Assembly: GCF_035083965.1 (NCBI RefSeq)
Contig: NC_089723.1
Location: 39,377,193 to 39,441,192 of the forward strand
Origin: Branchiostoma lanceolatum
Lineage: Eukaryota; Chordata; Leptocardii; Amphioxiformes; Branchiostomatidae
DNA: 64,000 nucleotides
Reading direction: 5' to 3'
In this document: one piece after another, positions 1 through 64,000 of the stretch
Layout: each line of letters starts with the position of its first letter
Numbering within the stretch: position 1 is the first letter of the stretch
Translations under genes and position numbers: made by a program
The notes under the pieces: model-generated
Database searches by the model: none
What the model saw: the letters and a program-made list of their open reading frames with translations, nothing else
Told to the model about the DNA's origin: nothing

Positions 1-640
1 CATCAAGGAAGCAGCCTACAATGCCCTCGTGAGATCGACCCTTGAATACGCGAGTACGGTGTGGGACCCGTATACCGCCAAAGACATTCATGCTGTAGAG
101 AAAGTCCAGCGTAGGGCCGCCAGGTGGGTATGCTGCCGCTACCGCCAGTCGTCAAGTGTAGGTGACATGTTACAGGACCTTCAATGGGAATCCCTTCAAA
201 CAAGAAGGAAGAGAGCTAGACTCGCAACCTTCTACAAGGTGCATTACGGTTTCGCCACAGTCGACTCACAGTATCTACCCTCGGTCAGCCGACCAAAACG
301 TCAGACAAGACGGCTCCACCCCTTGTCTTACGACATCCCCTTCTGCAGAACGGCCTACAGACAGTTTTCATTTTTCCCGCGGACAGTTGCAGAGTGGAAC
401 TCTTTGCCTTCAGAGATGGTCGCTGCCCCCTCCCTGGCGTCTTTCAGGGACAGGGTGACCCACCTCCACTAGACCCAGCTAGTCACCAGACACCTTCACC
501 CCCCCCTCACAACCGGTACAGTCAACAGAAAACCTTTCCCAGCACAAGCACTACAGTCAAGAGCAGCAGATTCATCATCAAGTTGATGTTGGCTGCCCAA
601 CCTCGAAGAAGAAGAAGAAGAAATTCCTCTTAGCGCTAAC
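1..640 (+). mobile_element. non-LTR retrotransposon 3' end (CR1/Jockey-like RT C-terminus)
   Basis: An open frame enters at the window edge and stops at about 472. It reads LEYASTVWDPYTAKDI then VEKVQRRAARWV, and later FPRTVAEWNSLP. These are hallmarks of the post-thumb C-terminal part of CR1/L2/Jockey-type reverse transcriptases. The frame is open before the first Met, so position 29 is not a true start. After the stop there are about 140 bp of 3' UTR and a short GAA-repeat tail (603-622), as expected of a 5'-truncated non-LTR copy. The exact clade is inferred. Confidence 0.8.
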
Positions 641-1340
641 CTTTTATCAACAAGTTAAACAGTGCACCGAATCTTAACATCCCGTCTTGAGGACTGCAAC
701 CCTTTCCAGTAGCATGCATGTCGGGTGAGCGACAAAGTCGGGATTCGAACTCCCAACCTATTGGTCCAGAGGTGGCGCTAACCACTGGACTACGCTCACA
801 ACGTAAACGTGAAAAAACTATGAAAAAATCTCCATCTTATGTTTCTAAAGGAAGACAGAAGAAAACTTAAATTGCTCACGCGAGACGGATTAAAACTCTA
901 AGACGGATCAAAATATCTTACCTGTCTTTCGGTTACAGTCAGCGAGATGCAATGTGTCCTTTAAGACTAAAGGGTCACCTGTGACGACAAAGACGATTTG
1001 CACCTGGGAAAAGTACGTCACTGCAGGTGTACGTGGCCGCTAGGTGTCATCAGGGAGGTCTGAATTATACATCAGTGTGCGCACGATGTCGTCTGGTGAC
1101 GTGACTCCACTCATGGCAGCACACGTATATGTACATGCTCTTGAGCTTTTAATTGTGTTCTAAAACCATTTTAAAAAAGGCATTTATAGGAATAGGCATG
1201 CCCCAATCTTGTACAGGGCCATTCAAACGATCGGGTTGTCTTAAGATAAGATGTGAAAACAGCCGACTACACTGTGGTATTTATTTCTCAAGTCCAAAGT
1301 CCACCAAATCTACATCGCTGAAGGCCTGGACAGTTTTGCA
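640..1340. other. intergenic, one SINE remnant only
   Basis: Apart from the tRNA-like stretch at 724-801, no coding or repeat structure is recognisable here. Short open frames lack any familiar domain. Confidence 0.5.
724..801 (-). mobile_element. tRNA-derived SINE head
   Basis: Read on the minus strand it begins GTGAGCGTAGTCCAGTGGTT (A-box-like) and carries the B box GAGTTCGAATCCCG about 45 bases on. The spacing fits a pol III promoter. A plain tRNA is unlikely because the acceptor stem and anticodon arm do not fold convincingly. Confidence 0.55.
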
Positions 1341-1840
1341 AAATAAGTGACGTTGCAGAGTAATGGATGTCACTCGAAACGTCCGGGAGTAATCTCCAAA
1401 TCAAATCCTCACCTCACCTAGTCCCATCCTCATCTGGAGGGTCGGGGACCATGGTCGCTTTCAGCACGAGCTTCCTCCATCCTTCCCTGTCCTTCGCCCT
1501 CTGGGTACATTCTGCAAGTGACCGTCCTGTCCAATCCTTTATGTCGTCTCCCCATCTCCTGCGTGGCCTCCCTCTGCTTCTGTTGCCACAGATCTTCCCT
1601 TGCAGGATGTGGGTTGAGATGTTCTGCGCTCGAGTGACGTGGCCAAAGTACTGCAGCTTCCTTCTCTTTACCATGTTCAGTAGTGTCCTTTGAATCCCCA
1701 GCTCTTCTAGCACTGAGTTGTTTGTTCGATGTTCTGTCCAGCTGACCCTTAGTAGCTTCCTGTAACACTTCATCTCACATCGAATCCAGTTGTCTTTAAA
1801 TACTGTTCGCCTGGATGTCTAATTTTCATCCACGTTTGCA
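1340..1840. mobile_element. MITE copy split by an RTE insertion
   Basis: The left flank (1358-1408) contains GGATGTCACTCGAAACGTCC. The right flank (1782-1833) contains CCAGTTG and CTGGATGTCTAATTTTCATC. Together they match consecutive parts of the foldback family seen intact at 4734-5145. The retrotransposon tail lies between them. A candidate target duplication AATCC occurs on both sides. Nesting is inferred from this alignment by eye. Confidence 0.45.
1409..1776 (-). mobile_element. RTE-type retrotransposon 3' end
   Basis: The minus-strand frame carries RVSWTEHRTNNSVLEELG, VKRRKLQYFGHVTRA, GKICGNRSRGRPRRRW and DDIKDWTG. This is the conserved C-terminal tail of RTE-like endonuclease/reverse transcriptase proteins. 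Only about 119 residues remain, so the copy is strongly 5'-truncated. It sits inside a MITE copy. Confidence 0.8.
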
Positions 1841-2640
1841 AAATTCGGCAGGACTTCTCATTTCTATCACCCTGCTGTTTTTGAAAAAGATAATGTCCAC
1901 ACGAAGCTTTTATTGTACGTGTGCATCTTTCTTTACACCATATCAAACCAAGGAAAGGCCGACATTATGGTAAGTCGTTATAGCCAGGTGGTTAAAGGGT
2001 AGGTAATTATCGTGTGTTCCAGTCGGGAGTCAAAGACGTCGCGCTGTTGTGACAACGACACTGCGGTTTTTGATCTACGTCACGTAAACACGCGATTACG
2101 CGGCACAAACATGCGGTGACGCGTCAACATTTGGCGGGAACGGGCATATGACGTACACACGTGGGTGGTTGGAGATTATATGTCAAAGGGCAACAACTTA
2201 CCATGACTGGGAAGTCTATGTATTTTCAATATTCTCTGTAGTCGGTGTAACGCAAACGCCCCTTCTCGTATAGGAACGACCGAGGTTGGACGTGCCGCTA
2301 TAGCTTATAAGCGCGATTAAATCAGGCTAACTTTGTACATGTAGTGTACTGAACATCTTCAAGGGTGGAAACATTGCAAAAAAACATATTTGTTTGCTTT
2401 TTATCTCAAGTACAGTAGAGACAATATAACTTTGCATGCTAATACTCTAGAGCATTATGTTGATAACAGTATGCTGCGTCAGGAATATAACGTTATAAAA
2501 TGGTCTCGTTTTTGCATATACACATGATAGCCAAGTGGCCTGGAATTTATATGGGGATGCCTTGAACACATGGGCAATGGTCATATTCACATTTTGAGGG
2601 TACATGCCTTTGGAATAATTTAATTCATATACAAAGATTG
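1840..2640. other. intergenic, nothing recognised
   Basis: AT-rich sequence with no long open frame, no tandem repeat and no recognisable element. Confidence 0.5.
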
Positions 2641-2647
2641 CAATGGT

Positions 2648-2905
2648 GCAATGGCCTTCTGGGTAGAGTGTTCGCCTTGCACACGGTAGGCCGTGAGTTC
2701 GATCCCCGGCTGGGTCATACCAAAGACTTTAAAAATGGTTAGAACTCAGCATTTGGGAAAGAGTACGGAAGTTAAACACACATCACTACCAGCGGAGTAG
2801 CCCCCTGCTTTAGAGACTTGCACAAAGTTGTGTGGCCCAAGGGCTGCGAATCGGAGATGGGCGCCGCCATATGCTCCACCAAGTGGCGCAGGAAGAGTTT
2901 AACTT
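2648..2905 (+). mobile_element. tRNA-derived SINE, probably full length
   Basis: The head has an A-box-like GGGTAGAGTG and a B box GAGTTCGATCCCC with pol III spacing. The tail ends GGCGCCGCCATATGCTCCAC then AAGTGGCGCAG. A second, internally shorter copy in opposite orientation at 44943-45115 shares both head and tail, which defines the unit. Confidence 0.7.
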
Positions 2906-4733
2906 TAACAAATATTGTTTTCAAAGTGGGAAGACGTGACAAACTAAGGTACGCTCCGACAGAACACGTGTTCCACCCACTGCCGTGTCGCATCCTGCTT
3001 ACGGGTCACAGAGGTCACCGAGCGTTGGGGATTACCTTGCAATTGCAACAGAAGTAGCCGGTGAGCCGTGAAGTCCCAAGGACGGGCTAGACACGATGGG
3101 CATAGATTATCCTCATATAAACGGGACCTGCTTGCATGCGCTTCTACGCAGAGCCTAATCAGCCGTTTTAATGACACTTAATGATATGTTTATTGCAAGT
3201 ACATGCCCGAAGGATAATTGCAAGTACATAACACATGGGTATAATGCTGCAGATAAAGAGCTATTAGGACTCGTTTCTACTACAGTCAACTACTTACTTT
3301 ACATTCTAGAATATACATCGATCTAGTTATATAATATGTTAGGTTTGGCTTCTTCTTTTGAGGCAGTGGAAGACGAAATTACCCACGTAATTCGTAGCCG
3401 GATCGCTCAAATTAAAAGTAGAGTGTAATTGATGCATTCTATGCACGGCGTAATGGTTAGTTGAATGTAGCGTAAAACAAAGCCGGCCTGCTGAATTTTG
3501 CAAAATACGTAGCCGCTGGCTTCCTGAATTTAGCACGGAATGTTGACGGTACCACAAAGGAACTTTTCGTGGCAGCCATTTTATTTCAGACGATAGTTGC
3601 TCACATTATTTAATATCACAGTCGGGCAATGTACCTTTCATTTATAACAGGCTACTCCGAACAGCAATTTATGAACTGCAAGTACATGACCATGTGTGTT
3701 TGGTTTTGGTTTTCTAATAGTCACACAATGTTCATTATTTTTCTGCGGTCAGTCGATGGACCAAGAAAACGTCTAGTTGTAATGCTAATCAGATCCGCTA
3801 GGTTATACCCCTCGCTCCCTCTGTACCGTTGTGCCAATCGGGTCTGTAGGAAAGTTTCTACCTAAAAACTATCCGTGCCATTTGGTGTAAGTTGATGTTT
3901 GCAGTGCCCTAGTCCGAAAGGCATCATTTCAGTCGTCACAGACCGTCAATGTTTGAGTCTGATCGACAGATATGCTGCCTTAATTCATTTTTAAATCATT
4001 TTTGCAAGAAACACCCGGGACAATTTTGCACGAAGTGCATTGTGTAGGACACCGAAAATCAAAACGTCCTTTGAATTTCCTTCACCAGATGAAATAGGGC
4101 TTTATCCTATCCCAATGAAACTACAGTCACAAAAAATAGAGTTCGATTTTTGTAGGGGTATATATATGGCCTCCGTCGATCAGTATTGACCATGGTAAAA
4201 TCCTAATTCACAACAGCCCTACAGCATCGACTATGGCTAAACAGCCCTATACGAGAATGGCAGTCTCTGTAGGGGTAACGTTAGAACTAGAGGAACACAT
4301 TCAGTGGTTGCCAATGAAATAAAAACACGTCTGCTGTTTAGACACAAGATGTGACCTTTTATTGATCGACCAGAATGTTGCCGACAACAAACATCGTCCG
4401 CCGTACAAACACTTTATAATTGTCGTCTCACCTCATGCGCACAAACTGACGCACACGGTTCTACCATACACTACTGTCTGACGCTCGGCACTAGATTGTT
4501 GCCATAGCAACAACGGCTATTTTACGCTATCCGACATTTTCATCATCTTGGATAAACAAACAGCTATCACCTGGTATACCTTGATGTCCCTTCCAATATA
4601 AACATGGCTGATATTTCATCTTTGTTATGGCTATACATATATGGGTTCACAAAAGCAAGAAAACATACTCTGTGGGTACAAAATTGAACTATTTCTGTGA
4701 CCATTAAAATTTGTCAAATAATCTTCCTTATTC
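2906..4733. other. intergenic, no gene recognised
   Basis: No coding exon or clear repeat is visible. Poly(A)-signal complements (TTTATT near 4357) could serve the ETS gene upstream on the minus strand, but this is not supported by anything else. Confidence 0.4.
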
Positions 4734-5145
4734 ACCAAAAAAGCAATTACTCAAACAACTGGATATGATTTTGGAAACGGTCAGACGTTTCAAGTAGCAT
4801 CCACTACTTTTCGTCAGTGACTGTGAGCAAGATCAGTTGAACAGCAGGTTTATAACCACGAACTATGAATTGAAACAATAGAAGCTATTGTCCCCTTTTA
4901 CTTCAACCTTGTCTTGAGTTGTCTAATTGGACTATCTAAAAAATTGTCTTCTCCTTATTTGCATATCAATTCATAATTCGTGGTTATAAACCTGCTGTTC
5001 AACTGATCTTGCTCACAGTCACTGACGAAAAGTAGTGGATGCTACTTAAAACGTCTGACCGTTTCCAAAATCATATCCAGTTGTTTGAGTAATTTCTTTT
5101 TTGGTATATCTTATTACCTGGATGTCTAATCTTCATCGACGAATC
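4734..5145. mobile_element. foldback MITE with ~139-bp inverted arms
   Basis: Positions 4734-4872 and 4967-5105 are near-perfect inverted copies (for example GATCAGTTGAACAGCAGG against CCTGCTGTTCAACTGATC) around a loop of about 94 bp. The right arm continues into TACCTGGATGTCTAATCTTC. Partial relatives occur at 1340-1840, 14305-14365, 34040-34105 and 59625-59705. No transposase is encoded. MITEs of this kind are known in amphioxus. Confidence 0.85.
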
Positions 5146-5434
5146 TCCCTTATTCCCTCCATCCATACTAAAAGAGAAATGATTCGAAAATTTTGTTCTG
5201 ATAAAAAAAACAAATCACAAAGCTATGTCTACTTTGGTTACGAGCCATTTGTTATAAGCTTCTGAATTGTGGTCATGCGTTCTTGATCACCGCATTCAAC
5301 ATTTCAACATTCTAAAAAATTGTTTTGCACCTGCTGATGAAGATAAATATTGTGACTCAACTTGAAAAGAAATGAAATGAGTGTATAAACAAGTCGCCTT
5401 GTGCGACCGATTTAAGTATAGCTTTGTCAAAATA

Positions 5435-5745
5435 GCCTCTGGGTCCATACTGTAAGTGCTCTACTAGTGTTTGCTTACTGCAGTGGATTTATAGCTTGTG
5501 GCAGAAATTACAAAACAACTAAAACAAAGCTGAGTGAAACTTTCATTTTGCATGGTATAGACTACGTAAAATTGCACCTTTGTCACTGGGTTCATACTGT
5601 ATGTATTCTACAGGCGTTTGCTTAGTACATTGGATTTGTACATTGTGGCAGACTTACAAAACAACTATAATAAAGTCGAATGAAAATTTCATTTTGCATG
5701 GTATAGACCATGTAACATTGCACCTTCGTCACATTTAAGTCTCTC
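5435..5745. repeat. direct duplication, two ~155-bp units
   Basis: Two diverged head-to-tail copies start near 5440 and 5600. Both run from CATACTGTA through TTTGCTTA, GTGGCAGA, TTACAAAACAACTA and TTTCATTTTGCATGGTATAGA to a GCACCTT end. Confidence 0.75.
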
Positions 5746-5754
5746 TAACTCCCC

Positions 5755-5975
5755 ATTTCCGCTGGAGACTGCAACCACGCTACGAACTCTGAGCGACCAA
5801 AGGTTTTCCAGATCGCTCAACAAACGTCATGGACAAAGAACGAATTTTTGTGTGTTTTGTTATGTTTTAAATCATACTTTTTCACCTTGCATCATATTCA
5901 ATGATGAAATCAAGGGTCACCCAAGTGCAATTTTCGTCGCTGCACAGTCGCTCAGGAATGGCCGTAAAGTGGAAA
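5755..5975. mobile_element. dispersed short repeat (GCGACCAAAG family), copy 1
   Basis: It shares GAGCGACCAAA, TTTTAAATCATACT, GCATCATATTCAATGA and a closing GTCGCTCAG with copies at 20780-21005, 24300-24500 and 49560-49805. The ends carry inverted GAGCGACC/GGTCGCTC-like motifs, suggesting a MITE. Confidence 0.55.
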
Positions 5976-6106
5976 GATGGCCTCACGTGTACGTGCATTA
6001 TGTCACAATTCTCTTATGCACGATACAGTGGGGGCCTTTCTCCCTATAGAATTCAATCAAACGCACATTGTTCACAGTGGAAAAGCGGCCTAACCAAACG
6101 TCGTGT

Positions 6107-6282
6107 CTAGTTCTTGACAAACTGGTAGACCAGCCTCTGCGCCTGGTCGGGTTTTCGGATGATGCCTTTCTTGTAGTACTGCCGGATGGAGCGGGACAAC
6201 TTGTCGTAGTTCATGGCGGGGCGAGACTTCCGGATGCCCCACAGTCTGGCTACCTGCACAGAGTCCTCGATTTTAAAGATGC
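6107..6282 (-). CDS. SPDEF: SPDEF-like exon 6: C-terminal half of ETS domain
   Basis: It begins after AATTCCAG and encodes GIFKIEDSVQVARLWG, then the recognition helix MNYDKLSRSIRQYYKK, and stops at TAG (6109-6107). These residues match the SPDEF subclass rather than other ETS groups, which usually read ALRYYYDK at the recognition helix. Confidence 0.93.
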
Positions 6283-6356
6283 CTGGAATTAAATGGAAGA
6301 GAACGGGTTATGTCAAGTGCTAACAGAGGCCATGGTCAGTCTTTGGCATCAAGACA

Positions 6357-6392
<36 letters not shown>

Positions 6393-6613
6393 ATGTATGA
6401 GTGTGTGTGTGTGTGTGTGTGTTTATGTATGAGTGTGTGTGTGTGTGTGTGTGTGTTTATGTATGAGTGTGTGTGTGTGTGTGTGTGTCACGATATGTGT
6501 GTGTGTGTGTGTATGTGTGTGTGTGCGTGCGCGCGCGTGTGTATGTGTGTTTATGTATGAGTGTGTATGTGTGTATGTATGTATGTGTGTGTGTGTGTGT
6601 GTATGTTTATGTA

Positions 6614-6671
<58 letters not shown>

Positions 6672-6676
6672 CGTGC

Positions 6677-6717
<41 letters not shown>

Positions 6718-9700
6718 GCGACTCAAGAAGATGTCGTGAAAAATAGTGTAGAGTTGACTTAAGAACTCCTACACTCCTCCCACGAAGTTAAGGACCAGGA
6801 TCCTACAAACGTGGCCTTTCTTAATTTCTTAAACTAGAAGGACGGGCCGAACATGTTCGCTGTGGTGGATTTAGCACCGGTTGCGCGAGCGAACGATATT
6901 GTATGGGGCGACCTGGGCCTTCTGCACCGGGGCAAGAAATGTCATTCGAGTGTGATAACTTGAAAAAGAACAGGTAAATACTTAGGATTTACTGCGTGTA
7001 CTCTATAAATGATTGCATAGACAACACACACAGAACTTCATGTAAGGGCCTTGCCCCATGTACACTGCATATCCGATTGTGGTCGTTTGTGGTGGCAGAC
7101 CGAGGGCGGACAAGGCGTAAGACGTCTACGAAAGTCCGACACTCTCAGACACGAATCCCACTTCCGGAAACAACTCTTCCTTTCAAGATCTCGTGGGAAC
7201 TGAAGCAGCGCGTGGTCACGTTCCTCCAGTCACACGGGAACATGGCAGGTAGGAGAGACATATACAGACAAAACTGACCAACAAGACTACTCAGGGCACA
7301 GATAAGATCTGGTCTATGTGGACGGGTGGTCACTGAAGACAGGATTCTCAATACCTGTGCCCATGGGAAAAAGTAAGCGACCACCGAAAAAAGGTGGTCC
7401 TTATGTAGAGGTGGTCACTTACACAGGTTTGACTGTATATCAATGGCCAGGTGGTCCTCATGTAGAGGTGGTCACTTGTACAGGTTTGACTGTATATCAA
7501 TGGCCAGGTGGTCCTTATGTAGTGGTGGACACATATACAGATTTGACTGTATATCAATGGCCAGGTGGTCCTTATGTAATGGTGGACACTAGTACAGGTT
7601 TGACTGTATATCAATGGCCAGGTGGTCCTTATGTAGTGGTGGACACTTGTACAGGTTTGACTGTAACAGCTTAGAAAATAGAACATGTCCGACGGGCGTC
7701 ACACGGGTATGAAATATTGAGTAGTTGCGAACGTGAACGATGGACAATTGATATCAACATGCACAGGCTATACTGCGTATTCAAAATAGGAGCCTAAAAA
7801 GACTAAAAAGGCAATATACAGTATACAGTAGGCCATAAGGTTTCGATTGCTGGCCTTTAGACCAGCCTGAGATGTTTTGGTGACCGATAGTTATTTTTTC
7901 TACGGTCTTGAATACCACTTTTTAAGCCCACAAACATTTTTGGATATCCCTTAGACAATTTTTCCCATTGACACAAGAATCAAGAATCCTGTCTGTAGTG
8001 ACCACCTTTCCACATAGACCAGGTTGTATCGGCCGGTCCCTTGAGTGGACATTTCTACTGTAGTTCCAACCCTACAGTGCGACATAATGTCCGTGTGCGA
8101 TTGAGTCACCTCAGCTGACTCAGGTCTTAATGGATCCGTGATCACAAGGAACTACCTTTGTTCCCGATTTTTTCATCATTGAAGTTATCACCAGTTGGGA
8201 GTTTATTAAACAGGCTCTTAGCTTCAGAACTAAATCTTATCGGCCGACATTTCGGTAATCTTTCGGCTACCTTCCTCAGTATAGCATGATCGATCATTTT
8301 CAGATAGCAACCTGATACCATTTTTTTCTTTTCTTTTCTTTTCAGCAACGAATTCAGTTGACTGTCTAAAAGTTATGCATGATCTTAATAGCTTTTGCCA
8401 AGTTTGTCGGAGAGTAATTGTAAGTAAGTAATAAGTATTGCTCAGTAAGTAGAATTCTAAGATTTATATTTCCATTTTCTGGTTTGTACTGGACCGTACG
8501 AAAGTCGCTGTACTTTTTGTTGTGTCAATAAAGCTTCCCTGTAAACACTGCGTGGGTATTTGTGACTGTCATGCACAGACGGGTAACATGGAGGGTCCTG
8601 ATCAGCCATTCTACTTTGGAGAAAGTCGACTAATCGTACTCCTCCATGCTCTTAAGGTGTCAAGGTGATCTTGTGGTTAGGATTGTTGACTAAGAATCTA
8701 AATGTTCTGGGTTCGAATCCCTACTAGGTCCCAATGTTGTGTTATTAAAAAAAAGAGGTTTACAACTATTTTCTCACTCTTCTCAGGTAAAAATGAGTAC
8801 CTAGCTTTGAGTAGAGACATCCTCTTGGATGGGACAACTCATCGAGTATGTTAAAGAATACACCACACTTATCCAAAAGAGTATGGGTCGATCCAGTGTG
8901 ATTAGATCAAACCTTACAGTCCGGTCTGACACAGTTTGCTCTTACTGTGCAGAACTGCGGGTTGCTTGAAAAGAGAGCTTCCCTTTTAAACCTTGGGTGG
9001 ACAAATCTGTACTCCTATGACCAGTCGATTCTGGCTATTCTGGCCAATTCCTACAATGTTCTCAGTCCGCCAACGCGTTTGTTTGGTTCGACTCTGGTGT
9101 TTACCGGTTGTGCGGAACAAAAAAAAGAAATCGTCAGCAGAAACCCCCCCCCACACACACACACATACCTCATACCTGCGGTGACGTCACACACCTGACA
9201 GATAGTGTCACTCTGTGGGAACCCTGGAGATAAAGGGTCACCACCGTAAATTACCCGACAGGGCCGAGATTTCACACCCGATACCCCAGTGATTTATCTA
9301 CAGACAGGGCCCGGTGTCTGGCGGAGCGGAGCTCGTTCTAGTGACCAGCGACAATAGAAGAAATGGAAACTGTTGACAAAACAGGCTTTAATTCTTGAAG
9401 TTCAAGGTAGCCTGTTCTGGGGCTTGATCCAGCTCGATCAGCAAATGTCGCTTAATGAATCAAAAGTGATTCGTTAGCATTGGCGTACTGAATGGAGGAA
9501 GCTTGCAGCCCGATATGCCACTAGGGAGGATTAAGTCTAAGTAAGTCGTTAGCATTTGGTACACAAAAACTGGGAACCTAGCCTCCTTCGCCGACTTATA
9601 AATTTCTTTCTGCACGATACTTTCTATAAGAGAAAAGTTGTCAACAGATTCAGGGATGCAAGCAGTGTATACCATCCATGGCAGATCAAATAATCAAAGA

Positions 9701-12700
9701 TATTAATATCCAGGGCGAGTGAGTGAATGAATGCATGAGTGAGTGCGTAAGTAAGTGTGTGAACAAACGAACGAACGAATGAATGAATGAATGAACAGAG
9801 TACAATGTGAATGGCAGACATCGCATCAACTATGAGCCCTTTTCTGCTACTCTATCAATCTACGCGTCATTATTCAAATGTTTTATTGTTTTTTTACTAT
9901 TTTTTCATACTCAACAAGTAACTGGGAGTATACGAATCATATGACTTGAGTACGTCGTTTCGTTACCTTATCTACTTGATATATTTTGTAATATTTTGTA
10001 CTCTGGAAAAACAAACAAACAAACAAACAAAAACTGCACCTTTTCCTCTGTCCATCCAGCGTATAAACCGGCTGTACGCCTCTGGCTGGGAGAGAAGCTC
10101 GCGCAGAAACTGCCATAGATGCACTGCTGTAAGAAGGACAAAACCGAACAAAAGGAGAAAATAAATAAATCAACAAAAACTGTCATAGATGAACTGCTGT
10201 ATCGAGGAAAGGTATCAACAAAAAGAGAAAATAAATGAAAACTGCCATAGGTGAGCTGCTGTATGGAAGACAAAACCAAACAAAAGGAGAAATAAGTAAA
10301 TAAATGAACAAAACTGCCATAGATGAACTGCTGTATCGAGGACAGAAATCAAGAAACGGCGAAAAAGGAATAAAGAAATAGATAAAAACTGCCATAGATG
10401 AACTGCTGTAGGGAAGACAAAAAAAGGGAAGATTTAGTACACACCGCAGCAGCAGGTGCACTGATGTTGGGAAAACACAGAAAGAAAGACCGCATCCAAG
10501 CATAAAGACAAAAAGGTCATATGTGTCATACTCTCTTATTAATATTTTGTTATAACAATGGTATCCTTTCTCAATTAAGATATGATTGATCCAACAATTG
10601 ATCTTATATCGCTCCACTTTTATTGTATTGTGGCAATCCAATAAATGATACAAAAATGAAGAAAAGGGCAATTAAGTGTATCTTTGCACATACGCAATGC
10701 TTGATGGAATTCTAAGGTGGTTGAAAGGACATGGAATTGCCAGGGAATGTGACACGTACACATATCAGCGGGATTTATCAGGAAAGGCTGAAAAGAATGA
10801 AACTTTGGCAACAATACAAAGATGCATTTTATTTTTTTCAAACCGGGCTCTATGTGCAAATTTAGTTGACTAAAGTTACACTGAAAATACCCCATGAGTT
10901 GACTGCTTGAGGTTGTTGCCTACAGCAATTATAATCATTAACAAATGAAGAAAAATTATAACACAAAAAATCACAGTTTTCGGTACGGGGTGTATTTTGT
11001 TAGTCAAATAAAATCTGGACAAAAAAAAAAGAACAAAAATATCTCAGCAAGTCAGCATAATAGTTACTTAGGGACAATGGAACTTTCATATTGTTCCCGT
11101 CAAAGTGCAGGGTAGCGAGGAAAATCTAACCATGTAACAATCTGAACAACTCATGTCTGTTATCTGTACCATTCATGCATATATTATGCATATTCCGTTA
11201 TTGGGCTGATGGAAATAGCAATAAGACGGGCATCAAAAGGCCAGATTTTGTTTAACGTGACCAGAAATAACACAACAATGCTGCCGATCCCGGATCTTAC
11301 GCGAGGTCAGCTGTCAAATTATACTGCAGGAGAAATAACTCCATTGTCTGATTGTCTGACGTTGTACCCTCTGATAAATCTTACCCTCTCAAAAAAGATA
11401 CTGAGAGATAGCTCAAGAATTCTATTTGTTATTTATTCCTCTTTTTCGTGCTTACTTCGCTGGTGCTCCCATTGTTCGTCATTGTGCAATTCTGAAATCT
11501 TATCGTCTAACGTATGGAGTACCACATGTGTGTCGTTATAACATTAGAAACCAAATTTCACACTCAGCATTTTACACATAATATTCATGAAACATCGTGC
11601 TTGAAATGCAGCCCAAAGCCTGCAAAGCCTTTGTGTTACGCCGATGGGTGGTTTTATCGGCCGCCATACGATACAGATACAGGATATGACTACCAAGTGT
11701 CTGTGCTTTCTTCATCATTTGTAGCATTTCACGAATATAAAAAGAGTAATAAGGCTTATAAAGAATACTGTTGTTTTCCTTTTTTTCCGCCCCAACAACG
11801 GAAACAACGACGCAGAGGATTGCGCATGCATAAGCATAGCTTGCCAATAATAGAAATAAAGTGCATTACTACAGCCCCCTCCCTCTGCCTGTATTTCTTT
11901 CATCTTTAATAACCATAGAAAGAGGTTTTGCTTTTCTGCTGCTGTGTGTTTATACTGCACACGCCGTTAAAGCTTTTTGACCTTTCTTATTGATTGATCG
12001 CCCACCTGTTCTCTGTAATTGCCCACTGAAGGCAGGCGGAAAGTTTACCAACATAGATTAAATCATAACAGTTCTCCCATCAAAACAAATCGATACGTTT
12101 GTGGTCACAACAAGTTGACCTTTCCATCGAATTCCTCGGGTGAAGAAGCTATAACTTTTGATAAAGTAAAAAAACACTGTGTACGGAGGCACAAGCCAAC
12201 ATCTCCCAGTCTCATACATTTTTTGTATATTATATATAGATCTAGTTATTCTACGTGAACGATAAACAATGTGCAAGTGCTGGGTTCGGTTTTCCATTGC
12301 GCTGTAGTACATGTATTAGTCAGTCACATTTCCAACCATTTATTGTTACTTTTTTGTAGACTTCCTGTGATGCCGGTTTATATTGGGGCTTGACCGAACC
12401 ACAGCTGGTTGATTCTACTTCGGACTCAGAATCCGCTCGGGTCCAAGCCGTAACCCAATCGTGCAAGCATCGGCAGGGCCCCGGCCGGGAGCCGAGTGAT
12501 TCTACTGGCTTTTACGTTGTTTGTGATATTGGAGTTTTTTGACGTCCAACTGAACGTAAAACAAACGATTTTCTTGCTTTTTATTCCGTCTTAACATATG
12601 GATAGCGCTAGACACCCCCTGTTGCGATAGGTGCATTACATGAATCTTTGTTAAAGTGTCTGCACTATGGAACACGCGACCATCTTGGTCTTATTGGACA

Positions 12701-15700
12701 GTCACCTGACAATTGTTGTGCTGAGAGACTCTCTAGTCGTTGATCATGATTAAGCGGTAGTTACAGGGGTAAAGTAGTCATGTATGAACATTGTTTAATC
12801 ATTTCAAGGTGCGCAGATCTTATATTACTTTCATATTCGTTGTACAAACACTCCAAAACACACTAGGGACGCATTTTAGACTAAAACGCGCCTTCATATG
12901 AAGATCCACTTGATCCGGCATTGCATTGCGCTCTGTTTCAATACCTTGAAGAATACAACTTAAGCATGATACAACGCTGGCCTTGATTGAATGTCATTAT
13001 ATGAAGCGCTGCTTCGCACGGATTGACGTTTACTTGCACGGCCTAAACATTCAGAGTTTACGGTAAATATGCCGCCATTTTCAGCGCTTTGTGCCCAGTA
13101 TACTGTCAACATGGCGTCGTCGTCATAATTACGTCTGGAAAACGCGTTATCTTTAATGATGTCTCTGTGAGAGAAGCTGACAGAAAATTCCTATTGCATC
13201 TGTAATATCACCAAGAAAAACAGTGAATATGTGGGTACCCTCTCTGTTGGAAGTCTGTCCTCGTAAAAGTTTCCCCGATTTCCCCGATTTGTTGCGCTAT
13301 CTAAAGTACATTCTTTGAAAATAAGAAAATAACAATGTTTTGATGAACATGATTCACTTTCTCCAAACAGCTTACCAATGCAATAACAGAGATTCATTGA
13401 AGAATGTGAGGCGTCCACGATTCACTAACAAGATAACAACTAAACGATCAAATAGGAGGTGATATAAAAGTATTGCTTGCTCCTGGAGATTCCGTGGCAT
13501 GTGTATTAGCATTTTGTTTATCTCACCTTTTTCCGTTGGGGGCGGTGTGGCGTCTTGTACGGGATAAGACACACAGTTTGGTACGTACTGGTTTGAGAAG
13601 GTCACTGTAGGGTTGACACAAAATGATGATTAATCAAGACATCGTGTTTGTAGACTCTAACAATGAGGTTTCCCTCAGAAATATTCACACAAAAATTACA
13701 AATACTGACTTGACATCTGTCGCCGCTACCAAATACATGAGCGTCAAATAAACCATGCAATGCGAGCTCAGTATCATACATCAATATCCAACAGGTCAGC
13801 GTGAAAATCTGCTTGGTTCGAAAAAAAGAACAACGCTGTTCTCTGTTTGAATGATGAATTTTCAAACAAGTTGAATCACAAGTTATGAATACCAGAAATT
13901 GCTGCCCATAATGTATTTGTAACGTTATATCCTACAAAGGATAATATTCACATTCTAAGTTCAGCATTGTGCAAAAATTTGATGACAATGTTGATCTACA
14001 TCACTATGATGGACAGCTCGATGAAAAATACTCACTCGGTTTCTTGTTGATGGTACATACTGTGCTCCGAGCACCTGGCCCTCCTAATATCAAACACAAA
14101 TGATAAAAGAAGTCAGTTAAAACCTTAGAACCGTTTCCAGCCTGTTTACTTGCAGATCAAAATCAAATAGTTTTTTTTGAGTAGCCCGCCAAGTTGGCCT
14201 AGGCTTTAGGCTTGGGTTGAATTCTGAGTAATGTATAAAAAAGAAAACAAAAACTTCAGCAAAGCGATGGCACGGACAAAACTAACATTAAAAACATTCT
14301 AGTGACGCTGAAGATGAGTGATGGATGTCACTCAAAACTTCCGGAAGTAATGTCCATAATTGATCCAGTAGTAGAGTTTGAATTGTATATGAGTAACATA
14401 AACAACATTTACTACAACACTGATCAACAAAATCAGGGAGCCGAAGAGGCTGTGAGACAGTGCAAAGAAGGGAGTAAAATAGCTGAAACGAAATAGAGAA
14501 ATGGACGAAAAAACTACCTCTACTACTATCAGTCCGTCTAGTTCTGCACTAGAATATGGTACTGCGCACATTAATATAGCTCTAAGCTCGAAAAACACTT
14601 CAGAAAACAGTTCAAAATGTACGAAAGGGGTCAAGAACCAGTAAGTAAGGAAGTTCAAAAAAGTTTAGTGTTTGTGAGGGTTTGTTTGTCTGTATTGTCT
14701 GTGCGTCGGCGGCGTCTTCGAAGAAACTTGAGGAAACTAGAAAGAAAGAATGAAAGACAAAGCTGTCCTCACCGTTGGTCATGCCTGACTTCCATATCTC
14801 CAGCAGCGCGTAGAGGATCTGCCCGGACTCGGGGGCCCGGTAGATGAACTCCCGCTCCGCCAGGTCGCACAGCTGCGCCCCGTCCAGCGGGAAGCACTCC
14901 AGGTACACGTTGGGCAGGCGGTACTGGTCGGCCGTCCACTGCAGCCACCGGGCGACGTCAGGGGGAGACCACGTACGGGGGTCTGCGGGCGTACAAGAAG
15001 ACATAAGCGGTGCAAAAACATACACGCAGACTTGCACATACACGTACACGTTCGGCAGGCGGTCAGCCGTCCAGCGCAGCCACCTGGCTACGTCGGGGGA
15101 GAGACCACGTACGGGGGTCTGCGGGCGTACAAGAAGACATAAGCAGTGCACAAACATACACGCATACATACACGTTCGGCAGGCGGTACTGGTCAGCCAT
15201 TTAGCGCAGCCACCGGGCTACATCGGGGGGAGACCACGTACGGGGGTCAGCAGGAATACAAGAAGTCTGTCGATTTTGAAATGGGGCGACCGTTTAGCGA
15301 TCGACAAGTACGACCCAGGCTCGTCAACGACCCAGGCTCGTCAACTGTGTGACCGTCATTGTAACGGTTCTATCCGTCTCTTACCCTGCATGACTTGCAC
15401 TGATGCCACATTTCGAACAAAAATGCGTTGATTAACATCCGAAACTTATAAGATACGACAACACTGTATGGTTTTCCATCTGACCAAAAGCAACGAACTA
15501 ATAGCTATAGAAACATTAGTGATGACGGTGTAAATGTAAACATATGTGTTGTATCTCTATTATTTTAAACTGCGGCATCGCAAAGAAATAGAACTTGTAA
15601 AGACACAAAAGACATAAAATATTTGACACCAACATCTCCCTGTTTCGTTTTCTTCAATGCTTCTCTCTGTTTCCGTTTTTCATCACAGTCAAACCTGTAC

Positions 15701-17651
15701 AAGTGACGCCCTTGAAATAAAGACCACTTGGCCATTGGCATGCATTAAAACCTGTACTAGTAACCACCTCTACATAAGAACCACCTGACCATTGATATAA
15801 CTATTTATATACATTCAAACCTGTACAAGTGATCACCTCTACGTAAGGGCCACCTGGCTATTGATATACAGTCAAACCTGTCCAAGTGACCACCTCAACA
15901 TAAAGACCACCTGGCCATTGTGACCACTTTTTGGTGATCTCCTAGATAATTTTTCAATCGACGCAAGTATTAAGAATCCCGCCTGATGTAGTGACTTCTG
16001 AGTGGTCCTCTTGTACAGGTTTGATTGTACTTTTTTGGTACATATAAAAGTCTGATCTAAAAGCGAGCTGCTCACCTCTGGGTACCTGCACCACTTTGAA
16101 GGCGACTTCGATGTCCCGGCTGACTTCCTGCATGATCAGAGTCTGCACTTCCTCCAAGTCCCTGTCCGAAAGGCCTGGCTGTGGCACATGCTGTCGCGGG
16201 AAGACAGAGTCTCTGTCCGTGAGGCATGACTGCGGTGCATGTTGTCGCGGGAAGTCCCTGTCCGTGAGGCCCGGTTGTGGTGCATGTTGTCCTGGAAAGT
16301 CTCTGTCCGTAAGGCCCGGCTGTGGCACATGCTGTCGCGGGAAGACAGGGTCTCTGTCCGTAAGGCTCAGCTGAGGTGCATGTTGTCTCGGGAAATCCCT
16401 GTCTGTGAGGCCGGGCTGTGGAGCATGTTGTACTGGAAAGTCTCTGTCCGTGAGGCCGGGCTGTGGAGTGTGTTGTCTCGAGAAGACAGGGTCCCTATCC
16501 GTTATTCCGGGCTGTGATGCATGTTGTCGCGGGAAGTCCCTGTCCGTAAGGCCGGGCTGCGGCACGTGCTGTCGCGGGGAGGCGGGCCTCTCCATCCCGG
16601 GAGCGTGGCAGGGCATCCCGGTCTGCCGACGGTCAGCGCTCGGGTCGTCGGGCGACAGCAGGTCGGACAACTCCCGCCGGGTCTGCCGGAGGAACCGATC
16701 GAGCTGCTGCTCGGACAGATCGGGCTGCTTCGGTCCGACTGGCGGGGGCATGCCCATGGCCTCCCGGTGCCTGAGGGCCTCCACGTTCGCCTCATGTGGA
16801 ACGGCATAGGGCGCGGGGAAGTCAAACGTCTGGCCGGGGTCAGGGCTTCCACAATCATGGGAGAAGTGAGCGGGCGCGCTCCCTTGAGGGGACGGCACCA
16901 CTGGCGGGGAGTGTCCCGCGGACTGAACCGTGTAGGTAGCGGGGTAGCACGGGACCGGGGGGACGGTGCAGGGCGGAGACTGGGCCGGCGATGTCGTCTC
17001 CACGGGCACAGGTGACATGGAAGCGTCCTGGTAGTTAACGTTCCCGAACACACCTGTTGTTCCCACTTCACCAATACCGCCGCTTTGGTCCCAGGGCCTG
17101 AAGTCGCCGTTGGAGTAGACCTCATACACGGTCATCTGCGTTGTGTCGGAGTCGGGTACGGGGCTCAGTTGTGTTTCCGCTGGCTCAAAGCTAGAATTTT
17201 CCGTCATGTAGCGAGGCGTCAGCGGTTGTTGCTCGGTCAGCGGCATGGTGTCAGGAGTCGGGGACGGGTCCTGGCCGGGGTAGTAAGGCTCGGGCAGCAT
17301 GGCGGGCTGGGCAGGGTAGTCGGGGTGAGGACTGGTACTCTCCGGTGACGGGAAGGCGAACACTGACGGCGGGGACTCCGCGCGCTCCGGGCTGTAGTAG
17401 ACGTCGCACACCTCGTCCTGGTACTGTAGGCTCTCCGGCGGAGGTCCCGTGGACCCGTGGTGGCAGGGCTTCCCCTGGCGGCACGGCTGGTGAGCAGGGA
17501 CCGGCACGAGCCCGTCCTCCCCTCGGGGGCAGTCGGTACCCGGGCCCGCAGGCGGTTCCTGCTTGACGGCCGGTGTAGACGGAGGCGTCAGGAAGACACC
17601 GACCTCCGGAAGAGACATGTGGTTGCTGCTGCTCAGCTTCTCTGTCTCCAT
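6107..17651 (-). CDS. SPDEF: SPDEF/PDEF-type ETS transcription factor (6 coding exons)
   Basis: Joining 17651-16076, 14982-14773, 14083-14036, 13604-13527, 10126-10040 and 6282-6107 gives 2175 nt (724 aa) with every junction in phase 1 and GT/AG borders. Residues ~526-590 form a Pointed domain with WTADQYRLP, the SPDEF signature. Residues ~640-722 form an ETS domain (HLWQFLREL, RFIRW, MNYDKLSRSIRQYY, KKGIIRKPD) ending RLVYQFVKN. SPDEF proteins are nuclear factors that bind GGAW sites and act in secretory epithelia of vertebrates. The long N-terminus (525 aa) is Pro/Ser-rich, has a SUMO-like VKQE near residue 31 and nine repeats of a PRQHxPQPGLTDRD unit (residues ~350-495). It is twice the usual SPDEF length, mainly for that reason. 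The start is the first Met after an AG at 17654. Upstream exons would be untranslated. Two exons have duplicated splice acceptors in the flanking introns. Confidence 0.9.
6358..6716. repeat. long (GT)n microsatellite
   Basis: About 360 bp of GT with TATGTATGA and GCGTGCGTGC interruptions. On the transcribed strand it is a CA tract ending 76 nt upstream of the acceptor of the terminal ETS exon. Confidence 0.97.
6717..7308. other. intron 5 sequence, nothing recognised
   Basis: Part of the 3.8-kb intron between the two ETS exons. No extra exon, SINE or tandem repeat seen. Confidence 0.5.
7309..8022. mobile_element. inverted-repeat element carrying a minisatellite
   Basis: Left end CTGGTCTATGTGGACGGGTG and right end CACCTTTCCACATAGACCAG are inverted copies. 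The similarity continues inward about 65 bp (GACAGGATTCT, TGGGAAAAA). The tandem array at 7393-7672 lies inside. A diverged relative is in intron 1 of the same gene at 15689-16031. Confidence 0.65.
7393..7672. repeat. 57-bp minisatellite, 5 copies
   Basis: Units start at 7393, 7450, 7507, 7564 and 7621, exactly 57 bp apart, each GGTGGTCCTTATGTAG...ACAGGTTTGACTGTATATCA. The open frames through it are a by-product of the period being divisible by three. Confidence 0.93.
8210..8345. mobile_element. partial MITE
   Basis: Contains CGGTAATCTTTCGGCTACC followed by TTCCTCAGTATAGCATGAT, resembling the internal CACCTTCCTCAGGG motif of the MITEs at 40350, 48841 and 63606. Ends are not clear. Confidence 0.3.
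8657..8740 (+). mobile_element. tRNA-derived SINE head
   Basis: GATCTTGTGGTTAGGATTGT (A-box region) is followed by CTGGGTTCGAATCCCTACTA, a near-perfect B box, then a short A-rich stretch. It lies within an intron of the ETS gene, opposite in strand to it. Confidence 0.6.
9717..9800. repeat. degenerate GAAT/GAGT tetranucleotide repeat
   Basis: Runs of GAGTGAATGAATG, GTAAGTAAG and CGAACGAATGAATGAATG. Confidence 0.8.
10040..10126 (-). CDS. SPDEF: SPDEF-like exon 5: N-terminal half of ETS domain
   Basis: Encodes HLWQFLRELLSQPEAYSRF then IRWMDRGK, with donor GTGCAG at 10039. It joins in phase 1 to GIFKIED of the last exon, giving an uninterrupted ETS domain. The acceptor reads TTACAGCAG, a NAGNAG tandem site, so the exon may start at 10126 or 10123 (one Ala included or skipped). 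Confidence 0.92.
10101..10425 (-). repeat. minisatellite spanning the ETS-exon splice acceptor, 5 copies
   Basis: The + strand core CTGCCATAGATGAACTGCTG recurs near 10110, 10180, 10241, 10313 and 10389 (spacing 61-76 bp). On the transcript strand each copy has a pyrimidine-rich stretch, ACAGCAG, and about 15-20 nt of exon start (GTTCATCTATGGCAGTTT). Only the 10110 copy continues into the rest of the exon. The other four lie upstream in the intron as decoy acceptors. Confidence 0.9.
10430..13526. other. intron 4 of the ETS gene, no recognised content
   Basis: A 3.4-kb intron (13526-10127). Beyond the acceptor-spanning minisatellite at its 3' end, no exon, SINE or tandem repeat stands out. Confidence 0.5.
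13527..13604 (-). CDS. SPDEF: SPDEF-like exon 4 (linker)
   Basis: 78 nt after CCCTACAG, ending before GTGAGA, phase 1 to 1. It encodes TFSNQYVPNCVSYPVQDATP and PPTEK. It carries no domain and links Pointed to ETS. It is supported by strong splice borders and phase rather than homology. Confidence 0.72.
14036..14083 (-). CDS. SPDEF: SPDEF-like exon 3 (short linker)
   Basis: A 48-nt exon between GATATTAG and GTGAGT, phase 1 to 1, encoding GPGARSTVCTINKKP. It is in-frame and skippable without shifting the protein. Assigned from splice borders only. Confidence 0.6.
14305..14365. mobile_element. MITE fragment (GGATGTCACTC family)
   Basis: GTGATGGATGTCACTCAAAAC then TTCCGGAAGTAATGTCC matches the left flank of the split MITE at 1358-1408. 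Confidence 0.45.
14773..14982 (-). CDS. SPDEF: SPDEF-like exon 2: Pointed (PNT/SAM) domain
   Basis: 210 nt, acceptor GCCCGCAG and donor GTGAGG. It encodes DPRTWSPPDVARWLQWTADQ, YRLPNVYLECFPLDGAQLCD, LAEREFIYRAPESGQILYAL and LEIWKSGMTNG. The Trp-Leu-x-Trp core and QYRLP fit the SPDEF Pointed domain, used for protein interaction. Confidence 0.92.
14905..15262 (-). repeat. minisatellite spanning the Pointed-exon splice acceptor, ~3 copies
   Basis: Exon-start copies have their first exon base at 14982 (genuine), 15118 and 15247 (unit ~130-136 bp). Each holds about 75 nt of exon start plus ~60 nt of preceding intron. Copy 2 keeps its AG but has one extra base inside the CTCCCCC run, shifting the frame. 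Copy 3 has CTG instead of CAG at the acceptor and an in-frame TAA. Neither extra copy has the rest of the exon. Confidence 0.9.
15263..15688. other. intron 1 sequence, nothing recognised
   Basis: Contains a short direct repeat (GACCCAGGCTCGTCAAC twice near 15313-15346) and otherwise no structure. Confidence 0.5.
15689..16031. repeat. diverged copies of the 57-bp repeat plus element end
   Basis: CAAACCTGTACAAGTGA and GACCACCTGGCCATTG recur about every 57-80 bp four times. They are followed at 15930-16010 by TAGATAATTTTTCAATCGAC and AAGAATCCCGCCTG, matching the right end of the 7309-8022 element. It lies immediately next to the exon 1 donor. Confidence 0.75.
16076..17651 (-). CDS. SPDEF: SPDEF-like exon 1: Pro/Ser-rich N-terminal region
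   Basis: 1576 nt (525 codons + 1) from ATG at 17651 to donor GTGAGC. It encodes an extended, probably disordered region starting METEKLSSSNHMSLPEVG with PPSTPAVKQEPP. It ends MQEVSRDIEVAFKVVQVPR, joining directly to the Pointed domain. An AG at 17654, two bases before the ATG, shows this is not the first exon of the mRNA. The local GC content is much higher than in the introns. Confidence 0.88.
16165..16605 (-). repeat. in-frame coding minisatellite, 9 units
   Basis: Alternating 45- and 51-bp units encode PRQHxPQPGLTDRDF and the same with PVF (roughly residues 350-495). Variation is mostly conservative and the frame is kept throughout. Confidence 0.92.
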
Positions 17652-17653
17652 AC

Positions 17654-19225
17654 CTGTTGAAGAAAGACAGACCATTATTGACACGTGTTCCTTCAGAACA
17701 TGACTTATCTAGTAGACCATGTCCTACGTACGGTGGGTAGTTCTTCTTTCAAATTTGTATTTTCTGAATAACATAAACTTCTGCTTTTAGCTGCAAAACA
17801 AAAGCAATAAACCTTTCTTCAACGAAAAATAACATATGTTGGCATAAACGTCCTACCAGACGTGCGTTAGACGAGCTAGGAGAGCATTTCTTTTTCTTTT
17901 CTTCTTTTACGTCTCTCAGTAATAGAAATACGGTCTTACCCAACATAGTAGAAATACGTACTTATCCAACATAGTAGAAACGTCGAGAAAAATGAAAATG
18001 CAACTTAAACGTTAATTGTCCAGCTTTACAAAAATGCACAAATAAAACAAACGGTGTAACTGAGGTCTACATCAAGTAGAACATGTCCAGATTTATTTCG
18101 ATACATTCTCTAGACTTGTCAGAGCGAAGAAGACTTTGTGTAGAATATTTCCTCAGGCACTTTTCTTGTCTTCTAGTCTGCCGTGTTTCCAAAACCAAGA
18201 CGCGTAGCAAAGAAGCTCAAAGGTGGTCTGAGGAAGTTATGATACGTCATCAAGCATAACGCGAAGTTTAACACTAAAATTACATTCTGCTTTTTAAAGT
18301 TTCGTTTCTCTCGCGAAGTTTTTAATCTGAAATAAACTAGCAACCGACTTTCCAAAAACCGATTCCGCGTTCAAATACGAAGCGTTACAAATTGAACCAA
18401 CATTTGAAGGGTGTGGAGAAGTCGAGCGCAGAAATATCCAAACAAACAACCTGGCAAGATTATCCAAAGGCCCTGAAACGACTGGATAACGATGTGCCGC
18501 AACAAAAAAGACAATGAAATTTCAAGTGTTCTGTCTTTCAGTGCACGTTTATATACAGATATATATGTTTTCAATAGATCTTGCTCAGATTTCCAGACAC
18601 AATGTTAGTTAAGATACAGTTTTTTTGTATAACCAGCCTTCCTTATATGAAGCGGACAAAGTTTGAACGGTGGCATTCATTATTACTCCATATCTACTGG
18701 TGCATGTGAAGATGTTCAGTCCACCTGCCGGAGTACGTACGTTAGGATAATTGTGACAGGGATAATTGTAACAACAACTTTGCAACAACAGAGGGATAAT
18801 TGTTACAGGTGGCCACACACTTCAGCGCGTGTCGGTCCAGCCGCGCATGTTTCTGGTCAATGTTTACTGCTCAGACAATTAGAATTCCTTCATCTCCACG
18901 CGGTTTGGGCCAGAAACTGGACAACGCGACGTTAGAGAACTCACAGAGCCTTACAGCCTGTATTGTAACCAATAAAAAATCGAAAACTGGGAAAAAATCT
19001 GACAGAATCAGAACTTTGCGCGATCAGAACACAGTATACTTTTGTGATGTTGTAAAGTACGTGCATTCGTACATATCTCGAGACTTGGTTGCGGAGGGGG
19101 AAATATACGGTATCTTCACACCCGATTGATATGATTAGGAAGGGGCTCTACAACACAGTGCAAAAACACTACAGGAGGAGAGTAAAAATCAGCTTCTGTC
19201 AATTTAAACAAATAAATGTCGTTAC
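17654..19225. other. upstream intron or intergenic DNA of the ETS gene
   Basis: No coding exon recognised. If the candidate leader exon ending at 19226 is real, this is a 1.6-kb first intron. Confidence 0.35.
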
Positions 19226-19478
19226 CTGGAGAATTCAGCGGGCTGAATCGAAGTAGAAGTGGCGGCGGTCAAGTCCCTGGTGTGTTGCCTGGTCGGACAA
19301 AGTGCCTGGGACGAGTCCTATGCGTGTTGTACCACGGCCAGCTATGCACAAATACGTACAGGTGCGTACAGGTGCGCACAGGTATCAAAGTCGATATTTG
19401 TAGTGACGTGTCGTGCGTCAATCGAACGGAGCGGATCTCGAAACACCTGGATGACTGCACATAGCGTGCGCATGCGCA
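19226..19478 (-). promoter_or_regulatory. candidate leader exon and promoter of the ETS gene
   Basis: On the minus strand CTCCAG|GTAACG at 19226/19225 is a good donor. About 240 nt upstream, TGCGCATGCGCA (19467-19478) is a perfect NRF-1-type palindrome, common in TATA-less promoters. No TATA box or initiator was identified and no transcript evidence is available, so this is a suggestion. Confidence 0.25.
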
Positions 19479-19479
19479 T

Positions 19480-20780
19480 AGCACTTTTTTGGCTACGAAA
19501 GTCCTATGTGACTAGATTGGACAAAAAATCAACTTCAGGAAATATTGACGACTACTCGACGTGTCACAGTGGCCCGAAGACGGTCACACAACGTTTTTTG
19601 CTGCTACCGTGTCGACTTGTTGCAATCTGAATTAACACACTTAATATGACCGATTGACACATTTATTGAAACAATGATGCAAACCTACTTAAAATTGACG
19701 GAACATCTAAGAAAGTTAAAGGCGATATTGCCAAGGATTGCACAACTTCTAGCTTCTCAGTCCACAAAGAGTTTTATGTCACCCGCAAACCTCCACGTCA
19801 GTAAACAAATGTGATTGAAATTAAACTTTTCGTTGTCCGACATATACTGACAACGTGCTCAACTGGCTATGTCGTGGAGGTGTGAAACATACTCAACGTG
19901 AAACAAGAGTCGTTGTGACAATGCGTTGTTTGGACTGTAGGAATATTTCGTTGTGCAAAGACGTGAGGTGAACATTTTTGTTTAAAGTTTATTCATGGCA
20001 AACTGGAGTCGGCCTGCAGGCCGCTTTTCAATGGGGTCATGAGGACATGAAGGTCATTGAGGTCAAGAAGAGTCAGAAAAAATATAACAAAGATACAGAT
20101 TACATGATTGAAGTCCCACTAAATCTGTGAACATAGAATGGTATCCATACTCATACATGTATCACCCAAAACACTCAACGGGGTGAAAGTTTGCGTGGGA
20201 TCCTTGTACGTTCAATCGGGTCGTTTCAGGTATTAGAAAAGTCTCTAGATATATATGTTACCGCGTTCAACTTACAACTTACTTGTTGAGCACTAAGGCC
20301 CTGTTTACACACGCGTTTCCAAGTACACCCGGAGCTCCGAGTGTGTCGGAGCAAATGCGTGTGTAAACCTAGCCTTAAGTATTGCTCGGGTTGACGACTG
20401 TTGAAGGCACCTGTACATGTGCCCAGTTGTGACGGTGCTGCAGCTGAGATTGGTGCATCTGACCGTACCATCTCAGGAATGCCTCCTCCGGAGCACCGGT
20501 CAGCCGTCGGAGCCCTGCGGGCACGGGGGGACCTGCCGCCGCCATCGCGATAGAGGAACAGCCCCCTCAATCTTCGCTAACCCCCTACAAGTGACAGATG
20601 CAATCTGCGACTTAACATGTCCAACATATCAGACAAGGACGCAGACACAAAAAGTTATAACCTTCGCCAACAATGCCCACCTGTCGCTAATCCTGTAATC
20701 GTTGTTGTCGTTTCGTGGAGACGATTAGTAAGACGTGATGCCATGTGAACCAATACACCCTTCTTCTAGAGGCTCCGACT
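19480..20780. other. intergenic, nothing recognised
   Basis: No domain-bearing frame or clear repeat. TTTACACACGCGTTTCCAAG at 20306 and GAGCAAATGCGTGTGTAAAC at 20350 form a 60-bp inverted pair, perhaps a small MITE. Confidence 0.4.
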
Positions 20781-21005
20781 ACTGAACGACCGCTCTGCGA
20801 CCCACGATTGGAGAGATCATAGATTCAAATATCATAGATTTAAAAAATGCCCTTTTTTAGATACTAGTTCGTTGTGCATGTTGTGTCTTTCAAATCATAC
20901 GTTTACATCGTGCATCATATTCCAATTATAGAATAAAGGGTTACACAAATCCGTTGTTGGTCGCTCAACAGACGCTCAGCGATCGCCGTCTGACGGAAAG
21001 GTGGT
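20780..21005. mobile_element. dispersed short repeat (GCGACCAAAG family), copy 2
   Basis: TTTCAAATCATACGTTTACA, CGTGCATCATATTCCAATTA and GGTCGCTCAACAGACGCTCA align with the copies at 5755, 24300 and 49560. Confidence 0.5.
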
Positions 21006-21234
21006 TTCCGAGAGACCTGAATGTGTCAGGTAACGAGACAAGAATGATAAACGGTGCGCCTTAACATATCTGTGCCGCTCACGCTGTCAGCGAGACGGCG
21101 GGCGCGTTTCCAGACATGTAAAGAGCGTGTTAGCTGTTTATCCCCGTCATGGGGTGATTGCCACAAGTGTCGCTGCGAGTAGAGGCTTCAGAAAGTAGCG
21201 AGAGCGTTTTTATTCATGGCGGAATAACATTAGT

Positions 21235-22015
21235 CGTAGGAAGTCGCACAATTTCGATGTCGCGGTATTCTAAAGCAGGTTGTGACAGAACCAACGGCCG
21301 ACAATGATGTTTTTTTCGTAACAAGACAGCTGAATTTTTCAGGACACATACTGGTACACGACTATCCCAAGAGTAAATTCATTTTGCACGATCTTGACCG
21401 GGCCCTTAACGTTCAACGTTCCCCACACAGTGAGAAGCAAAAGGGCACGTGACGAACAGACAAAAATGTCGATAGAGCCAGGAATTACTTGACTAGAATT
21501 TTATCCCTCTTATGAGCTGAAGAAAGATGGCGGATGCCACCTGAAAGCTCCTCATAGCTTTTCAATTATAGTCGTATTAGTTTTTAAATCCTTTATTCAA
21601 TAGAATTTCAGTGTTCTCCGTCCTCATCTCTGACAACGTTGTGTAGTGAAATGTGCTCGCACAATCTCTCCTTCAGATCCGGTCGCATACATCGTATGGT
21701 CGTCGTACGAACGCAAACGGAGGCCAGTCATTGTTGGGATAGTCATTCAAGCGTCCTGCAAACTTCAACTGTCAAGGTCGTCTTAGATCCTTGTCAGCAG
21801 TTGATTTTGTCAAAACTTGCTTGAAAAGATCAAACTCTTCGACGAATGTCTCTCTTATGAATATGATAGTCGTGCGATAGTCGCACAATTTTAATGCAAC
21901 AGGGTTTTTAAGAAGGCTGTGAAAATAACCAACCACCGACAAGATAAAACACAGCCTTTCCTGTAGCAAGACAGCTGAATCTTGTAGGTTACGTGCATGG
22001 CTATCCAAAAAATGC
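21235..22015. repeat. pair of diverged direct repeats (~135 bp)
   Basis: 21235-21370 and 21878-22012 both run AGTCGCACAATTT ... AACCAAC/GGCCGACAA ... TAGCAAGACAGCTGAAT ... ACGACTATCC/ATGGCTATCC. The family is unknown. Confidence 0.65.
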
Positions 22016-22019
22016 CTTG

Positions 22020-23755
22020 GCCTATATGAATTTTAAGCGTTTTAGTTCGTTTAAAAACAATTTCGACTTGCATCGCCTTCTCCAAGTGAAGAAGACGGAC
22101 ATATCTACGGCTTTCCCGGACGCTTGATGTTACTAACCTTTCTTGACTCAGTACAGCAAAACGCTGCTTGCATATTGCTTTCAACAGATAGTTTTGAAAC
22201 GGCACTGCCGGCTGCAAACATAGGCCCATTGTCTCTAGCGCACAAGCCGCGCTTACACCACAAACACGGGGGCATCTGCCTCTGCGGCGGCGCTTTGATC
22301 ATAACCGTCAGGTGACGAGCTTGTGTACAAATAGACAGGTCATATTCCTACTTCGCGGCATATATATTTTTGCATTTTATTTCTTTTGTTCTTGTATTTT
22401 GGCGCCCTGTGCTCAAAGTGTGCGCCCAAGCACGGCTTGCATCTTCGTGTTTTTATGTAGCACTTGTAGAAGGACACCAAGCGTGTCTGGATCCCAGAGT
22501 TACCACCACAAGATATCTTATCATGGAGACCATAAGTCAAGACGGAAGACACCTTCGCGGAGAACGCTTCCTTAGCAGTTTGCTCAAGGCGTTAAAAGAA
22601 CAAATCGGAATTGGAAACAATAACTCAGCTGTTAAACACGTATTCATGAATTCAACAAGGCCACAGAATAAATATTTTCCAAGGGACAGACAGATGATAC
22701 ATGTTGATAACTATAGTTGTTATTCTTTTGTTCACATTAAATGATAACTTTGACATTTTTCTCGTTTTCCCAAACCAATGTAGACTTGAGCTACCTGTAC
22801 TATTGATGCTGTTTAGGGCAGGTTCGCAGAAGGCGTCTTAATCCGATGACAGGCAACCTTGAGATCCGATGGCTATAAATAGATAAACAAACTGTCTTCC
22901 CGACGTGGAGGAGCAGACATATTTTGGTAAGTCGTCTTTGAAATTTATCGACGTCTCAGAGCAGAACTTCAAGAAGACAAGATAAGAAGAAGGTAAGAAA
23001 TGACACCAGTTTGACTTCTTGACTGCTGTACTGCGATCTCGTGAAGTGATTTTTCGCTCGTGCTTTATTAAATCTCGACTTGAAAGTTTGTTTGTATAAT
23101 AACGCCGGTGTTTTTAATATGTCTGAGGCTTGTGTGTGCCCGTGGGGTTCTATTGTCATTGAATTTTAGTAAATATTGCGGCGGTGTGTGACGTTTCTCT
23201 CCACACCCCGATGTATACCCCAAACAGCGGGCCGCGTCACACGGAATGGGGTGGATAACCGAACATGCGTTACCGCCTTTATGTACGTGTGTGCGACATG
23301 CTCACAACGTTGAGGGATATGAGAATTGGAAGGCATATTTGTTATTTGTATAACAGACGGAAATATTATCTCTTCCAAAGGCTGAACGCACACCTGCTGC
23401 GCGCAGTGTAGCGTGGTGACCGCCGCTGCCGATGCTCTGCTGCTCCCTTGTTCTGGACAGCAGAATTTGTTTCATAAAGAGATGTTTATCTGCTCGCATG
23501 TTTGACGTTTGAGGTGCCGACCTCTGGGTTTGGAGAGTTCAGCGGCACGTTAGTACTGAACAGACCACACACTGGGAACAACACATAGTTTTTCTCCATC
23601 TGACAATTGGTGTTATGTTCAGTTATGGGTATCGACTTAGTAGTACATGGAATGGGTCATATAGGTTGTACGGTCTCTGTCACATTCCATTCTCATTTTC
23701 TTCCCTTCCCATTATTCATTATTCACCTGGGAAAAGTGAAGCAATCGAACATTGA
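22020..23755. other. intergenic, nothing recognised
   Basis: Several short open frames but none with a recognisable domain or splice-consistent partner. Confidence 0.45.
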
Positions 23756-23757
23756 CT

Positions 23758-23925
23758 ACCTCCTTCCTTCCTTCCTTCCTTCCTTCCTTCCTTCCTTCCT
23801 TCCTTCCTTCCTTCCTTCCTTCCTTCCTTCCTTCCTTCCTTCCTTCCTTCCTTCCTTCCTTCCTTCCTTCCTTCCTTCCTTCTTTCCTTCCACCCTTCCT
23901 TCCTCCCTTCCTCCCTTCCACCCAC
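23758..23925. repeat. (CCTT)n microsatellite
   Basis: About 30 uninterrupted TTCC units followed by degenerate CCTTCCTCCC units. Frames through it in both strands are repeat artefacts. Confidence 0.98.
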
Positions 23926-24299
23926 CTTTCAGATTTATAAGGATCATGTCAACAACACAGGAAAATCTAAGTGAACCAATGATGTGTGACCAGCCAAAAC
24001 ATGTCTGTGTCACCTGTACTATTCGTCTATCATTGCCAGGTGTAACAGTATGTACTTTACACGCAACATACAGTACGAGAAGAAAATGTGGATGGATGCC
24101 TGAATGAATGAATGAGTGAGTGGACACAGGAAGAAGGAATACATAATGAAATTGATGGATAAAGTTTCGCAAAGTCCATAATAAAGTAATTTGTATGTTA
24201 ACGGTCTTGTCTCAAACAAACCGTCATCAAATCCTCTAGAAAACTCAGATGTCGATTTCTTACTAGGGCAGTCTTTTGAAGCCAGAAGGACGTACACCG

Positions 24300-24500
24300 C
24301 CTTTGCTGTGATCGACGAGCGACCAAACTTTTCACAGATTGCTCAAAGAATTTCACAGATAACGATTTTTTAAAACGCTTTTAGCGTTTTACGTGTGTTT
24401 TGTAGTCTTTTAAATCATACTATTGCATCGTGCATCATATTTGAATGACTATATCAAATTTTGCTGTACGGTCGCTCAGCAATCTCCGTATAGTGGAAGG
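24300..24500. mobile_element. dispersed short repeat (GCGACCAAAG family), copy 3
   Basis: GACGAGCGACCAAACTTTTC, TTTTAAATCATACTATTGCA and ACGGTCGCTCAGCAATCTCC match the other copies. Confidence 0.5.
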
Positions 24501-24504
24501 GGGA

Positions 24505-25340
24505 GGGGGGGGGGCTTAATAAGTACCGCCCGATCGATATCCTACAGTCTACATTAAAGGCAGATGCACCTGTTTCTCTCGCGGCGAAACAACCCCGGCA
24601 CTTCATCTTGCGTGTGGATGTTTATACATCACGTGTTTACCAAATCCTCGCGCTAGTGTTGAAATGTGGTGTGCTCCTGACAAGGCGAAACGTCTGACAT
24701 TTTTCGTGTTTTGTGTTGAACGGGGTCTCTGGGATTCTGACCCCTGCTGCCCACCTTCTACACAAAGGGAGGAGATAGTTAGACGTCCCCACACAAAGGC
24801 TCGTGTTTACACAGCTAAATGGCAACTGTTTTCAGATTGGAGAAGGCGCTCATTACGGTTTGTTTGCCATCATTATCCGAGTCCGTATTATTGTGCTAAC
24901 AGATGCAGTCTTGGCGCACGGCACTGTGAGGCGTGACCCGATGTCTGCCCGCTGTGTCGAGGAAATACTCCTCACTCTGCACCTCGGGTTTTAGTGTGCG
25001 GAGTGACGACTTGCTTGTCTGTCTGTCGTACGGCGAGAGTGGTTTTGCGACAGTTTGCGGCACCCTGTCGCAAAATGTGGACATAATCGTCTCTAGGACT
25101 CCGTCCGTCACTATTGACCTTGTAAATACTGCATGTCAAATACGGAGGAAGACGAAACATATTTTATTTCAAATTGTTCCTTCTATGATCAAGAAAAAAA
25201 GAGCTGTTTAAAGAGGACACGTTTACAGAAAAAAAATTAAACTATTCTCCTCTTAACATCACAAAACCCACACATTACAGAAAAAGTGGGATCACTGCCA
25301 CTGTCTCCGAAAAAGAAGTCAAACCCAATATAGGTTAGAA
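24505..25340. other. intergenic, nothing recognised
   Basis: No gene or repeat family identified. Confidence 0.45.
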
Positions 25341-25363
25341 TCTAGTGTCAGTATTTAGACTGC

Positions 25364-25652
25364 ATCATCATCATCATCATCGGTCGACCCCGGGGGGGGG
25401 GGGGGACGGGGCAAGTCCATGCACAACCGACGACCACTCCATCCTGTCTGCCATGGCCACACTCAGGTCCTCCATATGAATTCCGGTGTCTCTGGACAGA
25501 GCCCTCGGGAAGGTTAGTTTCTTGCAGTGTGTTTTTCCCCGGGGTCTCCACAGAATGAGTGAGGAGATTATCTCCTCACTTGCCCGAAGGCAGTGACCAG
25601 CAAACTGGACCCTTCTCTGTCTGAGTCTGTGTGACACCCGTGGCATAGTCAC
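25364..25652 (-). mobile_element. non-LTR retrotransposon 3' end with (ATG)n tail
   Basis: The minus frame reads RRVQFAGHCLRASEEIISSL, ILWRPRGK, ALSRDTGIHMEDL and VAMADRMEWSSVVHGLAP, the typical C-terminal tail of a reverse transcriptase. It ends at a GAT/ATG trinucleotide tail (+ strand CATCATCATCAT at 25364-25380). A second copy of the same 3' end lies at 57771-57912. Confidence 0.75.
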
Positions 25653-25659
25653 AAGTTAT

Positions 25660-27715
25660 GTTGTTACAAAATTGTCTGTGCCGTCCGTCCGTCCTTTCAT
25701 GTTACAAGTACCTGCAATTAGCCTACGGGCAAGAACTTGCAATAAACTTATTTATTGACCATGGTAAAATTCCAACTTAAATAAACCCTATAGCATCGGC
25801 TAATTGGCTAAAAAATCCCATACGACAAATGCCAGTCTTTGCTACATGAGCAAACTGAAGCAGGTCTGTCTCAGTAGCGTAAATAACGACGGGAACCTGT
25901 TGAAGCATTGTCCGGTGCTTACTGAAAATATTAATCTTGAAAAGAGTAGAAGAACGCATTGCTGAAAGCAAGTTGTTTCAATTCTGATTTGTATACATCA
26001 GGTATTGTACCACGGATACATCCATCTTAAAAAGTTGTCACCAAAAAATAACTTTGTCAACTGGGTCACTCAAAGCACTCAATAGATTGACCTTTTTTCT
26101 TAAATCACAAGTTTGGTACCCTCAAATCAAAGGACAGAAGGCGTGAAGAAATGCTCCCTGTGTGCCATTTTGAGGTGTAATTTATGAAGAATGTCAATAA
26201 TGACCAGTATACAATAAGCTCCACTTCACTGACATGTAATTTCAAGTGGGTGATCATCATATCCAAACAAATATGCTTCTATCCGGTTGTGGGAGTTGGG
26301 TATGCGCGTTGTCGCCTGTGGGTTTGTGGGCACAACAACAGCGGCCGGTGGTCAGTGCACCCAAGGTCAGTCTTATCTATGCTAATCCGTGTCCACCATT
26401 CGTCATTGTGTCATCCGCGGGAAACTTAATATTGCTTTTGACTAAAATCTTCCCCTCGGATTTCATGCATTGGGATTACATGTCATGGTTTCTGTCATGT
26501 CACTTTGTTTTTTCGCGCTGGTGGGTCGTTCCACCGTGGCAGGTTCTTCACTGGTGAAGCTAGTAGTAGGACCAGGGGAGTTTGTGACGTGGGGCGTCGC
26601 GCACTCTTCTTAATTTGACGGTTTGTATTGAACAGAGGGGATGTAAAAAGCTATGGCAGCCTGACCCGTACCCTTTGCACTTATGTTCGCGTTCGTTGTT
26701 CTCCAAAGTGGCAGATTTATTAGAAAAGGATAGCTCATTCACGGCCGTAAAGCTCAGTATGGAAATCATCCTAAGAATCTTTAAGAGTTACTGTCTGTCC
26801 CAAACTAATCACCGATCATGGCACATAAGAGCGCGAACAAACCTACCAATCATCCAGGTACTTAGCAACTACGGGCTACAGGCTACGGCAGAGTATTGGA
26901 CAATTATCTTATCTTGTTGTCTCAGGAAATACCGAGAATTTCCCCCCAACTACCGCGCTTTTGCTTGTTTTGCTTTAAAAGTCCACCGGTGTGTAATTTT
27001 CCTTGACTGTAGCCCCGGGGTGCGTTTTTTTCCACCGACTATGATTTTTGGTGTGTGTCAGGGTTCAATCAATTAATCATACGCAAACATCAACTACTGA
27101 AGCATGCGTGATGGCGTTGAAATATTTTTTTTCTAAAACACCCGTTCCAAATAGTGCGGCTTTGAGTGAAGTGATTTTGAGCGTACCCTAATAGTATGGA
27201 AGGAGAAGAAGTTTGTACGCCGTAGAGGTAATTTTCTCACGTAGTTTATCAGCTGAGTCCATCTCATTACCAGAGTTTATGTTCCGACTGTAAATCTTGG
27301 GCTGATTTAGGAGATGTCGGGGTAGGGTGTTATCTCTACACACATAAATCTGGTCTCAAGTACACGGCCCGCAGGCGACAGGCGCAGGGGAAGTCAAAGG
27401 GACTGTCTTGTCCTATCTACAGTATTTCTCCCAGATCTCCAAAATCTACACCAAATTCTTGAGTATGTTTGTATGTATGTTTGTTTGTTTCGCATAACCA
27501 GTAATCGCATTTAAAGGTAACAATCCAGTTTTGCACAGTAAGCACAAGCTTGCGTAAGACCGGTCTGTAAGGTTTGAGGATCCATCCACACCGGAATAGA
27601 CCAATTCTTTTCGATGGGATACTTAACGTGTTAGAGCTGTGGCTCTCCTCAAACATGGAGATTCAGGCTTACGTGGGATGCTATACGTGCATGTGCGCTG
27701 TTTACAGCACCAGTG
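25660..27715. other. intergenic, nothing recognised
   Basis: No exon or repeat recognised on either strand. Confidence 0.45.
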
Positions 27716-28768
27716 CCTTTAAGATTAGATTTTTGTATGTTTACCTTTACTGAAGAGAAACATACTGTTTTTGCGACGTTTCTTCTTCTTCTTCTTCTTC
27801 TTCAGGTTTAGGGAATCTGAACTGACAAACCTTGCCACATTTTGTGCATGACGGTGCATTTGAACTTGACAATCTGTGTCAAATAACACTTTAACTATCT
27901 GTCTACGGGTTTGGTAGCGGACTGAAAACGTACCACAAAAAGGCAGATCTCTTCTTCAGAATTTACATTCAATTTTGATCCATCTTTCACCAAAAACAAA
28001 CAATGAATATGGGGGCTCCCCCTCATCCTTCCCGGTAGAAGTTTCCTCAATTTCCACGATTGGTTGCGAAGGAAATTGAATGTACATGTTTGAAAAACAG
28101 CTTGACTATTACTTGCTAGCTACATGTTCGTTGCACACTATGTTACGTTTCGACGGTCATTTCATTGCGAAAAAGCGCAACAATCTAAAGAAACGGATGT
28201 AGAATAGGGGCCCAAATGTTGTGCAATAGAGAGGAGTTACAGGGGGGGGGGGTTAAGTCAGATGAAGGCTATTGCTTCATTCAACCAGTTAGTGGTACTC
28301 CACAGTAGTGGGAAAGGACGCTCAATGACTTGTATGCAATGATCAGACAGATTGGAATTCTAACGTGGTTCGTGACATTTTCTGCAGTGGACTTGCGATG
28401 GCCAGAGAAGTCAGATGCGATTCGACAAGATCATGGTACCATACCAGTCAGCTAGTTGTGGGAAGAGCGTGGCGACATTTTGAAGAGTAATCCTGTCAAT
28501 GCCGCTCGCATGTTCGATCACAGAGCCAAGCTGTTTTTGAAATATGCCACTCAATCTCCTTCGCAACCAATCAAGGAATTTCAACAGAGGAGGAGCCCCA
28601 TATTCACTGTTTATTTTAATAATTATCATTGTTACTAGTAACCATGGTGACAGCCGTCTTGTCCAGGTCATTGGCCTTATTTGTTTGGAGAAGAGAAAGA
28701 GGAAAAATGTAGCAAACACAAAATGTTTCTCTTGAGTAAAGGCAAACATAAAGATATACTTTTAAAGG
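27716..28768. mobile_element. foldback element with ~240-400-bp diverged inverted arms
   Basis: The left end CCTTTAAG...TTTACCTTTACTGAAGAGAAAC and the reverse complement of the right end CCTTTAAAAG...GCCTTTACTCAAGAGAAAC align. Similarity resumes inward at AACAATGAATATGGGGGCTC and TTGGTTGCGAAGGAAATTGA. The centre has no transposase-like frame. The sub-terminal GAATATGGGGGCTCC core also occurs in the 59-bp satellite that starts about 0.6 kb further on. Confidence 0.7.
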
Positions 28769-28769
28769 A

Positions 28770-29350
28770 AACGACACTTTAAACATGTCAGTATAGCTTT
28801 ACATGTTAGCTGGGAGCCTCGTGTTTGAAGAGATCTACATCACAATTTTCGAAAAGAACAGGGGTCCATCACGGTTTGAACGGATCGAACCTGCAGTCTT
28901 GTCTTACGCAGCTTGTAGCTACTTTGCACAATCAGTGTGACGCCTAATGGCGGTTTACAGGTAATACAAAACAAATAAAAGGCATGGTGACATGGAACGT
29001 GACAAGGCCGATCAAATCAATCATAGCTCGCTGGGACAGTTGTGCACGTAGAGGAATTCAGATTTGTTTCATTCGCGTGCGAGCGGACATTGCCCCGGCC
29101 CACTCTTGGACACATGTCGTGTCGTTAATCGTACCTGTCAATTAAAAGTCAATATCTTGTCAACAACCTAACAAGGACGAAGTCACGTAAAATAGATCAA
29201 TGAGAACCGTTTGCCCGGTTATACTAATCTACAAGCAGATGTAAAGGTCAAAGCGGTCATTGACCCCCCAGAAATAAACGATATGCAGTATCTACTTGTA
29301 TCTTATGGACGGAAGAATGGATGGAGAACATCTAGAAGAAGTGCTGCGCC
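28770..29350. other. spacer between foldback element and satellite
   Basis: Contains a possible degenerate tRNA-like B box (GGTTCGATCCG on the minus strand near 28885) but no convincing element. Confidence 0.4.
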
Positions 29351-29354
29351 ACTT

Positions 29355-32300
29355 CAATTTTGTTGGAGGGGGAGCCCACATATTCACTACTTGTTCTGGG
29401 TGATACCAGTGCAGAATTTCAATAGAGGGAAAGCCCCCATATTCTCTGCTTGTTCTGGGTGATACCAGGACAGAGTTTCAATAGAGAGGGAGCCCCCATA
29501 TTCACTGCTCGTTCTGGGTGATACCAGGACAGAGTTTCAATAGATAGGGAGCCCCCATATTCACTGCTTGTTCTGGGTGTTACTAGGACAGAGTTTCAAT
29601 AGAGGGAGAGCCCCCATATTCACTGCTTGTTCTGGGTGATACCAGGACAGAGTTTCAATAGAGAGGGAGCCCCCATATTCACTGCTCGTTCTGGGTGATA
29701 CCAGGACAGAGTTTCAATAGATAGGGAGCCCCCATATTCACTGCTTGTTCTGGGTGTTACTAGGACAGAGTTTCAATAGAGGGAGAGCCCCCATATTCAC
29801 TGCTTGTTCTGGGTGATACCAGGACAGAGTTTCAATAGAGAGGAAGCCCCCACATTCACTGCTTGTTCTGGGTGATACCAGGACAGAGTTTCAATAGAGA
29901 GGAAGCCCCCACATTCACTGCTTGTTCTGGGTGATACCAGGACAGAGTTTCAATAGAGAGGGAGCCCCCATATTCACTGCTCGTTCTGGGTGATACCAGG
30001 ACAGAGTTTCAATAGATAGGGAGCCCCCATATTCACTGCTTGTTCTGGGTGTTACTAGGACAGAGTTTCAATAGAGGGAGAGCCCCCATATTCACTGCTT
30101 GTTCTGGGTGATACCAGGACAGAGTTTCAATAGAGAGGAAGCCCCCACATTCACTGCTTGTTCTGGGTGATACCAGGACAGAGTTTCAATAGAGAGGAAG
30201 CCCCCACATTCACTGCTTGTTCTGGGTGATACCAGGACAGAGTTTCAATAGAGAGGGAGCCCCCATATTCACTGCTTGTTCTGGGTGATACCAGGACAGA
30301 GTTTCAATAGAGAGGAAGCCCCCATAGTCGCTGCTTGTTCTGGGTGATACCAGGACAGAGTTTCAATAGAGAGGGAGCCCCCATATTCACTGCTTGTTCT
30401 GGGTGATACCAGGACAGAGTTTCAATAGAGAGGAAGCCCCCATATTCACTGCTTGTTCTGGGTGATACCAGGACAGAGTTTCAATAGAGAGGAAGCCCCC
30501 ACATTCACTGCTTGTTCTGGGTGATACCAGGACAGAGTTTCAATAGAGAGGGAGCCCCCATATTCACTGCTTGTTCTGGGTGATACGAGGACAGAATTTC
30601 AATAGAGGGGAAGCCCCCATATTCACTGCTTGTTCTGGGTGATACCAGGACAGAGTTTCAATAGAGAGGAAGCCCCCATAGTCACTGCTTGTTCTGGGTG
30701 ATACCAGGACATAGTTTCAGTAGAGAGGGAGCCCCCATATTCACTGCTTGTTCTGGGTGATACAAGGACAGAATTTCAATAGAGGGGAAGCCCCCATATT
30801 CACTGCTTGTTCTGGGTGATGCCAGGACAGAGTTTCAATAGAGAGGAAGCCCCCATATTCACTGCTTGTTCTGGGTGATACCAGGACATAGTTTCAGTAG
30901 AGAGGGAGCCCCCATAGTCGCTGCTTGTTCTGGGTGATACCAGTGCAGAATTTCAATAGAGAGGGAGCCCCATATTCACTGCTTGTTCTGGGTGATACCA
31001 GGACAGAGTTTCAACAGAGAAGGAGCCCCCATATTCACTGCTTGTTCTGGGTGATACCAGGACAGAATTTCAACAGAGACGAAGCCCCGATATTCACTGC
31101 TTGTTCTGTGTGATACCAGGACAGGGTTTCAATAGAGAGGAAGCCCCCACATTCACTGCTTGTTCTGGGTGATACCAGTGCAGAGTTTCGATAGAGAGGG
31201 AGCCCCCATATTCACTACTTGTTCTTGGTGATACCAGGACAGAGTTTCAACAGAGAGAGAGCCCCCATATTCACTACTTGTTCTGGGTGATACCAGGACA
31301 GAGTTTCAACAGAGAGAGAGCCCCCATATTCACTGCTTGTTATGGGTGATACCAGGAGATAGTTTCAGTAGAGAGAGAGAGCCCCCATATTCACTACTTG
31401 TTCTTGGTGATACCAGGACAGAGTTTCAATAGAGAGGGAGCCCCCATATTCACTGCTTGTTCTGGGTGATACCAGGACAGAGTTTCAATAGAGAGGGAGC
31501 CCCCATATTCACTGCTTGTTCTGTGTGATACCAGGACAGAGTTTCAATAGAGAGGAAGCCCCCATATTCACTGCTTGTTCTGGGTGATACCAGGAAAGAG
31601 TTTCAATAGAGAGGGAGCCCCCATATTCACTACTTGTTCTGGGTGATGCCAGGACAGAATTTCAATAGAGGAAAAGTCCCCATATTCACTGCTTGTTCTG
31701 GGTGATACCAGGACAGAATCTCAACAGAGAGGGAGCCCCCATATTCACTGCTTGTTCTGGGTGATGCCAGGACAGAGTTGCAATAGAGAGGGAGCCCCCA
31801 TATTCACTGCTTGTTCTGGGTGAAACCAGGACAGAATTTCAATAGAGAGTGAGCCCCCATATTCACTGCTTGTTCTGGGTGATACAAGGACAGAATTTCA
31901 ATAGAGGGAAATTCCCCATATTCACTGCTTGTTCTGGGTGATACCAGTGCAGAATTTCAATAGAGAGGGAGCCCCATATTCACTGCTTGTTCTGGGTGAT
32001 ACCAGTGCAGAATTTCAATAGAGAGGGAGCCCCATATTCACTGCTTGTTCTGGGTGATACCAGTGCAGAATTTCAATAGAGAGGAAGCCCCCATATTCAC
32101 TGCTTGTTCTAGGTGATACCAGGACAGAGTTTCAATAGAGAGGGATCCCCCATATTCACTGCTTGTTCTGGGTGCCAGGACAGAGTTTCAATAGAGAAGG
32201 AGCCCCCATATTCACTGCTTGTTCCGGGTGATACCAGGACAGAGTTTCGATAGAGAGGAAGCCCCCACATTCACTGCTTGTTCTGGGTGATACCAGGACA

Positions 32301-33460
32301 GAGTTTCAATAGAGAGGGAGCCCCCATATTCACTACTTGTTCTGGGTGATACTAGGACAGAGTTTCAATAGAGAGGAAGCCCCCATATTCACTGCTTGTT
32401 CTGGGTGATACCAGGACAGAGTTTCAATAGAGAGGGAGCCCCCATATTCACTGCTTGTTCTGGGTGATACCAGGACAGAGTTTCAATAGAGAGGGAGCCC
32501 CCATATTCACTGCTTGTTCTGGGTGATACCAGGACAGAATTTCAATAGAGAGGGAGCCCCCATATTCACTGCTTGTTTTGGGTGATACCAGGACAGAGTT
32601 TCAATAGAGAGGGAGCCCCCATATTTACTGCTTGTTCTGGGTGATACCAGTGCAGAATTTCAATAGAGAGGGAGCCCCATATTCACTGCTTGTTCTGGGT
32701 GATACCAGTGCAGAATTTCAATAGAGAGGGAGCCCCATATTCACTGCTTGTTCTGGGTGATACCAGTGCAGAATTTCAATAGAGAGGAAGCCCCCATATT
32801 CACTGCTTGTTCTGGGTGATACCAGGACAGAGTTTCAATAGAGAGGGATCCCCCATATTCACTGCTTGTTCTGGGTGCCAGGACAGAGTTTCAATAGAGA
32901 GGGATCCCCCATATTCACTGCTTGTTCTGGGTGCCAGGACAGAGTTTCAATAGAGAAGGAGCCCCCATATTCACTGCTTGTTCCGGGTGATACCAGGACA
33001 GAGTTTCGATAGAGAGGAAGCCCCCACATTCACTGCTTGTTATGGGTGATACCAGGACAGAGTTTCAATAGAGAGGGAGCCCCCATATTCACTACTTGTT
33101 CTGGGTGATACTAGGACAGAGTTTCAATAGAGAGGAAGCCCCCATATTCACTGCTTGTTCTGGGTGATACCAGGACAGAGTTTCAATAGAGAGGGAGCCC
33201 CCATATTCACTGCTTGTTCTGGGTGATACCAGGACAGAGTTTCAATAGAGAGGGAGCCCCCATATTCACTGCTTGTTCTGGGTGATACCAGGACAGAATT
33301 TCAATAGAGAGGGAGCCCCCATATTCACTGCTTGTTTTGGGTGATACCAGGACAGAGTTTCAATAGAGAGGGAGCCCCCATATTTACTGCTTGTTCTGGG
33401 TGATACCAGGACAGAATTTCAACAGAGAGGGAGCCCCATATTCACTGTCTGTTTTGGGGG
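29355..33460. repeat. 59-bp satellite array, ~70 copies (4.1 kb)
   Basis: The unit runs TGTTCTGGGTGATACCAGGA, CAGAGTTTCAATAGAGAGGG, AGCCCCCATATTCACTGCT (59 bp). Variants (AGTGCAGAATTTC; GGTGCCAGGAC, three bases shorter; TGTTACTAGGAC) recur in ordered blocks. The stretch about 31940-32640 is repeated at about 32643-33420 with one extra 56-bp unit, so units were duplicated in blocks. No frame persists across it, so it is not coding. Confidence 0.97.
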
Positions 33461-34671
33461 TAAAAGATGCACCAATATAATGAATAAACATTCTAAAGCG
33501 GAAATATGCTCCTTTGCGGACAAGTACTACCCAATGCAAGTCAGAGACAGTGTGTCATTGGAAAATGGTTTTACTAGGATGTCATGAGAACATATTAAAG
33601 AATACAATGCTAGAAAAGAGGACTAATAGTGAAAAAAACAGATGATAAAACACCGTTACATCTGCTTGGGGATTACTGCGATGCCGCCTTCCAATGACAT
33701 GACTACAGTACTGCCTCACCGCACGGTTTAGTGTACGTACTCTATATTTCTGTCCACAGGATACGTATCGCATTTTCTTTGTTATTTATCAGGGTCAATG
33801 ACCATATCATGGCTTGTGTGAAATCGATTAAAAGCGCCCCCTCTCGGATATGCATTTTTTGACAGCTCTGCACTTTGCTGTCTTACGGCAAATTACATGT
33901 ACACCAAGGAGGCGCCTTTGATCAATTACATCCATGCCCGATCTGAGTTTGTAAATTGTATAGCTATTCTAAAGCTAAAAATATTATTCAGATTATTACT
34001 ATGATAATTATACAAATTGTATAGATATTCGAAATTTTATCCAGGTGCTTGAGTAATTATTTTTGGCGTATCTTACTACCTGGATATCTAACCTTCATCA
34101 ACGTAGCTATTCTAAAGATTTTGAGATTCGATTCATGTCACTCTTAGAAACTTAGGATTTATAAATGGGAGACAATCCTAACATATTCCTAGCATCGTAA
34201 TCGGAGTCTGTGGACAGACTCCTATAGTATCGGTGCCGGTAGAAACCAGCGGTTCTGCCAGATCATAACTGCTACCCGGACATAGACGTCGCTGTGTAAA
34301 TAATAGATTGATAGATAAAAATGGCAGCTGTGTAAGATATAGCAGCTTCAAAGTGTATGTCGCTAGGGGTCGTTTTTGTGTGTGGCTCCAGAAGACTTAT
34401 CCAGAGCTCATGTTGACATTAAAATCAAACACAGGCACAGACTGAATCAACCAAGAACAGATTTATACACGCGTCTCAAGATTAAGATGACAAGTAAAAA
34501 CATTGATAAACAGTTAGTAGTCTGTAAAATGGTCACAAACTTAAATCTAATTCAAACGGCGAATGGAAACATTTCTAACATAGCATAAAAGTCCTTTGCG
34601 TTTAACCTCGACTTATACCTTTACCGACGTATAGAGGATCATGAGCAAACATGTAACTATCACATACATAT
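33461..34671. other. 3' flank of the channel gene
   Basis: A MITE fragment at 34040-34105 (GAGTAATTATTTTTGGCG, ACCTGGATATCTAACCTTCA) is the only recognised element. The 3' UTR of the channel gene must lie in the upper part, but no clear poly(A) signal was found. Confidence 0.5.
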
Positions 34672-35064
34672 CTACACGTCGGTAAAACTACTATTACGCC
34701 AGCTGCCCTTCATGACCGGGTAGTTTGGGACAATCCTCGACATAGGGAAGTCCCGCGGCAGGAGGATGAACTGACTGCCGGGCGGTCCAGCGGCAGGGCC
34801 CCGGGGAAAGCCCGTCAGTCCATCGGCAGGGCCCCGGGGAAGGCCCGTCAGTCCGTCGGCAGGGCCCCGGCGAAGGCCCGGCAGTCCCGCGTCAGGGTTG
34901 CGGGGAAGGTCCGCCTCCACGTCCGGCTGCGCGGATTTCTTCCTGCGGTACAGGAGCAGGAGCACGACGTCCGTCAGGAACTCCGCCAGCTCGATAACCG
35001 TCATGATGGAGATCCCCATCCACAGCCCCAGCTGCCCGCCGATGTCTCCCAGAAGGTTCTCAAC
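34672..35064 (-). CDS. channel exon 10: TM2 and cytoplasmic tail
   Basis: After TATGCCAG it encodes VENLLGDIGGQLGLWMGISI, MTVIELAEFLTDVVLLLLY and RRKK, then a tail with GLPGLRRGPADGLTGLPRGP-type repeats (34790-34885). It stops at TAG. No PPxY motif of vertebrate ENaC tails is visible. Confidence 0.93.
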   Translation of the reverse strand, partial: VENLLGDIGGQLGLWMGISIMTVIELAEFLTDVVLLLLYRRKKSAQPDVEADLPRNPDAGLPGLRRGPADGLTGLPRGPADGLTGFPRGPAAGPPGSQFILLPRDFPMSRIVPNYPVMKGSWRNSSFTDV

Positions 35065-35369
35065 CTGGCATAGGAAACAAACGATCAATCAATCAATCGA
35101 CTAACCGATCAATAGACCAATCAATCAACCGATCAATCAATCAATCCATCAATTAACTAACTAACCAACCAACTAATCAATAAATAGACTAATCAATAAA
35201 TCGATCAGTAATTTATCAATCACTCAACTAATCAACCAAGAATCCAATGACTTCCAAGTAGATTGACAATTGCCACTATGCAGTTTTGCATATAGAATCT
35301 ACTAAACCTCATTGAACATACATAAACCAACTTTTAGATGATGGTCCAAGTGATCGACACACGTTGGTA

Positions 35370-35444
<75 letters not shown>

Positions 35445-38400
35445 GATAAAGCTACATGTAGACTAAAGCAGAAACATTACCTCGTACGATGGCGTTTCAT
35501 AAATGTGCTCTATGTTCATGTTTTCAAAGTAGACTGCGACTTGGATGAAGCCCTCCCTGCAAAGTTGAGAATATCCTTATCATTACAGAGTAGATGCCGA
35601 TATCAACGGTTTATGAGAAAAATTGCATATGTCAGGATAGAGATTGCGATCTGTCAGAATCGGCGATTCTATCGGTAGAGATCCCGATCGGAGTCTCTGT
35701 CAACAGAAACTCAGATACCTTGGTCATACCCACCCGAGAAAACATACATTTCAATGCGGAATGCGCCAGAAGTTGAGGGAGTTTTGTGTCTTCGAACATG
35801 AAACTGTAGCAACTTTGATTCCAATCTCCGAATCCGGTATTCGAATTTCTGACGGCCGCGCAACCGGCGTGCTCGAAATGCGTTCGAAATATTCTATGGA
35901 AGCCTGTGTGATAACCCTCCCGAACCCTATGTGATCCGGATAGTTATCACACGGTCCGGAACACCCGTATCAGGCCCAGGCATGACATAATGTTGGTTCT
36001 CGTTACGAGAGTTCCCAGAACACTCACCTCACTGCTGCCGCCGTTCCGAGATTCCCGAACCCCGTACCGTGTCTGTTCATCATGTCTTCAATAAACGTCT
36101 CCTGGAAATATTCACCAGGAAGTTAGTTTTCATGGAAGAACTTCAAATGTCTGTAGCAAAGTTGAACTGGTAATTTCTAACACAACAATTGGACTCTACC
36201 AAATCTTCGACTGACCAACTATTTTTCAAGGAATGAGGTTGGACAGTCGAAAATTTAGGTAAGGCCAATTTTTGTGCAGGAAATTCCAGTTTGACTTTGC
36301 TTCAGAATGATTTTTACCTACACAGATAAACTAATTGTCGACTAAACGGGGGCTACGATTTGCTCCTTAGTTATTGAGTCGCAGTTACATCAAGCATTAA
36401 CTGACTACAAATGGTAGATACCTACAACCCATCATAAGTTAGACTCAAGTAGGTAAGGAAGGATTTCTTGGAATACACTCTCATACTTACGGTATATAGA
36501 GGTGCCGGCCACTCACCGAAGCCAACAGACGACGAAAAGATTGTCTCCCTAAACAAGGGTAAACATGTCGTTAATGTCATTTGCTCAAAACAAACCATCA
36601 GTAAACATTAGAAACAGTCAACAGGTTGTACATTGTCTAGTAACGCCAGATAGAATTTAGTACACTAGCAAAACTATTTGTACGCCTAATTAATCTCTTA
36701 CTTAAGTCTAGATGCCAGACTGTTTTCAGGGCATACACAGGCTCTAACATAGGGGATGGGGTCTGTGGTAAAATTTTCTCGGGGCAAGGTGGCTTTGGAG
36801 CCGAGCAGCTGGCCTGTGTAGGCCCTGGAATCAGTCTGGCATCCCGGCTACTCTTACCTGCACGCCGCTGGACAGTCGCACTGCAGGGAACCGTTCTGGT
36901 ACAGCTTCTTGAAGACAGTCCTGCATGGATCTAGGATGGCACAGGACATGAAATTCAATTTTGCCACGGTTCAAGTAAAGCTAATAGTCCCCACTGCGTA
37001 GAGGTCTTGTGAATATTACCCAAATTCCCAGTTGCAACTAAGCCACATCCAGGACCGCATTTACAGCTAAACCTTAACCCCTAACCGTAGCCCTAACCCT
37101 AACCCTAACCCGACCACTGACCCCAACCCTAACCTGAACCTGAACCCGAACCCTACTGAGGTCATTTACTTAGAGCTAAGTTATACGTTCGTCTGTATTT
37201 TTGTGGGTCAGCCGCTACCAGCGAAAGCTGCCTTGGCTGACCCAGTGTAATGACTTGTCTCATTGTGAATAAATGTTATGCTCTGGAAAACTCGCCTCAC
37301 CCTTTGGATGACAGGGCACTTCGTTGTCCGGGATCTTGATGTACGGATCCGCGCACCCGCACCTCTCCACTATCTGCTGCTGAAGGCACGTCTTCTCGCA
37401 CAGCTTCACGGAGTAGGAGTAGCTTTCCGGAAACAGCCTGATGTCACTTCCGTTCTTCAGCCGATAGAACCCCTTGTCTTTTCCGTCTGTACAAGGACCG
37501 TAATTTCCGCCCTTGCGTTCCAGCAGGGTCTGGAAAAGTTGCGATATAAGCAAGGATAAATCCAGTCATGAACAGTGATGAGAGGGAATATAAAGTCAGT
37601 TACGTTTGGAAGCACATTCTTCACACTACATCAGCGACACCTAACTGTATTGCGAAGTAGAACCATCAATTGCCCTCAGGAAGATGGCAGACGGTCGCCA
37701 AAACGTCGGATATCTTATCAACACTTCTGTTGTGTACACAATTTTTTATCCAGAGATTAACCAACCTACTAGTTGTTTTTGCACTAAATTGCCTAACCTG
37801 GCTCAGCCCGATAGACAATGTGTATCCAGGTGGTAGGGAGATGACCTCCTCCCGGCAAACTTACCTGGCTCAGCCCGACGGACACGGTGTTATCCAGGCG
37901 GCAGGGATATGCCCTACTCTCCGGCAAATTTACCTGGCTCAGCCCGATGGAAACAGTGTACCCAGGCGGTAGAGAGACGCTCTCCTCTCCGGCAAACTTA
38001 CCTGGCTCAGCCCGATGGACACGATGTATCCGGGCGGTAGGGAGACGCCCTCCTCCCCGCCGAACTTACCTGGCTCAGCCCGATGGACACGGTGTACCCA
38101 GACGGGAGGGAGACGCCCTCGTCCCCGCCAAACTTACCTGGCTCAGCCCGATGGACACGGTGTATCCAGGCGGCAGGGAGACGCCCTCCTCCCCGGCGAA
38201 CTTACCTGGCTCAGCCCGATGGACACGGTGTACCCAGGCGGTAGGGAGATGCCCTCCTCCCCGGAGAGCTTACCTGGCTCAGCCCGATGGACACGGTGTA
38301 CCCAGGCGGTAGGGAGACGCCCTCCTCCCGCCAAACTTACCTGGCTCAGCCCGATGGTCACGGTGTACCCGGGCGGTAGGGAGATGCCCTCCTCCCGGCG

Positions 38401-41400
38401 AACTTACCTGGCTCAGCCCGATGGACACAGTGTACCCAGGCGGAAGGGAGATGCCCTCTTCCCCGGCGAACGGGTACTGTGTGTGCTCGTGGATGAGCAG
38501 CCGGGCTCCCGCTGCAGGGGTCAGGTCACTCAGGTACTCGTCCGGATCCAGGAATAGGGTCAACTGAAGACCTGTGGTTACACGAAGACACGTATTTCAA
38601 CGTCAACTCAGGTCTTATTTAAAAGGTTTGCTCCAAGTTCAAAGGCATACCCTTGAGGTAAACGGCGTGTATCTAAAAAAAGACACTTCTGTGTACGTGT
38701 ATGGAGGCATTGGTTTTAATGTGCCTGTCTGTTTGTCTGTCTGTGTTTAGCGCTTTTTATCCATACGATGATTATATACACGTCTCACCTCAGAGTGACA
38801 GGAAATGAAAGGCAAGAGTTCAGTCCTCTATAAACCTTGTCTGACAGCTGACAGATATTCCATGTCACGGGGTCAATGGAAGAGGCTACTAATTCACGAG
38901 CAGGTCTGTTGGTCTGTTCTCTCGCAGTTATACATTTTGCATACGCTATTCACGTCCATCATTGAAAAAATGAACAATGTACACATACATTGTAAATCAA
39001 CACCTTACTTGCATCATTACTGAACTTCAATCAAACATGGCAATCGAGAACTGTAAATATTTCACGGAGGTTTGAGATCCTCGAACGCTTGTAGCATGAC
39101 GTGGGTCTCACCGTGTAGCGGCCCAGGCTGTTTGGCGGTCCAGAAGGCTCCGCCCCTGGTTTGACCGCTGTTGAAGATGAAACAGTTTCCGTACGTTTCG
39201 TCCAATATCGTCACAAAATCCCTGCACCAAAGGAAAACAAGCATGATCACAATTAACAATACATTTAGCCTGGACGTCAGACTGTTTATATGGCCTACAT
39301 GGGACAGCTTCTCGGGCCAAGATGTTTCTCAGGGTCTAACTCAGGGAGGTTGTGGTAAAATTTTGTCAGGGGCATGCTGGCCCCGGAGCCGAGGACCTGG
39401 CCTGTGTTGGGCCTGGGAGTAGTCTAGAATCCAGGCTAGAATACCTTCTACCCTGAACATTCTGTAAAATTGTTAGAAAACTAGTGAAGTGGAAAATGGG
39501 GATGGCGCTAAATTGTGAGGTTCAGGCCACTGCTACAATAACATAAGTTTGACGTCAAAGGTCCATACATTATGCATGTGCAATCAACATAAGTACATCA
39601 GGTTTCTGCTTAAATGCCGTTGATATCTTTACGCTCTGTCGGAAGAACTCATGTATGCGTAATGAAACTCACACGATGCGTTATATTTTGACTGTACATT
39701 CTGTTTGTCCTTCACATTTACAACATTACAAACTTGATTGCACACCAATTGTATGCTAAAGTGCCAAGTAGTTATACATAACGACTCTTAGATATACGCC
39801 ACTCTATCTATAGGTAACGAAAACATGATAAAGTAAAATTATGATGATCAGAATGCACAGGAGACATTGTTAACATTACAAGTTTTGTCTGAGATAATCT
39901 GCGTAGAGCACTAGATACATATTGGCTTTGAAAAGAAAATTGAGTCAGGAAATAGAAGAAGTAGATTGAATGTCTATGTGCATGTACTAGACTTGGGTTA
40001 AGATTATGTTGGTTTTTACAATTGATATACGTGGGGCATACCAATAGAAGGATATATGATAAAATTGGCTTACTCTTCGGGGGAGCATATCCGGCCGTTA
40101 AATGTACACTCCTGTATGAAGTCCTGCTTGTCGTGCCCCATCTCGTTGCGGATGGTAGTGTTCAGGCTAGCGAGCAATGCAGAGAAGTTCTGGGCCTTCT
40201 CGTAGCTGACAGAAAGAGGCAGGCTCTCTTCATCCACCGCCAGTATCTCACCAGGAGGGACAGACTCCTCCGTGTCGTAGTACTCGTACTGCATGGGACG
40301 GAGAATAACAGCATCCCTGAATAGTTTCATCAGGCCAATCACTTGATAGCCAAGTTCTTTACACAGAACCAGTACACAATCAGCTCCCGATGTTTAAGTG
40401 ACCGTCTGTCACCTTCCTCAGGGTTATTCGGTATTTCAGGTGATTGTATACTGGTTGTGTGTAAAGGATGTTGTTATCCGGAATAACAGCATGGTTGCTC
40501 AAGTATATGTTAACATCTTCATCTTTTTTTATAGATTATCAATCTCTAGATATCTCAGGTGGTATACAGAACACACTTTAGTGAATCCTAATTTTGAGTC
40601 ACTTCCCTAAAATGTTTATTCAGAAGTTGAGCACACTTACGTCGGAAGTTGTTGTTGATAAAGGTTCAGTTGTCTCCCTTGTGCTTTGCCGAGTCGTTGC
40701 TTCCTCCCACTTGCTAGGTTCCTCTGATGATGGGTCCGATACTTTGACAGACTTTGATGAAGTTTCTGCTACTGCAGTAGTTAAGACTGGACCGTTCGAT
40801 GTAGAATTGTGTTTTAAAGGAGAAGTCAGTATCTTGGATGTCCCAATTGCCTGTCGAGAATGTATTTCTTGTGATGTTGTGGATATATCTGTTGTAGTGT
40901 TTAGTGAATCAGTACCTATTGTTGGCATTGTCGATTTGCCACTGGTTTCTTGTAAAGTGTCCGTTGTCGCTGAAGTTATTCGGGACGTAATGGCTAGATG
41001 GTCATTATTAGTACTTGACACAACGTCAGACGTCATAGTGGTATGATGTGACGTATTTGACGTCATGGTGGTCTGTAGTGACATGCCTGACGTCATAGTG
41101 GTCTGTTGTGACGTGAGTGACGACAAGTTGGTTTGTGGTGATGTGTTCGATGAGAAGTTCCCACCAGTTGATGTGGCAGAGGCAGAGGTGGTTATTTGCA
41201 AGGCATTTGATGGCGAATCAGCACCATGTAAAGTGCTCGACCTCCTTGTGCTTTGAGAGGAACTGTTCAATCGTATAGTAGTGTCGGCGGTCTCTTCTAA
41301 TGTCGTTCTTGTGGTACTGTTATCAGGCGGAGAGGACATAGTCTTCTCGTCTGATATGTTTGATGTCACCGTAGATAATGAGGAATCAAGAGACGATAAA

Positions 41401-43676
41401 GTTGTACCCTGTGATGTGTCCGAAATTACTGTCCTCTCTCGCACCATGTTTGTTGTGGATGCATTGCCCGCATGCAGAGTTGTTTCTGTTGGTGTGTACG
41501 TTGTCTGAGTGGTCCCTTTTGACACATTTGTTGTCACAAAAGTTTCAAATGTTGATCTAGAAGTATTTTGCGATATATCTGACGTAGCTACAGTTGTCGA
41601 TTGTAGTGTGTCCAATGATAAGGTGGTCCCACGGGACATATTTGTCGCCATGTTGCTTTCTGATGAAGCGTCCAATGTTGTTACAGTTGTATTCTGTGTC
41701 AGGGTTGGTGTAACACTGCTGTCAAGTGTTGATCTATTCAATTGGGCAACAGAAGTCTCTCGTGACTCTGTGTTTACTGTTGAAGTGCCCCAGGTCGCAT
41801 TGCTCTCTTGTGACATACTGGATGGTTCGGTGTTTGTTTCCGACGTTTCCCACTCTGTTGCCGTGATCTCTTGAAATATTTCTGAAGTCATTGCAATTTC
41901 TGTAGCACTCTCTGTTACGATGGTCTCTTCTAATGCATCTTTTGTCATTGCAGTTCCTGAAGTGGTCCAGCTTGCACTGCTCTCTTGTGACAGACCCGAT
42001 GGTTCGGTGTTTGTTTCAGACGTTTCCCATTCTGTTACAGTCATGTCTTGAAATATCTCTGATGTCATTGTATTTTCTATGGTAGTTTCTGTTACGGTAT
42101 TCTCTTGTAATGTGTCTGATGCCATGGCGGTTTCTGACGTGGTCCCCTGAACAGTGATCGTGCTTATTGTTGGGTCTAATATTACAGGGGTCCCTTGGGA
42201 CGTATTTGATGTTACGGTGTTTGATGATGAAATGTTCCAAATGAAAGTGGTCTCTTTTGGCGTATTCGATGATACTGTGCTTGTCGATGTGTTCCATTGT
42301 AAAGTAGAGTCTGTGGACATGTTTGATGACACTGTGCTTGCCGATGTGTTCCATTGTACAGTAGAGTCTGTGGACATATTTGATGACACTGTGTTTGCCG
42401 ATGTGTTCCATTGTACAGTAGAGTCTGTGGACATGTTTGATGACACTGTGCTTGCTGATGTGTTCCATTGTACAGTAGAGTCTGTGGAAATGTTTGATGT
42501 CGCTGTGCTTGCCGATGTGTTCCATTGTACAGTAGAGTCTGTGGACATGTTTGGTGGCAGAGTGTTTGTGGATGAAATGTTCCATGTTCCAACTGTCTGT
42601 CGAGACACGGTTGTTGTTAATTGGGGCATTGTTGTATCGTACGGTGGCGAATTGGTGCCAGGCAGTGCGTCCGACGTCGCAGTGGTCTCTGGTGGTGCAG
42701 TGTTTGAAGATGATGAGCCCATTGTTGTGGTGTTTACCGGTGATAGGTTTGTTGGTGGCGAAGTCTGTGCTGTAGTATTCGAGGAAGTGGTTAATGTTTC
42801 AGATGATGATGAAGAAGATGATAATAATAATGTTTCTGACGCGTAAGATACCGTAGTTGCCGTACTTGACATTCTAGTGACATCATCAAATGGGACCTCT
42901 GTGACTCTCCCTGCAGTGCTAGTGGGTGATGCTTGAACAATTCCCGTTGTAGTGTTCGATGACACTGTAGTTTGTTCTGGTGTCGTGGTTGGTGGTGATC
43001 CGCTGGTTCCCAGTGTAGTGTTCACCGTGTCCTGCTCCGTAGAGATCATGCCAGCATCTGTTATCCCTGTTGTCGCAGTTACATTGTTTATGGGTTCTGA
43101 AAACATCGACGATGTAGTTTTCATCTCTTCGGTACTGTTGTCCGCATCTCCACCCGGCGTAGTCGTCAGTGGAGTAGTCTTTCCTGTTAGCGACGTTGTC
43201 GTGTCATCTTGATAATATGAAGTGGATTCCGGTTCTTTTAATGTCGATGTACCACTTGTTGCTTCGGTGTTGCCTGATACACCATCTGCACTTGAAAATG
43301 TTGTCGCAACCGACACCTCTGTAGATGTAGAAGTGTCTGCTTCCCTCTTCTTTCTCCTGTTCTCTTGCGGTGCAACGTCTGTGAGGTTGCGTTTGGACCG
43401 TCTCACCGCGTTCAAGTTACAGATGGCAACGGCAGGAAACTTTATCTCAGGTTTAGAATCGATTTCTACGTTTGTAACTACCGGGTATGAAAAATATTTC
43501 ACCAGGATGTCGTGGAAATTGTAGATGAAGTACGCGCACGCCCCGAGAAATAGCAGCGACCACATAACCCGACGGACCATCGATGTGGCCGTGCTTGTGC
43601 GGGGGATGCCATGGGCGGAGGAATTCTCGCGAAAGTTTTTCCACAGCCCGCCCAGGGATTTACCATCGTCCGCCAT
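34672..43676 (-). CDS. DEG/ENaC (amiloride-sensitive) sodium channel subunit with mucin-like insertion (10 coding exons)
   Basis: Joining 43676-40641, 40288-40074, 39221-39112, 38571-38408, 37529-37301, 36930-36858, 36548-36491, 36101-36028, 35556-35481 and 35064-34672 gives 4428 nt (1475 aa) with all phases matching. Residue 22-23 is the conserved N-terminal His-Gly gating motif; TM1 spans ~37-57, then FPAVAICNLN (80-89). The ectodomain keeps LTLFLD, TPAAGARLLIH, LPPGYTVSIGL and Cys-rich QCDCPAAC. TM2 (GGQLGLWMGISIMTVIE) has the GxS selectivity motif. These channels are plasma-membrane trimers passing Na+. Family members are usually 500-700 aa. The excess is a Ser/Thr/Asn-rich segment (~115-1010) with many N-x-S/T sites. 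RRKKR at 107-111 is a furin-type site just before it. The ATG chosen (AAGATGG) has a strong context; an in-frame ATG at 43724 is weaker. Subtype (ENaC, ASIC or FaNaC-like) not resolved. Confidence 0.92.
34790..34890 (-). repeat. coding ~36-bp minisatellite in channel tail
   Basis: Three to four units of GGCAGGGCCCCGGGGAAG-type sequence on the + strand encode GPADGLTGLPR repeats. Confidence 0.85.
35085..35225. repeat. degenerate (ATCA)n tract in intron 9
   Basis: AATCAATCAATCGACTAACC-type tetranucleotide repeats beginning about 20 bp from the exon 10 acceptor. Confidence 0.85.
35368..35441. repeat. (TA)n microsatellite in intron 9
   Basis: About 35 TA units, starting ~40 nt downstream of the exon 9 donor in the direction of transcription. 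Confidence 0.97.
35481..35556 (-). CDS. channel exon 9
   Basis: Encodes EGFIQVAVYFENMNIEHIYE then TPSYE, the pre-TM2 beta strand seen as LNIFFKELN-like in ENaC. Acceptor TTTGCAG and donor GTAATG. Phase 2 to 0. Confidence 0.9.
36028..36101 (-). CDS. channel exon 8
   Basis: 74 nt encoding ETFIEDMMNRHGTGFGNLGT then AAAV, between ATTTCCAG and GTGAGT. Phase 0 to 2. The position matches the variable palm-to-wrist segment. Confidence 0.78.
36491..36548 (-). CDS. channel exon 7
   Basis: 58 nt encoding ETIFSSSVGFGEWPAPLYT. The WPA corresponds to the WP motif after the Cys-rich segment in this family. An internal GTGAGT (36516) would be an alternative donor. Confidence 0.85.
36695..36845. repeat. intronic repeat, copy 1 (AGATGCCAGACTG family)
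   Basis: It shares GTGGTAAAATTTT, GGAGCCGAG, CTGGCCTGTGT and GGCCTGG with 39265-39440 in intron 3 of the same gene. Both copies begin and end with short inverted TCTAGAT/GTCTGGCAT motifs. Confidence 0.65.
36858..36930 (-). CDS. channel exon 6: Cys-rich segment
   Basis: Encodes PCRTVFKKLYQNGSLQCDCP then AAC. The CDCPAAC pattern is the family C-x-C-x3-C motif. Phase 1 to 2. Confidence 0.92.
37060..37155. repeat. degenerate telomere-like (CCCTAA)n patch
   Basis: About 15 units of CCCTAACCCTAACCCTAACC with CCTGAACC and CCCGACC variants inside intron 5. The chordate telomere unit is TTAGGG, so it resembles an interstitial telomeric repeat. Confidence 0.8.
37301..37529 (-). CDS. channel exon 5
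   Basis: 229 nt encoding TLLERKGGNYGPCTDGKDKG, then SYSVKLCEKTCLQQQIVERC and GCADPYIKIPDNEVPCHPK. The conserved C-x3-C and CGC motifs of the thumb are present. Phase 0 to 1. Confidence 0.94.
37600..37760. mobile_element. partial MITE (GCGACACCTA family) in intron 4
   Basis: ATCAGCGACACCTAACTG, GGAAGATGGCAGACGGTCGC and AAAACGTCGGATATCTTATC match the right half of the element at 48841-49100. Confidence 0.6.
37793..38470 (-). repeat. minisatellite spanning the exon 4 splice donor, 10 copies
   Basis: CTTACCTGGCTCAGCCCGAT (donor complement plus exon end) recurs near 37793, 37860, 37929, 37997, 38065, 38133, 38201, 38270, 38336 and 38403, every 66-69 bp. Each unit holds ~57 nt of exon end (GEEGISLPPGYTVSIGLSQ) and the start of intron 4. 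Eight of ten keep CAG|GTAAGT; 37929 has GTAAAT and 37793 GTTAGG. Only the 38403 unit adjoins the rest of the exon. Confidence 0.95.
38408..38571 (-). CDS. channel exon 4
   Basis: 164 nt encoding GLQLTLFLDPDEYLSDLTPA then AGARLLIHEHTQYPFAGEEG, ISLPPGYTVSIGLSQ. This beta-ball/palm region is highly conserved in the family. It ends at the first of ten donor copies; use of a later donor would lengthen the exon by multiples of ~68 nt and usually shift the frame. Confidence 0.92.
38580..39111. other. intron 3, nothing recognised
   Basis: No repeat or extra exon identified in this intron. Confidence 0.5.
39112..39221 (-). CDS. channel exon 3
   Basis: 110 nt encoding DFVTILDETYGNCFIFNSGQ then TRGGAFWTAKQPGPLH. 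YGNCFIFN is the family YGNC-(Y/F)-(T/I)-FN motif. Donor GTGAGA. Confidence 0.93.
39265..39440. repeat. intronic repeat, copy 2 (AGATGCCAGACTG family)
   Basis: CTGGACGTCAGACTGTTTAT, GTGGTAAAATTTTGTCAGGG and GAGCCGAGGACCTGGCCTGT align with 36695-36845. Confidence 0.65.
39441..40073. other. intron 2, nothing recognised
   Basis: AT-rich with no open frame of interest. Confidence 0.5.
40074..40288 (-). CDS. channel exon 2
   Basis: 215 nt, acceptor CCATGCAG, donor GTAAGC. It encodes YEYYDTEESVPPGEILAVDE, then NTTIRNEMGHDKQDFIQECT and FNGRICSPE. The FIQECTFNGRIC stretch is the family C-x-FNG-x-C motif, directly preceding YGNC in exon 3. Confidence 0.93.
40350..40477. mobile_element. short MITE in intron 1
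   Basis: Inverted ends AAGTTCTTTACACAGAACCA and the complement of TGGTTGTGTGTAAAGGATGT flank GTGACCGTCTGTCACCTTCC, an internal block shared with the MITE at 48841. Confidence 0.7.
40641..43676 (-). CDS. channel exon 1: N-terminus, TM1 and mucin-like domain
   Basis: A single 3036-nt exon (1012 codons, phase 0 to the donor GAC|GTAAGT). The first ~100 codons are the standard channel start. The rest is a Thr/Ser/Asn-rich stretch of low complexity with NTS, NMS and NIS sites, expected to be heavily glycosylated. A + strand open frame overlapping it is only an antisense shadow. Confidence 0.9.
42235..42560 (-). repeat. coding 60-bp minisatellite in the mucin domain
   Basis: About five to six 60-bp units encode NMSTDSTVQWNTSASTVSS, in frame. 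Further out, diverged ETNTEPS and EIFQEMTVTEWETSE-type repeats occur. Confidence 0.92.
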
Positions 43677-43679
43677 CTT

Positions 43680-44595
43680 GACACGTCCCTGCCTTGTACA
43701 CGTCAGTACAACAGGTGATATCACTCAGGTCATGGTAAGAATTGTTTCACTCTATGCTCAGGTAAACATCATTTCCGCCACAAACTTGGGTACCCACCTG
43801 CTAAGACGTCCTCAGTGACGCTCAGGAACAAGTACATATTTTTGGCCGGAGAAATAAGAGGTTCTAATATTGTGCACGGCACTCGATTACATAGAAGTGG
43901 AATTGGAAACGATAAAACATGTAATGATAGGGTTGCGCACATTGGGTCATGAATATTTAATGACGACGAGAACAAAGGTGTCAAGCACCGTGAAATGAGG
44001 TTCGTATAATTACTGTTACACCAAACGCGTAGACCACTGCGGTTGGTTGTTTTTATCCATTGACGTCACATCTTATCAATAGAAATTCTAGCATCAACAT
44101 GTTATAGAGATGTTTACGAGCTATTACAGTATCAGCCTGAATATTTAGAGTGTCTTTACTGTTATTCATGTTATCAATAAAAGTAGATTAGCTGCTTAGA
44201 ATTATTAGACGTCACGTGCAAGTTGTTCTAAATTTTATCTGCTACAGTTGACGTGCAAAAAATTATTCTTCGTCATGTTGGCAGACAGATGTCCTTGTGT
44301 TGTGTGGTCAACCATTGTAATGAGTCATCTGTCACTTTTGATACGTTGTCAGCGTTGTCATCATAAACGTCATAGTGGGTTACTGTGCGCTGGCTGGTTT
44401 AGAAATTGTGCATCACCTGCTGGGCTTTGACGCAATACGCTTGGTCGTCACCTATTGTCAGGGACAACACTTAACTATTGTGGGGTCAGGGATAGATATT
44501 AGTTGTTTATGCATGTGCAGGCAACGCCTCTTCCCCATTACAATAATATCGTTATCATAGATAGGCTATAGATAATATAGCATCGTCAGTTGGAG
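43680..44595. other. 5' flank of the channel gene
   Basis: The promoter should lie here. No TATA box or CpG-rich block could be assigned with confidence, and no repeat recognised. Confidence 0.4.
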
Positions 44596-44599
44596 ATGC

Positions 44600-44942
44600 C
44601 ATCCGATATAATCGCATATGGGTATCTGTATCTGTATCTACATAGCCGGTATAACTGGCATTCGGCGCAACACACCAGCTTCGCAGGCACGCGGCGCGAC
44701 AGCAGCCGGTTATATTAAATACACTGAGCGCCCTGTCACACCTGGTCTTTTCATAGTCTCCAACCAGACCCAATGGATTGCAAAGACCGTATCCAACTGG
44801 AAGAAGGAGCTTGTAATACAATCCTTGGGTTGCGAAACGTACTTCCTCTGCCAGTTTGATACGGTCTTTATGCAACCTATAGATCTGCTTGGAGATTAGT
44901 CTTTTAACATCTAGCTGCAACCGTTCTGAAGTATATGTTAGT
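44600..44942. repeat. dispersed repeat, copy 1 (CATTCGGCG family)
   Basis: CCGGTATAACTGGCATTCGG, CGCAACACACCAGCTTCGCA, GGTTATATTAA and CATCTAGCTGCAACCGTTCT match a shorter copy at 58380-58540. Confidence 0.7.
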
Positions 44943-45115
44943 CCTTTGCACACCAGATGGTGCATAGGGCGGCGCCTGAAAAAGTAGTACTATTATGTGC
45001 TATTCTTAAAGTTTTGGTATGATTCGGCCGGGGATCAAACTCACGAACTACTGAATGCAAGGTAAGCACTCTTTCACATGTCATGCACTTATGCCCATGT
45101 GCTTCCCACAGAACG
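44943..45115 (-). mobile_element. tRNA-derived SINE (same family as 2648), shortened
   Basis: On the minus strand GAGTTTGATCCCCGGCCGAA is the B box and AGGCGCCGCCCTATGCACCA the tail, both matching the + strand copy at 2648-2905. Confidence 0.65.
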
Positions 45116-45164
45116 ATCAATTGTAATCAGTTTTAGCTCTATGGACCACTGACAAGTTTATGTA

Positions 45165-45645
45165 CCAGTGACATATGGTGGGGCTGCATGATGAGATCAG
45201 CGGAGTTGATTAGGAGGTTAAGAGGTCGGAAAGTCTGGTTAGACGTCAGAAGGAATCAGGACGAACGTTTGTGAACCTGTCGATCATTTCAGAGATAAGG
45301 GGATTTGTCTTGTACTATGAGACACGCAATTTCACACCATTATTGTATTTGTGCTGACACATAGATGGATAATAGACGTAGTTCGTATGTATTTCAGTCT
45401 TGGGGGATTGTTTCTCACGGCAGAGCAACCTGACAGGCGATTGCGCCTATTGTTCGTTGTCGTCACTAATACAAATATCATGAAATGACATGTGCACCTC
45501 CCATGGTGCTACAGAAAGGCCCCTTATCTGTACAATCATAGATACACTTTTGTCCTGATTCCGTCTGACGTCTAACCAGACTTTCCAACCTTATCTCCTC
45601 CAGTGATCTCATCATTTATCATCACCAGATGGCATGTCACCAGTT
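45165..45645. mobile_element. foldback MITE (~480 bp)
   Basis: GTGACATATGGTGG/CCAGATGGCATGTCAC mark the ends. GAAAGTCTGGTTAGACGTCA inverts TGACGTCTAACCAGACTTTC further in, and AGATAAGGGG inverts CCCCTTATCT in the centre. Confidence 0.75.
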
Positions 45646-45649
45646 CGTC

Positions 45650-46390
45650 ATCGTCGAGGATGCCAAGTCGGCTAGCTTGGATCACCCTGCATCACTCGTC
45701 CATGTCCTCCAGCAGCGTTTGTAGCTGTGCCGATGAGTCCGGTGTCTCTCCTTAAGCCCCCGTCACAAATAAGAAATTTAGCTCGGCCGACGTGTTGGCG
45801 AGCTTCAAATTTGTATTTTCGGCCGAAGTACGGCTGGCGTCCTGTCGATTACGCGGGCTTCGAGCGATTTTTAGAAATCAAAGTTGATCCAAATATTGGC
45901 CTTTTACCAGGTTAGTCGATTCTGACATCGTCCATGTCCAAGAGATGGTACCATCTCATGGGGGATTTTTAGTGTTCGACGGACGTCACCCGATATTTTT
46001 ATTGAAAAATACGGTCGACGCTCGGGCGATTTTGAAATTCGGCGAGCTTCGGGCGATCTACAAATTCTGCCGACGCTCGCATGAATTGTGACGCCGGATT
46101 TAGGGTGTCTGTGAGAGTTGTTCGTCGTCGTCTGTCATGACGTCACAATACGATACATATGATGACCAAGAGATTTTCAGCACAGTAGAAAGTGCGTGTT
46201 ACACATATGTACATAGCATCCCGGTGAATGACTTGGCTGTTTGGGGTAATATAACGTTACAAGATGACGATTGGAGGCAGTTTATGATAAAAGACAGTCG
46301 TGGCATGTGCTCTTAGGTACGGAAATTTTTATAAAGCACCCTTGTCGATTTATTCTATTTCATGCTAAATGAACCAGTCAATCAATAAAT
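45650..46390. other. intergenic, nothing recognised
   Basis: AT-balanced sequence with several GGCCGA/TCGGCC motifs but no assigned element. Confidence 0.4.
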
Positions 46391-46400
46391 CGTCTTTATT
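46349..46400 (-). terminator. candidate poly(A) signals of the LRR gene
   Basis: Two AATAAA hexamers on the minus strand, at 46400-46395 and 46354-46349, lie ~255 and ~300 nt past the LRR stop codon. No other evidence for the cleavage site. Confidence 0.45.
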
Positions 46401-46653
46401 CGTCCTCTACCTCTTCAGTACTGTTTGCAGTGATGTCTTAGTTAGTCATCTGACAAGTAAGATAGTTGTCCATGCTGTTTTTGTTATCCGTTATTTACAT
46501 TGTGTGACATTTCTGTAAAGTACGTTCCGTTGTCAAGACTACTAATATAGTAGATGGCTATGAATCGGTTCAGCAGACGTAAAAGTGCATGGATAGATGT
46601 CTCTGCTTCATAGAAATCATTCCAATGCATAAGAACAGTAGTAAAATAAAAAG

Positions 46654-46948
46654 TTAAACCACAGGAAGTCCGTCTAGCAAAACGATATTTATAAAAGTCA
46701 CAGCGAAAACAAAAATCAGACACCATCTAGATGGTCCTAGCAGGACTAAGCCATCAGGCGCAGATGATGTGTTGTCCCCATTGTCCGAGTCGTTGTAGAT
46801 GATTTCCGGTTCTTCTGTAGGGACGCAGTTGAACTCAGGCAGACTGACGTTCGCGATGGGGACGTTTTTCAGAGCCGGTGGAGAGGCGCACGTTGGGGTT
46901 TTGTAGGTTACGTTTGTCTCCTTCATCCAGTTCCACAGGTCCACAAGG
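46654..46948 (-). CDS. LRR protein exon 3: LRRCT and C-terminal anchor
   Basis: After CCCTACAG it encodes LVDLWNWMKETNVTYKTPTC, then ASPPALKNVPIANVSLPEFN. It has three potential N-glycosylation sites, an acidic spacer EEPEIIYNDSDNGDNTSS and the hydrophobic end. Confidence 0.9.
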
Positions 46949-47077
46949 CTGTAGGGGGACATTTCGTACAACGAATATCATCAATTATTATGTTTATTGT
47001 TTGTGCATGTTTTTGTGTGTGTGTGTGTGTGTATGTATGTACGTATGTGTGTGTGTGTGTGTGCGTGTGCGTGTGTG

Positions 47078-47120
<43 letters not shown>

Positions 47121-48749
47121 ATGTTTGTACGTCACCCCCCTCTCTCTCTGTAGTGTGCGTGTGTGAGGGTATATGTGTGTATGTTTCGCAATCTCTCAGT
47201 CCCTCTATTTGTGTGTGTGTGTTTGTTAGATGTAGCTGGAAAGATACATTGACATATTGGAATATTTGGTATTCCATGTTTACAGTTTTTAAACTGAGAG
47301 AAAAGAGGAAATAATTGAATTATTTTGTTTAATTTTCCGAAAGGACAAACAAATGTAAAGAACATAAGCGAGTCACCACGTATTCATCGTACATTTTGGC
47401 GACGCCCCAGGGGCGGAGACAGTTGTGTACATTGTTAACACCTACCCGCAGTTGCAGTGCCAAGGGTTGGAGGTCAAACGGACCTTCGTCAAGCTGGGGA
47501 GCGCATCGAACACACTGGAGGGGATCCGTGAGAGATTGTTGTTGTTCAGGGTCAGAGAGTCCAGTTTTATCAGCCCAGAGAAGGTCTTCTGTGAGACTTC
47601 ACTCAGCTTGTTCCAATCTAACCAGAGAATCCGAAGGTTGACAAGATTGCCGAAAGCACCGTCTTCGATTTTGCTGACGAATGGATGGAAGGTTTATTGT
47701 AATAATTGTCATAACCCGCTAAGACAAGTACATTGCAGCCAAATGGCTGAATTGCGTAAGATACTTAAAACAAACTGTTAACTACTTTTACAAATTACAA
47801 CTTACCATTTGTAGAATTTGTTCGATCTTACCCATATTGTCTAAAACACAATTGAACAGACTTAAAACACATGATTATTAAAACAGATCGGCCAAGGTCC
47901 ACACCTGATCCTGTTGATGAAGAGCTCCAGTTGTTTGAGGTTCTCCAGTCCGTCCAGCATGCCGTTAGGGATGGTTTTTAGGCGATTGCTCCGCAAACTA
48001 AGCGTCGATAACTTCTCTAACGGCCGAAACGCTCCGTTGGTGATCTTTACAATGTTGTTCTGTTCCAAGCGGAGGTTATCGAGAATCTCCAACCCAACGA
48101 ACGTCTTCGGCTTGATGTTCGTCAAGCGGTTGTTGTTGAGATTGAGGAAGGAGAGTTCGACAAGATGGCGGAAGGTGTTGCTCCTGATGATGCTGATGTT
48201 GTTGTAACTCATGTCCAGGTTTTTCAAGTTATGCAAGCCGACAAACATCCCGGAGTTCACCACGGTCATGTCGTTATAGGATAGATCCAGGTTCTCAATA
48301 CTCGTGAGATCGTTAAAGGCTCCGTCGTCGATGTTGCGAATCATGTTGGACGATAAAATCAGCCGTTTCAGCGACGTTAGACCAACGAACATCCCGGAGC
48401 GGATGGCGGCCATGCGGTTGTTCTTCACGTCGAGATACGTCAGACGGGACAGCGTGCTGAAAGCGCCGTACGCAATCCGCGTGATGTGGTTGGCCGTGAA
48501 GTACAGCTGTGTCAGGCTGCCTAAGCCCACGAAATCTCCACTTGTGACTTCTGATATCTTGTTGGAATCGAGGAACAACCTTTTCGTGTTGAAAGGAATG
48601 GAGTGAGGAACTCTTGTTAAGCTCTTGGCCTCGCAGTGGACTCTGTCAGCATCTTCCAGGCAGCGGCAGGAGGCGGGGCAGGCTTCTACAGCAGAGCGCC
48701 GCTGTGCGAGATGCAGGAGAACTGCAGACAACACGACTCTCACCAGCAT
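46654..48749 (-). CDS. secreted/anchored leucine-rich-repeat protein (3 coding exons)
   Basis: Joining 48749-47905, 47673-47446 and 46948-46654 gives 1368 nt (455 aa), phases 2/2. After a signal peptide (MLVRVVLSAVLLHLA) comes an LRRNT (CPASCRC...C), twelve 24-residue LRRs of the LxxLxLxxNxIxxI type, and an LRRCT (NPWHCNC ... PTCASPP ... C). The protein ends with a hydrophobic stretch, RWCLIFVFAVTFINIVLLDG, four residues before the stop. That suggests a GPI-anchor signal or a C-terminal TM with no cytoplasmic part. Such proteins act outside the cell in adhesion or recognition, but no specific ortholog is recognisable. The second Met was chosen because it gives a clean signal peptide and an acceptor-like TATCGTCAG lies 18 nt upstream. 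Starting at 48782 adds 11 residues. Confidence 0.9.
47012..47222. repeat. (GT)n microsatellite in LRR intron 2
   Basis: GT runs with a CTCTCTCTCT interruption. On the transcript it is a CA tract ending ~64 nt before the terminal-exon acceptor. Confidence 0.95.
47446..47673 (-). CDS. LRR protein exon 2: LRRs 10-12
   Basis: 228 nt starting after CATTCGTCAG. It encodes KIEDGAFGNLVNLRILWLDW, then LSEVSQKTFSGLIKLDSLTL and the LRRCT start NPWHCNC. The exon border cuts inside LRR 10 (NRI|SK). Confidence 0.92.
47905..48749 (-). CDS. LRR protein exon 1: signal peptide, LRRNT, LRRs 1-10
   Basis: 845 nt. It encodes ACPASCRCLEDADRVHCEAK, then regular repeats such as LTYLDVKNNRMAAIRSGMFV and LKNLDMSYNNISIIRSNTFR. 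Donor CAG|GTGTGG. Confidence 0.94.
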
Positions 48750-48840
48750 CGCAGCAGGTAGGGATTCCTGACGATACAACATTGCAGATTAAGTGTAAGG
48801 CTTCCATGAATATCTTCATGAGGTTGGTAAATCCCTGGAA

Positions 48841-49100
48841 AACAAAGTTCTTTGTACACAACAAGATGTTTGTAATTAGTCAACGCTTTGGTGACTGTCT
48901 GTCACCTTTATTGGGGTAATACTAACTGATTCTACGTCACGCTGAGGGGGGATATAAACGCAATCACGTTTGGGACTGCATTGCAGCAGCGACACCTAGC
49001 TGCGGTACGAAGTATAACCAGTAAGTATAGGAAGGCGACAGGCGGTCACCGTAACGTCGGCTAGGTGTTAACTCCCCGGTTGCACACAAAGAACTTTGTT
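48841..49100. mobile_element. MITE with AACAAAGTTCTTTGT ends
   Basis: Left AACAAAGTTCTTTGTACAC and right CACACAAAGAACTTTGTT are inverted. The interior has GACTGTCTGTCACC and CAGCGACACCTAGCTG. The family includes 63606-63906 and partial copies at 37600 and 40350. Confidence 0.85.
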
Positions 49101-49104
49101 ATCG

Positions 49105-49555
49105 AGTGATTTATTAACCTGATGAAACTCTTCACAGAGGTTCCCCAGGAGAGTTAGTGGCTTGCCAGACTTGGACAAGCGCCCATCTCAGACAACAGCA
49201 CCTCTGCAATGCGTTCGGATTGGAAAGGTCACCCGACGAGCCATGTATCAATTTGGCAGCTTAGTTCCGATCAATGAACCTACTTCTGTATAAATTATTC
49301 ACACTTTCTCCCCAACATGTCTCAATTATCGCATGCTTAAGTTTCCTCTACTGAACATTATCGGATTTACCTTTGTTGCATGACCATATTTGGTTTCACG
49401 TGTAGAAGTTTTTGCACGACTGGGGTCAAGACAAGGTTAGTGTTGAACTTGAGACGGTGATATTTGACCTGGTGCCATGGTCACCGTTTTCACTAGAACG
49501 TGTTGGTCTTTTCACCTTTTCTATTTTCTGCCGAAGCTATGACGACCACATTGAA
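49105..49555. other. intergenic, nothing recognised
   Basis: No gene or repeat identified. Confidence 0.45.
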
Positions 49556-49559
49556 CTAC

Positions 49560-49805
49560 TAAGTTGCTCAGTTTCCACTAGAGGCTGCAACCGACGAGCG
49601 ACCAAAGATTTGATAGATCGCGCAACGACCTAGATAGAGAACGAATTTTAACATTTTGTGTGTGTGTGTGTTTTGTTGTCGTTTGAATCATACTTTAACA
49701 TCTGGGGTCATTTTCCAATTAGGAGTCATGATCAAGGATGACACAAATGCAATTTTGGTCGCTGTACGGTCGCTCAGCGAGCGCTGTCTGGTGGAAAGCA
49801 GTGTT
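49560..49805. mobile_element. dispersed short repeat (GCGACCAAAG family), copy 4
   Basis: GAGCGACCAAAGATTTG, GTTTGAATCATACTTTAACA and CTGTACGGTCGCTCAGCGAG align best with copy 1 at 5755. Confidence 0.55.
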
Positions 49806-49809
49806 CGTA

Positions 49810-52533
49810 CAGTAGAGGTTGAGTCAAGATTATTTGATCTTATAATAGTTACGATTTTATTTTTGCGCCACTCGATTGGTCGAGTTTGCTGTTGAGAATG
49901 GCTAAGATTTTTTTCCAACGAAGCGTCTGCCAAAAACCAATCAAAGTGCCTTGCAGTAATTTACGAGGTGATTTGGTTGACTTGAAAGCGTGGGTGTGAT
50001 TTATTAACTCCTGCTTTAAGTACTTCAAATTTGTGAGATAAGCCGAAGATGGCGGGAAGAGTCCACCGTATTCAGTTTTATTGTTTTCCTGTTTATCTTG
50101 TTGGTATGTAGAACATGAAATCAAATAAAAACGTTTTACAACATGATATTTCAGTTCAATTAAAGTAACTTTAACACAGATAGCTAGCCTGTTGGTATCT
50201 TCGATTGTGGAAGATGGAAGACAGACATACGGATAACGTCACTTCAGATCCGGAACTACATCGGTTTACGGCTATCAGTGAGACCAACGATCATTTCATG
50301 AAGTCCGATCTCTACATGACAAGCAAATACTAGAAAATGTGTACACCAAACACAAATTGAATTGTCAAGGAAACAGTAGCTGATGCTGCAACCGGTGACA
50401 GTAGATATAGTTTACCTAAATGGATCCTTGGATAACCATCATTACCAGTATGACATACACAATGCATTATCTGTAATAGAACTATAATATCACCATCTAA
50501 TATCAAAGCATTTTCGATTAGCTCACCAGGACATGTAAAATAGCTGTACATACGGGTAGACAGGTAGATAAGGATCCTTGGTCAAGAAGTATAACAAGAA
50601 CGGCATCTACAGTGCCATTTTGCCTATCGACAAGTAAACAATTCTCGAGTGGTAGGAACAGTAACTGTAAGTAATGGTGGACAGTACCTTTACGCAATCA
50701 GAGAAGAAGGTCCTCATCCATGGAACCGAACACCGCAACTAAGAAACTCATCCTTAAGACGACACCCTGTGTTCGAGCAGGCTGACCTGAGTTCTGTCGC
50801 CCTTCTCTGACAGAACACTCGCAGACTGAGGCGATGAAAGTCTTGCCAAAGACGCGCGATCGGCGATCCAAACTTAATTACGCCGAATCTTCCACCACCT
50901 CGTTGCCACGTTAATGTGATACGCTTGTGTGGTCTTCTTGTTTCCAAGTCTGCACATAAATCTCCTTGCATGGAGTACTGTGGATCTTAAAAATTTCGCG
51001 GTGGTTTTAATTTCACGGTGACCTCTTCACCGCGAATAGACGTTTCCAATGTATTACTAGTACTATCTGTACTACAGAATTGTTTCAACCGCGAATTTAA
51101 GACACTGCGAAAACCTCCTTTCCCTCCTACTATGAATAAACGACCGCAAGAGTAATGACGTTTCAGTACTAGTCGGGGCGTTAAATTGCGTGTGACGCTT
51201 GCTAGAAAAGCAGGGACATTCATTAAACCTATCTTCGATCCATCTTCTTCTTTTGCCATTCTTAGCTGACTATACGGTGAGGCTGGCTGTTTTTTCCAAG
51301 CAGCTACGTAGTAGTGCACTGCGGCTTCGCTACGGCTTGCGTTTTTGGCAAAGCACACCGGGTCCATCCTACTCTTCTCGATAAGCGTGTTTGGCTCTTT
51401 AACAATCCGATGTTGAAATATCTTCCTGCAATGAAATGTTATGTCTACTTTGCAGTCCTATCATAGCCTGGATGCCATCCTCCGTTGTTACCACAGGCTC
51501 AATCTTTTAACGGAGGATGGTACCCAGCTGCAGGCTACTCCCAACATAGCGTTGTACGGGTGGGCTTAAGGGTGTTTTACCGGGCCCTGTCTGCTATAAT
51601 GACCCGTTCCTGGCAGCCTGTCTTGGTTTCTGTCAGCCTGTCTTCTTAGCTGGCATATAGAATGTCGCCTCTAATTACGTCAAACCCGTAAACCCGCCCC
51701 CGGGCGGGCTAATCTGTGTGGGCGGGCGGGTACCACACCCAGCGCCGTAGATATACCGGAGAGCTCCCGATGCTATGGTTTCCAGGCTATGTACGGTACC
51801 GATCCAGACGCCGTTCTCAGTGGGAGGTAACTTAAGCCCTTGACTGGTGCGCCTTAAACGATGACAGATGAGGCTGTGAGAGAGGCCGCAGTCGTGAAAT
51901 ATTCATGCGTTCCCACACGCGGTAATCCGATTACAACTTCACAGGACTTGTCAGCTTTTCCCAGTCCCAGGTACTGAAATTCTTGTTTCTTTCACTGTAA
52001 CTTTATGTTCACTGTTTTCACTGTCACCCATGTACCGTAAACTTATCATCACTGTGAAAAAACTTGTTATTATCTATGATTCCTTCACATATCTGTTCTG
52101 TAAATCACCACCGTGAAGTTGAAGTTCAGTGAAAATGTAAATTTTCCTTACACCGTGGAAGTTTGCTACCGTGAAGATAAAGTGAATCTTACTATCTTAC
52201 TGAAGTGGCGCTGTGTATTCCGATATCTACCTTCGTCAAGTAGATTATGTTTTCGGTGACGTTTGTGTGTTTGTTGCAAGCATAACTGGCTAAATTGATA
52301 ACAGCCTCGCAGTAGAGCTTCTGATTCAATATCTTGGTAACTTGAAGACCTGGTTCGAATACGAGGAAGAGCATCCTGGTTGGAGCTGCATTCATCCTTA
52401 GGAAGGGACGTAAAATGTAAAATGGGGGACCCGTGATCGAGGAGGTGCCACGAGGACGTTACAAAAGGCACTGCAACAGCCTCATTACTAATGATAAGAT
52501 GGGTACCTAGCTACTGGCTGTACTTCAGATGAC
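49810..52533. other. intergenic, mostly unclassified repeats
   Basis: 50990-51170 (AATTTCGCGGTGG ... TTCAACCGCGAATTTAAG) and 51990-52190 (several ACCGTGAA/TTCACTGT motifs) look like degenerate inverted-repeat elements. No coding domain was found. Confidence 0.4.
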
Positions 52534-52536
52534 TAT

Positions 52537-53306
52537 GACCCCGTTCACACTCATTTTTTTCAATCGCGATTGAAGTATAATCGCGATTGTTCGATCCGAT
52601 CGCGATTGAACGCAAAGAAACTTTTGCGTTCACACTGCTTTTCGCCAAGTGGATTAAAGTACGCCGTGATCCGATCGCGATTGAAGCATGCTATCGGCGA
52701 TCATCTGGTAAATGTTGTTGTTGTCCTTGTTTTGTGTCTATTTTTCCGCAGGACATTGTCACATGGTGCGGTAAATGTCCCTCTTTCGGTGACATTTCCC
52801 CAGTTTGGCCTGCACCTCCTCTCTCCCCCAGATTGCGATGAGGACCCTGGTCTCCTCATCGCGCCATCTGCCACCAGCTGAAGTTGCTGACGGAGTTTTA
52901 TTCTTCTTCTTGGGCATTGTTGACGATGAAAAGTTGTTGTTGTTGTAAAAGAGCGTTCTGACGTGCGGATTGGGTTTGTTTTCCCGCGCGATGCGAACTA
53001 TGACCCCACGTACCCGCATGTATGACCTCCCACCCCCGGAACCAGCCGAAACCTCCGCCGATCGCGATGGAATGAATCGTAGTTGTGTTCACACTCAAAA
53101 TTTGATAGGATTGGATTGGATCCGATCGCGATTAATCCAATCAAACTACCTCCGGAGGTAGTTACAATCCAATCGCGATTGGATCGTTTTGGATCGTTCC
53201 AATCGCGATTGGGAGCGTTCACACTCAAAAAATCAATCGCGATCGGATCGATTCAATCGCGATTATACTTCAATCGCGATTGAAAAAAATGAGTGTGAAC
53301 GGGGTC
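52537..53306. mobile_element. Harbinger-like element, 770 bp, perfect 53-bp TIRs
   Basis: GACCCCGTTCACACTCATTT at the left is repeated exactly, inverted, for 53 bp at the right end, with TAT flanking both sides (52534-52536 and 53307-53309) as a 3-bp target duplication. Eleven TCGCGA-centred palindromes ((C)AATCGCGATTG and variants) occur in the TIRs and sub-terminal regions. The minus strand keeps a Myb/SANT-like remnant (GRWRDEETRVLIAIWGREEV then QAKLG, KRDIYRTM-stop at ~52762-52975). No DDE transposase is present, so movement would need a helper. Superfamily is inferred from TSD length and the Myb-like fragment. Confidence 0.85.
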
Positions 53307-53309
53307 TAT

Positions 53310-53760
53310 AACTCGAGTTGCTGTGGATTGATATTTATGAGATTTGGAATGTGGGTAGGATTCGGCAAAACAAAACACAATTGATTATGGACCGCCAAGC
53401 GGCTTTTTACGGTACTGCACCGGAATTCCGGTTTTTCCTATCTCGTGTTCTGAACATGCTATGGTCATAAATCTTCAATGGTTGATACTCTACTCTTGGA
53501 CTCGTCAAGAGGTGCAGGGGTTGTTGGTCATACCCGAGTGGAACGCCCTGCCTGCTGGAGGCCTGCCCGCCTTAGCCTGGGACCTCCTCCCCCCCTACTT
53601 TGCCCCTCGCGGGGTTATCTGGGGGTAGTCTAAGTTGAAGTTGAAGTTTGGGCCTCCTGTCAGCTTGTTTGGAACTGCAGGGTCTGATTTTGACATGGAA
53701 ATAAAATAAGCTCAAGAAGGGTTGACGGATCGTCATGATCTTTGGTATGAAGATAGCTCA
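53310..53760. other. intergenic, nothing recognised
   Basis: No exon or known repeat; unrelated to the flanking element. Confidence 0.4.
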
Positions 53761-53762
53761 AG

Positions 53763-53995
53763 TGATGTGTGTGGCTGATTTATTCAATTCAATTCAATTC
53801 AATATACAGTTATAGACGCAGTGTTACTGACATTATTGCTGGTTTACAAAGTGATGTGTGTGTGGCTGGTTTATTCAATTCAATTCAAATCAATAAACAG
53901 TTATAGACGCAGTGTTACTGACATTATTGCTGTTTTACAAAGCGATGTGTGTGGCTGGTTTATTCAATTCAATATACAATACAAGCCAGCCTTGC
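53763..53995. repeat. ~90-bp tandem repeat, 2.5 copies
   Basis: GATGTGTGTGGCTGGTTTAT starts near 53763, 53853 and 53944. Each is followed by ATTCAATTCAATTCAA and ACAGTTATAGACGCAGTGTT. A further fragment (ACAGTTATAGACACAGTGTT) is at 54297. Confidence 0.85.
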
Positions 53996-54589
53996 AGGCA
54001 ACGGCTGGCTGCCTGAATTACGCTTTGTTTTACAATGTTAATAATAATAATAGTCTTTATTGCATATTCCTGCCCAAATAGGGCTAAATGCACAGATGAC
54101 CACACGTGGTCTATATGAAGCGTAATGCAAAACATGAATTGATAAAATGCTACATTCTAACATTAAAAACTGAAAAACATACAAACTGTGGGCTGTTGCT
54201 AAACTAACGATGATCACCCAGTAGTTTCTTCTCTCTTTATGAAACATATTACACGTAAATCACAATATTACAATTACGGACTCAATTACAGTTCATTACA
54301 GTTATAGACACAGTGTTACAGACATTTATTTATTTTGATTTACCACATTTTGTGGAAGGATTGACATAACAGGTGAACTATCACCTGTTCAAGATGTCAT
54401 CCCAGACCGGACTGTAAGATTTCGACCACCGCACACCGGGGCATGCCCCTACTCTTTTTCGAAAGGTGTGGTGGGTTCTGTAACGTGCGCGGGGTGTTGC
54501 TCTCCCCAAACACGAGACCTCCATTTAACGTCCTATCCGAGGGACGTCCCTAACCCTAGATGAGCTAGGTACTCATTTACATCTGAGTG

Positions 54590-54736
54590 AAGTGAGGAAA
54601 GTCGTGTTAAGTGCCTTTCCCAAGGGCACAACGTCGGGGCGCAAGTTCGGACATGTCTCAGGGCACACCTGGGATTAGATCCCGGGACCCATTGTTTGAC
54701 AGCCGCGTGCTTTACAGTTGCGCCACACGACGCCAT
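54590..54736 (-). mobile_element. tRNA-derived SINE with Nin-DC-like domain
   Basis: On the minus strand a tRNA-like head (GTGGCGCAACTGTAAAGCAC, then GGGTCCCGGGATCTAATCCC) is followed by GTTGTGCCCTTGGGAAAGGC. The latter resembles the deeply conserved eumetazoan Nin-DC SINE domain. Family membership is from memory. Confidence 0.6.
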
Positions 54737-54739
54737 ACA

Positions 54740-55624
54740 TTATTGTTGTATTACATTTTCACAAGTCAAGTAAAAGATTGCTCATTGTACATGATAAGTT
54801 AAAAGCACTCATGGATATCTTGAGAAAACTTAAGATATAAAATAAATCTCTTGATAATCTCTCGGTGCACTTGGCCGAGCAAGATGGCGAAGTTGCAGCA
54901 GGTATGTGTATATGCTGTCACGTTGTGTACTGTTTAGTAAGTGAACCATGTATGGGATAGGAGTTTTCTTACATCTGTAAATCCTTGTGTTAATAGAGTC
55001 TAGGGGGTGTGAAGCGCTGGTTCGTCTGATGACGTCAGCCTACTGTGAAGACGGTGAAGTTAATTTCAAATCAAGCACATCCATCTATCTTCCTGCCTGT
55101 TACGCATTTTCTAGGACACGTTTCAGAAACTGGTAATGAATTTGGTATGGCCAAACCAGGAGCTTTTTAATCTATGGAATGTTCTTCCTTACCTTACCTT
55201 AGACCTTAGATCCTCCCGCAACTTTGTTGCATAGGTCAACTTGGCTCCGGATACTTCTTCTCCAAAGGATGCGGAATGTTCTTCACATACAAGAAATTAT
55301 GGCTACGTGTGGGAAGATCTGAAGATTCTTTCTTTGTCAAAGCTGAGGCGCGGCTGTCATTGTGCAGTACTGCTTCATAGCTTTCGTGTCCATAGTCTAT
55401 TTCTTTTGTGTTAGGTTTCTACTCAACAGACTCTTAAGAGCATTCGGAAAACAACACGCCTATTTCTCTCATTGCTATGATTCCAGGTTTTACGTTTTAC
55501 TGGCTAGTTTTAATGCAGATGGTCGGAGAGCCGTTGTACAGTGGTGGTGAGAGTTCCGCCTGTCGTCTATGAACCTCCTGGAAAAATTAGCAGAATTAGC
55601 AGGGATGAAACGTGGATTGGTGTG
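54740..55624. other. 3' flank of the lectin gene
   Basis: Contains a CCTTACCTTACCTTAGACCT patch (55188) reminiscent of a retrotransposon end. Nothing else recognised. Confidence 0.4.
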
Positions 55625-56175
55625 CTACAGACATGTTTTCTGACGAGAGGAATAATGCTCTAATGTTCTTAGCGTGGTTGATACTTCAGCTGTTCCATGT
55701 TTACAAGACATGGAATGGTTTAAGAATACGGTACGATTAAAAGAAGTACCTGGAACAGTCTGGCATATGTAGCCAGAATCCATGCTGCATGATCTGACGA
55801 CCCACTTGTCAGAATTTCTGCCATCGTATTGAGCGCACGCTTTGCTCGTCGGGTCTCCCAATGGTTGTCCCGGAGCCCAGGAGTTGTACGTGCCGAGTGC
55901 AGAACCATCCATCCACTCAAAGCTTCCTTCCCTGTGCTGACGATGCAGGCCGAACCAAAAGCACCCCCTGTTGTTCACGGACTTGTACAAGGAGATCAGG
56001 AAGGCGTTGGTCTCAGCGTCTCGGGGCATGGCGAGGGTGCCGCCGTCCTCACGACAGATCGCGGCTGCTTCGATGAAGGTCTTGATTATGTACATGCTGA
56101 AGTTGGGTCTGCACAGAAAGCCGAAGGCCTTGTAGCAGATGCCACGCCACATTGTGTAACCTTTAGGACAAGAGA
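55625..56175 (-). CDS. lectin exon 4: C-type lectin domain
   Basis: After GTTTTCCAG it encodes SCPKGYTMWRGICYKAFGFL, then AAAICREDGGTLAMPRDAET, FEWMDGSALGTYNSWAPGQP and the closing CAQYDGRNSDKWVVRSCSMD. It reads to TAG at 55625 unless the donor at 55749 is used. Confidence 0.9.
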
Positions 56176-59100
56176 CTGGAAAACACACAACTTAGATAGG
56201 GATAGACATTGGTGATTGTCCATCAAATCATCCATCATATATCATTGCATTTACTTATTTGCTCCATCAAAAGACCATATCTTCTCAGTAGGGTGTCCAT
56301 GAAAACTGGAGATATTATTTTGGGTGTGTCGAGATCTGTCTGTATGTTTGTCTGTCTGTCTGTTTGTTTGTGTTTCCGCACTACTCTAGTCAGCATAACT
56401 CAAGAACCTCTTGATGGATTACGATGATGTTGGGTATGTGACATTGTGATGTGATGTGATGTAGCTTGTGATGTAATAAAGAAGTGGTGTCGGTTTCGGC
56501 TCCCTAGCAGCTTGCTCTAGAACTGCAGTGGCGTTATTGTGAAAATCTTCTAAGGGAATAACTGAACAAAGGATTTCAATGACATTTAGTATACATGTAG
56601 CTTAGACAGAGATGTACACAATGAAGTGCAAGTTTTGCTAATTGGAACTTGATTCGCATAACAATGAGGAAAATCTATATTTGCAGTGTTTTCCATTATA
56701 AGACTCAAATACATGTAAAATATGTAGTTTATGGCAAGTGGAGTATCAAAAGATACCAATTACGCAAATATATTCCTAATTTGCATAATTAATGCAAAAG
56801 TGCCATAATTCATCTAAGTGTTAGATGAATGTTTGTCAACATTGCGACATGTGTAAGTTGGTGTTCATGACCAAGCATATACAGTATTATGTAAATGTGT
56901 AAATCAGTTGCATAAACAGAATAGTTCATGGAGATATGAGGTCGCGGAACTCTTGTTTTATTTGATATTAGCAAAAATAATACCTGCTATGAGACATTGA
57001 AGTAATACATTATGATATAACATAACATAACATAGCATAACATCATGCATATGAACACATAAGTAGAGGAAATAATATGTTAATCAATGCCACATATTAC
57101 ATGTTGTCATATAAATGATATACTGATAATATTGAAAGCGGAACTTTGTGCTTGCTTCAACTCGTTAGAGTATGTCTATGTCTATGTCTATGTCTATGTC
57201 TATGTCTATGTCTATGTCTATGTATGCATACAAATGATGTTGTCCAATACGCCATCAAGAATGATACATATAACAATTGAAACCCAACTTACGTAACGTC
57301 TTACTCATCTCGTGAAGACGCTGCTCCAAGGCGGCGGTTCGGCCTCGCTCCTTGTCCAGGTCTCGCTTCAAGGCGTCAAAAGCGGTGGACATGTCGTCTT
57401 GGTCGTGCTTCAAGGCGTCAACAGTGGCGGACAGTTGGCGCATGTCGTCTTGGTCGCGCTTCAAGGCGTCAACAGTGGCGGACAGTTGACGCATGTCGTC
57501 TTGGTCCCGCTTGAAGGCATCAACAGTGGTTGACATGTCGTCTTGGTCGCGCTTCAATGCGTCAACGGTGGTGGACAGTTGGCACATGTCATCTTGGTCG
57601 CGTTTCAAGGCCTTTACAGTGGTGGACAGATGGGATATCTCCTGCGTACGTCACAATACGGAACGTAAAAACCAAAAAGAGGAAAAACAGTAGCAACTGC
57701 CATGATAGTTTCCTAAGAAATAACCGAAAACAAACAATGTCAGAAAACAAATTTGGCATCTCAAATGTTCATCATCATCATCATCATCCGTCGACCTCTG
57801 CAGCAGAGGACGGGGCGAGCCCTTGTACAACCGAGGCCCACATCAGTCTGTCTGACATGGCTGCTCCCAAGTCCTCCAACTCAATCCCTGTGTCCCTTGA
57901 GATAGTCCTTCAAATGTTACAAGAAAGTTTACCTCTTTATTGATGAATGTCAGAGGGGCGAGTCCCACAGCAATCAGGCTCAGTAGCACGGCAACCCCGG
58001 CGGCCATGCAGCTGCGGTGGGAGCGGAGGGAGCTACAGACACCACGGCGACCACTTACTCCTCCCGGATACGTGCTGTCTGTTAAAGATATTCATTTGAC
58101 TCAGATGATTATCATTAACCTCGCCAAAATGCTTATGGTATAGTAGGGTTTCTGTACCGGTAGATGTTAAAAACATTGCATCCATACGATAATTAAAAAC
58201 TCTGTGCAAAAGAATTGTGTGACCCCTGACCTCCAATCCTGACGCACAAATATGTTATGTAAATATCAGTTTATTGCTTGTATATGTGTACCTATGGCCT
58301 CCCTGAAAATCTGTGCCAAGCCACTGAGGGAGCTACCCTAGTAAAAGAAGAAAATACAGAAATACAGATAAAATAAAATTTGTAACTGTATTTATATAGA
58401 CGGTATAACTGCCATTCGGCGTAACACACCAGCTTCACAGGTACGCGGCGCGGTACGGCAGCAGCTGGTTATATTACACTGAACGGCCTGTTACACCTAA
58501 TCTTTGCACATCTAACTGCAACCGTTCTTTAAAGCCATTTATTGAGGATGCCCCTACAGTATACGTACTTGAAAGTTTTTGTTTGTGGTTTAACAGCATA
58601 ACTCAAGAAGCTAAGAATGCACTGTCATGAAATTTTGGTTTGTGATGAGGTCTTGGCCTATGAAAGAAATGGTTAGATTTTTGTGACTGGTGTAGAAAAC
58701 TCAAGGGATGGCCCAGGCGGACGTTTTTCTCGTTGTTTTTGACAGAACACCAGCGGCAAGACATGCCACCGGAATTTCCCGAAACCTCGCCGAACCCTGC
58801 CGAAGACTGACGGCGAAAACGATTGAGTTGCGCAATTTCGCTGGAATGTTTGTGGCCCCGCGAAACTAAGGGGATCATCATTAGGCTCGTTTATGTGTGG
58901 TTTTGAAAGCTGAAAGTATGAAGTTATTAAGCATGTGCTAAACAGTGTCAGTGAATGTCACTACCATAAAGATTTCAGCATTTATCTATTTCCACTCTTT
59001 TGGCCATAAAACTGCTTTACCTTTCTTTAAGTGCTTCGTTTTTTGTCGATGAAATTCATTGAGTGCATTGTCAATTTCATAAGCCGCAGCGACGCCGCCA

Positions 59101-60029
59101 ACCTTGAGAAGTTTTGGACAAGCTAATTGGTGACGGTGTTTGTGTGGTAAATAACTAGATAGCTCTTGTAGTTGGGAAGAAGCGACATAAGTTTGGGCCC
59201 TATAGCAGCCTTCTTCAGCAGATTTCGGAACATAATTAGTCAAGAAGGGAAGAATGAATGTTCATAAATCAATGAATGTTCCTTTCCAATAATTAGCTAC
59301 AGAAAAGCCAACAAGCAGATGAAGAATCAGTAACATGTATATAGATTTATTAGGACTTAAGATCATGTAAACTGCATATTTGTTATATATTTTGTCGGAC
59401 CGTTCCGTCTTCCCTCATGACTTCAGTGAAAAGCAGCCTGTATGCCGATTTGAGCTTCTCATGAATAGACAAAGGTCCAGACAAATACAGTCTTAATAGA
59501 CAAGGCTATGTGTCTGTAATGTAAGAATACATAATATAATTTTTAGATATAAAACTTCATTGTCATCAACTTTTCTGATACTGCAAAGTATGTAAAAATA
59601 CGTAAATTAACAGTCAAGAAACTGGATGAAATTTTATCCAGTTGATCGAGTAACCGTTATTTTGCATATCTTATTATCTGGATGTCTAACATTCATCAAC
59701 GCAGGCAGAAATACGTCAGTGAACATACGTCCTCTTTAAAAGATACTCTGTGTGATTCTGATTGTGCAAATAGCCGCTGAACAATGCAAGCTAGAAAAGC
59801 GTCGGCTACCTGCAGACGTGTACGTTGCGTGACGTTTCACCGCCTCGGCTTCTTCGTACGTGTGTGAAGACGCTTCTTGCTCTTCTTGCGCCTTGTCAGA
59901 AGCGCCGTTGCCATGGCGGCCACGCCCGCGGGAGCCACCCTGATGGACAGGAGGGGGTTGGGGCGGCGGCCCGCTGGTTTGGCCTCTGCCGGAGAAAGGG
60001 GACCGGACCGGCTCTGCTTGCTCGTACAT
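55625..60029 (-). CDS. type II membrane C-type lectin with coiled-coil stalk (4 exons)
   Basis: Joining 60029-59810, 58078-57933, 57641-57293 and 56175-55625 gives 1266 nt (421 aa), phases 1/0/1. The cytoplasmic part (1-~92) has a PPPQPPPVH proline run and tyrosines in TYEEAEAVKRHATYTS, a tail seen in many amphioxus lectins. A signal-anchor TM (AAGVAVLLSLIAVGLAPLTF, ~97-116) is followed by a coiled-coil stalk of 14/17-residue repeats (VDALKRDQDDMRQLSAT) and a C-type lectin domain (~239-380; CYKAF, FWFGLHR, FEWMDGS, SGYICQT). The calcium-site motifs are altered: GQPL for EPN/QPD and WVV for WND, so Ca2+-dependent sugar binding is doubtful. The role is probably cell-surface recognition. A good donor (CCAG|GTACTT) just after the domain leaves open an extra 3' exon in place of the last ~41 residues. 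Confidence 0.85.
56210..57165. other. intron 3 of the lectin gene, no clear element
   Basis: AT-rich, with runs such as TAACATAACATAACATAGCA near 57020. No exon recognised. Confidence 0.5.
57172..57224. repeat. (TCTATG)n hexanucleotide microsatellite
   Basis: Nine uninterrupted TCTATG units, ~70 nt downstream of the exon 3 donor in transcript orientation. Confidence 0.97.
57293..57641 (-). CDS. lectin exon 3: coiled-coil stalk
   Basis: 349 nt from GTACGCAG to GTAAGT. It encodes EISHLSTTVKALKRDQDDM and five to six repeats with 14- or 17-residue spacing (42/51 bp), differing by presence of a (C/R)QL insert. It then gives ERGRTAALEQRLHEMSKTL. The DNA repeat is an in-frame minisatellite. Confidence 0.9.
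57771..57912 (-). mobile_element. non-LTR retrotransposon 3' end with (ATG)n tail, copy 2
   Basis: The minus frame reads TISRDTGIELEDLGAAMSDR then LMWASVVQGLAPSSAAEVDG and stops in the ATG/GAT tail. It matches the copy at 25364-25652. It ends ~20 bp from the exon 2 donor. Confidence 0.75.
57933..58078 (-). CDS. lectin exon 2: transmembrane segment
   Basis: 146 nt, acceptor TTTAACAG, donor GTAAAC, phase 1 to 0. It encodes DSTYPGGVSGRRGVCSSLRS then HRSCMAAGVAVLLSLIAVGL and APLTFINKE. Basic residues precede the TM, as for a signal anchor with cytosolic N-terminus. Confidence 0.85.
58380..58540. repeat. dispersed repeat, copy 2 (CATTCGGCG family)
   Basis: GACGGTATAACTGCCATTCG, GCGTAACACACCAGCTTCAC and ATCTAACTGCAACCGTTCTT match 44600-44942. 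Confidence 0.7.
59625..59705. mobile_element. MITE fragment (GGATGTCTAA family)
   Basis: AAATTTTATCCAGTTGATCG and TATTATCTGGATGTCTAACA then TTCATCAACG match the right flank of the 4734-5145 element. Confidence 0.55.
59810..60029 (-). CDS. lectin exon 1: cytoplasmic tail
   Basis: Starts MYEQAEPVRSPFSGRGQTSG, then PPPQPPPVHQGGSRGRGRHG and SSHTYEEAEAVKRHATYTSA, with donor CTGCAG|GTAGCC. ATG context CGAAATGT. The phase-1 G plus AC from exon 2 gives Asp, which supports the join across a 1.7-kb intron. Confidence 0.78.
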
Positions 60030-60750
60030 TTCGACCGTACTGTGCAGAAAACCGTCGCGCAGTGAATAACAGCGAAAAACCCATGAATATAGAAAAATAA
60101 ATCCCTAATTTGTCTGGCGACGTAAGACTACTTTTGCCCATATTCGGAGGGATGACGTGGCATTAGGTGATGCGATGGCATTTTGTTTTTCTGCGAGTGG
60201 CAGACTGATTTTCTGGGAAAAGAAATTAATCTGGGCTGGGAGGTAGAAACATGAAAAAGGTTTGTACGTAAGAACTCTTAATGTAGTCATTAATTCTCCG
60301 TGTTTTTCTGGAGAGATCGCAGACCCAATGTGCATATTTGGACTGATGGTCTTCTGAGACGGTAGAATGAAAATTTAGTTCCAAAATGAGATTATTATAA
60401 ATTTCCACAGTTCCTGCGTTTGTATACGACTCTGCGTCATCAAATCTTACAATGGCAGCAGTAACCGATTCATCACTACCTGAACACGTGATTCATCGAG
60501 CTACGAGCTTCTTTCTTATACCCCATTTCTTCTGATTTAGGAAGAGATCATCAAGGGATTTCATGCAAATTAGGACCTTATTCACATAACCAATAGAACT
60601 TAATAATACGTCAGTCCAAACGGTTAAATTCATTTGGCAAAGATATGAACTCAGAGGACTCCCAGTACATTAACACAGAATCGCCCTGATCAAGTTAAAA
60701 AATTGGACACGGAGTTACTTTTTAAGAGGAGCAAAATGGGCCATTTACAT
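60030..60750. other. 5' flank of the lectin gene
   Basis: Presumed promoter side. No TATA box or known repeat assigned. Confidence 0.4.
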
Positions 60751-60751
60751 C

Positions 60752-61200
60752 AGAGGCTATCAACCATCCCTCAACAGAGACGGGGGCGTTACCGACTTCC
60801 GGACACCTTTGACCCGTTGCCTACGTCATTCTTCCGGTCACTTGGGGTAGACTTCGGGTCATCTAAGCACGTCGGCAGAACGTAATGCGCAAACGGTAAT
60901 TAGCCTGCCATCTAAACCTATTACAGCTGCCGAATCTATTTCTTTCTCTTTGGCCTATGTTGCATCAGAGTAACGGCCGTTGCATAAAATATGTCTTTGG
61001 ACATAACTAAAGAACTTTCGAGACCTTAAGCACTTACGTTCCACAGACGTGTAGGTCATTTTCACTTTAAAACCTCGACCATCCCTCAACCGAGACGGGG
61101 GCTATTACCGACTTCCGGACACCTTTGACCCGCTGCTGACGTCACACTTCAGGTCACGCGAGGTAGGCTATGGGTCACTCAGCAACTTGATCATGAAAAG
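60752..61200. repeat. pair of ~120-bp direct repeats
   Basis: 60752-60872 and 61076-61195 share CAACCATCCCTCAAC/CGACCATCCCTCAAC, GAGACGGGGGC, TTACCGACTTCCGGACACCT, TTGACCCG and GGTCAC. Confidence 0.8.
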
Positions 61201-61204
61201 GGTC

Positions 61205-62980
61205 AGAGGGCTGACCGAAAGCTTGTTGGTTGGAACTTTACTTTCAGTACGGAGATATCGTAAAAAACCTTCACAACCCGTAAGAATGTAGACAATGAAA
61301 GGTCAGTGGATCATCAAACAAAATATCATTTTATTTGCCTTCTTGTAAACACTGAGTGACAGTTGATAATGTCATAAACTTAAATATAACCCGCACCTGC
61401 CGCTTGGAATAATACTGATGAACAAACCTGTAATACACATGGATAACAGCTGACCAATACAAAATAGTAGCAAGAAAGCAATGGAACTAAAATCACCCAA
61501 TGTAATCATAATCTGCTTCTATAGCAGTAAGAAGCACAGCATATGCACCTCCTATAGTGCAATCACAATTAAAACAATAGTGTAAAAATCATAACCACAT
61601 GTTCCATAACACTAATGCACAAGTCGATGGCTGCATTTTCAATATCGCACCATCTAAGTGTTCTCTGGTCATGTTTTAAGTTGCTTGACCCAATAAGTAG
61701 CTAGAATAAATAGTTTTAATGAACAAATGTCATGTTGTGTTTTAAGCATAGATGGTATTCTATAGTAGATACATGTATCAACATACACTCACACAGACAC
61801 AGACACACACAAACAAACATACACAGATATAGTTTCTGTACTCTCCAGATGGCAGGAGATTGTCTGAGTGTACATTGCAAAAAAAAATGCAAATTTGAAA
61901 AAGATCATCTCAACTTTGCATTTAGATTGTTAGGACAAAATTGTTTACCCAAAAAATGGCAATGCTACTAATCCTGACACAATACATACTAGCCAAAGCA
62001 TTTTTCCTGAAGTTTCCCAAATATATAGGTAATAACATTACACTTATGCTATAATTCTGGTTGGGCATATTAAGGCACATCTATGTGCATATTAATTCTT
62101 TAATTTTCTAACGTCTAGTCTTCATTTAAGATTGCATCACTGAATCTAAGTTTGTGCTGTCTAGCAGTACGTTTGTGATTTTCAATCTGGTTATGTGTTA
62201 TACAGTACTTAAATACTAGTTTAAGTCAAACACTAATAACATCAATGAGACAAGCAAATTCAATTAAAAATACATTCATTATACAACATCATGCTATCGC
62301 CTGGAGTCTCCCTTCAATTGTAACTTTACCACAGTATTGCCTCTTTGAAACAAAAATGCAAAACCTAAAACTTCACAAGTATACAGGCCAGGAAACAAGC
62401 TTAATCCAAGCAACAAAGTCGTACATAGAACTCACACTACCATCTCAGATAAATATTATTCTGAAAAACAACAATCTCTATTCATCCTGAGATACTGTAT
62501 GGCCACAGGTTCTATTGCTGATTGGTTTGACTGTTATATAATTATCATATAATTACACATCTATTACCGTCACCACTGCCAAACACAATATAACACAACA
62601 CATATGTAATCATAATAGTACCATTGTTTTACCCTTGACTGACCAGCCCTTGAGATAGCAGCATAAAGTCTATCTTCTACTCATCTAAGGATCAACCTAG
62701 ACGAACCGTGATGGGGTAGGGAGGGGGGCGAAACTGTTGTCACACTACTCTCCACCAGAATAACTACACTGACTGAAAAATAGTAAAACTTAACCAAATA
62801 GAGAGTATAATTTGGGCTCACTTCCTAGCCAATTTTCACCATAGTTTTACTGTTAACCCCTTAGGAAGGCCAAGTGGCGGCTAGCATCCCCTTATCAAGT
62901 CTTTCCTCCCATCACTTTTTCTTCCTCCTGAAAATTTTCCATGTTCAATTTCACCCCCCTCCCCCATCCCATCATGGTCC
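61205..62980. other. AT-rich repeat-poor stretch, nothing recognised
   Basis: Unusually free of the MITE and SINE families seen elsewhere. It could be the 3' UTR of a minus-strand gene beyond the window, but no coding end was identified. Confidence 0.3.
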
Positions 62981-62983
62981 GTC

Positions 62984-63065
62984 CCTTAACCTTCTCCCTG
63001 CTGCCTAACCCTGTAACAAAGCAAATTTAGTGCCTAGAGGCTACATCAGCAGGGATAAGGTTAAG
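62984..63065. mobile_element. 82-bp inverted-repeat element
   Basis: CTTAACCTTCTCCCTGCTG and CAGCAGGGATAAGGTTAAG are near-perfect inverted ends around a ~44-bp centre, like a very short MITE. Confidence 0.7.
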
Positions 63066-63600
63066 TCTTTGTCATTTGTCACATGTGCTCTTGGAGGAGT
63101 TTGTAGCTTGTTTGGCATCACGCCCTATTCCATATAGCAATTCTACCAATTCTATACAAATTACATCGCCCTTTGTACAGTTGATACAACTCCAGAGGGC
63201 AGCTATCATCTATTCCATATTGCACTAGCTGATTGTTAAAATGTAATCTACATTTGTAGGCCTCTTGTAGGAAGGGTCTAGAGATATTGCTACTGTTATC
63301 GGGAGATTTGTGCCGATGCTTCGATCTCTGAGTCGCAAACATTATGATATGCTTAAGCTCTACCAACAGTCTTTATGTTCTCTAGCACTGTTTTATATGA
63401 TACTGTGAACTACACTCCTAATATTGTAAGCTTTTCAAGCTAAATTTACAGACACACTTTTACATGGAAACTGGTTCAAGATACATGGCAATATTAATAT
63501 GCTCTATGGGCACTTGAGTAAGAAAAGCAACATCATATTTTCGGACATTATGTTCAAGAATTCTTGCAGATTCTGATGCACATGTAAATGGATCTATTGC
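63066..63600. other. intergenic, one unassigned minus-strand frame
   Basis: A frame at 63118-63366 (82 codons) contains CRLHFNNQLVQYGI and GRCNLYRIGRIAIWN. I do not recognise it and see no splice partner. Confidence 0.3.
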
Positions 63601-63605
63601 TGAGT

Positions 63606-63906
63606 AACAAAGTCCTTTGTACGCGATGAAAGAGTTGATACCTAGCTGATGTTTCAGTGAACGACTGCCACCTTCCAAGGGCAAATACTGACTGGTTCTA
63701 AATCATACTAGTTACTGCTACATGTAGGTGTCGCTGCTACAGTGTGAAGAATGCGGTCCCAAACATGACTGAGTTTATATCTGCCATTATCCTAGACACC
63801 TAGTACGAAGTGAAACCAGCCAGTATTGCCCTGAACAAGGTGGAAGACGGCCACTGAAACGCAGCAAGGTATCAACTCTTTGTGATTGCCTACAGATAAC
63901 TTTGTT
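63606..63906. mobile_element. MITE with AACAAAGT ends, copy 2
   Basis: Left AACAAAGTCCTTTGTACGCG, AAAGAGTTGATACC and right GGTATCAACTCTTTGTGATT ... AGATAACTTTGTT are inverted. The interior GACTGCCACCTTCCAAGGGC and TAGGTGTCGCTGCTACA relate it to 48841-49100. Confidence 0.85.
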
Positions 63907-64000
63907 TTCCAGTGATCTACCCTGATGTAACTATTCTATTGCAGATCTAACAGTGGGATTCTGTCTCCACCACTACCGTAGGAAGCACCGTCTGCATCGG

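Follow-up and report, generated by a model that had tools for sequence, protein, structure and literature searches.

Minisatellites that repeat an exon-intron border, known as mirages, have been reported in lancelets at Adh3 and at the globin genes BflGb6 and BflGb9 (PMC3087553); PGBD5 was added as a further case in another paper, which also cites troponin C (PMC3902484). According to the passages of PMC3087553 that we draw on, both border types occur in mirages, many units keep the AG/GT signals, the copy number varies between haplotypes, edge copies are excluded from homogenisation, and regular splicing is seemingly undisturbed. The first of the PGBD5 repeats lies directly against the 5' splice site (PMC3902484, in the part cited here). 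Tandem duplication of splice signals is also discussed as a source of introns: intron gain by duplication of AGGT-bearing segments has been described for potato RdRp (in the cited part of PMC4974935), and the Rogers model of intron gain by tandem duplication is cited in PMC3087553. How a cell would choose among repeated donors is addressed by minigene work, in which two identical CAG/guaagu donors with flanking introns of 365 nt were offered to transfected cells and the upstream donor, the one nearest the exon, was used exclusively (PMC9225289). The relevant passages of that paper state that exon definition sets in at introns of 200-250 nt, that intron definition follows the opposite rule (the sites closest across the intron pair, i.e. 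the downstream donor is taken), and that exon definition significantly weakens the preference for the upstream site when acceptors compete.

The locus that we compare with these systems lies in a 64-kb window (the whole stretch of DNA analysed, 64,000 nucleotides), where ten tandem units repeat the exon 4/intron 4 border of a DEG/ENaC channel gene. Its features are as follows.

34672..43676, minus strand: DEG/ENaC channel gene of ten exons, with 1475 codons before the stop (modelled by hand, all introns GT-AG and all phases in agreement)
43676-40641, 40288-40074, 39221-39112, 38571-38408 and 37529-37301, minus strand: channel exons 1-5 (gene model)
36930-36858, 36548-36491, 36101-36028, 35556-35481 and 35064-34672, minus strand: channel exons 6-10 (gene model)
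38408..38571, minus strand: exon 4, 164 nt, ending in phase 0; its final ~60 nt are array unit 1
37301..37529, minus strand: exon 5, forming a phase 0 junction with donor 1
37796..38471, in the minus-strand gene: tandem array of ten ~68-bp units (TRF and unit lists)
38402..38410, minus strand: authentic donor CAG/GTAAGT next to the complete exon 4, with the intron starting at 38407
37792..38343, minus strand: nine decoy donors, listed in the next two lines by first intron base
38340, 38273 (GTAAGC), 38205 and 38137, minus strand: decoy donors 2-5
38069, 38001, 37933 (GTAAAT), 37864 and 37797 (GTTAGG), minus strand: decoy donors 6-10

The initial annotation had taken the host for a sodium-channel gene, and the protein matches bear this out. 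Pfam ASC (PF00858) is found in the N-terminal 97 aa (E 1.5e-21, profile positions 1-83) and again across exons 2-10 (E 7.9e-66, profile positions 131-455), so the ASC domain spans from the N-terminal to the C-terminal membrane segment, as in DEG/ENaC members; in the PDB the ectodomain can be aligned with chains of ENaC and ASIC, best with ENaC beta (E 3.3e-41). The reading frame of the hand-built, predicted model is unbroken and has one terminal stop, and the least certain border of the model is the start of exon 2, which was picked by phase among the possible acceptors. In exon 1, the first membrane segment is followed by a long region rich in Ser and Thr. No publication on the channel gene itself was found in a search of the open literature, nor was one on the array in searches of open-access literature. 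Relatives were sought with one protein scan of viral contigs and one 22-base pattern scan of genome contigs, two collections not intended to cover animals, and neither scan gave a match.

That the border is present in ten tandem copies, as first noted, is confirmed by TRF (period 68, 10.0 copies, 88% matches, score 1000) and by the successive donors, which lie 67-69 nt apart (67, 67, 68, 68, 68, 68, 68, 69 and 67 nt); self-identity of the array is 0.697 at lag 68 versus 0.24 at lag 60 and 0.255 at lag 75. The extent originally given, 37793..38571, needs correction at one end, since the array is real but stops at about 38471, and at 38571 the gene model has exon 4 begin. The units are arranged head-to-tail, each consisting of about 57 nt of the exon 4 end, the donor and about 10 nt of intron, and together they provide ten CAG/GT borders on the minus strand. 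Seven of the ten donors (eight had been counted before) are perfect CAG/GTAAGT and nine have GTAA; the imperfect ones read GTAAGC (38273), GTAAAT (37933) and GTTAGG (37797), the last belonging to the final copy, where the array runs into the old intron. The 64-kb window contains CAGGTAAGT 7 times, counting both strands, each time as a donor of the array. Beyond GTAA, the intron sequence resembles the beginning of the exon segment that was copied (GTTCGCCGGG), and the strong donor may have been created by the duplication junction itself. When each unit is read back from its donor, the coding sense over the last 18 codons is kept in 9 out of 10 units (with some amino-acid changes), in agreement with the earlier statement that most copies keep it. 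The exception is the ninth copy (donor 37864), which has a one-base insertion and contains a stop codon even when the insertion is set aside; copies 2, 3 and 10 also differ in the residue that opens the segment, beside a one-base difference in a G run. Among the 18 internal borders of the channel gene, the exon 4 donor is the only one covered by a nearby direct repeat.

Like the lancelet mirages as described in the cited passages, the array consists of tandem copies of an exon-intron border (here the exon 4 donor) with splice signals kept in many of them, 7/10 copies having the usable-looking CAG/GTAAGT. Differences from the consensus over the 57 exon-like nt, from the exon side to the intron side, number 3, 3, 2, 0, 3, 4, 4, 6, 6 and 7, placing edge copies outside homogenisation as in mirages (PMC3087553), here at the intron edge only. 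The ten units compare with 6 and 3 in two BflGb6 haplotypes (PMC3087553) and with 2-7 and 3-6 in the PGBD5 repeats (PMC3902484), a comparison that covers the figures given for these two genes and leaves Adh3 and troponin C aside. The array in the channel gene is thus supported, on its sequence features, as a new example of the known lancelet mirage class, seen here in one haplotype; the initial annotation had proposed this with a hedge, and the proposal holds on every feature tested, the anatomy agreeing with what PMC3087553 and PMC3902484 describe in the parts cited. Normal splicing is likely, given the unbroken frame that the gene model has through donor 1. Intron gain of the potato RdRp or Rogers type, as presented in the cited passages, likewise involves tandem duplication of a splice-signal segment inside a gene, but here the intron pre-exists, no new acceptor is evident, and the copies lengthen the intron. 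The array is relevant to the proposed origin of new introns from mirages (PMC3087553, as far as the cited part goes).

To see what each donor would yield, exon 4 was extended to each of them in turn and joined to exon 5 and the remaining exons. Only donor 1 (38407) gives the full 1475-codon product, and each of the nine later donors leads to a premature stop, which lies 427-994 nt upstream of the last junction. With donor 2 the stop falls within exon 5, 150 nt beyond the point where exon 4 normally ends; with donors 3 to 10 it falls within the extension, at 126 nt. Later donors had been predicted to shift the frame two times out of three; indeed 6/9 do so, but the three that keep it (270, 474 and 543 extra nt) hit a stop as well, so truncation results in 9/9 cases. 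In donor strength, calculated with an assumed weight table and an assumed U1 5' end, the seven perfect donors score alike, at 12.63 by the table and -12.4 kcal/mol in the U1 duplex calculation. By the same table the three imperfect array donors score 11.35, 8.82 and 7.4, and the other eight donors of the channel gene range from 5.75 to 11.47. The puzzle as first posed, a choice among eight equal donors, is a choice among seven perfect ones, and it has a tested answer elsewhere, in the minigenes of PMC9225289 as described in its cited part.

We consider it quite probable that the array grew in the way of mirages, that donor 1 is chosen by exon definition, and that turnover proceeds from the exon side with decoys that have no role. 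The minisatellite would have arisen in the DEG/ENaC gene by repeated tandem duplication of the exon 4/intron 4 border. Exon 4 would be recognised as an exon, the donor nearest to its own acceptor would win, donor 1 would consequently be used, and the other copies would be removed together with the intron. Unequal exchange or replication slippage would renew the array from the exon side, and units would occasionally come to occupy the selected first position, by which the decoys would keep their likeness to exon and donor while serving no role themselves, and the copies at the intron end would age. Because exon 4 measures 164 nt and lies between introns of 540 and 878 nt in the gene model, donor 1 is the expected choice; both introns exceed the 200-250 nt given for exon definition in the cited part of PMC9225289. 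What speaks against donor 1 is that with donors 9 and 10 the intron would measure 335 and 268 nt, respectively, near the intron-definition range. We infer the donor choice from minigene data obtained in another system. The minigenes, as described in PMC9225289, and the present gene have in common identical CAG/guaagu donors behind one acceptor; the former, however, have two engineered donors in transfected cells, and here there are ten natural donors, seven of them identical. The locus offers a natural ten-way donor competition (seven identical) with an unbroken reading frame, which goes beyond two-site minigenes and bears on whether nearness to the acceptor of the exon alone decides the donor.

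Neighbouring units are more alike than distant ones (Mantel test: r 0.40 and P 0.016 when unit 10 is left out, r 0.30 and P 0.048 when it is included), and copies are up to 12/57 nt apart from each other. Selection on the decoy donors was considered and rejected: changed sites are not rarer in the decoy donor 9-mers than in the rest of the unit (4/81 versus 30/450, P 0.80; without unit 10, 2/72 versus 24/400, P 0.40), and 6/9 decoy donors are perfect where 4.84 are expected. An invariant 16-nt core stays unexplained by this. These 16 border columns are the same in 10/10 copies (column-shuffle P 0.0009), and changes at third positions are found in 10/13 upstream codons versus 0/5 beside the donor (hypergeometric P 0.0065), both patterns having been noticed post hoc; plain ageing does not predict either of them, and they weigh against a reading of the array as wholly passive. 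In the nine decoys, 11/21 distinct changes are synonymous versus 27-34% expected (the first codon was dropped on account of an indel), a weak excess with P from 0.012 to 0.065 depending on the assumed transition bias. We read this excess as coming from units that once stood in the selected first position and not from translation of the decoys, which we take to be untranslated because units of these lengths do not preserve the frame and a stop codon occurs in one decoy.

Several of these observations could also be read as signs that the decoys are partly used, with leaky later donors leading to premature stops and the copy number lowering channel output via nonsense-mediated decay. Six decoys equal donor 1 in their match to U1 (-12.4 kcal/mol, with the assumed U1 5' end), all nine later donors create stops upstream of later junctions, and the border core is invariant across all ten copies. 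We nevertheless regard such leakage as unlikely, since Adh3 and globin mirages are said not to disturb regular splicing (PMC3087553, cited part), two identical minigene donors were resolved exclusively in favour of the upstream one (PMC9225289, cited part), and the decoy donor 9-mers are kept no better than the rest of the unit. The choice of donor 1 might also be made by RNA folding that conceals the decoys and leaves donor 1 free. At W 150 the predicted openness indeed peaks at donor 1 (0.046, the others lying at or below 0.012), and donors 1 and 2 (0.009 and 0.011) are more open at W 300 than donors 3-10 (0.004 or less); but at W 80 six decoys (2 and 4-8) are more open than donor 1, as is donor 2 at W 300. 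Donor 2, which must be ignored as well, is clearly hidden at none of the settings. Folding as the basis of donor choice was rejected, there being no pattern common to the three settings tried, and we give it very little credence.

CAG/GTAAGT is the core of a recursive splice site, and every perfect unit ends in this motif, so that the units might act as zero-length exons through which the intron is removed stepwise. Such sites have a pyrimidine tract before AG/GT, and the array units lack a good one: they have 8-10 pyrimidines out of 17 and an AG at -6 in 10/10 cases, as opposed to 10-13 pyrimidines out of 17 and no AG at -6 in the 9 modelled acceptors of the gene (the pyrimidine counts touch at 10). 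We rejected the units as recursive splice sites, and stepwise removal seems to us scarcely credible. For an assembly artefact it can be said that tandem repeats are prone to errors and that one mirage was aberrantly assembled in the genome draft (PMC3087553, cited part), but it too is improbable as the origin of the array: copies differing by up to 12/57 nt are not one sequence stacked, and for the comparable repeats of lancelet PGBD5, new sequences and a re-examination of the existing ones confirmed that they are real (PMC3902484, cited part). The exact copy number of the array could be wrong.

A second exon-border array is found elsewhere in the window.

14900..15265, minus strand: second exon-border array, with three copies across the acceptor of a PNT-domain exon

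The exon-like starts of its copies are at 15247, 15118 and 14982, and CAG precedes the last two and is lost at the outermost (2/3 acceptors). The exon carries a SAM/Pointed domain (E 2.6e-22), and a Pfam Ets domain match lies near 6211 on the minus strand (E 1.8e-18); the PNT exon and the Ets frame may belong to one ETS-type gene. This acceptor was the sole further border tested outside the channel gene, and it is covered by an array of its own. Provided that the upstream exon arrives in the same phase, splicing to the middle acceptor would cause a frameshift and a truncated product. The authentic splice site of either array is the copy closest to the complete exon. The reduced upstream preference among competing acceptors (PMC9225289, cited part) makes the prediction weaker for the array at the PNT exon. 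With donor and acceptor sides both affected, the two arrays in the window resemble the lancelet mirages as described, and the host genes, the DEG/ENaC gene and the putative ETS-type gene, are new relative to the known cases.

Two border arrays in 64 kb suggest that such arrays may be common enough in the genome for a census. A broader reading starts from the same count (one donor-side, one acceptor-side array): border arrays would be frequent in the genome, their position next to an intact exon, on its intron side, would be owed to the protection from decoys that exon definition gives the cell, and the number of decoys would tune channel expression through leaked truncated transcripts. As a whole we find it unlikely.

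Inside the open frames of the window, TRF periods are divisible by three in 13/13 of the rows examined; the rows overlap and correspond to about six arrays in four open frames, namely channel exons 1 and 10, the frame 15954-17708 and the coiled-coil frame 57255-57650 (the latter two without a confirmed gene model). The spacings of the border arrays are divisible by three in 1/9 cases at exon 4 (69) and in 1/2 at the PNT exon (129), as expected if border units are not translated. A 26-bp repeat with GGTAAG-like letters was also noticed, on inspection by eye, at 17923-17980.

A second exon-border array, i.e. a tandem repeat that straddles an exon/intron border, is found in the window at the acceptor of an exon encoding a PNT domain, and CAG is kept at two of its three acceptors. 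The array, the PNT exon and the Ets-matching frame have these positions:

14900-15265, minus strand, array at the PNT exon's acceptor
14773-14982, minus strand, PNT exon
about 6050-6211, minus strand, reading frame matching the Pfam Ets domain (E 1.8e-18)

The Ets-matching frame and the PNT exon perhaps belong to one and the same gene.

The tandem repeats in the very long Ser/Thr-rich stretch of exon 1 of the channel gene (a hand-modelled DEG/ENaC gene; exon 1 at 40641-43676, minus strand) have periods of 57, 177 and 30/60, all of which are divisible by three. Downstream of this gene, a 59-bp unit is repeated about 70 times with 92% matches (29366-33458).

The Tandem Repeats Finder consensus units (about 57 bp) at 7392-7665 and 15685-15920 are similar, as judged by eye, and in opposite orientation, as if the two repeats were members of one dispersed repeat family. 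A coiled-coil-like reading frame made up of 17-residue repeats (57255-57650, minus strand) lies close to a C-type lectin exon (55628-56191).
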